64,000 bases of DNA from Selaginella tamariscina (lineage: Eukaryota; Streptophyta; Lycopodiopsida; Selaginellales; Selaginellaceae), in contig PUQB01000326.1 of NCBI GenBank assembly GCA_003024785.1, positions 124,001-188,000 of the forward strand, given 5' to 3'. The translations under genes and the position numbers were made by a program. Shown here one piece after another: positions 1 through 64,000 of the stretch; the stretch's first letter is position 1; every line of letters begins with the position of its first letter. Below the pieces are notes generated by a model that was given only the letters and a program-made list of their open reading frames with translations, did not search any database and was not told the DNA's origin.

Positions 1-1445
1 TACAATTAAACTTCATGCAAGGGTGTTTCACATAAGTTAAGAATTAAATTATATATGGTACAATTTAAAATCAATATGAATCAAAATTTGACGTGACCAG
101 GAACAATAGCTTCAAAAAGTATAATATGCTTTAAGTGGGGTTTTGATAAGATATTTGAGTGCAAGTTTAGTGGCATGGAAGTTATATGGAAAGCTTATCA
201 ATTTAGGGTTTGATATGGTTGATTCATTTGTACACACTTAAATTCAGCCAATCACATGTACAAATATTGATAAGCATCATTGAGGCATTGTTGTTTTTGA
301 TCTCACCTCTTGAATAGAAAGCATCTCACAAATTCAATGGGCATTAAAATCAATCACAATTTCTTTTACATGGGATTACATAATTTAGGATTGCAAAAGT
401 TCAAGTGCAAAACTTATTTCATGAAAAGACTTTTGAGGTGCATGAATTGAGTATAGTAAAGGATTTGCTTTATTGGGTTCACAACAAGAAAAGAGAAGAA
501 TGATTAATGAAGGACATTGTAAAAACATTAAATGTGGAGAAATGGTTATATAATGAGGGTTTATGCAATCTTGATTGGAAGGGAGTGTATCCTTAAAGGA
601 TATCCTTGTGATTGCACTACTCATTCTTTTGAGTTAACCATTCGTAATTTTGAAATATGTTTACATAGTGACTAGGCATATGCTTATGTGACACATGGAT
701 GGTGATGTATATAACACATTCTAAGGCTTTTATGTATTTCTTATATATACAGTTTATTACACAATTGGGCCTTAGAGTGTTTATGTGTAATCAATGAAGC
801 AATTAGATATGTTGTTGGGCACATAATTAGCATAAATAATAAGTCCACAAATAATTCAGAAATATGTTAAAGTTGTATGCCATTATGGTTGTCCATGCTT
901 CGTTCATTTAATGGAGCTCAAGAGCATATCCTTGTACATGAATGCTTGTTGAGAATAACAAGCTTTCATACCTAGAAGCTCGACCAAAGACCATATAACA
1001 CAACATCTACAACCTCATTTTGTTTCTTTCTTTGAAGTTACAATGAATCAAGGCTTGGTGATAGGTGTTGTTTAAGAAGGTATCTTGGTATTTCAAATTT
1101 TAAATGTTGTCATTAGAAGACTTGAGGATATGGAACATGGCATATTCTTGACAACATGAGAGCATAAAGGCTTTCCTCTTTTAAAAGTTATAGGTCGGTA
1201 TGAAAGAGTTTGTGGGCATATGAAACATTTACACAATGAAATTCAATTAAAGAGGATCTTTTATTCATGTGATGGAGTTTCAGTTGGAGGAGAGGGAAGA
1301 CATGTGAGTTTTACGTGTTTATACAATATTTTTAATGACTTTAGTGTAGGAAAGTTCCTCCTCTCGTTGAGAAACCATCCTTTTCAGGTTCATGATATTA
1401 TTAAGGATAAGGTGAGTGCTTTTAGTGTGTTACATGTAAGTGAGG
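1..1445. other. AT-rich intergenic DNA, no gene recognised
   Basis: Only short open frames occur. The longest here, about 91 codons at 1220-1495, has no motif I recognise and its end runs into the neighbouring LTR, so I do not call it a gene. No RNA gene, array or element end is visible. Confidence 0.5.
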
Positions 1446-2621
1446 CTCATATCCTAACCTTATGGAGGAGATGTGTCTCACACATACCCCCATGATAAAG
1501 CTAAGGCATCGTCACTTACCCCTTAAGGAATCACCCTCATCCGGGAGTACAACCCCTTTAGGGCAACAAGGGGTACCCTAACCCCTAAGGATTTCAGTGG
1601 CCAAGTCATACCCTAGACCTAGGGCTAGTACGTACTGAGGACATGAGTGTGTGTCCTAGGTGAAAATGAGTGTTCTGCTAAGTAAACTCCTTAAGATTAG
1701 ATTTGGATAACCTTAAGTGCAAGACCTCCTTACTAAAGGGCTCCTACTAAGAATCCTAGGTTGTTGAACCCCTGGATTCTAAGGAGAACACTCCCCTAGC
1801 CAAGTGTGCCAATGCACACCTAGTTACGAGACCTAACCTTCCTTGAGCCAATGCCTAAGGCTTAACACCCTAGTCCAAGCCTGTTTGCTAGAGTATCCAA
1901 CCCCTTGGCGACCCCCAAAGGGCATGCCTCGAGCATTGTATCGTGTGAGGTCTAGCCCAGTGTCACATCTTCATGTGACACTTCCTTCCACGATGTGGGT
2001 TATCATGCCATAATCCCTTAGATTCAAGAGTTGCATCAAGTGCCACAAACGTGGCGCTCTTAAATGCCAACTCTAGAACCCCTTAGTGAATCCTTAAGAA
2101 CTAGGTAATGTGAACTTGTCAAACAAGATCCCACACCCACAATTGGACAAGGACATAGATGTGCCTTGCTTGGCCATGAGTGCTACACCTAACTTGACAT
2201 GAAGGAGGAGGTTGGAGACAAGCCTCTACCTCTGCCTCTTGGAACATGCAATCCGATAGGACCTTCCATGCATGAATTCACCAACGTTAAGGGTAGGTTA
2301 CCCCGAAGGTGGGACATACCCTATTGTCTGAAAGTTGAGGTGGCACAATAGAGGGTATAAGAGCAATGAACTCAGTCATGAACCTACATGTACTACTTAA
2401 TATATGTGATAGAGCCTCCCCCGTTTTCCTGTTTACATATGTGGGCTACAAATGCTGAACTTAACCATTAACCCAACTGGGACACAGAAAACAAGGGTAA
2501 AGAGTTTTCTAGAACCTTCACTTAGAGTTTCTCACATACATTTAGGGCTTATCAACATAGTTTGGTAAGTAACAATAGTAAACGTCTAAAATAAAGAGTA
2601 GTCATAATAAAAACTATGACA
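1446..2621 (-). repeat. X-type LTR (3' LTR of X1)
   Basis: In minus-strand sense it begins TGTCATAGTTTTTATTATGA, whose first bases form a short hairpin. It shares long blocks with the LTR copies at 6397-7855, 11,355-12,703, 19,290-20,251, 30,105-31,460 and 32,169-33,555. A perfect 10-bp stem with a CTTC loop lies at 1959-1982 and is conserved in the other copies. The LTR's own 3' end is missing here. Confidence 0.7.
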
Positions 2622-2637
2622 CACTCCCTCCCTTGAA
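2622..2637 (-). promoter_or_regulatory. Polypurine tract of X1
   Basis: On the minus strand the sequence reads TTCAAGGGAGGGAGTG directly against the TGTCATAG start of the 3' LTR. This is the expected position and composition for the primer of plus-strand DNA synthesis in LTR retrotransposons. Confidence 0.75.
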
Positions 2638-5600
2638 ATGTCAATGTCCTCATTGACGTCTAACTCTTAGACTAGATAATGTTAGAAAAAACTAACCAAA
2701 ACTAACATATCACTCTATGTGGAGTCAACCAAAAGTTCACATAAGTTGTATTACCCTTCTTACATTACGTAAAACAAGTACACTTTAGAACCGTTTTCAT
2801 TGAGTCCTAAATCTAGTTGCCAAAGGCACTACATGTGACACGAAGTTACTTGGAGACCTTTTGGACGTTTACAAAGTTTGTCACCCGACGCACATAACAC
2901 AATGATTAATTTCTTTACTTAACTAGAATTTATATTGTAGGCTTCTAGTTAGTGTTGCTGCCGGCCCCTAGGTTAACAAGAATAAAGTTTCACTTTATTT
3001 CTAAATAATAAATGCTTAACCCAATGCCTTTGCATTTCTTGGATTTTTTTTAATGATTCTTATGTTTATATTTTCATATGTTACGTTATTATAGCCTCAC
3101 ATTTCTGCATCCTCGGTGTTTTCACATTATCCCTTTACATAAGGTCTGCCTATACATATCCCTTGTTACTAATATAGCTACGCCATACTAAGTATGAGAC
3201 TTTTATTATAATCAAGCTCTTTTCCAATACTAAAATCTATTCTCGAAACCTTATTCTTTGTAGACATGTCAATCTGGCCAAAGGCGATCATAAGGCACAT
3301 GGTTGTACACATGTACAACAAGGTCATGCCAATTTGCCAACTGCCATCCACTTGGTATGTTATTAAAATAAAATTTATTTATGATAGGAATCAAATTCAG
3401 TCAAATCCGCGATGAAGTGTGATAGCAATACCATTTGTCTTTTACAATCCTTTCAACACTGACCAGTTCAGGAACCAAATAAATTAACATACCTTTCTTA
3501 CAAATCAATGTGAAAACTAAGAAATTCAACCCATCTTTAGTGCTTCAATCGATAATCTTTAGATAGCACGTGTCTTAATTGACACTCTCATTGTACCCAT
3601 TCTCCAAAGAGCATAACATACTATATACCATTCAGTAATTCCTAACTCCCATCTCACTAAGTTCAAAATACCAAATTTTAAAACTTAATCTTCACAATAA
3701 AAGTCTCATTGAATTCAGAATACTGCATGCCTTTGTAACATTATATTCATTTCCAACTCTCAAACTGATTATGTAAATGTTTTTTAAACATTATAACGAA
3801 GTATAACATTTCCACTAATTTGAATAATTAGTGTTTTGATAAGCAACCTTTAAATTAATCCTTATTTCATAAACAGTTGCAATTTTAACATTGATACTCT
3901 CGAACTGATAACACAATCGTCTTAACGTTCAATAGTAACTAATTATTACATTAGCAGTATAACCTTTCAATTATATCAATTTATTGAAATGTTCTTACTT
4001 TATATGAACTGAATTTCAATTTTTAGATGAAAATATAATAGTACTTTAGTATTTAAAGAAACTGTTCAGAGACTAAGAAGAATTATGAATTAATGTTTGG
4101 TTCATTAATTGATTTAGTAAGATATTATTTTCCACACTAATGTTATCATGGCACTACGCCACACTAACTTTATGTTTTAATTATATTTCATAATTCAGCA
4201 GATCTTCCCAAACATAAATAAGATATCCAATTCAATACATTGAACTAAAATACACTATTCATTCTAGACACCCACAAAGTACCACATTGCTCCTCAAGCA
4301 ATGTATTGAAAAACCTTATTTCACAACTAATTTGAAAACACATTTCAAGTTACTACACTAAAGTATTGTTTTACCAAAGTGTCGGACTCAATCCGCTTGA
4401 GTCTTTATATTTATGATTATGGCCACCTCATGTATCATAACCAAGTCTCAATATTGAACACTCCAAACTCAATATTCAAGAGATGTCATACCATATTTTG
4501 ATAAATTATTTATAATCAATCTTAAAAAACTGTCACAATTACTTCTAAAAGTCTAAAGTAAGAATATTCTCAATGAATGAAATAAGAAACCTCATATTTT
4601 TGTACTGGATATTGAAACATTTGCAATCATGATGCAGAGTCAAGAAAGCATCTTTTAAATAATCGTATTCGATTATAAATGAAAGCAATATTGAAACAAA
4701 TACCAACTTTTAATCTTCACCGAATACCATTCTCTAAGGAGTACATGCATTTAAACCTCCAAAATGTATATCCAACTAGCTCCGACTCATTTGACAACCA
4801 CCAACATAACTTATCAAATTTAACAGTTTTCTTACTTAGTTGATAAGCAGAGTGGAGAATCCAAACATGCTCTTCTTAAGTAAGGAATCACCCTTGTTCA
4901 AGAGCCTATCCCCACATTGCAAACAATGTTACAATTTTAAGCTTAAAGAGTTAATAATAAAAATGCATAAGTGTGCGCCAAACGCCCTCACTATGCAAGT
5001 CCTTCAGCACTCAATAAACTGAAAAATGTAAACGTATGTTTTCAACATTTTCGTTTTTGGTAAATCATGCCATCTCCCCGAAACTATAATAAAACGAAAT
5101 CCTCAAACTATTATCCCAAGTCTCTCAAATGATCTCATATGAGACAACTTCATAATCAAGTTAGTCGAGCTAGCTAACTTGAATATAGAGTGCGCATTAC
5201 AACTAAATAAGGTTTCAAATTGTACATGTTCAAATTAGGTGACTTGAACTTAGTCAACTATTCCACCTAATGTTATTTGTAGTAATGTCATCAAAATATT
5301 ACAAACATCAAACAATACTTTGATTACATTGGACCTTCGAACTTATGCTTAACATATTCATCATATGTTAATATCCGACTTTCCGTTATATTATAAGTTC
5401 ATCACTATAGTCTACTTTTTGATTTACACTTTTAAAAATATGCACTATAATGAGGGCTCATTCTACACACCTTCTATCAAAATGTAGTGTTCATTTTTAT
5501 GTCTGAAGTAAAAAATGCACATTTAACATAAACCCTTTCCCAACTTGAACACCATTGTCGAAATCGATATTGAATCTTGACATAAGTCAAAACTCAAAGG

Positions 5601-5900
5601 ACGTTGTCACATTCTCAATCATGTGTTATCCCAATTTCATACACCTGAAAGAAAAAGAAAAATTTTCAATAATGTGTAAACTTAACATTGCCTTCCAAGT
5701 GCTACCTTCAACATTGGAGTCCATAACCCACACCCACTTATAAAGTAGGTGTTTTCAAAGGAGTTATAGATTGCATGACCAACTCTCTGCTCAAAATTTA
5801 GACTGTTAGTAAAAAGTGATATAGTATTTCAAGAATTTAGAACTAACTAAACCCTAAAATACTCTACACTTTAGGCAATCCTATTGACCGTAGAGAATAG
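2638..5900 (-). other. Non-coding interior of X1
   Basis: About 3.3 kb of AT-rich DNA with no open frame above about 62 codons and no gag, protease, reverse transcriptase or integrase motif. It aligns by eye, in reverse complement, with 33,575-33,757 and 39,742-42,451, so it is a conserved family interior rather than random intergenic DNA. Confidence 0.65.
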
Positions 5901-5912
5901 GCTCTGATACCA
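5901..5912 (-). promoter_or_regulatory. Primer-binding site, initiator tRNA-Met type
   Basis: The minus strand reads TGGTATCAGAGC, the standard plant retrotransposon complement to the 3' end of initiator tRNA-Met. It lies two bases inside the LTR end (GGTTGTTACA). This fixes the direction of X1 and the 3' end of its LTR. Confidence 0.9.
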
Positions 5913-5914
5913 AA

Positions 5915-6182
5915 TGTAACAACCTTTTCTCTTCCCTTAAGCCAATTGGTGTTTATGAGAGGGCCCTTGGTCATGATGACTCAGGTCATCTTGGGTCGTT
6001 TTGCCTATATATCTTACATATCCACTTTACCCAAGTAATCAGCCCACCATGGTTAGAACTATGACATAAGTACATTAAGTGGGGCTGTTTTTCACTACAT
6101 CTAGGGTTTGTCACATAATCCAGTAGGTAATAATAATCAACCTTCAAAATAAAGGGTTGAGTTATAGTAAAAGCTATGTTAA
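5915..6182 (-). repeat. X-type LTR, short form (5' LTR of X1)
   Basis: About 268 bp on the minus strand, from an ACATAGCTTTTACTATAACT-like start to GGTTGTTACA at the primer site. Its first ~150 bp match the long X LTRs, while its last ~100 bp match the LTR end at 14,185-14,274 instead. The two LTRs of X1 therefore differ greatly in length, either by a large deletion here or by recombination between LTR subfamilies. Confidence 0.65.
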
Positions 6183-6396
6183 TTGTCTTCTTAATAAACA
6201 TTTATATAACCATTAGAACTAAGTCTTGAATATGGCCAAATGATGGTGAATGTGTCCCCATTGCTTGAGCATGTTTAAGCAACATCCACTAAACATCATA
6301 TTGGTTGTTGCAATAGTGGTCACAAGTGAGAATAAATAGTGTAGAAAAATGCATAACATTCTTGCAAGAGTTGTTGCAAACAAGTATGATGAGAAA

Positions 6397-7855
6397 TGTC
6401 AAGTTTTAACCCAGAGGGCTAACATGTGGCAACACATGGCTACCAAGTGGCCTTATAGCGTCAATTCTCTATGTGAGTAACATTAAGTCTTCCATTATGA
6501 CCCAAGAGTCTGACTCAGATGCCTAATTAAATAAGAGTCTTGCCTTAAGTTCCCTATAATGACTATTCCCTGAATCCTAGAGGATAACCCGAGTAGAGTT
6601 TAGGATCCTGTCCCAGTAGATCTAGATAGACTCATGCCCTAACCTCATCAAGAAGATGTGCCTTACACATACCCGGGTATCATGAACCACGACTAACCCC
6701 TAAGGGTTTGAATGGCCAAGTCATATCCTAGACCTAAGACTAGTACTTAGTGAGAACACGAGTATGTGCCGTAAATGAACATAAGTGTTCTACTAAGCAA
6801 ACTACTTAAGGCTAGGTTTGGATAACCCTAAGTACATGACCTTGCGAGTGCCTCACGAAAGGACTCATGCTAACAAGCTTAGGTTGTTCAACCCTTGGAT
6901 TCTAAGAAGAACACTCCCCAGCTAAGTGTGCCAAAGCACACCTAGTTACAAGACCTAACCCTTAGGGTTCTAGAGTTGGCATTTAGGAGCCATGTTTGTG
7001 GCACTTGGTGCAACTCTCAAATATAAGGCTATGGCATGATAGCCTACATCGTGGAAGGCAGTGTCACATGGAGATGTGACACTGGGCTAGACATCACACG
7101 ATACAACGCTCGACGCACGCCCTTTGGGATTATGTCATGGGTTGGTCGCCAAGGGGTTGGATACTCTGATAAACAAGCATGCTTGTGCTTGCACTAGGGT
7201 GCTAGGCAATTGCTCAAGGAAGGTTAGGTCTCATAATCAAGTGTGCTTAAGCACACTTGGCTAGGGGAGTGTTCTCCTTAGAATCCAGGGGTTGAACAAC
7301 CTAAGCTTCTTAGCAAGAGCCTTTTTGTGAAGCACTCGCAAGGTCATGTACTTAGGGTTATCCAAACCTAGCCTTAGGGAGTTTGCTTAATAGAACACTC
7401 GAGTCCGCCTACGGCGCACACTCGTGTCTCATTAAGTACTAGCTAGGTCTAGGGTATGACTTGGCCATCAATCCCTTAGGGGTTAGTCGTGGTTCAGGGT
7501 ACCCCTTGTCGCCCTAAAGGGGTTGTACTCCCAAATGAGGGTGATTCTCAAGGAGCTTAGCTTATGTCATGGGGTATGTGTGAGACACATTTCCTTTGTA
7601 GGGTTAAGGCATGAGCCTGTCTAGGTCTACTAGGACAGGATCCTAAAGTCTACTTGGGTTATCCTCTAGGGTTCAAGGGATAATCATTCTAGGGGACTTA
7701 GGGTAGGACTCTAAGTCTTCTGCCTAATTGGGCCTCTGAGTCAAACTCTTAGAATTATCTTGAAAGACTTAACGTTGTTCATACATGATGACACCAAATG
7801 GCCACTTGGCAGCCATGTGTTTCATGTGTTGACCCTTCAAGTTAAAACTTTAACA
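6397..7855. repeat. Fold-back pair of X-type LTRs
   Basis: Bases 6397-6959 are an X-type LTR in minus orientation, and 6960-7855 are another in plus orientation. They meet at about 6960 without a spacer, and both outer ends are LTR 3' termini (TGTCAAGTTTTAAC on the left, AAACTTTAACA on the right). The arms overlap in content, so the single strand could fold into a long imperfect hairpin. A perfect 11-bp stem with a 4-base loop lies at 7059-7084. No matching target duplication is seen (AGAAA versus ATAGA). Confidence 0.65.
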
Positions 7856-8660
7856 ATAGAGTTCATGCAGGAAATGTATAACAATTCAACTCAAAACATC
7901 ATCATTGTGTGGACCACTTGTCTTGGCAAGTTGCAAAAGGAATTTAATGCTAAGGTTTGTGAACCATCATCTTTAACTCCTTCAGTTTTTACATCACCAT
8001 TTTTATCGCCTTCAATTCCTAAACTACTTTCTCTAGCATCTTCAATATTTAAATCTTGTAGAATGATGTACAAGTAAATAAAGAAATTGGCAACAATATA
8101 GCGTTAAAAGATGAGTGCATACCGTTCAAGAGGCAACGTTGCCCCTTGTTACCTATGGTCATTATGTTGCTGGATATCAATGGTGTTTTGCTTTATTGAC
8201 AAAGGCCTAAGGATAGGAAAAAAGAAATTAAACAAGGAATTTCATTTATTATCATGGTAAATTTTGACATGATATCATTTTCCATCCAAGGTTGGATTGT
8301 CTCTTTCAAAAACTCAAGGAAATGGGTGCACTTGTGGGGATATGGTCATGCATGCAATTTCACAACATGACACCACTGCTGAATTTACTCAATAAGCATT
8401 GTAGTGTTTCAAAAAAGGTGATTTGTAAATATTGAATTTTTGACTAATGATTTTATTATAAACCTTTTGAATATTAGATGTGAGAAAAAAAGCAAGTCAT
8501 ATTAGTGAACTACTTGGACACGTGCCTTAGAAAAAAGAATTTTGAAAACTTTTGTAAACAATATCCACTATATAAAACATATCATGACATTTTTCTTTCT
8601 CGTGATTTTTTAGATAAACCTTTATATGCACTCCTGATTTTATCACATATTACATATTAA
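7856..8660 (+). pseudogene. HAD/FCP1-like gene relic (element copy E6)
   Basis: This is a decayed copy of the HAD gene at 22,948-23,950. Recognisable pieces are the N-terminal segment at 7860-8076, the nucleophile segment LLDINGVLLY at about 8165-8200, a RPGLDRLF-equivalent region near 8285-8310, and the tail starting YLDTCLRKKNFENFC near 8508. Many frameshifts and stops separate them, and the DDSP segment is deleted. It cannot encode a phosphatase. It abuts the fold-back LTR pair on its left. Confidence 0.6.
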
Positions 8661-9295
8661 AAAAGATGGCAACTTTTAACTGCATTAGTGAGAGTGTTAG
8701 GTAGTGGCAATAACATAAAGATATTGATTAAAATGATTTCATCAATTTAGAGGGTGATGACTTAGATAAAATAAGGAGATTCCTTTGTATGATTAAAGAT
8801 AAACTAATTGCAAATAGATTGACATGTCGATAAGGAAATGATTTTATTTGTAATTATATTCGATTAGTTTGATAATATTTTTTAATTATTATAAAATATT
8901 TTTACATTAAAGAATAATATGAATTTTCTAATATATTTTATGAATAGTATTTATCTTGCTAGAATATAATAATTGTTTTATTATATAAAATTCTCTATAT
9001 ATATTTCAAGTTGTAATGTTTATTAAGTATATATTCACATGAAGATTATATTTTTATTCATTTCTTTGTCGCATATTAGTGTAAAAGGGATAAAGATATA
9101 TTTTCTAATACTAATAAAATTGATTATTAACACTAAGTAAGGTTAATTAAGGATTAATTAATTAATTAATTAATAATTAAGACTTAAATATATATTTATT
9201 AAATAATTAATTATTTATTAGAACTTAAATATTAATTAGTAATTTATTTTATATTTCATTTTTTATATCATGCCCAATTTAGTTACAGTGTGCAT
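8661..9295 (+). repeat. 3' tail and terminus of element E6
   Basis: AT-rich tail homologous to 23,990-24,485, including the ATTAATTAATTAATT run and the terminal block ending TTAGTTACAGTGTGCAT. The same terminus closes E1, E2, E3 and E5, so it marks the element boundary. Confidence 0.55.
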
Positions 9296-9504
9296 TAAAG
9301 TTCTAATTCCGTTTTTGACCATGACTTGCTCTTCTACTACAAACTATTGTATATATTGAAAGGTCCATGTCATCTCCAAGTATTACAGTCTTGTCATGAT
9401 GCCATTGTTGCTATGCATCATGACAAGGCTTAAAAATACTTGAGCTTATTACTCGTGAACACTATGGCCTAAATTCTATAACTATGTAATCCATCTCATA
9501 TGCA

Positions 9505-10310
9505 CTTGTGATGTGTGTTACCAATCTAAGGATCCTTGCCATCACTCATATGAAATTATCCAGCCATTGCCAATTTTATGCTTTGGGAGTCAATTTCTAT
9601 GAACTTCATCACCAATCTTCCTCATTTCATATCATGCTCAAGTTCATCATAAATGAGAAGACTCTCGATCTAGTAGTAGAAGGGTGTTTTAGCTACATGG
9701 GTTTCTGAATGATAGTGTCAATGATCGTGAACTTCAATTTGCTATTAAGTTCTAAAATCCATTGCTCAAGATTTTCAACCTTAACACGCTACCATTCATA
9801 AACCAATTATTAAATTGTTATCAACATCCTTGTGAATTCATAGGTTGAATGTCATTTCAATCATTTGCGCCATATTCAAGAGAAATTGGTTAAGCTTTTC
9901 ACAAGGTAATTGCTAATTGATATCATTGTGCTACCTTTACTTTTTAAATTGATGATCGTGTTTAGATTCTTTGACATATAATAAAACCACCATGCCATGT
10001 GATAAATTAAATTCTCAATGACTTAGACCATTTTTCTTTGTTAGTAAGATCAATGATGTCCCTTCCACCTTTAGCTCCTCAATTCCATAAAGGTCCACAT
10101 CTAGTCTTCCATGACTTCATGTTAGAACCTTATATAATGAATACCTTTACCAACTATACAATCCCACCACCACTACCAATTGAGCTTGATGGTACACCAG
10201 AGTACAAAGTTGTGACTATTATGGATTCAAACTTCTTTGTAATAACTTGTACTTCTTCATTTATTGGTTTTGTTACTCTCTTAGTGATTGCATCTATGAG
10301 CCAATAGAGA
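9505..10310 (+). pseudogene. Ty3/gypsy integrase-chromodomain relic
   Basis: Translation in shifting frames gives the stretch before the integrase core (IIQPLPI, near 9560), a degraded DRGPQF segment (NDRELQF, near 9726), and a C-terminal part in which LVFHDFMLEPY and PPPLPIELDGTPEYKVVTIM match the LHPVFHVSLLEPY...[11 protein letters not shown] region at the start of a chromovirus chromodomain (10,100-10,230). Everything upstream (gag to RNase H) is absent. It is more diverged than the chromoviruses at 34-39 and 55-63 kb, so it is an older insertion. Confidence 0.55.
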
Positions 10311-10819
10311 ACCTCACTCATGCATAGGAGGCCATTACTGCTTCACTGCTCCTATCCTCATAAACCGTGTTCATGGAACTCACTACCAAAGAGGCAAGTG
10401 GTGTCAAACCACCAAAATTGCTGATACAATGTTGATGTTAATCCTAGAATATGCTGATATCAATGCGCCTTAAAATATATTAAAATGATGTTGATGCCAA
10501 TGTCAAGATATGCCTTGAAATATCATGGTATCAAAGGATTAATGGTCTAGATCATGCATAAGTATTGGTGGTCTAGATTGTACATTGGGATTGGTGGTCT
10601 AAATGAACTTCCAAAAGGTTCCATTTTGAGAAAATACTAAATTAAGATTCTTATATAAAGGATTAAAATTAAGTTCTTAAAATTTTTGTTCATATAAATG
10701 AGTTATTCTCTTATTTAGGTTACCCTTTCTTATTATTCCATATTTCTCATATGATAAGCTAAATTACTAATTAATAACTTTAAAATTTCTTGATAAAATC
10801 AACAATGTTGCTTTCTGCC

Positions 10820-11120
10820 TTCAACTTTCATATCTTCGTGTTGTAACTTTCCTTTATCAACCGTAAAATCCCACCACCACTAGTTGAGCTTGAAGGTACA
10901 CTAAAATATAAGGTTATTATTATCTTAAATTCCAAACTTTTTTGTATTACCTCATCAACTCTCCAATGACCGCACCTAGGAGTCAATAGAGAACCTTGCT
11001 TTTTTACATATGAGTTATTACCACTTTTCACCACTTCTATCCTCAAAAACCATGTCAGAATCACGGTGCCGCTCATTGAGAACCAGGAGTCCGCGCTTGC
11101 AGCTACTAGAGATCTTACTT
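10820..11120 (+). pseudogene. Second chromodomain-region relic
   Basis: PPPLVELEGTLKYKVIIILN at about 10,870-10,930 repeats the motif at 10,160-10,230, and the following ~130 bp matches the DNA after the first copy. This looks like a duplicated end of the same old Ty3 element, about 700 bp downstream. No open frame of useful length remains. Confidence 0.45.
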
Positions 11121-11354
11121 GAGATGAGTAATTATAAATAAGGATTGGTGAGTGAGAACCCATAACACCTAAGTATTCTTTGGTTAAGGGTTTGCACATC
11201 ACTTAATTAACTTAAATTAGGACAAAAATTTAAAGGTTGGTGGGAAGAGCCCTTTATTTTATCTTTATTAAGAAATTGAACTATATGTGATGACAAAGTT
11301 AAAAGCAAAACAAATATTAAGCCAATGGAACTATTGATGACCCAACACTTAACT

Positions 11355-12703
11355 TATTATAGTTTTAACTCAAAAGGCCAACACATGGCTGCAAATGATC
11401 ATCCAACATCAACATTATGTGTGAACAATGCTAAGTCTAAGAGTCTGACTCAAATGCCAAAAATAGGCACAAGACTTATGGTCAATTATCCCCCAAACCC
11501 TAGAGGATAATTTAGATAGACTTTAGTTGCCCCATGAGACTTAAATAGGCTTATGCCCTAACCGCACTAAGGAGATATGTCACTTACCCTTAAGGAATCA
11601 CCCTCATCGAGGAGTACAACCCCTTTGTACAAGGTACACGACTAAGCCATAAGGGTTTGAGTGGCTAAGGCCTACCCTAGTCTTAGGGTTAGTACTTAAT
11701 GAGAATGAGTGTGCGTTGTAGGCAGACACAAGTGTTTCCTAAGTAAACTTCCTAAAGCTAAGTTTGAACGACTGTCTCACAAAAGGCTTCTACTAACGAG
11801 CTTAGATTATTTAACCCCTGAACATATTCACACCCCTTAAGGAGAACACCCCTAGCCAAGTGTGCCAATTAGCACATCTAGTTATGAGACCTAACCTCCC
11901 TTGAGCAGATGCCCAGAACTTAGCACCTTGAGGCAAGCACAAACACGCCTGATTGCTAGAGCATTCAACCCTTAACATTAAACTCATGACACAACCCCAA
12001 AGATTGTGTGTCATCTTGCTTAGTGTCACATGTTCATGTGACACTATTTCTTAATATGTGGGCTATTTTCCATAACCCTTCAAACTCAAGAGCTACACAT
12101 GGTGCCACGAACATGACTTGCATATGTCAACTTTAGAACCTCTTTGTGAACTCTTAAGAACATAGTAAGAGAACTTGCTAACCCATATTTGGACAAAACA
12201 AAATGTGCCATGCTTAGTTACGAGTGCTACTTTTAGGAGAAGGTTGAAGACATGAAATGTATACTCCAAAAGAACCTTCCAAGCATGGATTTGCCAAGGA
12301 TAAGGGTTGGACAACCCTTAGGTGTGACATACCCATGTGCATTGAAAGTTAGGGCGAGACAATATAGGTTATGCCTTGATCACACAAGTTAAAGCTTGCA
12401 CCAATAAAAGAATAATAAACTCACTTAAACCCATGTAGGGTTTAGGTGAGGGTTAGTGCTAATTAGAACCTATAGGAACCTAATTAAGACATAAAAATTA
12501 AGTGAAGAACTTTTTAAAAGCTAAGTGCTACATTTACTTAAAGTTTCTCAATGTAATTAATGACAACCGACTATACTACCCCTAAATGCTTAAGTGCACT
12601 AAGCGAGGTTATTTTCATTATATCTAAAATTCCTTACATAATTCAGTAGGTAACAATAATTAACTCCAAAGTAAAAGTAAAAGTTATAATAAAAATTAAG
12701 ACA
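11355..12703 (-). repeat. X-type LTR, probably solo
   Basis: About 1.35 kb matching the other long X LTRs throughout: the CAACACATGGCTGC block near its left end, the hairpin block near 12,020, and a right end AAAAATTAAGACA equivalent to AAACTATGACA. No primer site or polypurine tract flanks it, so it is probably a solo LTR or fragment. Minor open frames inside (e.g. 11,811-12,044) are chance. Confidence 0.6.
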
Positions 12704-13295
12704 CGAGTTATTTGGAAGTCCATGTTGTTCTTATGGTTATAACCATGACTTAGTATAGAAATTCTTTAAGAAATGCCTTCAATTTTCACAATAATAAAAA
12801 TTTCTTTATGATGTAATGTCATAAATCTTCAATACAAGGAGCTTGCAAGAGATGAATGACCAAGGGTGATGTTTGAGTTTTACCTGTATGGCTTGCCATT
12901 TGCCAACTCACTCTCGACTTCCAAAATTTCACACCTATAGTTGATTAAGTACATGGACAATGATTGCTTCTATTAGGGCTAAAGGAAAGTATTTATCAAA
13001 ATTATTTAATTTTTATAATTAAAGAGGAAAATAATCAAAAGAGGACTGATTAAACTAGAGAATGTCCCATAACTTATATTGAACTGGAATGTTGAAAAAT
13101 CCTCATATACCTTAGTATATATTCCTTACTTACTTGGCACTTGCTGGACATGTGGCTTATTGTACATGGAATGTTCCTTAGAATATTTCAAAGCGTATAT
13201 TAGCATCAACATTCAAGTGTCTCCATGAATTCCGGTCATTGCCTTCATCCTCGCCCTTGTGCCATACCCTAAAACCCTTAATGGAATTCCTTAAG
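12704..13295. other. Intergenic stretch, no gene recognised
   Basis: AT-rich at first, more balanced near 13,200. No open frame with a recognisable motif, no repeat unit and no RNA gene seen. Confidence 0.4.
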
Positions 13296-13304
13296 CTAAG
13301 ACAA

Positions 13305-14160
13305 TAAAAACCCTTGAGTGCGTGGATGAGGCATCCACTCTCTCAAAGGGGTGGTGAGTGGGAAGTAGTGGGCATGGGATCCAAAGGGTAAGGCATGTCT
13401 AAGTGACCAAAGGAGGGAGGTGATAGTAGCGCAACCCTTGAGTGCGTGGATGAGAAGGGGTGGTGAGTGAGAAGTAGTGGGCATGGGATCCAAAGGGTAA
13501 GGCATGTTTAAGTGACCAAAGAAGGGAGGTGATAGTAGCACAACCCTTGAGTGCGTGGATGGGCTCCACTCTCTCAAAGGTGGTGAGTGGGAAGTAGTGG
13601 GCATGGGATCCAAAGGGTAAGGCATGTCTAAGTGACCAAAGGAGGGAGGTGATAGTAGCGCAACCCTTGAGTGCGTGGATGAGAAGGGGTGTGAGTGAGA
13701 AGTAGTGGGCATGGGATCCAAAGGGTAAGGCATGTTTAAGTGACCAAAGAAGGGAGGTGATAGTAGCACAACCCTTGAGTGCGTGGATGAGGGCATCCAC
13801 TCTCTCAAAGGGGTGGTGAGTGGGAAGTAGTGGCATGGGATCCAAAGGGTAAGGCATGTCTAAGTGACCAAAGGAGGGAGGTGATAGTAGCGCAACCCTT
13901 GAGTGCGTGGATGAGAAGGGGTGGTGAGTGAGAAGTAGTGGGCATGGGATCCAAAGGGTAAGGCATGTTTAAGTGACCAAAGAAGGGAGGTGATAGTAGC
14001 ACAACCCTTGAGTGCGTGGATGAGGGCATCCACTCTCTCAAAGGGTGGTGAATGGGAAATAGTGGGCCTAGGATCTAAAGGGGATTGCCATTGAGGCCTG
14101 TTTAAGGTGATAGTAGCAACTCTTGAGTACGTGGATGAGGACATCCACTCTCTCAAAGGG
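13305..14160. repeat. Higher-order minisatellite, ~108/124-bp units
   Basis: About seven to eight tandem units, each opening with CCTTGAGTGCGTGGATGAG and each containing a TGGGATCCAAAGGG block. Two types alternate. Type A has a CATCCACTCTCTCAAAGG insert, GTCTAAGTGACC and AGCGCAACC. Type B lacks the insert and has GTTTAAGTGACC and AGCACAACC. The A-B pair is repeated about three times and the last unit (after ~14,040) is diverged. Overlapping minus-strand open frames of 110-170 codons here are repeat artefacts (HALPFGSHAHYF repeated), not genes. An LTR end follows directly. Confidence 0.85.
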
Positions 14161-14184
14161 GTGGTGGTGTGGGATATAGGAAAA

Positions 14185-14274
14185 GACCCAAGCATTTGAG
14201 TCTAGGGGCCCTCTCATAAACACCAATTGGCCTTTTACCTAATTGGCTTAATGAGAGACGGAAAGGTTGTGACA
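14185..14274 (+). repeat. 3' end of an X-type LTR
   Basis: The block GGGCCCTCTCATAAACACC through GAAAGGTTGTGACA matches the 3' end of the X1 5' LTR in reverse complement. No primer site follows (ATGTGTTTGTACAC), so this is a fragment or solo LTR. The minisatellite to its left may lie inside the same LTR. Confidence 0.55.
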
Positions 14275-14999
14275 ATGTGTTTGTACACATTAAAAAATTA
14301 TGAAAAAGTTGAAGCCATATTTCATTAATTTAAGACTTCTTTTCAATTTTTTTAGACTTTTTTAGTAGAATATTCGTTTCTTACAACATAAAATTATTTA
14401 AAATATTCTTTCTTGAGCAAATATTGTAGAATATATATCAAATCTTTTTCAAGAAAGTGAATTTTTTTCTTATTTATTCATTATGTATGTCAATATTCCC
14501 CCCCCCCCCCAATCTTTGGCTGGATTTTGTTCCCCATTTTTCTTGTGGGAATTGCATCTATTGTAAGTGTACATAAACAAATGCATAGATTATTGAGTCC
14601 CCATGTATACGTGTCTCCCGCGTGTGTGTGTAGGTGGGTGGGTGGATGTGTTCTATTCATATACAAGTGTTAGTTTATGATAATAATATAGTTAAATTTC
14701 AGTTATTGTTGTCTTGTATTGCTTTTATAATCCCCCCATGTTGCATAATAATGATGTTTATACGTGTGTACTTTTTAACACACATAGTGCCAACATACAC
14801 AGACGATAAGTTTATGTATTGGTTACTATTTGCAAAGTTACATATGGATCTCTCTCTCTCTCTCTCAAAGGTATTATACTCGTACACAGGAGATAAGCAG
14901 TACATAATCCAGCAGTACATAGCTGCGGTCGGTGGTTCAAACCTCTTGAGCTCACTTTATGCAACTAAAAGAATAAAGATAGTCCTCACATATTTCAGA
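14275..14999. other. Intergenic, simple repeats only
   Basis: Contains a 10-base C run near 14,501-14,510 and a CT run near 14,853-14,866. A plus-strand frame is open from about 14,634 but has no recognisable product before about 15,000. Confidence 0.4.
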
Positions 15000-15543
15000 A
15001 TTGGGGTGTTTCATACTGTGGCAGATGTCCCTGGACAAATGGTATGTGGAGCTTGTGTTAGGCTGTACAATCCGTGCACGTGCCAGTTGCGACTAGAAGC
15101 AGGGTGCCTACACCGGCTCCCAGGCCTTCCACAGCCATTGACGTGCTCTGTACGGACTAGACCCCAGACATTGGCTTCTATGTTCTCAACTGCACAAAGA
15201 GCCGGAGAGAATCGTGTGGCTGGTGAGGATTGCTTCCTGCTCAAGCTCTCTGCAGATCCGTACACACTGAGCGCATCAGTGTACCACATGGTACAGAACC
15301 TCGGATAGTACAGAGTGGATCCAGGCAAGGCAAGGATACACACGGATACTTCGGTTTGCTCGTACGGATGGACGACTCGCAGTTGACACATGTAACTGCT
15401 TCCTGTGGAGAGGTTTCGTACTGGGAGATCACTGTTGAGACTACGCTAGGAGATTACCATGCGGTGGACGATGGTGCACCCTTGGTTGCCCATGCAGGGA
15501 CTACCATGGCAAGCATATTCCGGTTTGGGAAGGAACAGATGTA
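15000..15543 (+). pseudogene. GC-rich coding relic of unknown family
   Basis: This ~540-bp island is clearly richer in GC than the DNA on both sides, as expected for former coding sequence. One frame gives VADVPGQMVCGACVRLYNPC. A second frame, from about 15,318, gives GYFGLLVRMDDSQLTHVTAS and ends at a TAG near 15,541. A third holds DIGFYVLNCTKSRRESCG near 15,160. Switching between frames implies frameshifts. The CGACV segment followed by a beta-rich second half is loosely like a secreted double-psi-barrel protein (expansin or barwin type), but the match is weak and I do not assign a function. No intact signal peptide is visible. Confidence 0.3.
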
Positions 15544-16499
15544 GAAGAGTGGTGTATTGAGGATGTTGCTTACAATGTTGCTGTTTATCTTCTTGCCACC
15601 GTCCGATGTTCAAGTTGATCCAAAGGCTGTGGATGGGTAAAGACTTGGGATACATAACCAGAAAGTGCACATCATAAGCCATTTGAATGCATAATATACA
15701 AATTTACATCTCTTTATCTAGTACTTGCTTCTATAATGTGGTACGTGCATCTGTATTAATTTATATTATATATAATATATATATATATATATCTTAATTA
15801 ATTATTAAAGTTTCTGTTAATTGCAAACTGGGGTGATCTTTGTTAGGAAATTTATTACATGAGCTTTTAAGGCTTATATATATAATAATTTGTTTTAAAG
15901 CAATGTAGTTTTATTATTTTATTACAGGTTTTATTATTATATATAAACAAAATTACAACTTTTGTTATTATATGTAAATATGTAATGTAATTTGTTATAA
16001 ATTTGTAATTAATTATGTATAAATATGTAATTTGTTGATTGTTATTTATATACACAGATAAACTCAAGAATGTAATTGACATGTGCTAACGTGTGTAGGT
16101 GCTCGAACAAGCTAGAGATTATAACTAGTGAAAATTTCGATAAACATTTATACCCTCTTAAATTTTGCACATGAGCTTTTGTATACACCTATAAAACATA
16201 TATACATATTACATATAACATAAATATAGTCCTTTAATACATACATACCACAAATTGTTTTCAATTAGAGCGTGGTTTTTTAAAGCTTTCAAGATGAATT
16301 TAAGAGTCTGGATAAATGAGAGTAACTGTGTGTTCATGTTTTTAAATTTTATAAATTTTAATTAAATAACATCAATTTAATTGCAATTTTTAAATTATAT
16401 TTATAGTATAAACTTAGAATATACTAATAATATTTTATGTTAAATCGATGATGATCGTTTAAATTAATTTTTGTTTCAGCTTTAAATTTTATTTAGGAC
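15544..16499. other. AT-rich intergenic DNA
   Basis: Dominated by TA and ATT runs (e.g. near 15,770-15,795). Short open frames on the minus strand are low-complexity Tyr/Ile/Asn strings. No gene is supported. Confidence 0.45.
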
Positions 16500-16680
16500 A
16501 ACATAGTGTCACCATGCATAATCCCTTTTCTCATACATACACATCATGCATGATCATGATCCATAATATGTAACAAGTCTTTCTTCATACATACACACCA
16601 TGCATGATCCATAATATGTATTGTCACTCTTCTCTCATACATACACACCATACATGATCCTATACTCTGTCTCTCTAATA
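16500..16680 (+). repeat. Minisatellite in E leader
   Basis: Three to four imperfect copies of a unit containing CTCATACATACACACCATGC and ATGATCCATAATATGTA. The reverse complement of the same unit repeats at 49,340-49,640 beside E3, so it belongs to the E family leader. Confidence 0.65.
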
Positions 16681-16740
16681 TATATACTAATATGTATGTA
16701 TGTCTATGTGTATAATACTATATGTGTATATATGTATCGC

Positions 16741-17010
16741 TGCACGTGAAACTTTAACACTCTCATGGGCACACACGTGTTAAACCCTTGCATGATATTT
16801 ATTCTTGGGGTGTATGTGATATACCCACGCACACGCACATGCTGATAATATAATGAAAGAATATTCGTTTAGGGCGAATTTATAGTTTATTCTTTTTAGG
16901 GTTAAAGTATATTCTTAGAAGGAATATTCGATTAGAGTTAATATATATTCTATTTCTTTTAGGGTTTAAGTATATTCCTAGGTTTGTAAGGCGGCGGCAA
17001 AATCTCCTTC
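16741..17010 (+). other. Conserved leader of element E
   Basis: The block runs from CTTTAACACTCTCATGGGCA through several ATATTC...TTTTAGGGTTTAAG segments to GGCGGCGGCAAAATCTCC. It matches 48,940-49,200 in reverse complement. It has no open frame. It could be promoter or terminal sequence, but I see no clear TATA box tied to a start. Confidence 0.5.
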
Positions 17011-17019
17011 TCTCTCTCA

Positions 17020-17212
17020 CACAGGTGAGATCTCTCTCTCTCTCCACACGCACACTCCTCTGAGTTTATTTTTTTTTTTTATTCACATATATATTTATAT
17101 GCGTGTGTATCTTAATAATATAATTTAGATCTCTATCTCTCGCACACACACGCACAGTCGTATACATATACACACACAGATATATATATATATTATATAT
17201 ATATATTATATA

Positions 17213-17246
<34 letters not shown>

Positions 17247-17650
17247 ATATATATATATATATATATATTTCTATTTATTTTTATATATATGTGTGTGTGT
17301 ATTTGTATAATTTTATTGATTTGTTAATTGTATCTCTCGCACACACACGCACACTCCTGTATATATATATATGTGTGTGTGGTTGTTTATCTGTGTGATT
17401 TTATTTGTTTCACACACGATATACATATACACACACATATATATATATATACCTATGTATACATACATATATTATGTGTACCAGTATCTGTATAATTTTT
17501 TTATTTATCTATCTCTCGCACACACACGCACTCTCCTGTATACATATACATATACATTATATATGTGTGTGTGTGTGTATCTGTATAATTTTATCTAATT
17601 TGACTATCTCTGGCACACACACGCACTCTCCTACACACACATATACATAT
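17020..17650 (+). repeat. Microsatellite block with ~190-bp internal repeat
   Basis: CA/TG, TA and CT tracts are arranged in repeated blocks, each opening with ATCTCTCGCACACACACGCA (about 17,135, 17,331, 17,511; a variant at 17,604). Near-identical blocks in reverse orientation sit at 47,930-48,640 in E3, and simpler ones at 27,120-27,560 in E2. A long TA stretch at 17,180-17,275 is strongly self-complementary. Open frames here are simple-repeat artefacts. Confidence 0.8.
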
Positions 17651-17672
17651 TAAATCTGTGTGTTGTGTGGTA

Positions 17673-18370
17673 GCGGCGGATTAATCCCGCTGCTATATGG
17701 TGAGATGTGTGTAGCGGCGGGATTAATCCCGCCGCTATATAATTAGCCACTCGGCGGCGGGATTAATCCCGCCGCCATTTCAGGTAGGTTATTCGGTTAG
17801 CCAAATGAGCGGCGGGATTAATCCCTCCGCCTACGCATGCCCTGCGTAGAATCGGGCGGATTTATCCCGCCGCCATTGGCCCTAGGCGGCGGGATTAATC
17901 CCGCCGGATTCCGCACAGGGCATTGGCGTCCAGCGGGATTAATCCTGCCGCATAGGGACCGAGTGAAGGGCCTGGGCAGCGGATTAATCCGCCGAGCCTT
18001 CAATGCTTGTTGGAGGATGAATCCCGCCACCCTTCCTTTTTTACTCCTTTGGTGAGTCGGACCAATCCCAAACGTTTATGTCTGAAACATAGAAGGTTTA
18101 CAACATACCAATGGAGAGGACTGGGAAGGGTGGCGAGATTCATTTCACCATCCCTTACATGGTGGGCGAGATTAATCCCGCCGCCTTTCTGGAGTCACTG
18201 AAGGGGTGTGCTAAATAAATCCTGCCAAGTTCTCTCTGAGACCGAGAAGGGTGGCAGGGTTAATCCCGCACTCCCGTTCAGGGCCTCCAGAAAGGTGGCG
18301 AGATTAATCCCGCCCACTCTTTCAGGAGGCATTGAAGGGGTGGCGAGATTAATCCCGCCGCACCTTCCAT
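17673..18370 (+). repeat. Palindrome array 1, core GGCGGGATTAATCCCGCC
   Basis: About 15 copies of an inverted-repeat motif spaced roughly 30-60 bp apart. The most symmetric are 17,712-17,737 (a perfect 26-bp palindrome) and 17,753-17,776 (perfect 24 bp). Others lie at about 17,809, 17,853, 17,885, 17,931, 17,978, 18,010, 18,130, 18,157, 18,210, 18,250, 18,296 and 18,341. Copies grow more degenerate toward the gene, but ATTAATCC is mostly kept. The array ends about 330 bp before the ATG of the ParB-like gene. Possible roles are a protein-binding array, an origin- or promoter-like element, or simply a satellite. The sequence alone does not decide. It is not a CRISPR array. Confidence 0.85.
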
Positions 18371-18473
18371 ATGAATATATATGTGTATTAGTATATATAA
18401 GTTGCATATCTCATTTTATTTACTTTTATCATCTTATCATAATATTTCGAGTAAAAGCCAGTAAACTATGTAA

Positions 18474-18560
18474 AACTGTCCAAAGCTCACATTTGTGGTG
18501 GTTCTAAAACCAAATATTATCTTTCTTTTGCACTAGCACAAAGGTGAGCTTTGGACAGTT
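18474..18560 (+). other. 24-bp inverted repeat (hairpin) before the ParB-like gene
   Basis: Arms 18,474-18,497 and 18,537-18,560 pair over 24 bp with one mismatch. The inner 17 bases AACTGTCCAAAGCTCAC are perfectly complementary. The loop is 39 bases. The size fits a plant microRNA-like or siRNA precursor, or a cis regulatory hairpin. The right arm overlaps GTGAGC, a possible donor of a 5' untranslated intron that could end at TTTTGCAG (18,655-18,662). Confidence 0.6.
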
Positions 18561-18724
18561 AATTCGTCCACTTCTCTCTGTGTATTATTTTTGTATATTC
18601 GGGTTTATACAAGTGTGTGTGCGTTTTTATATGATTTGTATTCATAATGTATTATTTTGCAGAAGGACGATTTAATTAAACAAGGAGATTAAGTCATTAG
18701 TATGGAGTCGTCGTCAAATTCAGG

Positions 18725-18792
18725 GTAAGAATTAAAATAAAATCTGTTATACTCGGATATGTGCTTGAAGAATTAATCATTTTTGTATTCAG
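18725..18792 (+). other. Intron 1 of the ParB-like gene
   Basis: Donor GTAAGAATT and acceptor TTTTTGTATTCAG enclose 68 bp. Splicing joins the 23-nt first exon in frame to an open stretch (CGIEVALKTRAGEEMG). The short length and consensus sites fit a plant nuclear intron. Confidence 0.65.
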
Positions 18793-19289
18793 ATGTGGAA
18801 TTGAGGTGGCATTGAAGACGAGAGCAGGAGAAGAAATGGGCAGGGGGATTCTGGAATCAACTTGGCCATATTTCAAACTAAACGGGAAGCGCATTGGAAC
18901 AACCATGGTTGCTGTCAAACTAACCTCTATCACATCGCATGGACAAGCAAAACAATGGAAAGTGGGTGTGCTAGTCAAGCATCCGAAAGCATGCTGCAAC
19001 CCAGATTGAGCGATGCTCGAAACATATGCCTTGTTCCATCCAATGTCACGTTCTCGGATCCAGAGGTCACCAGTTACAACATTAATTTCGGGTGGTTTTG
19101 TCGACTTGTGGATAATGACGTTCACGTGTTCACTAATGATGTTGACCGTGGAGTTCTTCTTCAACTCAACGAAAGCCCATCTATGAAAGGGATCCAACTG
19201 GATGTTTATTTTGAAGATCTTCAGACTCATTGAGTAGGTGTATTCTCAGCAGAGATTGCTTCACAATACAAAAAATCCACAAGTGGAGC

Positions 19290-20251
19290 TGTTAAGTTTT
19301 TACCTGTGCCACAAAGCGGCTTGCCAGGTGCCAACCCTGGAATCCCCTCTCTTGGAAACCCACGAAACCTGGTAAAGTAACCCGTATTAGGAACCCAAGC
19401 CTTAGGAAGTCGAACCCCTAGCTGACTAAGTCCACAAACGAGACTCACCTTGTGAATCAGGATACACGGACTAGCCGAGCCTTAGGTGTCGTTCCTAGCT
19501 TGGTGTGGTTGAGGCGGCCGGAGCAAGGCCTCAACCACTAGTTTTGCGGAACGTGAACTCGAGCAATGTCTTTGAGCTTGCGGGTAGGTTTTCGGACCAA
19601 GGAATCTGACTAACTCCTTGGAAGTGACGTGCCCCTATCTCAAAGGCAAGATCCTGCCAACGATAAGGATAGTCTAACCCTGGGGTGGTTGTACCCCTGT
19701 CGTGTGGAAGTTTGGGCGGCACAACGGAGGGTTGCACCTTGACGACACAAGCTTAGCTTGCACCGGTAGGAGGTTAACGAGCTCTCTCTTGAACCCAGGA
19801 AACCTCACTACATATACTCTACCTTATTTATGTGACGAACCCCCCCCCCCCCCGTTTACCTAAGTGAGTAAGTGGGCTGGCACGGAAATGCCAGCCCTTA
19901 GAGAAAATGGTTGATCTAACCTAATCCTAAACCTAACCCCTAGGGAGGGGGTTTAGGACGTGGGGTTAGGGCAACCCTAGGGGTGTCCCTAACCCTTATT
20001 TTGACAAGCTATAATTTGCGAAGAACCCTAACATGGAACGTCAAAACGGGGGAGGGTTCTTTAAATGGAAGTGCTAGCTTCGCCTAGAGTTTCTTACAAA
20101 TACCTAACGACACCCGGCCGGACCATCACTAGATACCCAAGTGCACTATGTGGGCCTGTTTCTTCTACATCTAGGGTTCGTCACATAATCCAGTAGGTAA
20201 CAACAGTCAAACCCCAAAGTAAAGGGTCGAGTCATAGTAAAAACTATGACA
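19290..20251 (-). mobile_element. Solo X-type LTR inside the ParB-like gene
   Basis: 962 bp, bounded by TGTTAAGTTTTTACC on the left and AAAACTATGACA on the right (in LTR sense TGTCATAG...TTAACA). It is flanked by GAGC on both sides, a 4-bp target duplication. Removing the LTR and one GAGC leaves the coding frame continuous across the site, which proves insertion into an existing exon. There is no interior, primer site or polypurine tract, as expected after LTR-LTR recombination. A 14-base C run lies near 19,841-19,854. Confidence 0.85.
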
Positions 20252-20559
20252 GAGCAATCTTCCCTCTTCACATTGAAGAAGAACACAGCGACACCATTAA
20301 GGAGATTGAGAGGGTGGCTTGGTCTCAGGTTCTTTATAGATCACGTTCAATTTGCTTAGCAAATTTCGGGAGTGGAAGAGTGTGCCGAGAACATTAGAAC
20401 AGCATCAATCGGGGATCACACATGTTGATTTGGATCGTAGAAGAAAATCATTAGTCGTTTTGTCAGCTGCACCTGTGGCGTCCCATGCTGCAATAAGCCA
20501 CAAGGAAATGATGTTGGATGATAGGATTTACGAGTGTAGGGTTAAGTATTGCAGCGTCA

Positions 20560-21025
20560 ACCCAAACTTCAATTACAGGCCACTAATCAGGAACGTGTAG
20601 CTGAGCTCATGGAGAAGATGAAGGACGACAATTCTTACACCGTTCCACATAATGCTGTTTTGTGCGCATACTACGAGAGAAACAAAGGCGCTGACAAAGT
20701 GTGGATCACAACACCGGAACAAATGAGGAAGGTTCAGACGGAGAATAGAAAATCAGTTAAGTACTACATCATTAGTGGCCAGCACACAATAACGGCAGCC
20801 CAACGACTTCTCGACGAACACAACAAAGGAACGATGGCAACAAAACTTTCCGAGCATACCCGTGAGAAGCTGACGAAAAGATCGGCGTTTTTAGCGAAGC
20901 CGAATCTCACAATCGAGCAGTACCATAAGTTATCGACGGAATGGGACGCTGCAGACACTAACTACTACAACAGCAAAATATGGGAGAAGTTCAAACACAC
21001 GCGAGCCGTGTGGGAATCTCTTCAG
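20560..21025 (+). pseudogene. ParB/sulfiredoxin-like domain segment
   Basis: An open stretch of about 155 codons begins NQERVAELMEKMKDD, contains VKYYIISGQHTITAAQRLLD (about 20,755-20,815), and ends KHTRAVWESLQ at a TGA. The I-S-G-Q-H-T-x-x-A-A block is the box typical of ParB N-terminal domains (ISGQHRVxAA). Many such proteins bind CTP or palindromic DNA sites. No classical helix-turn-helix DNA-binding domain is evident after it. The final TGA is probably a mutated CGA, since the frame continues PQRATAGNTQSADYR to the next intron. Confidence 0.6.
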
Positions 21026-21073
21026 TGACCACAAAGAGCTACTGCAGGGAATACACAATCTGCGGACTACCGG

Positions 21074-21134
21074 GTAAGCAAATTGTTTGGGCGGGATTTA
21101 TCTTGCCGGTATATTAATCTGTCTTTTTTCTCAG
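21074..21134 (+). other. Intron carrying one palindrome copy
   Basis: Donor GTAAGC and acceptor TTTTTTCTCAG, 61 bp. Splicing joins two open stretches (ending SADYR and starting RVEEIVAVDFAQVGG). The intron contains a GGGCGGGATTTATCTTGCC copy at about 21,088-21,107, a variant of the palindrome found in the array upstream. Confidence 0.55.
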
Positions 21135-21289
21135 AGAGTTGAAGAAATTGTAGCAGTTGATTTTGCCCAGGTGGGCGGGAAGGAAACATCCTTTTTGATG
21201 ATGTTGATTTCTTGTCCCGAGGATAGGATCTTTGCAAATGGTTGGGGATTATGGAATCCTTTGCAAAAGGAACACTGAAGAAGAAGTAG

Positions 21290-22761
21290 ACAAGTGAAGT
21301 GGAGCCCTCAGAGAAGTCTGCAAAGAAACCCAGTAAGACGCCGAAGGCTAAGTCTGTTCAATCTATAAAGGATGTAGACAACGATTTCAAGCTCACATGG
21401 TTGAAGCCTTTAAATGGAACAACGATGGAGGAGATGGAAGTCTTGGCTGATTTGGTGATTGATGGCAAATTACAGATTAACAACAGCAGCCCCACCTCTC
21501 CTTTTCATCTCAAGGCAATGGAGTTGAAGACGGTCAGGCACTTCAAGGAGTGGTTGGGAATACACTGCCACAAACTGGGTTGGATTTCGGCTTCAACATA
21601 CGAAGAGGTCAGCAAATATTTGCATGTGACAAATGATGATATGCTTGTCGAATGGGTGAATCAATCAGAAGATCTGGGCAAGAAATCTATTGCACGCCAA
21701 CGCCAAATAAGGAGAACATTGGATGACGCCTTCTCTTATGGCAGTCCTTCAGCAGCGGAGAACCGAGTTGAACCTTATAAAGGAGGATGCTACGAATCAC
21801 GACAAGCCCTACAGATGTTTGTTGTTGGATTCGGAGACTTTATGGGGTACCATCACTGCTTGTAGGAAACCGTTTCAATTGTTCGTGATGGATCGGCGGG
21901 TGTCAAAAAATCCTTCGACAGACAGGACACTAGAGGATTTGGTGGAGAAACTTAGCCGTGCAAGTATGTACAAAGAAGGTATTTATTATTGAATTCATAC
22001 TTGCACTCTTGACTGATATCTACGTTTTCAGGTATTTATTTCTTGATTCTTGCTCATGTCACCGATACCTTTGCCTTCTCCTTTGCCAAGAGGAATAAAC
22101 ATCGTTGGACAGGATTTTATATGAATGATGCTGATCCGAAGTGCATTGATTCGGTTGTTCACTTGGTTGTTAGGAATGCGCCAAACAGTTTCAAACTTCC
22201 AAATGACTGGCCAGGCATCTGTTTGCACTCCAACGGCCCTGAACCTCCATCCGATACACCGATAGTGAGAGTGACGTATTCGGCAATGTACGTTATCCAA
22301 ACATCACAAGTCAAGCGGCACGGAGCATCGTCAACTTGATCAGGGGTCCTCACAGTGATGCGTGGGTTTTTGACTACTGCACTAGGGGGTCCGTCTTGAA
22401 GGAGTGTTACCTTCGGCATACATGTGTTTTGCCGTTGAAAAGGATAAGACCATGGTTGAGGACCTGAACAAGTGGATAGATAGGTTCTCAACTACCCCAA
22501 CGAATCCATAAAGGAGTATTTGAGAAAGTTCCCTCCGATAAGTGCGATAGCTCTGAAGACGAATCTGGTTCAATGTCGGAGTCTGAGGACGAACTTCAAT
22601 CAGATATTAGACCGGAAGTTATCTCGAGGAGTACAGAACATTCGCACACTCCATTACCCATGGAAACATCAATAGAAGATACAGAAGATCTGAACCATCT
22701 CACAAGCGGCTTAGACCTTCTTCGCCTCACTCAGAAGGTAATAGCGAAGAAGAATTGTTAA
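21290..22761 (+). pseudogene. Methyltransferase-like C-terminal half
   Basis: The segment YRCLLLDSETLWG, about 30 codons before LVEKLSRASMY, sits where N6-adenine/N4-cytosine methyltransferases carry the catalytic DPPY/NPPY motif, but here it reads DSET. FDYCTRGSVLKECY followed by CVFAVEKDKTMVEDL (22,365-22,470) resembles the S-adenosylmethionine-binding FxGxGT...E motif. A Glu/Ser-rich tail (ESGSMSESEDELQSD) ends at the TAA at 22,761. The order motif IV then motif I fits the beta class. With the catalytic motif replaced, the protein may bind rather than methylate. Assignment to the fold is inference. The intact-frame sister exon at 44,557-45,100 shows the same residues. Confidence 0.45.
21979..22031 (+). 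other. Intron in the methyltransferase-like region
   Basis: 53 bp, donor GTATTTATTATTG and acceptor CTACGTTTTCAG. Splicing joins SMYKEG to IYFLILAHV in frame, whereas read-through meets a TGA at once. The same intron sits in E4 (44,497-44,548) and in reverse in E3 (about 47,612-47,664). Confidence 0.7.
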
Positions 22762-22947
22762 TGAGTGACGAATAGTTGTAAATGAGTGTAACATAAGGCA
22801 TTTTTGTATATTTCGTTTATATTTGTACAGAAAATAAATTCTCAAGGATTAATGAAGCTTTTAGTTCAAACATGGGTCACACATTAACAAGGTAAATAAT
22901 ATACCTTGATAATTTTAAGGTCAGCTAATTATCATTTTGCAGATGTA

Positions 22948-23950
22948 ATGAAAATTGAGAACATGGATTTTCAGCATTGGCATGAGGTAAGAGAGGGGTT
23001 TGGCGACAATTTCTTGTGCCACATGTCAGAATGACAGAGTTCATGCAGGAAATGGATAATAATGCAGCTCAAAACATCGTTACCATGGGGGCCACTTCAG
23101 TTTTTTCATCATCATTTTTATTGGCTTCAGTTCCGAAATCAATTTCTTCAGCGCATGCAATATCTGAATCTTGTAAGGATGATGTACAATTAAATGATGA
23201 AGGGATAGGCAACGAGATAGTGGCAACGGATAAATGTGAAAGGGAGCAAACAAGTGATTTGCAAAGTATTCAAGAGGCAACGCTATCATGTTACTCATGG
23301 CCATATTGTGTTGTTGGATGTCAATGGTGTTCTGCTTCATCGACAAAGGCCCGAGGATAGGAAAAAAAAATCAAACAAGGAGATTTCATTCCTTGTCATG
23401 GTAAATTTCGATATGATATTATTTTTCGTCCAGGGTTGGATCGTCTCTTTCAAAAGCTTAAGGAGATGGGTGCGCTTGTGGGGATTTGGTCATGCATGCA
23501 GATTCATAACTTAACACCGCTGTTGAATTTGCTTAAGAAACATTGTAGTGTTGCAGAAGAGGTGATTCGTAAAGATTGGATTTTTGACCAGCGAATATGT
23601 TATAAACCTCTCGAATTTCACAATATAAGAAAGGAAAGCAAGCCATACTTCTTCAAGAATGAAAGAATAATTGGGACTCATGGGGAGATCAGTCGCTTAA
23701 GGATAATGAAGAATGCACATATTTAGTAGTAGACGACTCTCCTCAGAAGGCTATGCTCAACCAAAACATTGCTTGTATTCATCCAATCACTTTCGATCCA
23801 TATTCTGATACCGATATCATGGATGAGCTAGTGAACTACTTGGATACGTGCCTCAGAAAGAAGAATCTCGAAAATTTTTGTGAGCAGTATCCACCGTATC
23901 AACATTTCCTGAAGCTTTTCTTTCTCGTGATTTTGAATTTTATAAAATGA
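22948..23950 (+). pseudogene. HAD-superfamily FCP1/NIF-like phosphatase, broken
   Basis: The catalytic region is clear. HIVLLDVNGVLLHRQRP (about 23,301-23,350) holds the nucleophile Asp, in the DxNGVL form known in a plant FCP1-homology family. FRPGLDRLFQKLKEMG and VGIWSCM (23,425-23,500) carry the second motif, KPLEFHNIRKE follows, and LVVDDSPQKAML (about 23,730-23,760) is the acidic motif. The end, LRKKNLENFCEQYPP, also fits that family. The family dephosphorylates phosphoserine or is uncharacterised in plants, and the substrate here is unknown. Upstream is a Ser-rich N-terminal part (MTEFMQEMDNNAAQNIV). Frameshifts lie near 23,035, 23,283, in the A9 run at 23,362-23,370, and near 23,655. 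It follows the methyltransferase-like gene by about 190 bp on the same strand in every copy that keeps both. Confidence 0.75.
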
Positions 23951-24485
23951 AGGATAGCAACCGGGCGCTTTATAATATTATTCTTAAGGAACGTCATTTT
24001 TAGATGAGCCTTTATGCAGACCTTCTTATTACATCTTATGTATTAACAAGGATGGCAACTCCCAATTGCATTCGTGAGAGTGTTAGTGGTGGCAACAACA
24101 TCAAGATATTGACCAAAATGATTTGATTAATCCGGAGAGTGATGATTTAGACAAAATGAGGATTTCTCTTATATGGTTAGGAAGAAAGTATTTATAAATA
24201 AATTAACATGTTGATAAGAAATGATTTCATTTGTAATTATGTTTGATAGTATTTCTTCATTATTGTAAACTATTTTTAGAATAATATGAATATTCTAAGA
24301 TATTTTAGGAATATTCCTTACTAAGTAAGGTTATTGAAGGATTAATTAATTAATTAATTAATATTTAAGGCTTAATTACATATTAATTAAATGATTAATT
24401 AATAATTAAAACTTAAGTATTAATTAGTAATTTATTTTATATTCCCATTTTCACGTATCATGCCCACTTTAGTTACAACGTGCAT
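23951..24485 (+). repeat. 3' tail and terminus of E1
   Basis: AT-rich, with an ATTAATTAATTAATTAAT run at 24,343-24,361 and the terminal block CATGCCCACTTTAGTTACAACGTGCAT split across 24,460-24,485. The block recurs, in either orientation, at 9295, 24,775, 27,993, 43,665 and 45,199. Confidence 0.65.
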
Positions 24486-24774
24486 TCATATGAATTATAT
24501 TGCATTCAACATACATCCTACTCAAATATTTATTTGGTAATAACTTAACAATAAGTTAATTCAAGAGAGAAACTAATTAAATAAGTTATTACTCCACAAT
24601 AAATGGTACTTATTCTTTATCATGGCCTTGTTTAAGACTTATAATCAATGTTTTATCTTTTTACAAAGAGTATTAATGTTCTAAATACTGCTCAAATTGC
24701 TTGAGTGTATAATTTGTTATTTAGATTCAACAACCAAGTCTTCAATTCTTTGAGTTTGGCTTAATTTAAGCAAT
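24486..24774. other. Spacer between inverted E1 and E2
   Basis: About 290 bp of AT-rich DNA with no open frame, lying between the 3' ends of E1 (plus) and E2 (minus), which face each other here. Confidence 0.5.
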
Positions 24775-25189
24775 ATGCATGTTGTAACTAAAATGGGCAT
24801 GATACATAAAAATGGAATATAAAATAAATTATTAATTAATACTTAGTTTTAATTATTAATTAATTATTTAATTAATATATAATTAAGTTTTAAATATTAA
24901 TTAATTAACAAATTAATCCTTCATTAACCTTACTTAGTAAGAAATATTCCTAAAATATCTGAAAATACTCCATTGTAAAAATATTTACAATAATTAAAAA
25001 ATACTTTCAAACATAATTACAAATGAAATCATTTCCTTATCAACCTGTTAATCTTTTTGTAATTACTTTTTGCCTTAACTATATAGAGAAATCTCCTCAT
25101 TTTATCTAAGTCATCACTCTTCGAATTAATTAAATCATTTTGGTCAATATCTTTATGTTGTTGCCACCACCTAACACTCTCAAAATGTA

Positions 25190-26290
25190 GTTAGGAGTTG
25201 CCATCCTTGTTAATACATAAGCTGTGATAAGAAGAGGAGTGCATAAAGGTTTATTTAAACAATGACATTCCTTAATATAATATTCGGTTGCTTTCCTTTA
25301 ATTTATAAATTCAAAATCACGAGAATAAAAGTGTCAGGGTATGTTTTATATAGTGGATATTGCTCACAAAAGTTTTTCAAGATTCTTCTTTTTGAGGCAC
25401 ATATCCAAGTTCATCCATGGTATTAATATTAGAATATGGGTCAAAAGTGATTGGATGGATACAAGCAATGTTTTGGTTAAGTATAGCCTTAGAAGAGAGT
25501 CGTTTACTAGTAAGATATGTGCATTCTTCATTATTCTTAACTGATTAATCTCCCAATGAAGCCCAATTAATCTTTTCATTCTTGAAGAAGTATGGCTTAC
25601 TTTCCTTTTTTACATTGTAAATTCGAGAGGTTTTAATATATTCGTTGGTCAAAATCTAATCTTTACGAAATCACCTTTTCTATAACACTACAATGTTTGT
25701 TAAGCAAATTCAGCAGTGGTGTCAAGTTGTGAAACTACATGCATGACCAAATCTCCACAAGTGCACCCATCTTCTTAAGCTTTTAAAAGAAATTGTCCAA
25801 TCCCAAACGAAAATGATATTATATTGAAATTTACCATGATAACAAATGAAATCACCATGTTTGATTTCCTTTTCTTTGTCCTCAGGCCTTTGTTAATGAA
25901 TCAAAAACACCATTGACATTCAACAACACAATATGACCATGGGTAACAAGGGACAACGTTGCCTTTGAATGCTTTGCAACTCACTTGTTTGGTCCATTTT
26001 ATATTTATCTTTTAATGCTATATTATTACTTATCCTTTTATTATTACTTGTACATCATCATTACAAAATTTAAATATTACAGGCGCTGAAAAAAGTGATT
26101 TAGGAATTGAAGGTAATAGAAATGGTGATGCAGAAACTGAAGTGGTCCCCATAGTAATAAATGTTTTGAGATGGATTATTATCCATTTCCTGTATGAACT
26201 CTATTATTCTGACATGTGGCACAAAATTTTTTTGCCACACCTCTTTCTTACCTCATGCTTTTGAAAATCCATGTTCTTAACAGTTTTATT
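25190..26290 (-). pseudogene. HAD/FCP1-like gene copy in E2
   Basis: Reverse complement of the 22,948-23,950 gene with many substitutions and indels. Segments equivalent to the VNGVLL nucleophile (about 25,905), VGIWSCM (about 25,745), the DDSP region (about 25,497, reading VNDSLL) and LKKKNLEKL (about 25,370) are recognisable. The Asp pair of DDSP is altered (VND), so even the fold would be inactive. It is more diverged from E1 than E4 is. Confidence 0.65.
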
Positions 26291-26419
26291 ACATCTGTAA
26301 AATGATAATTAACTGGCCTTATAATTACCAAAGTATATTATTTACCTTTTTAATTTTTGAGAATTTATTTTCTGTACAAATATAAATGAAATAAATAAAA
26401 ATGCCTTATGTTACACTCA

Positions 26420-27062
26420 TCTATAATTATTTGTCACTCTATCAACACATTATCAATGCTTCTCTGCTGTTACCTTTTGAGTGAGGTGAAAAATGTCTTA
26501 ACCGTTTGGAAGATCGTTCAACATTTTTGTTTCTTTTATTGATGTTTCCATGGTTAATAGAGTAAGTGAATGTTATGTACTCCTTGAAATAACTTCTAGT
26601 GTAATATTTGGTTCAAGATCATTCTCAGACTCCAATATTGAACCAAATTCCTCTTCAAAGCTATTGCACTTCTCAGAAGGGAACTTTCCTAAATACTCAT
26701 GTATGGGTTTGTTAGGGTAGTTAGTTAAGAACCTCTCTATCTACTTGTTCAAGTCATGGACTATGGTCTTATCTTTTTCAACAGCAAACACACAATGTAT
26801 CCTGAAGGTAACACTCCAAGACGGATCCCCTAGTGCATTAGTAAAAAACCCATGCATCATTGTGCGGACCCTTGATCAATTAAACAATGCTCCATGCAGG
26901 TTGTCTTATAATGTTTGGATAACGTACATTGTTGAATACGTCCCTCTGATGGTGGTTCATGCTCGTTGGAGTGAAAACAAATGCCTAACCAGTCATTTGA
27001 AAGTTTGAAATTATTTGGCGTATTCTTAATAACCAAGTGAACAATCGTATCAATACATCTAA
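26420..27062 (-). pseudogene. Methyltransferase-like gene fragment in E2
   Basis: Minus-strand match to the 22,120-22,790 region: NNFKLSNDW and the segment before the S-adenosylmethionine-like motif are seen near 26,990-26,880, and the acidic tail near 26,640-26,560. Indels break the frame repeatedly. The 5' half is absent. Confidence 0.55.
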
Positions 27063-27696
27063 AATCAGCATCATTGGGGTGGTGGGATTAATCTCGTCAC
27101 CACTTCAAGCATGTGGGTGACAAATAAAGAAATATAAAAACTTATAAAATATATATAAACATGTATATATATATACAATTGTGTGTGTGTGAGAGAGAGA
27201 TAAAGAAATTACATATATACAAATACACACATACATATACATTCAAGAGAGAGATAAAGTAATTATATATATATATACAAATACACAGGTACATACACAC
27301 AGTTTGTGTGTGTGTGTGTGTAAGAAATAAATAAATAAATTATAATATACACACACACACACACATATATGTATATACATGTGTGTGTGTGTGTGTGTGT
27401 CTGTGTCTGTGTGAAAGATACATAAATTAAATTATACATATAATACACACACACACACACACATATATGTATATGTATATACATGAGTGTGTGTGTGTGT
27501 GCGAGAGATAGATAAATATATTATATTATACATATAACACACATATATATTTGTATATGTATATATATAAGTGCGGCGGGATTAATCCCGTCACCATTTC
27601 AAGCATGTGTGTGTATGATAAATAAAGAAATATAAAAAACTTATAAAATACATATAAACATATATATATATATATACATACAATTGTGTGTGTGTG
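27063..27696. repeat. Duplicated palindrome plus microsatellite block
   Basis: A segment with the palindrome variant GGGATTAATCTCGTCACC, CAAGCATGTG, an AAATATAAAAACTTATAAAA stretch and CAATTGTGTGTGTG occurs at 27,070-27,190 and again at 27,573-27,696. CA/TG, TA and GAGA tracts lie between (27,190-27,560). It is a shortened version of the array-plus-microsatellite part of E1. Confidence 0.7.
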
Positions 27697-27993
27697 TAAG
27701 GCATTTTTGTATATTTCATTTATATTTGTACAAAAAATAAAAAGCTTAAGGAGAATGGGTGCACTTGTGGGATTTGGTTATGCATGCAGTTTCACAACTT
27801 GACACCACTGTTGAATTTGCTTAACAAACATTGTAGTGTTGTAAAAAAGGTGATTCATAAAGATTGGATTTTTTACCAGCAAATATATTATAAACCTCTC
27901 GAATTTTACAATGTAATAAAGGAAAGTAAGCCTAGGAATTTATTTTATGTTCCCATTTTCATGTATCATGCCCATTTTAGTTACAACATGCAT
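27697..27993 (+). mobile_element. E5, internally deleted E derivative
   Basis: About 297 bp built of three E1 pieces in order: the gene-to-gene spacer (like 22,796-22,837), the middle of the HAD gene (like 23,455-23,642), and the terminus (like 24,425-24,485), ending TTAGTTACAACATGCAT. The junctions are at about 27,740 and 27,932. It is the size of a MITE-like non-autonomous derivative, though only one terminus is recognisable. Confidence 0.65.
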
Positions 27994-30104
27994 GACTTTC
28001 CTATGTAGTAGTTGTAAAATGTCCCCCATCGAGTATCCTACCTAACACTAAAGGTATAACTCTCCCAAACTTCATTCCCATTGCCCTTACACGTCCTACC
28101 AACCTAGTGGTTGAGTCCTTGCTTCAGCCACTTCATCCATGCTAGATTAGGAACAACTCTCACAACTAAGTTGAACACACATTCTAACTCATTAGTTAAG
28201 CATTGTTGTGTCGTTGGCTAATTGTGATTGTGAATACTTGGGTACACTTGGACAAGGCTTTTTAATGTGCAAACGAGTTATTAAACAAAATGAGTTGGTT
28301 AACTCTTTTAATGCAACGTACTTGGATACAACAATTCAGATTCACTAATGATAAGGGTATGCAAACCCTTAGAGTATGACGTATCTACATAAGCTAGAAG
28401 TTACAGCAACATAAAGGGTGTGCCTTAATAAGTTTATGCCAATGGGGAGGAAGTAATGATTTCTTTTAAGACACTTATATGCTTGCCACTCTTACTCAAT
28501 TTAATATTCATGATCCCATACCTATTAAATAAAATTGGTTGAAGCGCTCTTGTATTAAATTTGATTTAAAGTGTAATTAGCCCAAGTACCTTTAAACCCT
28601 ACCCCAAGAAGTTAGGGCAACTCTAGGGCTAGGGGTGTTCCTAACCTTATTCAGCATGTCGAACTCACATAAGCCAATATGGACATAGACTAAGACTTGA
28701 TAAGAGGGGTGATGCATAACCAACTAAATTATGAGTGTTGTTCTTAACTTGGCATGAATGAATTGGCATAAGCAAGGTCTCAACCATTAGCCTTGCCCCT
28801 AAACTCTACTCCATGGGGTTAGGACAACTTTAGGGCTAGGTCAGTTGACACATCAAATTAACTTAACACATTTATGAACACTGATTTTGATGAAACTAAA
28901 GGAGTGCATTCTTGAAGAGAGCCTTGTCAAGTGAGTTACATAGGTTTTTTCTAACTACAAATGAGAGATGAAGGTAGGTTTTGCGGTGGGCTTTAACAAG
29001 AAACCCTACTGAAGATAGAAAAGGCATATTTAAATGGGGAAATTCAAGCTTGTGCTATGCATATGATACATATGGACATTTTATGTTGAAGTGCCCAAAG
29101 GGAAGTTGAACCTAATGAAGGAAGAGTTCTCATCTGGTTGTGTATGAGTAGCTCTAGAAAGATTGTCCAATCCTATACCTTGAAGTGCTTGGTAGAGCTT
29201 GCAAGTGTTCAATACCAAAGAGTTTGCATCTTCATGTGGGAATGTTTCAGATGTGTGTTGGTAAGCCAAGTCCATTGACTTGGAGATTGTTCTTACAAAG
29301 CCAACTCAAGTGATTTCACAACTCTTTTTGGGTTGAAATCTAGAGAAGTTTGTGTATGTACATGCGCTTCCATGACAATTCTTAGATACATCTTGACTTT
29401 GAAGGTAATATTCTTGGTGAAGAACTTATCTTGAGTGTTATCAGGAACATCCCTTTAAGAGTGGGAGTGGTGGCCCGTGATTGCTTTCATTACTCATGTT
29501 AGTTAAACCAAGAAGAAGGATAACTTATATATTAATTATTCATTGAGTGAAGAATACATGGCGTAGGACCTCTACCTTACATTAGTGAGAAACTATTCTA
29601 GCTCAAGGCTATCACCCAAAGAGAACTAGTGCTTCACTAGCTATCAAAAAGACCACCATGAACCTATATGTTGCGAAGGAGGCACTTGCTAACTAGAAGT
29701 TTGGAGACAAGGTGAAAAGAGCTAATAGAAAGGTGGATAGTAGTTGCAAGACAGTAACAATCATTGCCATTGCACCCATGTAGGGGAGTTGACTATGACT
29801 CATATTGAATACCTAACATTGATGACATTTACATGACAAATTCAACTATAATGAGGGTGTACCAAGGCACTTAGATGCCTTGAATTGGTGGTGCCTATAT
29901 CCATGGAAGGAGGGAGCACCAATGATGCCTCAAAACTAGGAGGTTAGTGAGGAAGTATACCAATAGGGTGGCAACCTTTAGACCATGCTGACATATATGA
30001 AAGGAGTGACCATGTAGTTAAGGAAGCACCACTACATGAAAAAGACACAGATAGTAGATGCTAGGGAGATCCACTATTTTTAAGAAACCAACACGTGTTG
30101 CCAA
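27994..30104. other. Repeat debris, no gene recognised
   Basis: Bases 28,050-28,850 contain scattered pieces resembling the inner part of X LTRs (for example GGGCAACTCTAGGGCTAGGG near 28,615 and GCAAGGTCTCAACCA near 28,764). From 28,900 to 30,100 no open frame exceeds about 64 codons and I recognise no domain. It may be a very old retroelement interior. Confidence 0.4.
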
Positions 30105-31460
30105 TGTTAGAGCTTTAACCCGAAGGGCTAACATGTGGCAACACGTGTTTGCCAAGTGGCCATTTGGCGTTAACACCCTAGGGTCCTAACCTAAGTCCCC
30201 TAAAATGTCTAACCTCTAAACCTTAGAGGATAATCCTAGCAGACTTTAGGATTCTACCCCCAAAGACCTAGTCATGTTCATGCCCTAACTTCACCAAAAA
30301 GACATGCCTTGCACATACCCTCATGACAGAGCTAAGGCATTATGACTTATCCATTGAGGAATCACTCTCATCCGGGAGTACAACTCCTTTAGGGCATCAA
30401 AAGGTGCCCTAAACCATGACTAGCCCTAAGGGTTTGAGTGGCCAAGTCATACCTAAACCTCAAGAATGGGCTCTTACTACTGAGCTTAGGTTGTTCAACC
30501 CTTGTATCCCAAGAAGAACACCCCCTAGCCAAGTGTGCTAATAGTACACCCAATTATGAAACCTAACCTCCCTTGAGCTGATGCCCAAGGCTTAACACCC
30601 TGATACGAGCACAAGCATGTGTGCTTATTAAAGTATTCAACCCCTCAATGTTGAGCTCATGAGACAACCCCAAAGGGCGTGCCTTGCGCATTGTACTATA
30701 TGGAATTTAACTTAGTATCACATTTTCATGTGACGCTGTTTCCCAAGATGTTGGCCATCTCACCATAACCCCTCAGATTCAAGAGTTACACTTGGTGCCA
30801 CGAACATGGTTCACAAGTGCCAATTCTAGAACCCTATGTGAATCATTAGGAACTTTGCAAAAAGAACATGTTATGCCTATAGTTGAACAATGACATAAAT
30901 GTGCTATGCTTAATTTTCTAGTTTTGACGTGGAGGAGGAAGTTGAAGACATGCTTTAACCTTTGACCCTTGAACATGTAATTCGACAAAATCTCCTATGC
31001 ATGGATTTGCCAGCATTAAGGGTAAGCTACCCTAAATGTGAGACGTACCCCTATCGTTCGAAAGTTGGGACAACACAATAGAGGGTTGTGCCTTGACGAC
31101 ACAAGCTAGAGCTTGCACCAGTAAAAGAATAACAAGCTCAATTATGAACCCATGAACTCTTATTACATATCCTACTTAATATATGTGACAGAGGCCCTCC
31201 ATCTTTTCATGTTTTACTAGCAAATTCCAATGGGAATATACTTGATGAGTTTAACTAAATGACTCTAAACCCTAACTTGAGGGATTTAGGGCGTGGGATG
31301 TTTTTACCAATATTTAATATGTCAAACTCACTCAAATTAACCAATAACTCAACCGAGACACATAAAATGAAGGTAAGAGTTTTTTAGAAGGTATTAAGTG
31401 CTACCTTTACCTAGAGTTTCCCAAGGTATTTAGGGCCAGCCTTTCGAACTATCTCTAAGA
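30105..31460 (-). repeat. X-type LTR, truncated
   Basis: Left end TGTTAGAGCTTTAACCCG, with a self-complementary GTTAG...CTAAC terminus. It runs through the shared blocks and the hairpin near 30,715-30,740, and fades after 31,460 without reaching the CTATGACA end. It lies in inverted orientation to the LTR starting at 32,169. Confidence 0.65.
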
Positions 31461-32168
31461 TGCATACCAACGTATGCATAAGTTTGAACAAGTTTATTAA
31501 ATATGTGATGTTAGTAGTAACTTGAGAAAGCTCAATATGTTTGGCCATACATTAGAGAAAAAGGTCCATGCATGGTGGATGCATGACTTGAGGGGATGTT
31601 TACTTGTGCATAGGTTGGTATGCTATAAATTATACACTGCAACATGTATATATTGCTTTGTGTGTTTGTAGATGAGGGAGATGATAATCTAAGTGTGAGG
31701 CTCACACATAGTTTACAAGGAATCATAATAAGGGAGTTGGATAGTGACCTAATGATGGTCAATTGCTACACATAAACGACCAACTAACCACGGCATCAAT
31801 GGTAGTGGGCTATGTGGAAAGATGTTGCAATGATCAAGACAAAGAGATGGTAATTGGAAAGTTTGCAATGTCACCATAGACAAAGTATCAAGTGTAAACA
31901 TCATGTCTTTATGCCTACACTGCAAACTAGGCCTTCCAAAGCCCAAGCTAGTGCTTTTCCTAGTTTAGATGGTGAACCAAGCTAACATATCCTTGTAAGG
32001 GATTCTATAGAGCATACCAATTCAAGTCTCTTGGTTGAGTATTGTGCACATAGAAATGCATGCAAATGATGAGTATGAGTTGTTGTTGGACAAATTCTGG
32101 CTAAGAGGAGCCAGTGTAGCATGATTAGGAGGTCAACATTAATCCACAAGGCAAACAATAACTAATGA
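31461..32168. other. Spacer between inverted X LTRs
   Basis: About 700 bp. Minus-strand open frames of 65-76 codons have no recognisable motif. No gene is supported. Confidence 0.4.
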
Positions 32169-33555
32169 TGTCATAATTTTATTATGACTTTTACTTCTAC
32201 TTTTACTTTAGAATTGATTGTTGTTACTTTAAACTATGTTGACAAGCCTTAAATGTAGTGAGAAACAGTCCTGCTTAATGCACTTAGGTGTTCAGGGTAG
32301 TCCGGCCAGTTGTATCACTTACCTTCAAAAAACTCTTACCCTTCTTTTTTGTGTCTCAGTTGGGTCATTGATTAGTTTTGATGATTTCGACATGTTAGAT
32401 ATGGGTAAAAACAGCCTTAAAGTTGACATAATCCTAGGGTTACCCTAAACCCACGCCCATAATCCCTCAGGTTAGGGTTTAGGTTAAGTTTAAAACTCAT
32501 CAAATATATTCTCATTGGGAATGATTCTTTATGTTAGCTCATTTTACAAAATAAAAGAACATGTAGGGGGCCTTTATCACATATATCAAGTAGTATATGT
32601 AGTGAGAATTCCTGAGTTCATTATTCTTTTACCCGTGCAAGCTCTAGCTTATGTTGTCAAGGCACAACCCTTTATTATGTTACCCAACTTTCAAATGATA
32701 GGGGTATGTCCTACCTTCGGGGTAGCCTACCCTTAACATTAACAAATCCATGCCTAAGAGGTCTTGTCGAATTGCACATTCCAAGGGTCAGAAGTTAATT
32801 CATGTCTTCAACCTTCTTTTCACATTAAATTAGGAGTAGCACTCAAAGTTAACAATGTCACATGAAGATGTGACACTAGGCTAGATTGCATATAGTATAA
32901 TGCAGAAGGCACGCCCTTTGGGATTGTCTCATGGGCTCAATGTCGAGGGCTTGAATACTTTAATAAGCTCACATTAGGGTATTAAGCCTTGGGCATCGGC
33001 TCAAGGGAGGTTAGATCTTATAATTAGGTGTGCTAATGACACACTTGGCTAAGGGGTGTTCTTCTTGGGATTTAGGGGTTGAAAAACCTAAACTCATTAG
33101 TAAGAGCCCTTTTGTGAGGCCCTTGCGAGGTCGTGCACTTAGGGTTGTCTAAGTCTAACCTTAAAGAATTTACTTAGTAGAACACTCATGTCTGCCTATG
33201 GTGCACACTCATGTCCTCATTAAGTACTTGGCCACTTAAACCCTTAAGGATTATCATGATTTAGGGTATCCCTTGATGCTCTAAAGAGGTCGTACTCCTC
33301 GATGAGGGTGATTCCTCAAGGGGTAAGTCACAATGCATTGGCTTTGTCACAATGGTATGCGCAAGGCATGCCTCCTTAGTGTGGTTAAGGCATGAGCCTA
33401 ACTTTTGGGACATGATCCAATAGTCTACTCAGATTATCCAAGGTTTAGGGAATAGTCTTGGGGTAGGACCTTAACTCTTGTGCTTATTTGGGCATTTGAG
33501 TTAGGCTCCAGGGGTTGTCTTAGAAGAAGACTTAGAGTTGCTCACATAGGGTGTT
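32169..33555 (+). repeat. X-type LTR (5' LTR of X2)
   Basis: Starts TGTCATAATTTTATTATGAC, a 20-base near-perfect hairpin. It carries the conserved hairpin near 32,860 and the GGGGTAAGTCACAATGC block near 33,320. The last ~100 bp of the LTR are lost. Confidence 0.7.
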
Positions 33556-33757
33556 GATGATGAATAATGGGGAAAGAATTATATTTAAATGTGCATCTTT
33601 GACTTTGGTAAAAGGGGCATATTCAAACATAAGAATGAACACTACATTCTAATAGAAAGTGTGAAATGAGTCCTCACTATAGCACATGTTTTTTAGAGTG
33701 TAACTTAAGAGCAAGCTATGGTCATGAACTTATGATACAATGAGATTGGGTATTAAT

Positions 33758-34187
33758 TGTCATGACCGAATACAGGATACGAGTTACATGATAGCCTATA
33801 GGATATTCTTATAGGATATGCCTATAGGATATACCTACAGGATATGCCTATAGGATATATATACAAGATATGCCTGCAGGATATTCTTACAGGATATACC
33901 TACAGGATATTCTTACAGGATATGCCTATAGGATATACTACATGATATGCCTAAAGGATAAGGGTCACTATTTTTAGCTCATGACCATTTAGACTCATGA
34001 CCAGATTAGCTTGGAGTTATGAGTATAAAAGCTCCGACCTAATTGTTGTACAATCCGTTACTATCAACACCAGTCATTTACATATTCTTGTCTTGTTGTT
34101 CCTTGTTCTTGTTTTGTTCCTTGCTCTTGCCTTGTTCTTCAGTCAAGCCTTCTTATTGTTATCTTGCTCTTAGGTCGTGGCTTGACA
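33758..34187 (+). repeat. 5' LTR with internal minisatellite
   Basis: 430 bp. Between about 33,775 and 33,960 it is a run of near-identical 20-bp units such as AGGATATGCCTATAGGATAT, each nearly self-complementary. Next come the block CTCATGACC...AGCTTGGAGT, a TATA box, and a T-rich region ending GGCTTGACA. Confidence 0.9.
34024..34030 (+). promoter_or_regulatory. TATA box of the 5' LTR
   Basis: TATAAAA in the context GAGTATAAAAGCTCCGACC. The same sequence is kept in the 3' LTR (39,597-39,603), and on the minus strand in the solo LTR and the copy at 54,920. The position between the minisatellite and the LTR end fits the retrotransposon promoter. Confidence 0.65.
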
Positions 34188-34289
34188 ATTTGATAGTAAC
34201 TGCTTTCATAGCTTTACGATTTTCAGCTACTTTTTTTCCTTGATTCTTCTCTTTTCGTTTTTCTCCTTTTTTTTTTTCTTTCATAGATC

Positions 34290-35255
34290 ATGGCCGATTT
34301 TGAGCACTTTCAACGCAAGCACCAAATATTGCTTCATGAGCTAGCCACTTTGCACCAAGTGATCATAAATCTACAAGGTTCCACCAACGCGGCGCATACA
34401 GCTGCTGATGCATCCTCCAAGGCTGCTGCACATGCTCTCTCTCAAGCATCCGTGATTTCCTCTACATCGAACCTTCTTCGGAGCCGAAGATTAGCATGCC
34501 AAAAAAAGTTCAATGGCAATCGTGTCGATTTTTAAGGGTTCCTGAATCAGATTAAGCTTTTTGATCCGCATACAACCACGTCGCTACTGACTGATGCACA
34601 AAGGTTGGCCTTTTGGCATCCCTATTAGTTGGATCTCCACGGGCTTGGGTTGCCCCTTTGCTGGAACGTGACGACATTGATGGAAGACTTTGAAGGTTTC
34701 GTGGCTGCCTTTGAAGCTTGCTTTGGAATCCCGATAAGTATGTTCCGCATGCACAAAGTTATGAAAGCGCACACAAGGATCTTGACCAGCTTCCGTTTAT
34801 GCATCCGAATTTCAGCAACTTTGCACGAACATTCTATGGGACGAGACTGTATTGATTGAACACTTTCATTTTGGGTTGAGGATGATGTGAAGGACCTTCT
34901 CCTTTCGTTACCGGATGCCCAAACATTAGCGGAGATCATGCAACAGGCCGTTCGCTGCGACAACCGCTTGTTCGAGCGTCGTCAGGAAAAATCCCGTCAG
35001 TAGTTCCTGCAAACCAATCCTGCAGCTGTGGTACATACTTTTGCGACACCTTCTGGAGTAGTTCCTATGGAGGTTGAGAAATACAAGCGTGGCTCACTTT
35101 CCGCTACTGAGAAGCAACGTTGCCGCAGTGAGAATCTATGTTTGTATTGTGGTGAAGCAGGACATAAGGTACGAAATGTCCTATTAAAGCCAGGAAGTTC
35201 AAGACGCATGAAGTTCAGTTGGAAAACTTCAATGTTCACTTCATTTAGGAGCCAC
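34290..35255 (+). pseudogene. gag: gag of the 34-39 kb chromovirus
   Basis: Starts at the ATG at 34,290 (MADFEHFQRKHQILLHELAT), with a helical Ala/Ser-rich N-terminal part. The capsid region follows in shifted frames (DFEGFVAAFEACFG near 34,690; a LLLSLPDAQTLAE-like helix near 34,900). The zinc knuckle CLYCGEAGHK (about 35,145) has lost its last Cys through a deletion, while the other two copies keep AEC. The role is packaging of element RNA. It is broken near 34,535, 34,620 and 35,000. Confidence 0.75.
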
Positions 35256-35289
35256 GAAGTTGGACGTAGGTGCATGCTCCATTGGTGCT

Positions 35290-35450
35290 GCTCATACCAT
35301 TCTATCACTTAAGTTTCCTATACACATTCATCTCAATAATCGAGAGCTCAAGGAGTTTGCCCTATTAGACACTGGTGCAAATGCATGCTTCATGGATGAC
35401 ACTTTTACAACTCAACATGGCATTCCGATGAAAGAAGTTGAAGCGTGTAG
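35290..35450 (+). pseudogene. Retropepsin-like protease segment
   Basis: LKEFALLDTGANACFMDD (35,348-35,400) contains the D-T-G-A active-site motif of retroviral-type aspartic proteases. The rest of the domain is short, and a long Ser/Pro-rich linker (35,450-35,850) follows, which in the sister copy near 61,100-61,500 is longer. Confidence 0.75.
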
Positions 35451-35869
35451 TTCCTGTAGAGGTGGCCAATGTATAGGATTCTTCCAATCCTATACACTTG
35501 TCAACATCCACATATGTTTCTCCCAATCCTTGCCTCTTTTCATTACTCTTCTTATGTTCCACCCCCAAGATCCTTCCTCTTTTTCAATCACATCTCCCTC
35601 CTTCTCCTCTTCGAGTTCTTACACTACCATGCATGAACTTGCCACTGATCCTGCTCCTTTTCATCTTTTTGCCTTCTAAGTAACTCCTACGTCCTCTTTT
35701 ACCTTTCCTGTATCTGATTCCCCTGTTTTTCAATTTCCTTCTCCTGTTCCTTCTTCTCCTCCTTCTTCCCTGCCATCCAAGTATCACTCCTTTCAGAACG
35801 TTTTTGACAAGCACAAGGCTGCAGTTCTTCCTGTTCACAGGTCCTACGACTGTCCTATTGATCTTGTGG

Positions 35870-36789
35870 AAGGAAAGACTCCACCGTTCGGACCAATTTA
35901 TGCACTGTCACCTACAGAATTGGAAGTTCTTTGTCAGTACATCGAGGAAAACTTGGCATCCTGCTTCATTCGTCACTCAAAGTCCCTACAGGAGCATCTA
36001 TCTTCTTTGTCAAGAAGAAAGATGGGAGTTTACGTTTGGTTGTGGACTACAGAGGTTTGAATCAAGTCACCATTTGGAATCGGTACCTGTTGCCATTGAT
36101 TCTGGAACTTCTCGATCGGTTGCAAGGAGCAAAAGTGTTCACAAAGATTAACTTACGAGGGGCTTACAATCTTGTACGGATTCGTCCAGGCGATGAGTGG
36201 AAGACTGCCTTTCGTATAAGGTATGGACACTTTGAGTATATGGTGATGCCTTTCGGACTTACCAATGCCCCAACCGTGTTCCAACACATGGTGAACGACA
36301 TTTTTCGTGACTTCTTGGACCAGTTTGTGGTAATCTACCTCGATGACATTTTGATTTTCTCCAAGGACCAGGCGGCTCATGACAAGCATGTACGAATAGT
36401 CTTACAGAGGTTTCGCGAGCATGGCCTGTATGCGAAGTTGGAGAAGTGTTTCTTCGACAGGGATACTGTAGAGTTCTTGGGCTACATCGTCTTTCCTGCT
36501 GGCGTTTCCATGGATATGCACAAGGCCCAAGTCTGTACGAGATGTACAATGTTTCCTTGGCTTTGCAAACTTCTACAGGCGTTTCATACATCTTCTCCAA
36601 GCGTGTACTTCCACTCACGGAACTCACCAAGAGCACAGGAGTGTTCTCTTGGTCCGACAAGGCAGAACATGCATTCACAACTCAAGAACATCTTCATGAT
36701 AGCTCCGATTTTAGCACATCTTGATCCTTCTCGTCCCTTCTTCGTTGAAGCAGTTGCCTCGGATTTTGCAGTAGGATCTGTTCTATCAC
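35870..36789 (+). pseudogene. pol: Reverse transcriptase domain
   Basis: Motifs in order: [20 protein letters not shown] (about 36,005-36,062), [31 protein letters not shown] (36,208-36,265), [12 protein letters not shown], and the catalytic [12 protein letters not shown] (36,328-36,364). LEKCFF and EFLGY follow. A deletion after 36,530 removes part of the thumb and connection. One frame is open from 35,931 to 36,794, so the palm is nearly intact. A solo LTR then interrupts the RNase H part. Confidence 0.9.
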
Positions 36790-37372
36790 TGTAAGTCACG
36801 ATCCAGGAACCAGGAAGTGAGTAGGATTTCGAGAATAGGAAGGCTTGACTCAGGAACAGGACCGAGAGCAGGACAAGAACTAGGAATAAGACAGAAACAG
36901 GACAGATCCAGGAGCAGGGCAGGATCAGGATAGGATCCGGGAGCAAGACAGGAAAGCGTAGGACAGGATCCAAGAACAAGATAGGAACAAGACAGGATCC
37001 AAGAAAAGGCAAGAGCAGGAGGCAAGGAGCAAGACACGAACAAGACAAGAACAAGAATGATCGTAGAAAGACTGGTGTTGATAGTAACTGATTGTACAAC
37101 AATTAGGTCGGAGCTTTTATGTTCACAACTCCAAGCTAATCTGGTCATGAGCCTAATCTAGTCACTAGCCAAAATTGGTCATCCTTATCCTATAGGATAT
37201 CCTGTAAGAATATCATGCGGGAATATCCTGTAGGCATATCCTGTGAGAATATCCTGCGGGAATATCCTGTGGCATATCCTGTGGGAATATCTTGCGAGCC
37301 GAATCCTGTATCGCATATCCTATAGGCTGAATCTTATATGTCGTATCCTGTATCCTGTATCGGGTCGTGACA
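36790..37372 (-). mobile_element. Solo chromovirus LTR inserted in RNase H
   Basis: 583 bp, minus orientation, bounded by TGTAAGTCACGATCC and GGGTCGTGACA, with the family minisatellite at about 37,185-37,350. It is flanked by a perfect 5-bp duplication ATCAC (36,785-36,789 and 37,373-37,377). The host coding frame continues across the site. Compared with the host's own LTRs it carries an extra ~150-bp GGACAGGA/GAGCAGGA-rich stretch also found at 63,600-63,720 and 54,750-54,830, so it belongs to a longer LTR subfamily. Confidence 0.95.
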
Positions 37373-37760
37373 ATCACAAGTTGGAGAAGATAAGTTGCTT
37401 CATCCTGTAGCTTTTACTCTTGTAAGTTCCTTTCGACGGAGATCAATTACGAGATTTATGACAAGGAACTCAAGGCCATTGTGGATTCGTTCGAGGAGTG
37501 GCAGCTTTCCTGAAAGTGCTGCGCATCATGTACAAGTTTCTTATGGATCACAAGAACCTGGAGTATTTTCAAACGGCTCAAGTTCTCAGTCGGCGACATG
37601 CTAGGTGGGCAAAGTTCCTATCACGTTTTTGATTTCATCATCATCTACAGGCCTAGTTTTCGAAATGGTAAGGCAGATGCATTGTCTAGGCGCTCTTACC
37701 TTGCACCGACCCTGGGCGATCCTGCATATGACTGTCAAAAGCAAGTGTTGTTAGGTCCTG
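37373..37760 (+). pseudogene. RNase H and tether remainder
   Basis: After the inserted [19 protein letters not shown] (about 37,455-37,500) and RNGKADALSRRSYL (37,660-37,700) are the conserved RNase H segments (the ADALSR motif). Two frameshifts lie between them. The zone to 38,030 is the linker to integrase. Confidence 0.8.
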
Positions 37761-38029
37761 ATCGACTTTCGGCTTGTGGATACAAGTTCATCAGGCCTCC
37801 AGTAGATTCCACACTCCTACAGGACATCCATTTGCAGTTGGCTACAGATGACTTGGCAAGGAATGTGTTTTCACACATTAGTCCTAACATGGCAAGTTCC
37901 TCTTCCTTCAGTTCCAGTACAGACTACAAGTTGTTTTACCATACAGGACGGACTCCTGTATTGGGAAGGTCTCTTGTATGTTCCTGTTGGTGTTTGCAGG
38001 ACTCATGTGGTACATGATTGTTATGATAC

Positions 38030-38760
38030 CCTGGCTACATGACATTTTGGTGTGGCCAAACAGTTGAGTTGGTGACTCGTAACTATTGGTGGCCTGGGTT
38101 GCGAGGTTTTGTGGACAAGTTTGTACGGAGTTGTGACACTTGCAATAGGTCGAAGATGCCTTTCACGTGCCCTCTGGTCTTCTTCGTCCTCTTCCTGTTC
38201 CTTCTGCTCCTTGGAGATCCATTTCTATGGATTTCCTCACAGATCTTCCTCCTTCTCATGGATTTGATGCAATTCTTGTCGTGGTTGACCGTTTCACCAA
38301 ACAAGCTCATTTCCTATCATGTCACAAGATTGCTACACAGGCAGACAACTGCTGAGTTGGTGATCCGCGAAGTATTCCGACATCATGGTCTTCCTGAGAG
38401 CATTATTTTCTGATCGAGGTCCACAATTCATGTCCAAGTTTTGGCAGAACTTCTCCGGAGTCTACAGGTTAAGCGGACCTTTCTTCAGGATACCATCCAC
38501 AAACTGATGGGCAGTCAGAACGCACGATTCAGACCTTGGAGCAATATCTTCGCTGCTTCATCAGTTACCAACAGGACAACTGGTTGGACCTTCTTCCAAT
38601 GGCGGAGTTTGCCTACAACAACTCCGTTCACGCATCTACATGTCAGACATCTTTCTTTGCTCTTATAGGCTACCATCCACGTTTTGACTTTGCTCTCCTG
38701 CTTCTCCTTCTTCTCTCCTACAGTACAGGATCGTCTCCAACATCTTCGTCAGGTACATGA
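38030..38760 (+). pseudogene. Integrase domain
   Basis: The zinc-binding half gives ELVTRNYWWPGLRGFV and [10 protein letters not shown] (38,060-38,155). The core gives [17 protein letters not shown] (38,225-38,275, first Asp), then SDRGPQF near 38,413 (second Asp) and an A-QTLEQYLR-like segment near 38,530 with the Glu lost to frameshift. The domain inserts element DNA into the chromosome. It is broken by at least three frameshifts. Confidence 0.85.
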
Positions 38761-38929
38761 GGATCTCCAAGTTCATCTTTAGCAGGCACAGGAACGGTAC
38801 AAGCATTATGCTGATGCTCATCGTCAACCGACACCTACATACAAGATTGTGATCTCATGTAGCTTCTTCGTCGGCATATTCGCATCATAGGCCTTCTTCT
38901 AAGTTAGATTTTCAACATTGGGCCCTTAC

Positions 38930-39300
38930 AAGATTGCGGCTGAGGTCAATCCTGTAGCTTTCCGACTCGAGTCACCATCTACGTGAAACTTCACCCTATG
39001 TTTCACACTTCTTTGTTGGAGCCATATCATCCTTCTTCTCTTCTTGGTCGTGCTTCTTCTCCTCCCCCTCCTGTGGTCATTGACGGTGAACCTGAGTATG
39101 AAGTTGCAGCCATCCTTGATTCTCGTCTTCATCACGCCAACTTCAATACTTGGTGGATTGGAAAGGTTATTTGCCTACCGATCGCACTTGGGAACCTGCA
39201 TCCAACTTACTCCATGCTTCTTCCAAAGTTGCTGCTTTCCATCGGCGTTATCCTACTAAACCAGGTCCCAAGACTCGTGGACTCGTCCTTAGGAAGAAGG
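38930..39300 (+). pseudogene. Integrase C-terminal region with chromodomain
   Basis: [33 protein letters not shown] and [19 protein letters not shown] (39,152-39,210 in the third frame) are the chromodomain of chromoviruses, including the aromatic residues of the cage and the WEP segment. Such domains bind modified histone H3 and direct integration. A frameshift splits it at about 39,150. Confidence 0.85.
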
Positions 39301-39303
39301 TGC

Positions 39304-39741
39304 TGTCACGACTGGATATAGGATACGAGTTACAGGATATGCCTATAGGATATTCCTACAAGATATGCCTATAGGATATACCTACAGGATATGCCTATAG
39401 GATATTCCTACAAGATATGCCTTAGGATATACCTACAGGATATGCCTATGGATATGCCTACAGGATATGCCTGCAGGATATTCCTACAGGATATACCTAC
39501 AGGATATTCCTACAAGATATGCCTAAAGGATAAGGGTCACTATGTTTAGCTCATGACCATATTAGACTCATGACCAAATTAACTTGGAGTTGTGAGTATA
39601 AAAGCTCCGACTTAATTGTTGTACAATCAGTTACTATCAATACCAGTCATTCTACGATCATTCTTGTCTTGTTCCTTGCTCTTGCCTTGTTCTTGAGTTA
39701 GCCTTCTTATTGTTATCTTGCTCTTAGGCCGTGGCTTGACA
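39304..39741 (+). repeat. 3' LTR of the chromovirus
   Basis: 438 bp, TGTCACGACT...GGCTTGACA. The minisatellite (about 39,325-39,530) has a different number and order of units from the 5' LTR, and the remaining sequence differs by scattered substitutions, which indicates an insertion that is not recent. Confidence 0.9.
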
Positions 39742-42451
39742 TTAACATATGATCAATTTTTAAGCGGTTAGTTTGAAAATGCAATGTACTCAAAATATTG
39801 TTTGATGTTCATAGTATTTCGATGATGCTAGTTACAAGTAATATTAGGTTGGATTATATTGCTGAATTCAAGTCTATTGATTTGAACAAAGTAAACATGA
39901 CATCTAAGTTAGTAGTAAGTGTGCACTATGTGTTTAAGTTAGACTAACTTGATTACAATTGTATCTCATAGAAGATCATGAGGAAGACTTGAGATAATAA
40001 CTTGTGGATTATGCATTCTTATTGATATAGTTTTGGGGTAGATGGCATAATTTACTAAAACATAAATACTGAAAATCTATGTTTACAATTTAGTTTATTG
40101 AGTAATGAAGGACTTGCATAATGAAGGCGTTCAACGCACACTTGTGCATTTTTATTGTTAATCTTTAAGCTTAAAATCTGAAGCATTGTTTGCTAAACTT
40201 TTGAACAAGAGTGATTCTTTGGTTAACATAAGCATTAAATTTAAGATCTCCATTTTTCCAACAAAAAAAAAAGGTAAAAAAGCATGCTAGTTTTACTAAA
40301 GTATGTTCAGAAAGTCTATGATGCAAGAACATTTGAGTATATAGAGGTTTTGGTGCATGTACCTTCTAAAAAAATCAATATCCAATAGAATTTAAAAGTT
40401 GATGTTGATTTTCAATATCGACTTCATTTTGCAGTTGAATATGATTATTCAAAGTTAGTTTTCTTAACTTTGCATCACGGTCACAAATATGAGTTACAAA
40501 GTACGTATCTTCATCCTTTAGAATATCAAGGTCCTTTTTTATGATCATGATCCAAGGTTCTTAGCGTATAATTTGATATTCAATTTGAAAATGTGAGGTT
40601 TCCTATCATTTTATTTATTAAAATATTTATACTTTAGACTTTAAAAGTATTTGTGACAGTCTTTATAAGATTGATTATAAATGACTTAAGAAAATATGGC
40701 TGTTAAATATTGACATTGGAGCACATAATATTAAGACTTAATTATGATCACATGGGGTGGTTATATAATGAGATAAAGAAGACTCAAAGGGGGAATTTAA
40801 ATGTAACACTTTAATAAGGTATATAACACGAACTTAAGTTAGTTGAGAATTGAAAAAGAGTTTCTTAATACATTGCTTAGGGAGTAATGTAGTACTTTAT
40901 GGATTACTAAATGTCCAAAATGAGTATATTAGTTTGATTTAATGAACTAGATATCATATTTATGTTTGGAGAGTTTAATTGAATTATGAGATATACTGAA
41001 ACATGAAGTTAGTATAAACTTTAATATTATTATAATTCTTGCATTTTGATAAATTGGTACGATTATACAAACATATTTGCTAATGTAACAACTTGTTAAT
41101 AAACTCAAGATTTAAGTATTACATGATCATTATCATTTGAGAGTATCAATATTGAAATTGCAATTGTTTATGAAATAAAGATTAGTTTAAAAGGTGCTTG
41201 TCAAAACACTAATTACTCAAATTAGTGAAAAAGTTATACTTCACTATAACTTTGCGGGGAAATGTTTATATAATTAGTATGAGAGTGGAAATGGATATAA
41301 TATTATAGAGGCATGCAATATTACAAGTTCTTGAAGACTCCTATCATGGGAATTAAGTTTTGAAATTTAGTATTTATACATAGTGAGATAAGAAATTAAG
41401 AATTATTAAATAAACCTAGTAGTTGTGCTCTATGGGGAATGATTACAATAGGAACGGGTCAGTTGAGACACATGACATCTAAAGATTGTCGATTGAGGCA
41501 CTAAATATAGGTTGAATTTTTTGGTTTCTACATCGATTTGTTAAAAATGTTTGTTAACTTATATTTGATTCTTGAACTGACTGGTGTTTTGAAAGAGTAC
41601 AAAGCCGGTTGTAAAAGGCAAATGGTAAAGCTATGACACTTGATTGCAGATTTACCCAAATTTTCTATTGGGAATAAATTTATGTCAATGACACACCAAG
41701 TGAATGGGCTAATTTGGGGTTAGCATAATGTTGTTGTATACATGTGTACAACCATGTACCTTTGGGATTTTCTCTTGCTAGATTGACACATTCTACAATG
41801 AATAGGGTTTCAAAAATAGTACTCTCATATTAGAAAAGAGCTTCATTCTGATAAATGTCTCATACCTAATCTAGCATAGCTATACACTAAAAGGGGATAG
41901 GTGTAGTAGCAAACCCTTATGCAAAGAGTATGAGAAACAATGAAAGATGCAAAAATATGAGGCTATAATACTGTAACATGTGGAAATATGGAACCATTGA
42001 AAAAAATTTATAAAAAAAGTGAAGCCATTGGATTAAGCATTTAATTTACTTGTTGTATGCTTAATAACATGGTCGCTAAATGTATTTAAAAGTTAAGAAA
42101 TAAAGTAAGGCTTTATTTCTTATTAACCTATAAAGTTCCAGTTAAGTAAAAAAAATTAACCATTATGTTATCTTCATCGGATAAAGACTTTTTAGATGTG
42201 CAAAGGTCTCCATGTGACTTCATATCATAAGTGGTACCTCCAAAAGTTAAGTTTTATGACTTAGTGAATGATAGTTTTGAAGTATTTGGCTTCGCATAAT
42301 GCAAGGGGGATAATGAAAAGTATATGAACTTTTTTATTGACTCCACATAAAGTGATATGTGAGTTTTGATTAATTTTTTTTAACATTATCTAATCTTGGA
42401 GTTGGAGTTATCTATTAATAAGGATGTTGACATTTTCAAAGACAAAGAGAG

Positions 42452-43027
42452 TGTTATAGTTTTTTATGACCTTTAATTTTACCTTAGAGTTGACTGTTGT
42501 TACCTTGTTAATAAGCTCTAAATGATCCCCGCTTAGTACACTTAGGTGTTAAGGGTAGTTCAACCTACCTTGAGAAACTTTAGACTAAGGTAGCACTTAC
42601 CTTTAAAAAAATTTTATCCTTGTTTTCGTGTCTTGGGTTGGTTATTGATTAGTTTTAGTGAGTCCAACATGTGGATATGGGTAGAAACACCCTTAGGGTC
42701 TAGGGTTGTGCTAACCCCACGCCTTATGTCATAGTTTCTACTATGACTCCCTTTTTACTTTGAACGTTGACTATTGTTACCTATTATACTATGTTGATAA
42801 GCCCTAGGTGTAGAAGAAACATGCCCGCTTAGTGCACTTGGATATCTAGTGATGGTCTAGCTGGGTGTCATTAGGTATTTGTAAGAAACTCTGCCCAGTT
42901 GGATTAATGGCTAGTTTCAGTGAGTTCGACATGTCGGATATGTTTAGAAATACCCTTTAGGTTTGACAGGTTAGGGTTTAGGGGTTATGGATAACTCACC
43001 AAGTATATTCCCTCTGGGAATGAGATT
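42452..43027 (+). repeat. X-type LTR pieces (3' LTR of X2 and a second copy)
   Basis: The first LTR starts at 42,452 (TGTTATAGTTTTTTATGAC) and is cut at 42,726, where a second LTR start TGTCATAGTTTCTACTATGA begins at 42,727. That copy is itself cut near 43,027 by an E fragment. Both carry the CTTAGTGCACTTGG-type block. Confidence 0.6.
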
Positions 43028-43664
43028 CTGTGCCGGGCATGATACATGAAAATGGGAATATAAAATAAATTGCTAATTAATACTTAAGTTTAATTATTAA
43101 TTAATTATTTAATTAATATATAATTAAGCCTTAAATATTAATTAATTAACAAATTAATCCTTTATTAACTTACTTAGTAAGGAATATTCCTAAAATATCT
43201 TAAAATATTTGTATTATTCTCCATTGTAAAAATATTTTACAATAATTAAAAAATACTTTCAAACATAATTACAAATGAAATCATTTCCTTATCAACCTGT
43301 TAATCCTTTTATAATTACTTTCGCCTTAACCATATAAAGAAATCTCTTCATTTTGTCTAAATCATCACTCTTCGGATTAATCAAATTTTTTGGTCAATAT
43401 TTTTATGTTGTTGCCACCACCTAACACTCTCACGAATGCAGTTAGGAGTTACCATCCTTGTTAATACATAAGTTGTGATAAGAAGTGGAGTGCATAAAAG
43501 CTTATCTAAATAATGATGTTCCTTAATAATAATATTGTAGAGCGCCTAGTTGCTTTCTTTTAATTTATAAAATTCAATATCACGAGAAATAAAAACGTCA
43601 GGGTATGTTTTATATGGTGAATATTGCTCACAAAAGTTTCCAAGATTCTTCTTTCTGAAGCACA
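43028..43664 (-). mobile_element. E fragment: tail plus 3' part of the HAD gene
   Basis: Begins with GGGCATGATACATGAAAATG (common terminus minus its last bases) and ends inside the HAD gene C-terminus (CTTTCTGAAGCACAT, about 43,660). No functional coding sequence. It interrupts an X LTR. Confidence 0.6.
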
Positions 43665-44204
43665 TGCAAGTTGTAACTAAAATGGGCATGGCTATAGTCC
43701 CATTTCCTAATAATTAGCAATTTTAGCTATTTAATTAGCATTTTCTAATATTAAAGGAATATTCTTTAGAATATATGTTTGAAAATAGAATATTCTTTAG
43801 AATATTCTATTTTGTATTCTACCCTTTAATAAATTATAGCATTCATTGAACAAAAATTAATACATTATAAAAGTAGAAGGTATTAAATTATATAATATAT
43901 TGCCTAATATAACAATTAAGGAAGAGCATAAGAGGTACATTATATAAATATTGATGTTGTTATTAAAATATTAATATTTAAATATAACATTATTAATTAA
44001 AAATTTGTAGTATAATAATATATATATAAAATCCTATAATAATATAGTCAATCTTCCATATCATTTTTTAAATTTATATAGTTAAGTAAACAATTTGGTA
44101 TATTATTAAAGAGTTTATAATAATTATGAATATTAAATATATGATATTTTATAATTTTGTAATTACTTTAAATTTAGAAAACATACATTCCCTTGCAGTT
44201 TTGT
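43665..44204. other. Short E terminus then AT-rich DNA
   Basis: TGCAAGTTGTAACTAAAATG at 43,665 is another E terminus, abandoned after about 26 bp. The rest to 44,204 is very AT-rich with TATTATAA-type runs and no gene. Confidence 0.45.
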
Positions 44205-45198
44205 TAATCTATTGCATGCCAACGCCAAGAAGGAAAACATTGCGATGACGCCTTCTCTTATGGCAATCCTTCAGTAGCGGAGAACGAGTTGAACCTTATA
44301 AAGGAGGATGCTACGAATCACGACAAGCCCTACAGATGTTTGTTGTTGGATTCAGAGACTTTATGGGGTACCATCACTGCTTGTAGGAAACCATTTCAAT
44401 TGTTCGTGATGGATCGGCGGGTGTCAAAAAATCCTTCGACAGACAGGACACTAGAGGATTTGGTGAAGAAACTTAGCCGTGCAAGCATGTACAAAGTATT
44501 TATTATTGAATTCATACTTGCACTCTTGACTGATATCTACGTTTTCAGGTATTTATTTCTTGATTCTTGCTCATGTCATCGATACCTTTGCCTTCTCCTT
44601 TGCCAAGAGGAATAAACATCATTGGACAGGATTTTATATGAATGATGCTGATTCGAAGTGCATTGATTCGGTTGTTCACTTGGTTGTTAGGAATGCGCCA
44701 AACAGTTTCAAACTTTCAAATGATTGGCCAGGCATCTGTTTGCACTCCAACGGCCCTGAACCTCCATCCAATACACCAATAGGTGAGAGTGACGTATTCG
44801 GCAATGTACGTTATCCAAACATCACAAGTCAAGCGCCACGGAGCATCGTCAACTTGATCAAGGGTCCTCACAGTGATGCGTGGGTTTTTGACTACTGCAC
44901 TAGGGGGTCCATCTTGAAGGAGTGTTACCTTCGGCATACATGTGTATTTGCCGTTGAAAAGGATAAGACCATGGTTGAGGACCTGAACAAGTGGATAGAT
45001 AGGTTCTCAACTGACTACCCCAACGAATCCATAAAGGAGTATTTGAGAAAGTTCCCTCCAGATAAGTGCGATAGCTCTGAAGACGAATCTGGTTCAGTTT
45101 CATTCCTTGTCATGGTTTTGTTTGTTTCGCTCACACACACATACACACGATATACATATACAATATATATATATCTATATACATATATACATACATAT
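44205..45198 (+). mobile_element. Element E4, methyltransferase exon with fused pieces
   Basis: Near-identical to 21,690-22,575 of E1 from about 44,212 to 45,098. It then jumps to a ~20-bp piece of the HAD gene (TTTCATTCCTTGTCATGG), then to the microsatellite block (CACACGATATACATATAC), and meets the E3 terminus at 45,199. The joins look like internal deletion products. Confidence 0.7.
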
Positions 45199-45252
45199 AT
45201 GCACGTTGTAACTAAAATGGGCATGATACGTGAAAATAGGAATATAAAATAA
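44289..45252 (+). pseudogene. Best-preserved methyltransferase-like exons (E4)
   Basis: Two open stretches are joined by a 52-bp GT-AG intron at about 44,497-44,548: LIKEDATNHDKPYRCLLLDS to SRASMYK, then FLILAHVIDTFAFSFAKRNK onward, which is open for 230 codons. FDYCTRGSILKECY and CVFAVEKDKTMVEDL are intact, and the DSET segment stands in the catalytic position as in E1. The 1- to 4-base losses found in E1 after 22,260 are absent here. The last ~45 codons (after DESGSVSF) are out-of-context sequence from the fused microsatellite and neighbouring terminus. The N-terminal ParB half is missing, so it is a gene fragment. Confidence 0.65.
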
Positions 45253-45639
45253 ATTACTAATTAATACTTAAGTTTTAATTATTAATTAATTTTATAATTA
45301 TATGTAATTAAGCCTTAATATTAATTAATTAATTAATTAATCCTTCAATAACCTTACTTAATAAGGAATATTCCTAAATATCTTAGAATATTCATATTAT
45401 TCTTTGTTCTAAAAATAGTTTACAATAATTAAAAAATACTATCAACATAATTACAAATGAAATCATTTCCTTATCAACATGTTAATTTTTTATAAATACT
45501 TTCTTCTTAACCATATAGAGAAATCTCCTCATTTTATTTAAATCATCAGTCTCCGGATTAATCAATTATTTTGGTCAATATCTTGATGTTGTTGCCACCA
45601 TCTAACACTCTCACGAATGCAATTAGGAGTTGCCATAAG

Positions 45640-46690
45640 ATGTGATAAGACCAGGTCTGCATAAGGCTCATCTAAAAATGACGTTTCTTAATAATAATTT
45701 ATACAGCACCTAGTTGTTATCCTTCATTTTATAAACTCAAAATCACAGCGTCAGGAAATGTTTGATACGGTGGATACTGCTCACAAAAGTTTTCGAGATT
45801 CTTCTTTTCTAAGGCACGTATCCAAGTAGTTCATTAGCTCATCCATGGTATTGGTATCAGAATATGGGTCAAAAGTGATTATATGAATACAAGTAATGTT
45901 TTGGTTAAGCATAGCCTTCTAAGGAGAGTCGTCTACCACTAAAATATGTGCGTTCTTCATTATCCTTAACTGATTGATCTTCTCATGAAACCCAATTAAT
46001 CTTTTCATTCTTGAAGAAGTATGGCTTGCTTTCCTTTTTATATTGTGAAATTCGAGAGGTTTATAACACTTCGCTGGTCAAAAATCTAATCTTTACGAAT
46101 CACTTCTTCTACAACACTACAATGTTTCTTAAGCAAATTCAACAGTGGTGTCAAGTTGTGAATTTGCATGCATAACCAAATCCCCACAAGTGCACCCATC
46201 TCTTTAAGCTTTTGAAAGAGACGGTTTAACCCTGGATGAAAATAAATATCATATCGAAATTTACCATGACAAGGAATGAAATCTCCTTGTTTGATTTCCT
46301 TTTTCTATCCTCGGGCCTTTGTCAATGAAGCAGAACATCATTGACATCCAACACACAATATGGCCATGGGTAATGGGGTAGCGTTGCCTCTTAAATGCTT
46401 TGCAACTCTCCCTTTCACATTTATCTGTTGATACTTATTGTTGCCTATCCCTTTATCATTTAATTGTACATCATTCTTACAAGATTCAGATATTGCAAGC
46501 ACTGAAGAAAGTGATTTAGGAACTGAAGCCAATAGAAATGGTGATGAAAAAACTAAAGTGGTCCCCTGGTAACGATGTTTAAGCTGCATTATTTCCATTT
46601 CCTGCATGAACTTTTCATTCTAACATGTGGCACAAGAAAATTTTCCAAACCCCTCTCTTACCTCATGACAATGCTGAAAATCCATGTTCT
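45640..46690 (-). pseudogene. HAD/FCP1-like gene copy in E3
   Basis: Reverse-strand copy of the E1 gene. The N-terminal part is at about 46,607-46,440, the nucleophile region near 46,345, the GIW-equivalent segment near 46,175, the DDSP region near 45,930 (GTAGACGACTCTCC in the coding sense) and the LRKEE-type tail near 45,815. Frameshifts are present but the DDS residues are kept. It precedes the same terminus as E1. Confidence 0.65.
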
Positions 46691-46859
46691 CAACTGTTTC
46701 ATTACATCTGCAAAATGATAATTAGCTGACCTTATAATTATCAAGGTATTATTATTTACCTTGTTAATGTGTGACCCATGTTTGAATTAAAAGCTTCATT
46801 AATCCTTGAGAATTTATTTTTGTACAAAATGCCTTATGTTACACTCATTTATAACTATT

Positions 46860-47905
46860 CGTCACTCTAAGAACTCATTAACAATTCTTCTTCGCTATTA
46901 CCTTTTGAGTGAGGCAAAAAGGTTTTAACCGCTTGGTAGATCGTTCATGATCTTCCATATCTTCTATTGATGTTTCCATGAGTAATAGAGTATGTGAATG
47001 TTCTGTACTCGAGGTAACTTTCGGTCTAATATTTGATTAAAGATCGTCCTTAGACTCCGACATTAAACCAAATTCGTCTTTAGAGTTATCACACTTCTTG
47101 GGAGGGAACTTTCCCAATACTCTTATATGGGTTTGTTGGGGTAGTCAGTTGAGAACCTCTCTATCCACTTGTTCAGGTCCTCAACCATGGTCTTATCCTT
47201 TTCAACGGCAAACACACATTTATCCCGAAGGTAACACTCCTTCAAGACGGACCCCCCTAGTGCAGTAGTCAAAACCCATGCATCACTGTGAGGATCCCTG
47301 ATCAAGTTAACGATGCTCCATGCCGCTTGACTTGTGATGTTTGGATAACATACATTGCTAAATACGTCCCTCTCAGTTATCGGTGTATTGGATGGAGGTT
47401 CAGGCTCGTTGGAGTGCAAACAAATGCTTGGCCAGTCATCTGGAAGTTTGAAGTTGTTTAATGCATTCCTAATAACCAAGTGAACAACCGTATCAATGCA
47501 CTTAGGATCAGCATTATTCATATAAAATCCCGTCCAATGATGTCTATTCTTCTTGGCGAAGGCGAAGGCAAAAGTATCAATGACATGAGCAAGAATCAAG
47601 AAATAAATACCTGAAAACGTAGGTATCAATGAAGAGTGCAAGCATGAATTCAATAATAAATACCTTTTTGTACATGCTTGCACGATTAAGTTTCTCCACC
47701 AAATCCTCTAGTGTCCTATCTGTCAAAGGATTTTTTCACACCTGCTGATCCATCACGATTGAAACGGTTTCCTACAAGCAGTGATGTTACCCCATAAAGT
47801 CTCTGAATCCAACAACAAACATCTGTAAGGCTTATTGTGATTCATAGCATCCTCCTTTATAAGGTTCAACTCGGTTCTCTGCTGCTGAAGGACTGCCATA
47901 AGAGA
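46860..47905 (-). pseudogene. Methyltransferase-like gene copy in E3
   Basis: The 5' part, to about 47,690, gives RTELNLIKEDAMNHNKPYRC and LLLDSETLWGNITACRKPF. An intron follows (about 47,612-47,664), then an open stretch of 186 codons: GIYFLILAHVIDTFAFAFAK through SVLKECYLRDKCVFAVEKDK. Here the S-adenosylmethionine-like motif reads LGGSVLKE, caused by a paired one-base loss and gain relative to E1. The tail to about 46,860 is broken. Confidence 0.6.
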
Positions 47906-47929
47906 AGGGTATATGTATCCTGCCGCCCA

Positions 47930-48192
47930 GGCGTTAATCTTGCGCACACACATATATGTATATGTATATACGAGAGTGTGCGTGTGTGCCAGAGATAGAA
48001 AAATCAATAAGATTATACAGATACAAACACAGATATATATATTTATATATGTATATGTATATCATGTGTGTGCGTGTGTGTGCCAGAGATAGATAAATCA
48101 ATAAAATTATATATATATACACACACACATATGTATATGTATATGTATATATGTATATCGTGTGTGTGTGCTAAATAAATTTAATTATATAG

Positions 48193-48230
<38 letters not shown>

Positions 48231-48426
48231 GTATATATATGTATATGTATATGTATATACAGGAGTGTGCGTGTGGGTTCGAGAGATAGATAAATAAATA
48301 AATAAATTTATACACATACACACATAATTTATGTATGTATGTATGTATATAGGTATATATATATGTGTATATGTATATCGTGTGTATGCATGTGTGAGCG
48401 AAACAAATAAAAATTATACAGATAAA

Positions 48427-48513
<87 letters not shown>

Positions 48514-48650
48514 GAGTGTGCGTGTGTGTGCGAGAGATAAATAAATAAATTTTATTATTAAGATACACACATATAAATGTATATGTAAATACAGATAAAT
48601 AAATATACACCAAAGTGTGCGTGTGTGAGAGAGAGAGATTTCACCTATTT
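47930..48650 (-). repeat. Microsatellite block of E3
   Basis: Reverse-complement counterpart of 17,020-17,650: repeated blocks ending ...TGCGTGTGTGTGCGAGAGAT, separated by CA, TA and AAAT tracts. Five such blocks are visible (about 47,995, 48,090, 48,285, 48,535, 48,640), more than in E1. Confidence 0.8.
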
Positions 48651-49640
48651 GAATGCGCCTTCAAACCCTACCACTCCACTTGCATCACACGATACCTCAT
48701 AAGGTTTAGAAGGATCTGCAATACATAAAACTGGTGCACGTACCAAAGTTATGAGAAATCTGACTTAAACATTGTAGAAGTTGGCTGACAGGTAAATAAT
48801 ATTATGTTATAAACCTACATATTTAGTATGTCGAACTAAGATAGACTATTCATTCTAGACACTTAGTAATCCACAAAGTACCACATTGCTCATTAAGCTC
48901 TAATCCACTACCGCCCTTCCGCTGCCTTTTGTTCTTGAAACTTTAAGAATATATTTAAACCCTAAAAGTAATAAAATATATATTAACCCTAATCAAATAT
49001 TTCTTCTAAGAATATACCTAAACCCTAAAAAGAATAAAATATATATTGACCCTAAACGAATATTCTTTCATTATATTATCATAATTTTAAATTTGTGTGC
49101 GTGTGTGGGTGTGTGCTGTATCACATACACCCCAAAAATATAAATCATGCAAGGGTTTAACATATGTGTGTCTATGAGAGTGTTAACAGGCACGCACGCA
49201 CACATTGCTAAGGCACGTACCACCAGCAAGCCTATGGTCACTTAGCATTCTGAAGTCATCACCTATAACAATATATATATAAACACATATAATATACACA
49301 TAAACATATTACGTACATAGTACATAATATTGTCACGTCAGTACATATTATGGATCATGCATGGTGTGTATGTATGAGAGAAGAGAGAATGTTAAAAAAT
49401 TAATTTTGTACACATTGCATATATTAGTACACATATATACATACACATATTATACACATACATACATACATAGTACATAATATTGTAATATCAGTACATA
49501 TTATGAATCATGCATGGTGTGTATGTATGACAGAAGAGAGACATGCTACATATTATGGATCATGCATGGTGTGTGTATGTATGAGAGAAGAGAGACAATA
49601 CATATTATGGATCATACATGGTGTGTATGTATGAGAGAAG
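48651..49640 (-). repeat. Leader and minisatellite of E3
   Basis: 48,940-49,200 matches 16,741-17,000 in reverse complement, and 49,340-49,640 holds about four copies of the TATTATGGATCATGCATGGT unit. Between 48,651 and 48,940 I see nothing identifiable. Confidence 0.6.
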
Positions 49641-49859
49641 AGAGAGAGTGTTAACAAATTAAAATTATACACATTGCATATATTAGTACACATATATACA
49701 TACACACGTGTATACACACAGACATACATACATATTACATATATAAATTCAATGTGTTACATTATATACTTACATACACACAAATTGAGTAATATGGATC
49801 ATATATGCGTTGAACATGATGTTTTCAATAAAAAACAACATATCTCTCCAATTTGATTT

Positions 49860-50962
49860 AGGGTTTAAACCCAATGCAAGTATTTTATTATTAAATTTTA
49901 TATGGTATATATATATATATTAATATAAAATCTTTATACTAATATAAACTAAATGCATACACATTTTTCTAATTATTTACTTTAAACACTAAATATATGT
50001 GAGTCCCAGTGTAGATGTGTGTAACTATAAATATTTGGTTTTGGTTTTAAACTCTATATCATAAATACAAAGCTAGATGCTTTATCTATATCGTGATTCA
50101 CTCATCGGCTTGTGCATGTGTGTGCATATGTGTCTTTGTAAGTGCTTCTAATGCATGTGCACGTGTATATAGTTTATATATGTGTGTAAAACAAACATCG
50201 AATAATTAAGAAATTAAGAAAATAATATTAATAAACACACTATGAACATATTTTAAATTATACATAATACTATATGATTTTATCTAATATATAGCCATAT
50301 ATAGTTTTAATAATATATATTAATTTAATATTGATAATAAGGTTTAACATTGGAATATTCTTGAAATAATAAGAAATTAATTAAGAAAATCCCATTAATA
50401 TATACGAATGTAGATCAAGTACTGAAATAATTAACTAAATTAATTATGATAATCATGTTTAATATTGAAATATTCTTGGAATAATAAGAAAATAATAAAG
50501 AATATTCCATTAATATAAAGAAGATTAATTACTCAAGTAATTAAGAAAATGATATTAATATACACACTATGAACATATTTTAAATTATACATAATAATAT
50601 ATCATTTTATCTAATTTATAGTCATATATAGTTTTTAATAATATATATTAATTTAATATTGATAATAAGGTTTAACATAAGAATATTCTCAAAATAATAA
50701 CAAATTAATTGAGAAAATCCTATTAATATATACAAATGTAGAATAATTACTGAAATAATTAAGAATAAGACTAATTTAATTATGATAATCATGTTTAATA
50801 TTGGAATATTTTTTGAATATTAAGAAAATAATAACGAATATCCCATTAATAGTAGGAAATGTAAATTAATTACTTGAGTAATTAAGTAAATAATATTAAT
50901 AAACACACTATGAATATATTTTAAATGATACATAATAATATATCAATTTATTTATGTATAAG

Positions 50963-50997
<35 letters not shown>

Positions 50998-51590
50998 TAT
51001 TATATATATATAATATAAACTTAATAATATATACTTGAATATTAAGAATGTAGAATAATTACTAAAATTTCGTAATATTAAACAGGTTGAATCACTTGAA
51101 TCACATTAAATGCAATTTTTAAACACTCATTGGAATTGGAGAATATATATGTCAGAGTGTCGGTTATTTGTGTCAACTCATCTTAAATTTTATTTTCTGT
51201 TCTTTTCAAAAATTTGAATTTGTGACATAAGTATTTTTGGTCTGATATGTAAATTTAAAAATGCATTTAATTTCCCATTCAAATTCAGATCTGATTCTTT
51301 CTCCGGTAAGGGTTTCTTCATTTTTGTAACTTTCACTCTTTAGATCTTCTTTTTTCTTGATAATAATCAGCTCAGGAGCGACATTAAATTGGGTACTATT
51401 ATTTATAAGAAAGCACAGCGCCTTCAGTGATGTTTATAAGTAAGTATTATAAACAAATTTATATATACTTATAAAGATCCACTCTCTTACATTCTCTCTT
51501 AAAATTAGAATTTAGGGGTTTAAGAATGCATTAGGATTACATTATATTTCGTTAGGGATTTATCCATTTAAACATCCTTCTTACTTAATA
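49860..51590. repeat. AT-rich region with ~330-bp tandem repeat
   Basis: The block CACACTATGAACATATTTTA recurs at about 50,236, 50,563 and (with one change) 50,904, each followed by the same TACATAATA, ATTGATAATAAGGTTTAACA and TAAGAAAAT segments, i.e. two and a half units of about 330-340 bp. A long TA run lies at 50,965-51,015. No coding sequence. Confidence 0.65.
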
Positions 51591-51599
51591 TTCTTGATT

Positions 51600-52300
51600 A
51601 GTCGAGGCGGCATGATTAATTCGGCCATTTCTTTTTTGCCTCTTAGAAGAGGTGGCAGGATTAATCCCGCCACCATCTCTTTGATAGCCATGGGAGAATT
51701 AGTCTGGGCAATGCTTCTCTGCCTCTGGAAAAGAGCGGTGGGATTAATCCTGCCGATAACCCTCTTAATTAATAAAGAGTTACCTGAATTTATTAAAAAG
51801 AGTTGTTGATGGGATTAATCATGCCAACCATTCTAGGAGGCAGAGAAGGGGTGGCGGAATTAATCTCGCCACTTCCCTGTTTTAAAGATTTGTGGGCAAG
51901 ATTTATCTCGGCAATCAGTTTCAAACGTAGAAAAACATTGGCAGGATTAATCCCGCCACCCCTTCGAAATCTCTTTAAAATCATAGCTTCGAAGAGAGTT
52001 GTGGGCGGGATTAATCATGCCACCTATTCCCCATCATGAGAGTTGTGGGCGGGATTAATCCCGCCAATTCTTCCTCTTGGAAGGGTGTTGCAGCGGGATT
52101 AATCCCGCCGCCTCTTCCTCATTGGAGGGAGTTGGCAGCAGGATTAATCCTGCCACTCTCTCCGACGAGGAAGATCAGGTGGCGGGATTAATCCTGCCAA
52201 TTCTTCCTCGCCGAAGGGAGTTGGCGGCGGGATTAATCCCGCCCACCGTTCCTCGTTGGAGGGGGTCGTGGGCGGGATTAATCCCATCCATCAGTTGTAT
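51600..52300 (+). repeat. Palindrome array 2, same GGCGGGATTAATCCCGCC core
   Basis: About 15 copies. From 52,000 on they are regular: about 52,003, 52,048, 52,088, 52,134, 52,178, 52,222 and 52,270, a period of about 44 bp. Earlier copies (about 51,605, 51,651, 51,735, 51,804, 51,853, 51,892, 51,940) are more degenerate. The spacers share CTTCCTC...GGAGGGAGTTGG parts in the regular section. It ends about 260 bp upstream of the transposase-like gene region, as array 1 does before the ParB-like gene. The high-identity end is near the gene here, the reverse of array 1. Confidence 0.85.
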
Positions 52301-52559
52301 TAATCAAGCATGAGATAACATCCCTATAAATAATTATGTATTATTGCACATGCATATTATTAAGCAATCGCAATTCAGATTTCTTAGAAATATTGCATAA
52401 ACAAATATCATAAATAACACAATTATTTATGTGCATGACAATATGTTTAATATTAGAGATAAAGTATGTCTTCTTCGGAACAACGAAATAGTTAGCACTG
52501 GAACTGTGGAAGTTTAAGATGATAATGCATCATGTCATAATATTTCCCAAGGATCTTAT

Positions 52560-54680
52560 GTGTACATATGGGTGAACACCATTTGCAAGCATGTTGAGGT
52601 TCCGAGAATGGAATTTGAGGAGGGTTCTCTTGTATTGTGGAATTTGGATAAAGTCAAGGTTGACACAGAATATGCAGAGTCACAAACAAATAGTAGCACA
52701 AGTTCACCAAATGATGGCTTGCATGCTGTGATGGATGAGGTGATTCTCTTTCTTTACAAATTGAAGTTGGGAGAGGCATCATCACAGCTACAAATCCAAT
52801 GGAAGTGTCAGAAGAGAAATTAGGGGCTGACTTTGTGGGTGTAGTTGTGACAGAGGTTTCACCTAATGGCACATTGCATCCTGGATCCCTTGTGAGTGGC
52901 GAACATCTGAATTAAGACAGCAAGATGGTTCAACATATTTTGGGTTGGATTTCAAGAAGAACAACCCATATTTGAAGAGGCTCCTTGCATTGGTCCTATT
53001 GTAAGAAAAAGGCGATTCATGGGTTGCAGATCTTCCTTGCAAGTTTTAGCAAGAGGGTCAAGATCGATCCTACATCTTCCAAAAGTGTTACGAGCATTGC
53101 CACGATTGACTGCTGCAAGAAGAAGTGTTGTCAAATGGCAGACCGAATGAAATTACCCAATGTAGACATGTCTTTTGTATGCTCACTCAAAAGCAAAGGC
53201 ATGAGTTTGTATATGCTGCACTAACTGGGTGTATTGATGGAATGGCCTTGGACACAGGTTATCAGAGTACATCCATGGTATTTAATAAGGTGGCCATCTG
53301 CTTCAAAGCTTGGTACAGTATATACGGGATCCCAAAGACCACGTTCTACCATCGGAGGGATGAGTGGCTAGATGGAGTGCGAACCTCAGTACATGGGAAC
53401 ACTTGCTTGGTCAAAACCCGCTCTCACATTATGGCAGCCATAAAGATACTCAAGGCTTTTGTGGAAGCAAATGCAGACATGGATGCCTCACAAATGCCAA
53501 ACCACAAATGCAGGGTTAGAGAAAATCTCAAGGTTTTGCCTTCAATCTACACTCAATTGAAGCTGTGTGAACATGTGAACAAGTGCCTTCAATTTGATGG
53601 GGCTCCAAGCAATCTGCACTGGTACCTTCAACAACATATGAATACTCATTTTAAGGATGTGGAGATTGCAAAACACTCTAGCTTTTTCAAGTGTGACACT
53701 TGTACATCATTGAAGGCTGCAGAGGCTTGTGCAAAAACCTTGGTGGAGATCACTTACCATTCAAAAGAAGATGGAGGACATGATTGCACAACAAACTTGC
53801 TGGTCTCAGTACTATGCACACGCATGCTTTCTGTGTCACCCATCAGACTACTGTGCTTGATCCATGACAAGATGGATCATTCAAAGACCAGCATTTCAAA
53901 GCTCATTCAACACCAAAGTGCCTTGGAAATGTCATGAAACTTCCGATTTCATTGACAGGTGTGTTAACACATGGACACGTTGTGAGTCATATGGACACTT
54001 TTCACTTCCACATTGGTTAGTGACTCCAATTTCACTATTGGGTCGTTGGCCATGTGTTTCAGAAACCTTGAAGCCCACTCACAAACAAGTCCTATCAGTG
54101 ATCTCAAAGTGAAGAAACAACACCTTCAACCTTTACATAATGCTCTCATAAACACGTCTGCACTTGAGGCTACTTGGGAATATGAAGGCATTGTCAGTAG
54201 CCTGCACAAAAAACAGATGGCCCTATTGAGAGTTCTGGTTCAGTGGAGGGATCTAGCTCAAATAGTGTACATGTGTCCTCAACATCAAATAAGCTTCCTT
54301 GTCATTTGCTTTTACAGATGGATAATTGTGCAGGCGAGAACAAAAATAGGTAAATCATTTTACTTAAGGGTTTTCAAGCTCATACTTATTTTATTTTCTA
54401 GATATGTGCTAGCATACTTGTCAATGCTTGTTGCCAAAGGTGTGTTTGAGACAATCACGCTCAGTTTCCTTATGGTTGGTCACACTCATGAAGATATTGA
54501 TGCGTTCTTCAGCAAGGTCTCCAACTTTATAAAAAGGACAAGTGCACTTACCTTATCGCATATGATGATCTTTTTGAAAATTGCATCTCCAAAAAAAGTT
54601 GTGCTTTCCTTGTGACTGAGTGCCAGACTTCAAAAAATTTCTCAAGGAGTATATAAAAAGGGGAGTGATTCTTTAATTGG
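52560..54680 (+). pseudogene. Transposase-like gene of the DNC/ENKNR, VGHTHxDIDxFF type
   Basis: Pieces in order: an N-terminal part EFEEGSLVLWNLDKV (about 52,610-52,655); CCKKKCCQMADRM (53,110-53,150), the Cys-rich start typical of this family; CFKAWYSIYGIPKTTFYHRR (53,300-53,358); DHSKTSISK (53,873); LPISLTGVLTHGHVVSHMD (53,943-53,999); SNFTIGSLAMCFRNLEAH (54,019-54,080); MDNCAGENKNR spanning a 52-bp intron (54,350-54,401); and LSFLMVGHTHEDIDAFFSKV (54,460-54,520). I recognise this as the uncharacterised plant/animal multicopy family with a DUF7869-type RNase H-like core (name from memory; check needed). Frameshifts near 53,150, 53,935 and 54,010 and several stops before 53,125 break it. 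It may continue beyond the element inserted at 54,689. Confidence 0.6.
54350..54401 (+). other. Intron in the transposase-like gene
   Basis: Donor GTAAATC, acceptor TTTATTTTCTAG, 52 bp. Splicing joins ENKN-AG to ATATGTGCTAGC so that the conserved ENKNRYVLAYL stretch is continuous. Read-through would break it. Confidence 0.8.
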
Positions 54681-54688
54681 TCACATTG

Positions 54689-55135
54689 TGCTTATCAAGC
54701 CACGATCCAGGAATAAGGAAGTGAGTAGGATTCCGAGAACAAGGAAGCTTGACTCAGGAGCAGGACAAAGAACAGGACAGGGAGCAGGACAGGAACTGGG
54801 AACTAAGAATAATACAAGAGCAGAAGGCAAGAAGTAAGACAAGAACAAGACAAAAACAAGGAACAAGAATGATTGTAGAATGACTAGTGTTGATAGTAAC
54901 TGATTTTACAACAATTAGGTTGGAGCTTTTATGCTCACAACTCCAAGAGCTAATTTGGTCATGAGCATAATCTAGTCATGAGCTAAAAATGGTGACCCTT
55001 ATCCTCTAGGCATATCCTGTAGGAATATCCGGTAGGCATATCCTGTAGGTATATCCTGTAGGCATATCCTGTATCCCGTATCCCGTATCATGTATCTTAT
55101 ATCCGGAATCCTACATCCTATATTGGGTCGTGACA
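54689..55135 (-). repeat. 3' LTR of the minus-arm chromovirus
   Basis: Runs from TGCTTATCAAGCCACGATCC (a variant terminus) to GGGTCGTGACA, with the short AGGATAT minisatellite at about 55,000-55,130 and GAGCAGGACAGG repeats at 54,750-54,830. Confidence 0.8.
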
Positions 55136-55139
55136 GAAC

Positions 55140-56580
55140 CTCCTCCCTAAGGACGAGTTCTACGAGTCTTGAGACCTGGTTTAGCAAGATAATGCCGATG
55201 AAAGGCAGCAACCTTGGACGAAGCATGGAGTAAGTTGGATGCAGGTTCCCAAGTGTGATCGATAGGCAATAACCTTTTCAAATTCACCAAGTATTGAAGT
55301 TGACGGCGATGAAGAGAAATCAAGGATGGTTGCCACTTCGTACTTAGGTTCATTGTCAATGACCACAGGAGGGGGAAGAAAGAGAATGACCAAGAAGAGA
55401 AGAAGGATGATACGGCTTCAACAAAGAGGTATGAAACACAGAATGAAGTTTCACCATAGATGGTAACTCGAGTCGGAAAGCTACAGGATTGACCTTAGCC
55501 GCAATCCTGTAAGGGCCCAATCATTAAAATCCAACTTAGAAGAAGGCTTGTTGGTGCGAATATGCCGATGAAGAAGCCAAACGAGGTCATCAACTTTATA
55601 TGCAGGTGCCGGTTGATAGTGAGTATCAGCATGACACTTGTATCGTTCATGTGCATGCTTAAGATAAACCCGAAGATTATCCTGTACTGACGAAGATGTT
55701 GGAGATGATCCTGTACTGCAGGAGCGGAAGAAGAAGAAGCAGGAGGAGCAAAGTCAAAACGTGGATATATAAGAGTGAAGAAAGGTGTCTGGCCTATAGA
55801 TGTGTGAGCAGAGTTGTTGTAAGCAAACTCCGCCATCGGAAGAAGGTCTAACTAGTTGTCCTGTTGGTAACTGATGAAGTAGTGAAGATATTGCTCCAAG
55901 GTCTGAATCATGCGTTCGAACTGCTCATCAGTTTGTGGATGATATCCTGAAGAAAGATCCGCTTTCACTTGTAAACTTCAGAGAAGCTCTCGCCAAAACT
56001 TGGACATAAATTGTAGGTCTCGATCAGAAATAATGCTCTCAGGAAGTGCATGATGTCGAAACACTTTGCGGATCACCAACTCAGCAATTGTCTGGCCTGT
56101 ATCCATCTTGTTACATGGTAGGAAATGAGCTTGTTTGGTGAAACAGTCAACCACCACAAGAACTGCATTAAACCCACAAGGAGGAAGATATGTGAGGAAA
56201 TCCATAGAAATGGATCTTCAAGGAGCAAAAGGAACATGAAGAGGACAAAGAAGACTAGAGGGTGCATGACAAGGCATCTTTGACTTGTTGCGGGTGTGAC
56301 AACTCCGTACAAACCTTTCCACAAAACCTTGTAACCCAAGCCACCAATAGTTGCGAGTGACCAACTCAACTATCTTAGCCACACCAAAATGTCCTGTAGT
56401 TTGGGTATCATGACAATCCTGTACCACAGGAGTCCTACAAACATGAACAAAAATGTACAGGAGACCTTCCCGATATAAGAGTCCGTCCTGTATGGCAAAC
56501 CTTGTAGTCTGTACGGGAATTGGAGGAAGAGGAACTTGCGATGTTAGGACTAATGTGTGAAAACACATTCCTTGCCAAGT
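55140..56580 (-). pseudogene. Integrase and chromodomain of the minus arm
   Basis: ELVTRNYWWLGLQGFVERFV and RSCHTRNKSK (about 56,370-56,290; the second zinc Cys of CxxC is replaced by Arg), MDFLTYLPPCGFNAVLVVVD (56,205-56,146), SDRDLQFMSKFW (about 56,020, RGPQF changed to RDLQF), and [13 protein letters not shown] (55,836) are recognisable. The chromodomain is NEPKYEVATILDF with [13 protein letters not shown] (55,358-55,230). Frameshifts separate the pieces. Confidence 0.8.
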
Positions 56581-56599
56581 CGTCTGTAGCCAATTGCAA

Positions 56600-58060
56600 A
56601 CAGATGTCCTGTAGGAGTGTGGAATCTGCTAGAGCCTGATGAACTTGTAGTGCTGAAAGCCGAAGTTGATCAGGACCCAACAACACTTGCTTTTGACAGT
56701 CATATCAGGATCGCCCGGGGTCAGTGTAAGGTAAGAACGCCTAGACAATGCGTCTGCCTTACCATTCCAAAAACCATGCCTATAAACGATGACAAAATCA
56801 AAACGTGATAGGAATTCTGCCCACCTAGTCTGTCGCCAACTGAGAACTCGAGCCGTTCGAAAAAACTCTAGGTTCTTGTGATCCGTAAGAACTTGTACAT
56901 GATGCGCAGCACCTTCCAAAAAGTGCTGCCACTCCTCGAACGAATCCACAATGGCCTTAAGTTCCTTGTCATGAATCTTGTAATTGATCTTTACCAAAAG
57001 GAACTTACGAGAGTGAAAGGCGACAGGATGGAGTGACTTGTCTTCTCCAACTTGTGATATGATAGAACTTACCGCAAAATCCGAGGTTGCTTCAACAAAG
57101 AAGGGACGGAAGGATCAGGATGTGCTAGGATCGGAGTTGTCGTGAAGGCATCCTTGAGTGCTATGAATGCATGTTCCGCCTTGTTGGAACAAGAGAAAAC
57201 CCCTGTGCGCTTGGTGAGTTCCGTGAGTGGAAGTACACAAGTCCTGTATGAACCACCTATAGAAGTTTGCAAAGCCAAGGAAACATTGTACGTCTCGTAC
57301 AGACTTAGGCCTCTCCCATTCCACGATGGTCTTCACTTGTGCATGTCTATGGAAATGCTAGCAGGAGAGATGATGTAGCCCAAGAACTCCATAGAATCCT
57401 TATTGAAAAAACACTTCTCCAACTTCGCGTACAGGCCATGCTTGCGAAGCCATTGGAGAACTAGTCGTCCATGCTTGTTATGTGCCGCCTGGTCCTTGGA
57501 GAAAATTAAAATGTCATCGAGGTAGATCACCACAAACTGGTCCAAGAAGTCGTGAAAGATGTTGTTCACCATGTGTTGGAACATGGCTGGGGCATTGGTA
57601 AGTCCGAAAGGCAAAAGGCTTTCCATACCTTATACAAAAAGGCAGTCTTTCACTCATCACCTGGACGAACCTACAATATTGTAGACCCCTCGTAAGTTGA
57701 TCTTCATGAACACCTTTTGTTCCACACAGTCGATCGAGAAGTTTCGAGATCAATGGCAACGGGTACCGATTCCGAATGGTGACTTAATTCAAACCCTGTA
57801 ATCCATAACTAAACGTAAACTCCCATCTTTCTTTCTAACAAAGAAGATAGGTGCTCCTGCAGGGGAATTTGAGTGACAAAATGAAGCCAGATGCCAAGTT
57901 GTCCTCAATGTACTGACGAAAACCTCCAATTCTGTAGGTGACAGTGCATAAATCGGTCTGAACGATGGAATCTTTACTTCTCAAGATTGATAGACAGTCG
58001 TAGGACCTGTGAACAGAAAGAACTAAACTTGTGCTTGTCAAAAATTCATGGAAGGAGTGA
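56600..58060 (-). pseudogene. pol: Reverse transcriptase and RNase H of the minus arm
   Basis: [20 protein letters not shown] and [12 protein letters not shown] (57,626-57,520) hold the catalytic YLDD. LEKCFFNKDSMEFLGYI follows, then [20 protein letters not shown] (57,318-57,259), a connection segment that is deleted in the 34-39 kb copy. RNase H pieces [16 protein letters not shown] and NGKADALSRRSYL lie at 56,985-56,735. Frameshifts lie near 57,640, 57,270 and 57,070. Confidence 0.85.
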
Positions 58061-58663
58061 TACTTAGATGGTAGGGAAGAAGGAGGAGAAGGAGCAGGAA
58101 AAGGAGATTGAAAAATAGGGGAAGGAGATTGAAAATAAGGGAGTCAGATACAAGAAAGGTAAAAGAGAACGTAGGAGTTGAAAAACATAAAGATGAAAAG
58201 AAGTAGGATCAGTGGCAAGTTCATGCATGATAATGGTAAGAACTCGAAGAGGAGAAGAGGGAGCTGTGACTGAAAAAGAGGAAGGATCTTAGGGGGTAGA
58301 ACAGAAGAAGAGTAACGAAAAGAGGCAGGATTGGGAAAACCTGTGTGGATGTTGACAAATGTACAGGATTGAAGAATCTTGTACAGAAGTTTGTGGATGC
58401 ACAGGAGTGAGGAGAGGTGTTGACGAACCAACAGGAGGTGGATCTTTTGAGGAGGAACCTTCGACACTGATACAGGATTGGAAGAAACCCTTTACAGGAA
58501 TCCGCAAACTTACAAGAGTGGAGAGAGCCTATGGATGTGTTAAGGAACTGACATGAGGTGAATCTTGTCGAGGAGGAGTCTTCAAGGCATAGTCAATCCT
58601 GTAGCTTGTACTGCCTCAGACACTAAGGACGTATCCTACACGCATGAAGGTACATGATTGATC

Positions 58664-59470
58664 CTAGCTGCCGGAGAGTGATGGAATGGTATGAGTAGCA
58701 CAATGAAGCATGCACCTACGTCCAACTTTGTGGCTCCTAGACGAAATGGACATTGAAGTTTTCTGACTGAATTTCAACTTCAACTTCACGTGTCTTAAAC
58801 TTCTTGGCTTAATAGGACATTCTGCCACCTTGTGTCCTGTTTCACCACAATACAAGCATAGGTTCTCACTATGGCAATGTTGCTTCTCAATAGCGGAAAG
58901 TGAGCCACGCTTGGATTTCTCAACCTTCATAGGAACTACTCCAGAAGGTGTTGCAGGAACATGTACCACATCTGCAGGATTGGCTTGCAGGAACTACTGA
59001 CGGGATCTTTCCTGACGATGCTCGAACAAACGGTTGTCGCAGCGAACAGCCTGTTGCACGATCTCTGCTAATAATTTGGCATTCAGTAACATAAGGAGAA
59101 GGTCCTTCACGTCATCTCTCCCAACCAAAATGAAGTGTTCGATTAATGCAGTCTCTCCCATGGAATGTTCATGCAAAGTTGCTGAATTTAGAGCCATAGA
59201 CGGAAGCTAGTCAAGATCCTTGTGTGAGCTTTTTAACTTTGTGCATACGGAATGGTACTTATCTAGATCTCCAAAGCAGGCTTTAAAGGCAGCCACAAAA
59301 TCTTCAAAGGCTTCCATTAATGGGTCGTCACGCTCCAGCAAGGGGGCAACCCAAGCCCGTGAGATCCAATTAATAAGGATGCCAAAAGGCCAACCTTTTG
59401 CGCATCAGTCAAGTAGTGGCATGGTTACATGCGTATCAAAAGTCTAATCTGATTCAGGAACCCTTGGATT
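58664..59470 (-). pseudogene. gag: gag remnant of the minus arm
   Basis: The zinc knuckle CLYCGETGHKVAECPIK is complete (58,870-58,820). The capsid part is present in broken frames up to the junction, where the first ~80 codons found in the other copies (MADFEHFQ...) are missing. Confidence 0.75.
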
Positions 59471-59527
59471 TTTTTTTCCTTGGTTTTTCTCCTTCGTTTT
59501 CCTCTTTTTGTTTTTCCTTTCATAAAT

Positions 59528-60470
59528 CATGGCTGATTTTGAGCACTTTCAACGCGAGCACCAAATGTTGCTTCATGAGCTGGCCACTTTGCGCCAAGTG
59601 GTCACAAGATCTGCAAGGTTCCACCAGTGTGGCGCATGCAGCTGCTGATGCATCCTCCAAGGCTGCTGCACAGGCTCTCTCTCAAGCATCCATGGTTTCC
59701 TCTCCATCGAACACTTCTTCGGAGCCAAAGATCAGCATGCCAAAAAGTTTTATGGCAATTGTGCTGATTTCCAAGGGTTCCTGAATCAGATCAGGCTTTT
59801 GATCCGCATGCAACCATGCCGCTACTCGACTGATGCATAAAAGGTTGGCTTTTTGGCATCCCTACTAGTTGGATCTCCACGGCTTGGTTGTCCCTTTGCT
59901 AAAGCATGACGACCCATTGATGGAAGACTTTGAAGGTTTCATGGCTGCCTTTGAAGCTTGCTTTGGAGATCCTAATAAGTACCGTTCCGCATGCATGAAG
60001 TTACAAAAGCTCACACAAGGATCTCGACCAGTTTCCGTTTATGCATTCGAATTTTAGCAACTTTGCACGAACATTCCATGGGACGAGACTACATTGATTG
60101 AACACTTCTTTGGGTTGAGGGATGATGTGAAGAACCTTCTCCTTACGTTACCGGATGCCCAAACATTAGCGGAGACCATGCAACATGCCGTTCACTACGA
60201 CAACCGCTTGTTCGAGCGTCGTTAAAAAATCCCGTCAACAGTTCCTGCAAGCCAATCCTGCAGCTCTGGTACATACTCCTGTGACATCTTCTGGAGTAGT
60301 TCCTATGGACGTTGAGAAATACAAGCGTGGCTCACTTTCCACTGCTAAGAAGCAACATCGCCGCAGTGAGAATCTATGTTTGTATTGTGGTGAAGCAAGA
60401 CATAAGGCGGCGGAATGTTCTATTAAAGTCAGGAAATTTAAGACACGTGAAGTTGAAGTTGAAGTTTAAT
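59528..60470 (+). pseudogene. gag: gag of the plus arm
   Basis: Starts MADFEHFQREHQMLLHELAT at 59,528. DFEGFMAAFEACFGDPNKYR lies at 59,928-59,987, and the zinc knuckle CLYCGEARHKAAECSIK at 60,378-60,430 keeps all ligands. Frameshifts lie near 59,605, 59,755 and 60,225. Confidence 0.8.
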
Positions 60471-60589
60471 CGGAAAACTTCAATGTTCACTTCGTCTAGG
60501 AGCCACAAAGTTGGACGTAGTGCAGGCTCCATTGTGCTGCTCATACCATTCCATCACTCAAGTTTCCTGTACACATTAATCTCAATAAT

Positions 60590-60690
60590 CGAGAGCTCAA
60601 GGAGTTTTGCCCTGTTAAACACTGGTGCAAATGCATGCTTTATGGATGACACTTTTGCAACTCAACATGGCATTCTGGTGATGAAGTTGA
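60590..60690 (+). pseudogene. Protease segment with a mutated active site
   Basis: Reads SFALLNTGANACFMDDTFAT: the catalytic Asp of the DTGA motif is Asn here (NTGA), so this protease could not cleave even if translated. Confidence 0.75.
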
Positions 60691-61559
60691 AGCATGCAGT
60701 TCATGTAGAGGTGGCCGATGGTCGTCTGATTGCTTCTGGCGTAGCTAGCTACCCATGTTACCAAACCTCTCTTTTGCAATCATGGCGCATTCAACTGTTC
60801 AATTTTCTTCAACTTAATCAAGACTCGGTCCAACTCCCATCATTTTGGGCATGCCATGGTTTATTGTTGCAAATCCTCAAATCGACTAGAGGTCTAGGAT
60901 GCTCACGTTTTCCTCTCTGGCAACCAGGATCAATCTTGTACCTTCATGTGTGCAGGATACATCTTTAGTGTCTGAAGCAGTACAAGCTATAGGATTGACT
61001 GTGCCTGTTCTGTATCAGTGTTAAGACTCCTCCTCGACAGGATTCACCTCATGTTAGTTCCTCAGCACATCCATAGGCTCTCTCCACTCCTGTAAGTTTG
61101 CAGATTCCTGTACAGGGTTCTTCCAATTTGTATGTCGCAATTGAATTCCTCCTCAACAGGATCCACCTCCTATTGGTTTCAGCACACTCACAGGCTCTCC
61201 TCACTCCTGTGCATCCACGGACTTCTGTACAAGATTCTTCCAATCCTGTACACTTGTCAACATCCACACATGTTTCTCCCAATCCTGCCTCTTTTCATTA
61301 CTTTCTTCTGTTCCACCCCCAAGATCCTTCCTCTTTTTCAATCACAGCTCCCTCCTTCTCTCTCCGAGTTCTTACACTACCATGCATGAACTTGCCACTA
61401 ATCCTGCTCCTTTTTATCTTTTTGCCTTTCAAGTAACTCCTACGTCCTCTTCTACCTTTTCTGTATCTAGCTCCCTTCTTTTTAATTTCCTTCTTCTGTT
61501 CCTTCTTCTTCTGTTCCTTCTTCCTTGCCATCTAAGTATCACTCCTTTCAAGATGTTTT

Positions 61560-62740
61560 TGACAAGAACAAGCTGCAGTTCTTCCTGTTCACAGGTCCTA
61601 CTGTCCTATCGATCTTGTGGAAGGAAAGACTCCACCGTTCGACCGATTTATGCACTGTCACTTATAGAATTGGAGGTTCTTCGTCAGTACATCAAGGAAA
61701 ACTTGGCATTCGGCTTCATTCATCATTCAAAGTCCCCTGCAGGAGCACCTATTTTCTTTGTCAAGAAAAAGAATAGAGTTTACGTTTTGTGGATTACAGA
61801 GTTTGAATCAAGTCATCATTCAAAACTGGTACTCGTTGCCATTGATCCCGAAAACTTCTCGATCGACTGTGTGGAGCAAAGGTGTTCACGAAGATTGACT
61901 TACAAGGGGTTTACAATCTTGTATGGATTCGTCCAGGCGATGAGTGGAAGACTGCCTTTTTACAAGGTATGGACACTTTGAATACACGGTGATGCCTTTC
62001 GGACTTACCAATGCCCTAGCCGTGTTCCAACAATGGTGTGTATTTACAGGACTCGTGGATACAGGATTGTCTTGATACCCCGGCTACAAGACATTTTGGT
62101 GTGGCCAAAATAGTTGAGTTGGTGACCTTGGTTGTAAGGTTTTGTGGACAAGTTTGTACAAAGTTGTGACACCTGTAATAGGTCAAAGATGCCTCGTCAA
62201 GCACCCTCTAGTCTTCTTCGTCCTCTTCCTATTCCTTTGCTCCTTGAAGATCATTTCTATGGATTTCCTCACAGATCTTCCTCCTTCTCATGGATTTGAT
62301 GCAGTTCTTGTGGTGGTTGACCGTTTACCAAACAGGCTCATTTCTACCATGTCACAAGACTGCTATAGGCAGACAACCGCTGAGTTGGTGATCTGCAAAG
62401 TATTCCAACACCATGGTCTTCCTGAGAGCATTGTTTCTAATCGAGGCCCACAATTCATTAAGTTTTGGCGAGAACTTCTCAGAGTCTACATATTAAAGTG
62501 GACCTTTCTTCAGGATACCATCCACAAACTGATGGGCAGTCAGAACGCACAATTCAGACCTTGGAGCAATATCTTCGCTACTTCATCAGTTACCAACAGG
62601 ACAACTGTTGGACCTTCTTCCAATGGCGGAGTTTGCCTACAACAACTCCGTTCATGCATCTATGGCCAGACACCTTTCTTTGCTCTTACAGGCTACCATC
62701 CACGTTTTGACTTTGCTCCTCTGCTTCTCCTTCTTCCGCT
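61560..62740 (+). pseudogene. pol: Fused reverse transcriptase/integrase remnant
   Basis: The 5' part gives IELEVLRQYIKENLAFGFIH and PAGAPIFFVKKKN (61,670-61,770). After the deletion, integrase pieces follow: [20 protein letters not shown] (62,258-62,316), [15 protein letters not shown] (about 62,435, second Asp replaced by Asn) and [13 protein letters not shown] (62,620). No catalytic reverse transcriptase core remains. Confidence 0.8.
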
Positions 62741-62929
62741 CCTGCAGTACAGATCGTCTCCAGCATCTTCGTCAGGTACATGAGGATCTCTGGGTTCATC
62801 TTCAGCAGGCACAGGAACATACAAGCGTCATGCTGATGCTCATCGTCAACCGGCACCTGCATACAAGATTGGTGATCTCGTGTGGCTTCTTCGTGGCATA
62901 TTCGCACCAACATGCCTTCTTCTAAGTTG

Positions 62930-63316
62930 GATTTTCAACGATTGGGCCCTTACAGGATTGCGGCTGAGGTCAATCCTGTAGCTTTCCGACTCGAGTTACC
63001 ATCTACGGTGAAACTTCATCCTGTGTTTCACACCTCTTTGTTGGAGCCGTATCATCCTTCTTCTCTTCCTGGTCGTGCTTCTTCTCCTCCCCCTCCTGTG
63101 GTCATTGATGTGAACCTGAGTACGAAGTTGCAGCCATCCTTGATTTTCGTCTTCATCGCGCCAACTTCAATACTTGGTGGATTGGAAAGGTTATTTGCCT
63201 ACCGATCGCACTTGGGAACCTGCATAACTTACTTCCATGCTTCTTCCAAAGTTGCTGCTTTCCATCGGCATTATCCTGCTAAACCAGGTCCCAAGACTCG
63301 TGGAACTCGTCCTTAG
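62930..63316 (+). pseudogene. Chromodomain region of the plus arm
   Basis: [38 protein letters not shown] and YEVAAILDF (frame-shifted), then the end [11 protein letters not shown] at 63,316. The LTR starts 8 bp later. Confidence 0.8.
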
Positions 63317-63323
63317 GAAGGTT

Positions 63324-63763
63324 TGTCACGACCCGATACAGGATGCAGGATACAGGATACAGGTATACAGGATATGCCTACAGGATATACCTACAAGATA
63401 TTCCTATAGATATGCCTATAGGATATACTATAGGATATGCCTAGAGGATAAGGGTCACTATTTTTAGCTCATGACTAGATTAGACTCATGACCAGATTAG
63501 CTTGGAGTTGTGACATAAAAGCTCTGACCTAATTGTTGTACAATCAGTTACTATCAACACCAGTCTTTCTACGATCAATCTTGTCTTGTCTTGTTCTTGT
63601 CTGTCTTGCTCCTTTCTTGTTTTGTCTTGTTCCTGGTTCCTAGTTCCTGTCCTGCTCCAGTTCATGTCTTGTTCCCTGTCCTGCTCCTTGTCCTGCTTCT
63701 GAGTTAAGTTTCCTTGTTCTCGGAATCCTGCTCACTTCTTTATTCATGGATCATGACTTGACA
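63324..63763 (+). repeat. 3' LTR of the plus arm
   Basis: TGTCACGACCCGATACAGG...ATGACTTGACA, 440 bp. The minisatellite is short (about 63,340-63,450). A long CTTGTCCTGCTCC-rich stretch (63,600-63,720) marks the same longer subfamily as the solo LTR at 36,790. The TATA box is altered to CATAAAA. Confidence 0.85.
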
Positions 63764-64000
63764 TAAGAGGAGATTGAAATGACATCACTGAGCACAGACG
63801 ACATAGAAGCCAGTAGTGATGTGGAAGTGCAAACCCCACACTTTGTTGAACAAAAGAACCAAAAACCTAAAGCATACTTTCATTGCTGCAAGGATCTTTA
63901 AAAACTAATGATGGTCCTCATTACTCTAAATGTGTCATATAATCAGCCTATTTGGATAGGTTAAATTATGACACACCTAAAGTAATCAAAAAAATAATAT
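63764..64000 (+). other. Right flank, possible end of the transposase-like gene
   Basis: A frame open for about 40 codons (EEIEMTSLSTDDIEASSDVE) directly follows the LTR. It is acidic and Ser-rich and could be the 3' continuation of the gene interrupted at 54,689. No motif proves it. Confidence 0.3.

Follow-up and report, generated by a model that had tools for sequence, protein, structure and literature searches.

Palindrome arrays and the genes that follow them

In the window (the whole 64-kb stretch of Selaginella tamariscina DNA analysed here) a series of 15 palindromic sites with the core GGCGGGATTAATCCCGCC occupies positions 17673..18364 (array 1; unstranded), with a period of 44-45 bp in its 3' part. 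Fourteen of the sites, between 17674 and 18359, show no more than six mismatches to the core and the fifteenth (17979-17992) is shortened, in agreement with the preliminary description, which had counted about 15 copies. The exact 18-bp core is present at 17716, 17756 and 17888, contained in palindromes that are perfect over 26, 24 and 20 bp; the perfect palindromes of 24-26 bp reported earlier were thus recovered, together with the one of 20 bp. Across the whole window 24 sites are found at three or fewer mismatches, versus none in 100 dinucleotide shuffles; 21 lie in array 1 and a second array, one in a probable intron of the gene downstream of array 1, and two in a further copy of the surrounding element (copy C, below). 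The DNA immediately 5' of array 1 is a microsatellite-rich tract (17017..17669; unstranded) that recurs in element copies B and C.

The second array, which had been overlooked previously, lies 33 kb from the first (array 2, 51609..52288; unstranded) and has 14 sites built on this core, which two of them match exactly. It stands 5' of a set of ORFs on the + strand (52443..54615; start placed by eye) that are taken as a single gene from their proximity, and of which one (53986-54612) contains a DUF7869 domain in Pfam, unrelated to the product of the gene downstream of array 1. A retrotransposon-like repeat starts past these ORFs, at ~54695. Neither DUF7869 nor the palindrome core appears in the open-access literature searched. 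An N-terminal domain common to the two array-downstream genes was considered and rejected: Pfam and BLASTP gave no match, and 162 of 200 shuffles scored equally. To our eye these N-termini had resembled what we took to be a plant TNP1/En-Spm-type domain, an idea that was likewise rejected.

The gene downstream of array 1, called ParB-like here, is interrupted. Its candidate ATG, read by eye at 18703, lies ~339 bp beyond the end of the array (~18364), close to the ~330 bp given earlier. On the + strand there follow a 5' part with a probable intron and frameshifts (18703..19377; exon limits by eye), an inserted repeat of approximate extent 19378..20206 (unstranded; limits by eye), parts of which (19664-19846 and 20086-20251) resemble copies elsewhere in the window, a 159-aa ORF (20549..21028) with the ParB-type box IISGQHTITAAQ at 20768-20803, and a C-terminal part (21290..22758). 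The lone palindrome-like site outside the arrays in this gene (21090..21107; unstranded, three mismatches) falls within a probable intron drawn by eye. Because the gene is broken by frameshifts and by the inserted repeat, this copy is a pseudogene. The earlier statement that a gene with a ParB-type box follows directly on the array holds for the candidate ATG; the box itself, however, is 2.4 kb beyond array 1, in a gene that is broken.

A decayed mobile element present in several copies

Array 1 is part of a mobile element, as had been proposed; the element is decayed and present in several copies. Copy A (16522..24490, + strand) carries the array and the ParB-like gene, followed by a second, also broken gene (23221..23947, +) that is NIF (HAD-type) phosphatase-like: PF03031 matches the unjoined ORF 23361-23723 with E 2.5e-05 and the joined reading with E 2.5e-11. 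The 3' end of copy A reads ...CATGCCCACTTTAGTTACAACGTGCAT, and its 5' limit is the end of similarity to copy B (45200..49643, - strand), from which the array and the 5' half of the gene have been deleted, leaving at most a doubtful palindrome remnant at the deletion junction. Extension of the flank shared by A and B past 16522/49643 was rejected, the outer matches (pieces >60 bp, E 0.001) being simple repeats and one 66-bp piece. Copy C (24776..27592, -) has an internal deletion and retains two palindromes, at 27081-27098 (three mismatches) and 27575-27592 (one mismatch), which adjoin its microsatellite tract, so that palindromes stand at the microsatellite/gene junction in both A and C. Copy D (44206..45108, +) is a C-terminal fragment of the ParB-like gene without the array region. 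Copy A is the sole copy in the window that retains the box region. Array 2 starts ~2 kb outside the 5' end detected for copy B, so the two may share one element. The DUF7869 gene is putatively an element gene as well.

The ParB-like product as a candidate binding protein

parS sites are palindromes, and the preliminary description had accordingly paired the array with the downstream product. On this explanation the ParB-like protein would bind the palindromes in the way that ParB recognises parS, and would spread on or bridge the element for segregation, silencing or transposition control; array and gene do occur together in copy A. Against a profile built from 12 ParB-like proteins the box scores 27.4, compared with a best score of 18.1 in 100 shuffles (all 100 are beaten) and with 9.0 to 12.8 for four other proteins of the window. 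However, the likeness spans only 30 columns with a probability of 16%, and three left-out members of the 12 reach 130 to 232 in the same comparison. The arginine of the GxxR-type box is functionally relevant in ParB and is present in 12 of the 12 reference proteins, whereas in copy A it is replaced by threonine (GQHT). No match of the product to ParB or ParB_N (PF02195) was found in Pfam, NCBIfam or PHROGs, a weak test for PF02195 in that E. coli YbdM, at 24.5 bits, itself falls below the cut-off of 26.3; matches below threshold were to other families (PH_BUD3_C, E 0.011; phrog_21535, E 0.17; NF051850, E 0.038). The single-sequence AlphaFold2 model of the ParB part is poor (mean pLDDT 50.8), and a Foldseek search with it returned nothing credible (best E 0.27), with no ParB among the best 50 of 329 matches. 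The alignment lends weak support to a ParB-type box in the product: the motif is there and scores above every shuffle, but the likeness is short, the arginine is missing and none of the three databases calls ParB.

Compared with ParB-parS systems and with ParB/sulfiredoxin-like phage proteins, the locus shares clustered palindromes and a ParB-type box (YYIISGQHTITAAQ, with the counterparts DYQIIGGQHRTEAA in Pseudomonas phage hairong and DYQIIGGQHRTEAS in phage nickie); unlike the bacterial and phage proteins, only the box aligns and the gene has probable introns. The methyltransferase-like domain previously assigned to the C-terminal part found no confirmation. No meaningful match to a methyltransferase was obtained in Pfam (including N6/N4 PF01555), NCBIfam or PHROGs, where the best hit (E 0.47) was to a family of unknown function, and with a narrow profile of 12 YhdJ-like proteins the score of 21.1 was equalled by three of 100 shuffles, giving no gain. 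A structure model of this part (pLDDT 32) was discarded.

Among 6562 candidates no protein homologue of the 705-aa joined reading emerged (E 0.01), nor among 157 candidates any homologue of the 192-aa ParB part (E 1); solved structures gave no credible match either (best E 1.6 and 0.25). Phage records contained no match for the C-terminal part and three matches to the ParB part, each at E 8; viral contigs held no relatives of three query proteins and a single isolated palindrome. In prokaryote genomes eight stretches with paired GGGATTAATCCC cores were found (six with two copies, the other two with five and eight), which we take to be unrelated. Among the open-access literature matches listed, no title concerned ParB in plant transposons.

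Because an array of the same sites (array 2) precedes unrelated DUF7869 ORFs 33 kb away, the idea that the array is the private target of the ParB-like product is weakened. We regard the pairing of the array with this product as quite unlikely. The other half of the earlier proposal, that the array is a protein target at all, fares better, since the sites behave like protein-binding sites, as far as sequence conservation can indicate, in that the core is kept and the spacers are not.

Conservation of the core relative to the spacers

When 14 sites of each array are compared (the shortened site 17979 excluded), identity over the 18-bp core is 0.79 inside array 1, 0.81 inside array 2 and 0.80 across the arrays, values inflated by the choice of sites for their likeness to the core, whereas the site flanks compared across arrays 1 and 2 agree at 0.24-0.34, near random. 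In unbroken 44-45 bp runs (five and seven units), a test less biased than the site comparison although its units were also found by core likeness, the conservation maximum (0.81 and 0.88) coincides with the palindrome frame, and the spacer centre reaches 0.36 in array 1 and 0.56 in array 2. A conserved core with near-random flanks across arrays has the appearance of a dyad binding site common to both.

The same measurements bear on a simpler explanation, in which the arrays are a palindromic minisatellite and nothing more: a tandem repeat of 44-45 bp would have spread with the elements without any bound factor. Both arrays have this tandem period, the array 2 spacers agree at 0.56, far more than expected by chance and as they would in a tandem repeat of recent origin, microsatellites and further tandem repeats are abundant alongside, and both palindromes of copy C fall in a duplicated unit of 111-122 bp. 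A minisatellite does not, however, readily account for a core more conserved than the spacer within the same units, nor for a core kept equally well in two arrays whose spacers are unrelated; moreover, sites towards the start of array 1 are unevenly spaced (33 to 121 bp, with site 17979 excluded) and most cores are still near the consensus. We consider this explanation unlikely.

A cluster of host transcription-factor sites that makes these promoters strong is a less probable account still. The arrays lie ~150-340 bp before the first ORFs (measured to ORF starts, which are not established gene starts) and are richer in G+C (0.52 and 0.49 for arrays 1 and 2, versus 0.376 for the window) and in CpG (observed/expected 0.91 and 0.75, versus 0.50). 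CpG ratios in the flanks are, however, similar (0.88 and 0.71 next to array 1, 0.61 ahead of array 2), so that the CpG richness is not specific to the arrays, and a match to a known plant site was not found; compared by eye, the core presumably departs from the E2F consensus WTTSSCSS.

The pattern of change in the cores counts against the binding-site reading. Among 27 sites (17674 and 17979 excluded) 36 of the 55 core changes are C>T or G>A, and because this fits decay in methylated DNA the present arrays are partly dead.

Comparison with known systems and proposed role

In CACTA (En/Spm) elements subterminal repeats are bound by the element protein TnpA, and the arrays would share with them the recognition of repeated sites by a protein of the element. 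The literature matches listed for palindromes and subterminal repeats include a soybean CACTA element. The arrays differ in position, array 1 lying ~1.2 kb inward from the 5' limit detected for copy A; no CACTA transposase domain was detected in the ORFs scanned, and we take the 3' end TTACAACrTGCAT not to be of CACTA type.

A closer parallel is VANDAL21 of Arabidopsis, in which the targets of VANC21 are short motifs at high density, many of them in tandem repeats, that lie 5' of the element genes and within their introns; the motif is the 9-base YAGTATTAY in one orientation, and the arrays grow via tandem duplication (PMC5735166). Array 1 likewise packs one motif densely into the noncoding DNA of a plant element, 5' of an element gene and with a further site in a probable intron, and would also have grown by tandem duplication; unlike the VANC21 motif, the site here is an 18-bp palindrome, and its binding is putative. 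The VANC protein domains DUF1985/DUF287 gave no Pfam match in the ORFs scanned, which were part of those in the window. By analogy, the best reading is that the arrays would work like VANDAL/VANC target repeats. Fungal transposons that captured the DNA-modification genes TET/JBP (PMC12730594) resemble the present case in the general idea that an element carries additional genes to counter silencing; unlike in those transposons, no dioxygenase is called here (one sub-threshold match, E 0.16) and the methyltransferase likeness is unconfirmed.

Somewhat better than even, in our judgement, is the explanation that the arrays are transposon-borne dyad binding sites for a trans-acting element DNA-binding protein with a role in anti-silencing or transposition. 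The array would be a cis-acting set of dyad sites on plant DNA mobile elements, just 5' of an element gene; a dimeric, element-encoded protein would occupy many sites together, and the occupied array would either activate the promoter in the face of host silencing or take the element to the transposition machinery. The arrays, the element copies around array 1, the core conserved amid diverged spacers and the recurrence of one site in two arrays are observed, whereas we infer the binding, the element origin of the factor and its role. Because two genes here (ParB-like and DUF7869) carry such an array, the factor is probably common in trans, and the ParB-like product is one candidate of at least three, next to the DUF7869 protein and a host factor. 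A more elaborate version, in which a captured ParB-like protein and parS-like arrays placed ahead of the family's own genes, and common to ParB-like and DUF7869 genes, form a sequence-specific, spreading system for anti-silencing or transposition control in a eukaryotic transposon family, seems to us improbable.

If the arrays do bind an element protein, they would constitute a second, palindrome-based version in plants of the VANDAL target-array logic, attached in this case to genes that are little characterised (ParB-like, NIF phosphatase-like and DUF7869), and would provide a very specific 18-bp DNA address together with a testable factor. Should this factor prove to be the ParB-like protein, a plant transposon would be employing a DNA clamp of bacterial type.

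Palindromic sites and their conservation

The preliminary description had claimed about 15 palindromes ahead of a ParB-like gene, and this array (array 1, around 17673-18364) is indeed present, comprising 14 sites with ≤6 mismatches to GGCGGGATTAATCCCGCC and one additional, shortened site at 17979; the exact 18-bp core occurs in three array 1 sites, within perfect palindromes of 26, 24 and 20 bp. Overlooked at that stage was array 2 (51609-52288), with 14 sites, two of them exact. At ≤3 mismatches the window holds 24 sites, versus 0 in 100 dinucleotide-preserving shuffles: array 1 accounts for 10 and array 2 for 11, and the other 3 lie at 21090 (in what is probably an intron of the ParB-like gene) and at 27081 and 27575 (both in copy C of the element described below). 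Single sites at 34981 and 58999 are two more at ≤6 mismatches, and stand outside these site counts. Outside the arrays, an isolated perfect palindrome of 22 bp, containing at least 6 G or C, occurs at 7238-7259, and a small hairpin with arms of ~20 bp (AACTGTCCAAAGCTCAC ... GTGAGCTTTGGACAGTT), possibly a MITE or foldback, occupies 18474-18567, in the interval that separates array 1 from the gene.

When all 14 + 14 sites are compared, the identity of the cores reaches 0.79 inside array 1 and 0.81 inside array 2, and comparison of one array with the other gives 0.80; for flanking bases the values are 0.24-0.47 within and 0.24-0.34 between arrays. Because the sites had been chosen by their core, a second test was added, in which an 18-bp frame was moved along the runs of 5 and 7 units whose 44-45 bp spacing is unbroken. 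The highest identity falls precisely on the palindrome (0.81 and 0.88), with 0.36 and 0.56 at the spacer centre; the latter value is above chance, and thus the tandem origin of array 2 is still visible. Since the cores agree while the spacers are unrelated, one site has been kept in both arrays, and the simplest reading of these alignments is that this putative binding site would serve a shared factor. In the cores of 27 sites 55 changes were counted, 36 of them C>T or G>A, which suggests past methylation and decay.

The mobile element around array 1

Self-comparison reveals a multi-copy element in the window, of which copy A (+ strand) spans roughly 16522-24490; copies B (45200-49643, -), C (24776-27592, -) and D (44206-45108, +) are partial, and smaller fragments have ends near 9289, 27990 and 43664. 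The element's 3' terminus, CATGCCCATTTTAGTTACAACrTGCAT, occurs at six places (≤3 mismatches to a 21-base piece; shuffle mean 0.01), and a search of copy A's 5' side found no inverted repeat matching it. Between 43035 and 45225 element fragments alternate in orientation, and a terminus at 43670 directly abuts internal phosphatase-gene sequence.

In copy C two palindromes adjoin a microsatellite tract, one of them at the tract/gene junction, an arrangement also seen for array 1 in copy A; in copy B this junction is a deletion where only a doubtful palindrome remnant is left, and copy D is without the array region. The site is therefore clear in two (A and C) of the three junction-keeping copies.

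A match to DUF620 (PF04788, E 4e-08), a family not known outside plants, lies some 1.2 kb before the start of copy A and is in keeping with a plant genome; a 233-bp tandem repeat (13309-14082; 3.3 copies, 96% matches) stands ~0.5 kb before the matching ORF. Retrotransposon-like copies at 33758-39741 (RVT_1, 35862-36794) and 54695-63761 (RT_RNaseH, 56629-57114) are inferred to be of gypsy type and contain, at several places, arrays of a 13/26-bp repeat (TACAGGATATGCC).

Genes associated with the arrays

In copy A the ParB-like gene is followed by a NIF-phosphatase-like gene (23221-23947; PF03031, with E 2.5e-05 for the unjoined ORF and 2.5e-11 for the joined reading), which is, as far as we know, unusual cargo in plant DNA elements. 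Both genes contain frameshifts, and the ParB-like gene is additionally split by an inserted repeat; with both broken, copy A is dead. The ORFs downstream of array 2 are read as one gene, and a DUF7869 domain (PF25273, E 1.4e-20) is found in one of them (53986-54612).

For the first gene product, in which a ParB-type box had been proposed, likeness to ParB is weak: HMM libraries gave no ParB assignment, and a profile of 12 ParB-like proteins (E. coli and phages) gave the box region a score of 27.4, above all of 100 shuffles (≤18.1), over 30 columns and at a probability of 16%, with four other window proteins at 9.0 to 12.8. Boxes of two Pseudomonas phages come nearest (DYQIIGGQHRTEAA and DYQIIGGQHRTEAS); the window protein has KYYIISGQHTITAA. 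Its predicted structure is too poor in quality to be informative. The proposed methyltransferase likeness failed a test with a narrow profile, and the collections searched yielded no relatives of the proteins.

Proposed mechanism

We favour, by analogy, an explanation in which a transposon-borne array of putative dyad sites would recruit an element-encoded factor to element promoters. Such an array may be likened to the VANC target repeats of Arabidopsis VANDAL elements, where, according to two reports, VANC motifs are found within tandem repeats, both ahead of element genes and in their introns (PMC5735166; PMC10398659). Because the array stands at two different genes, the putative array-binding factor probably acts in trans.
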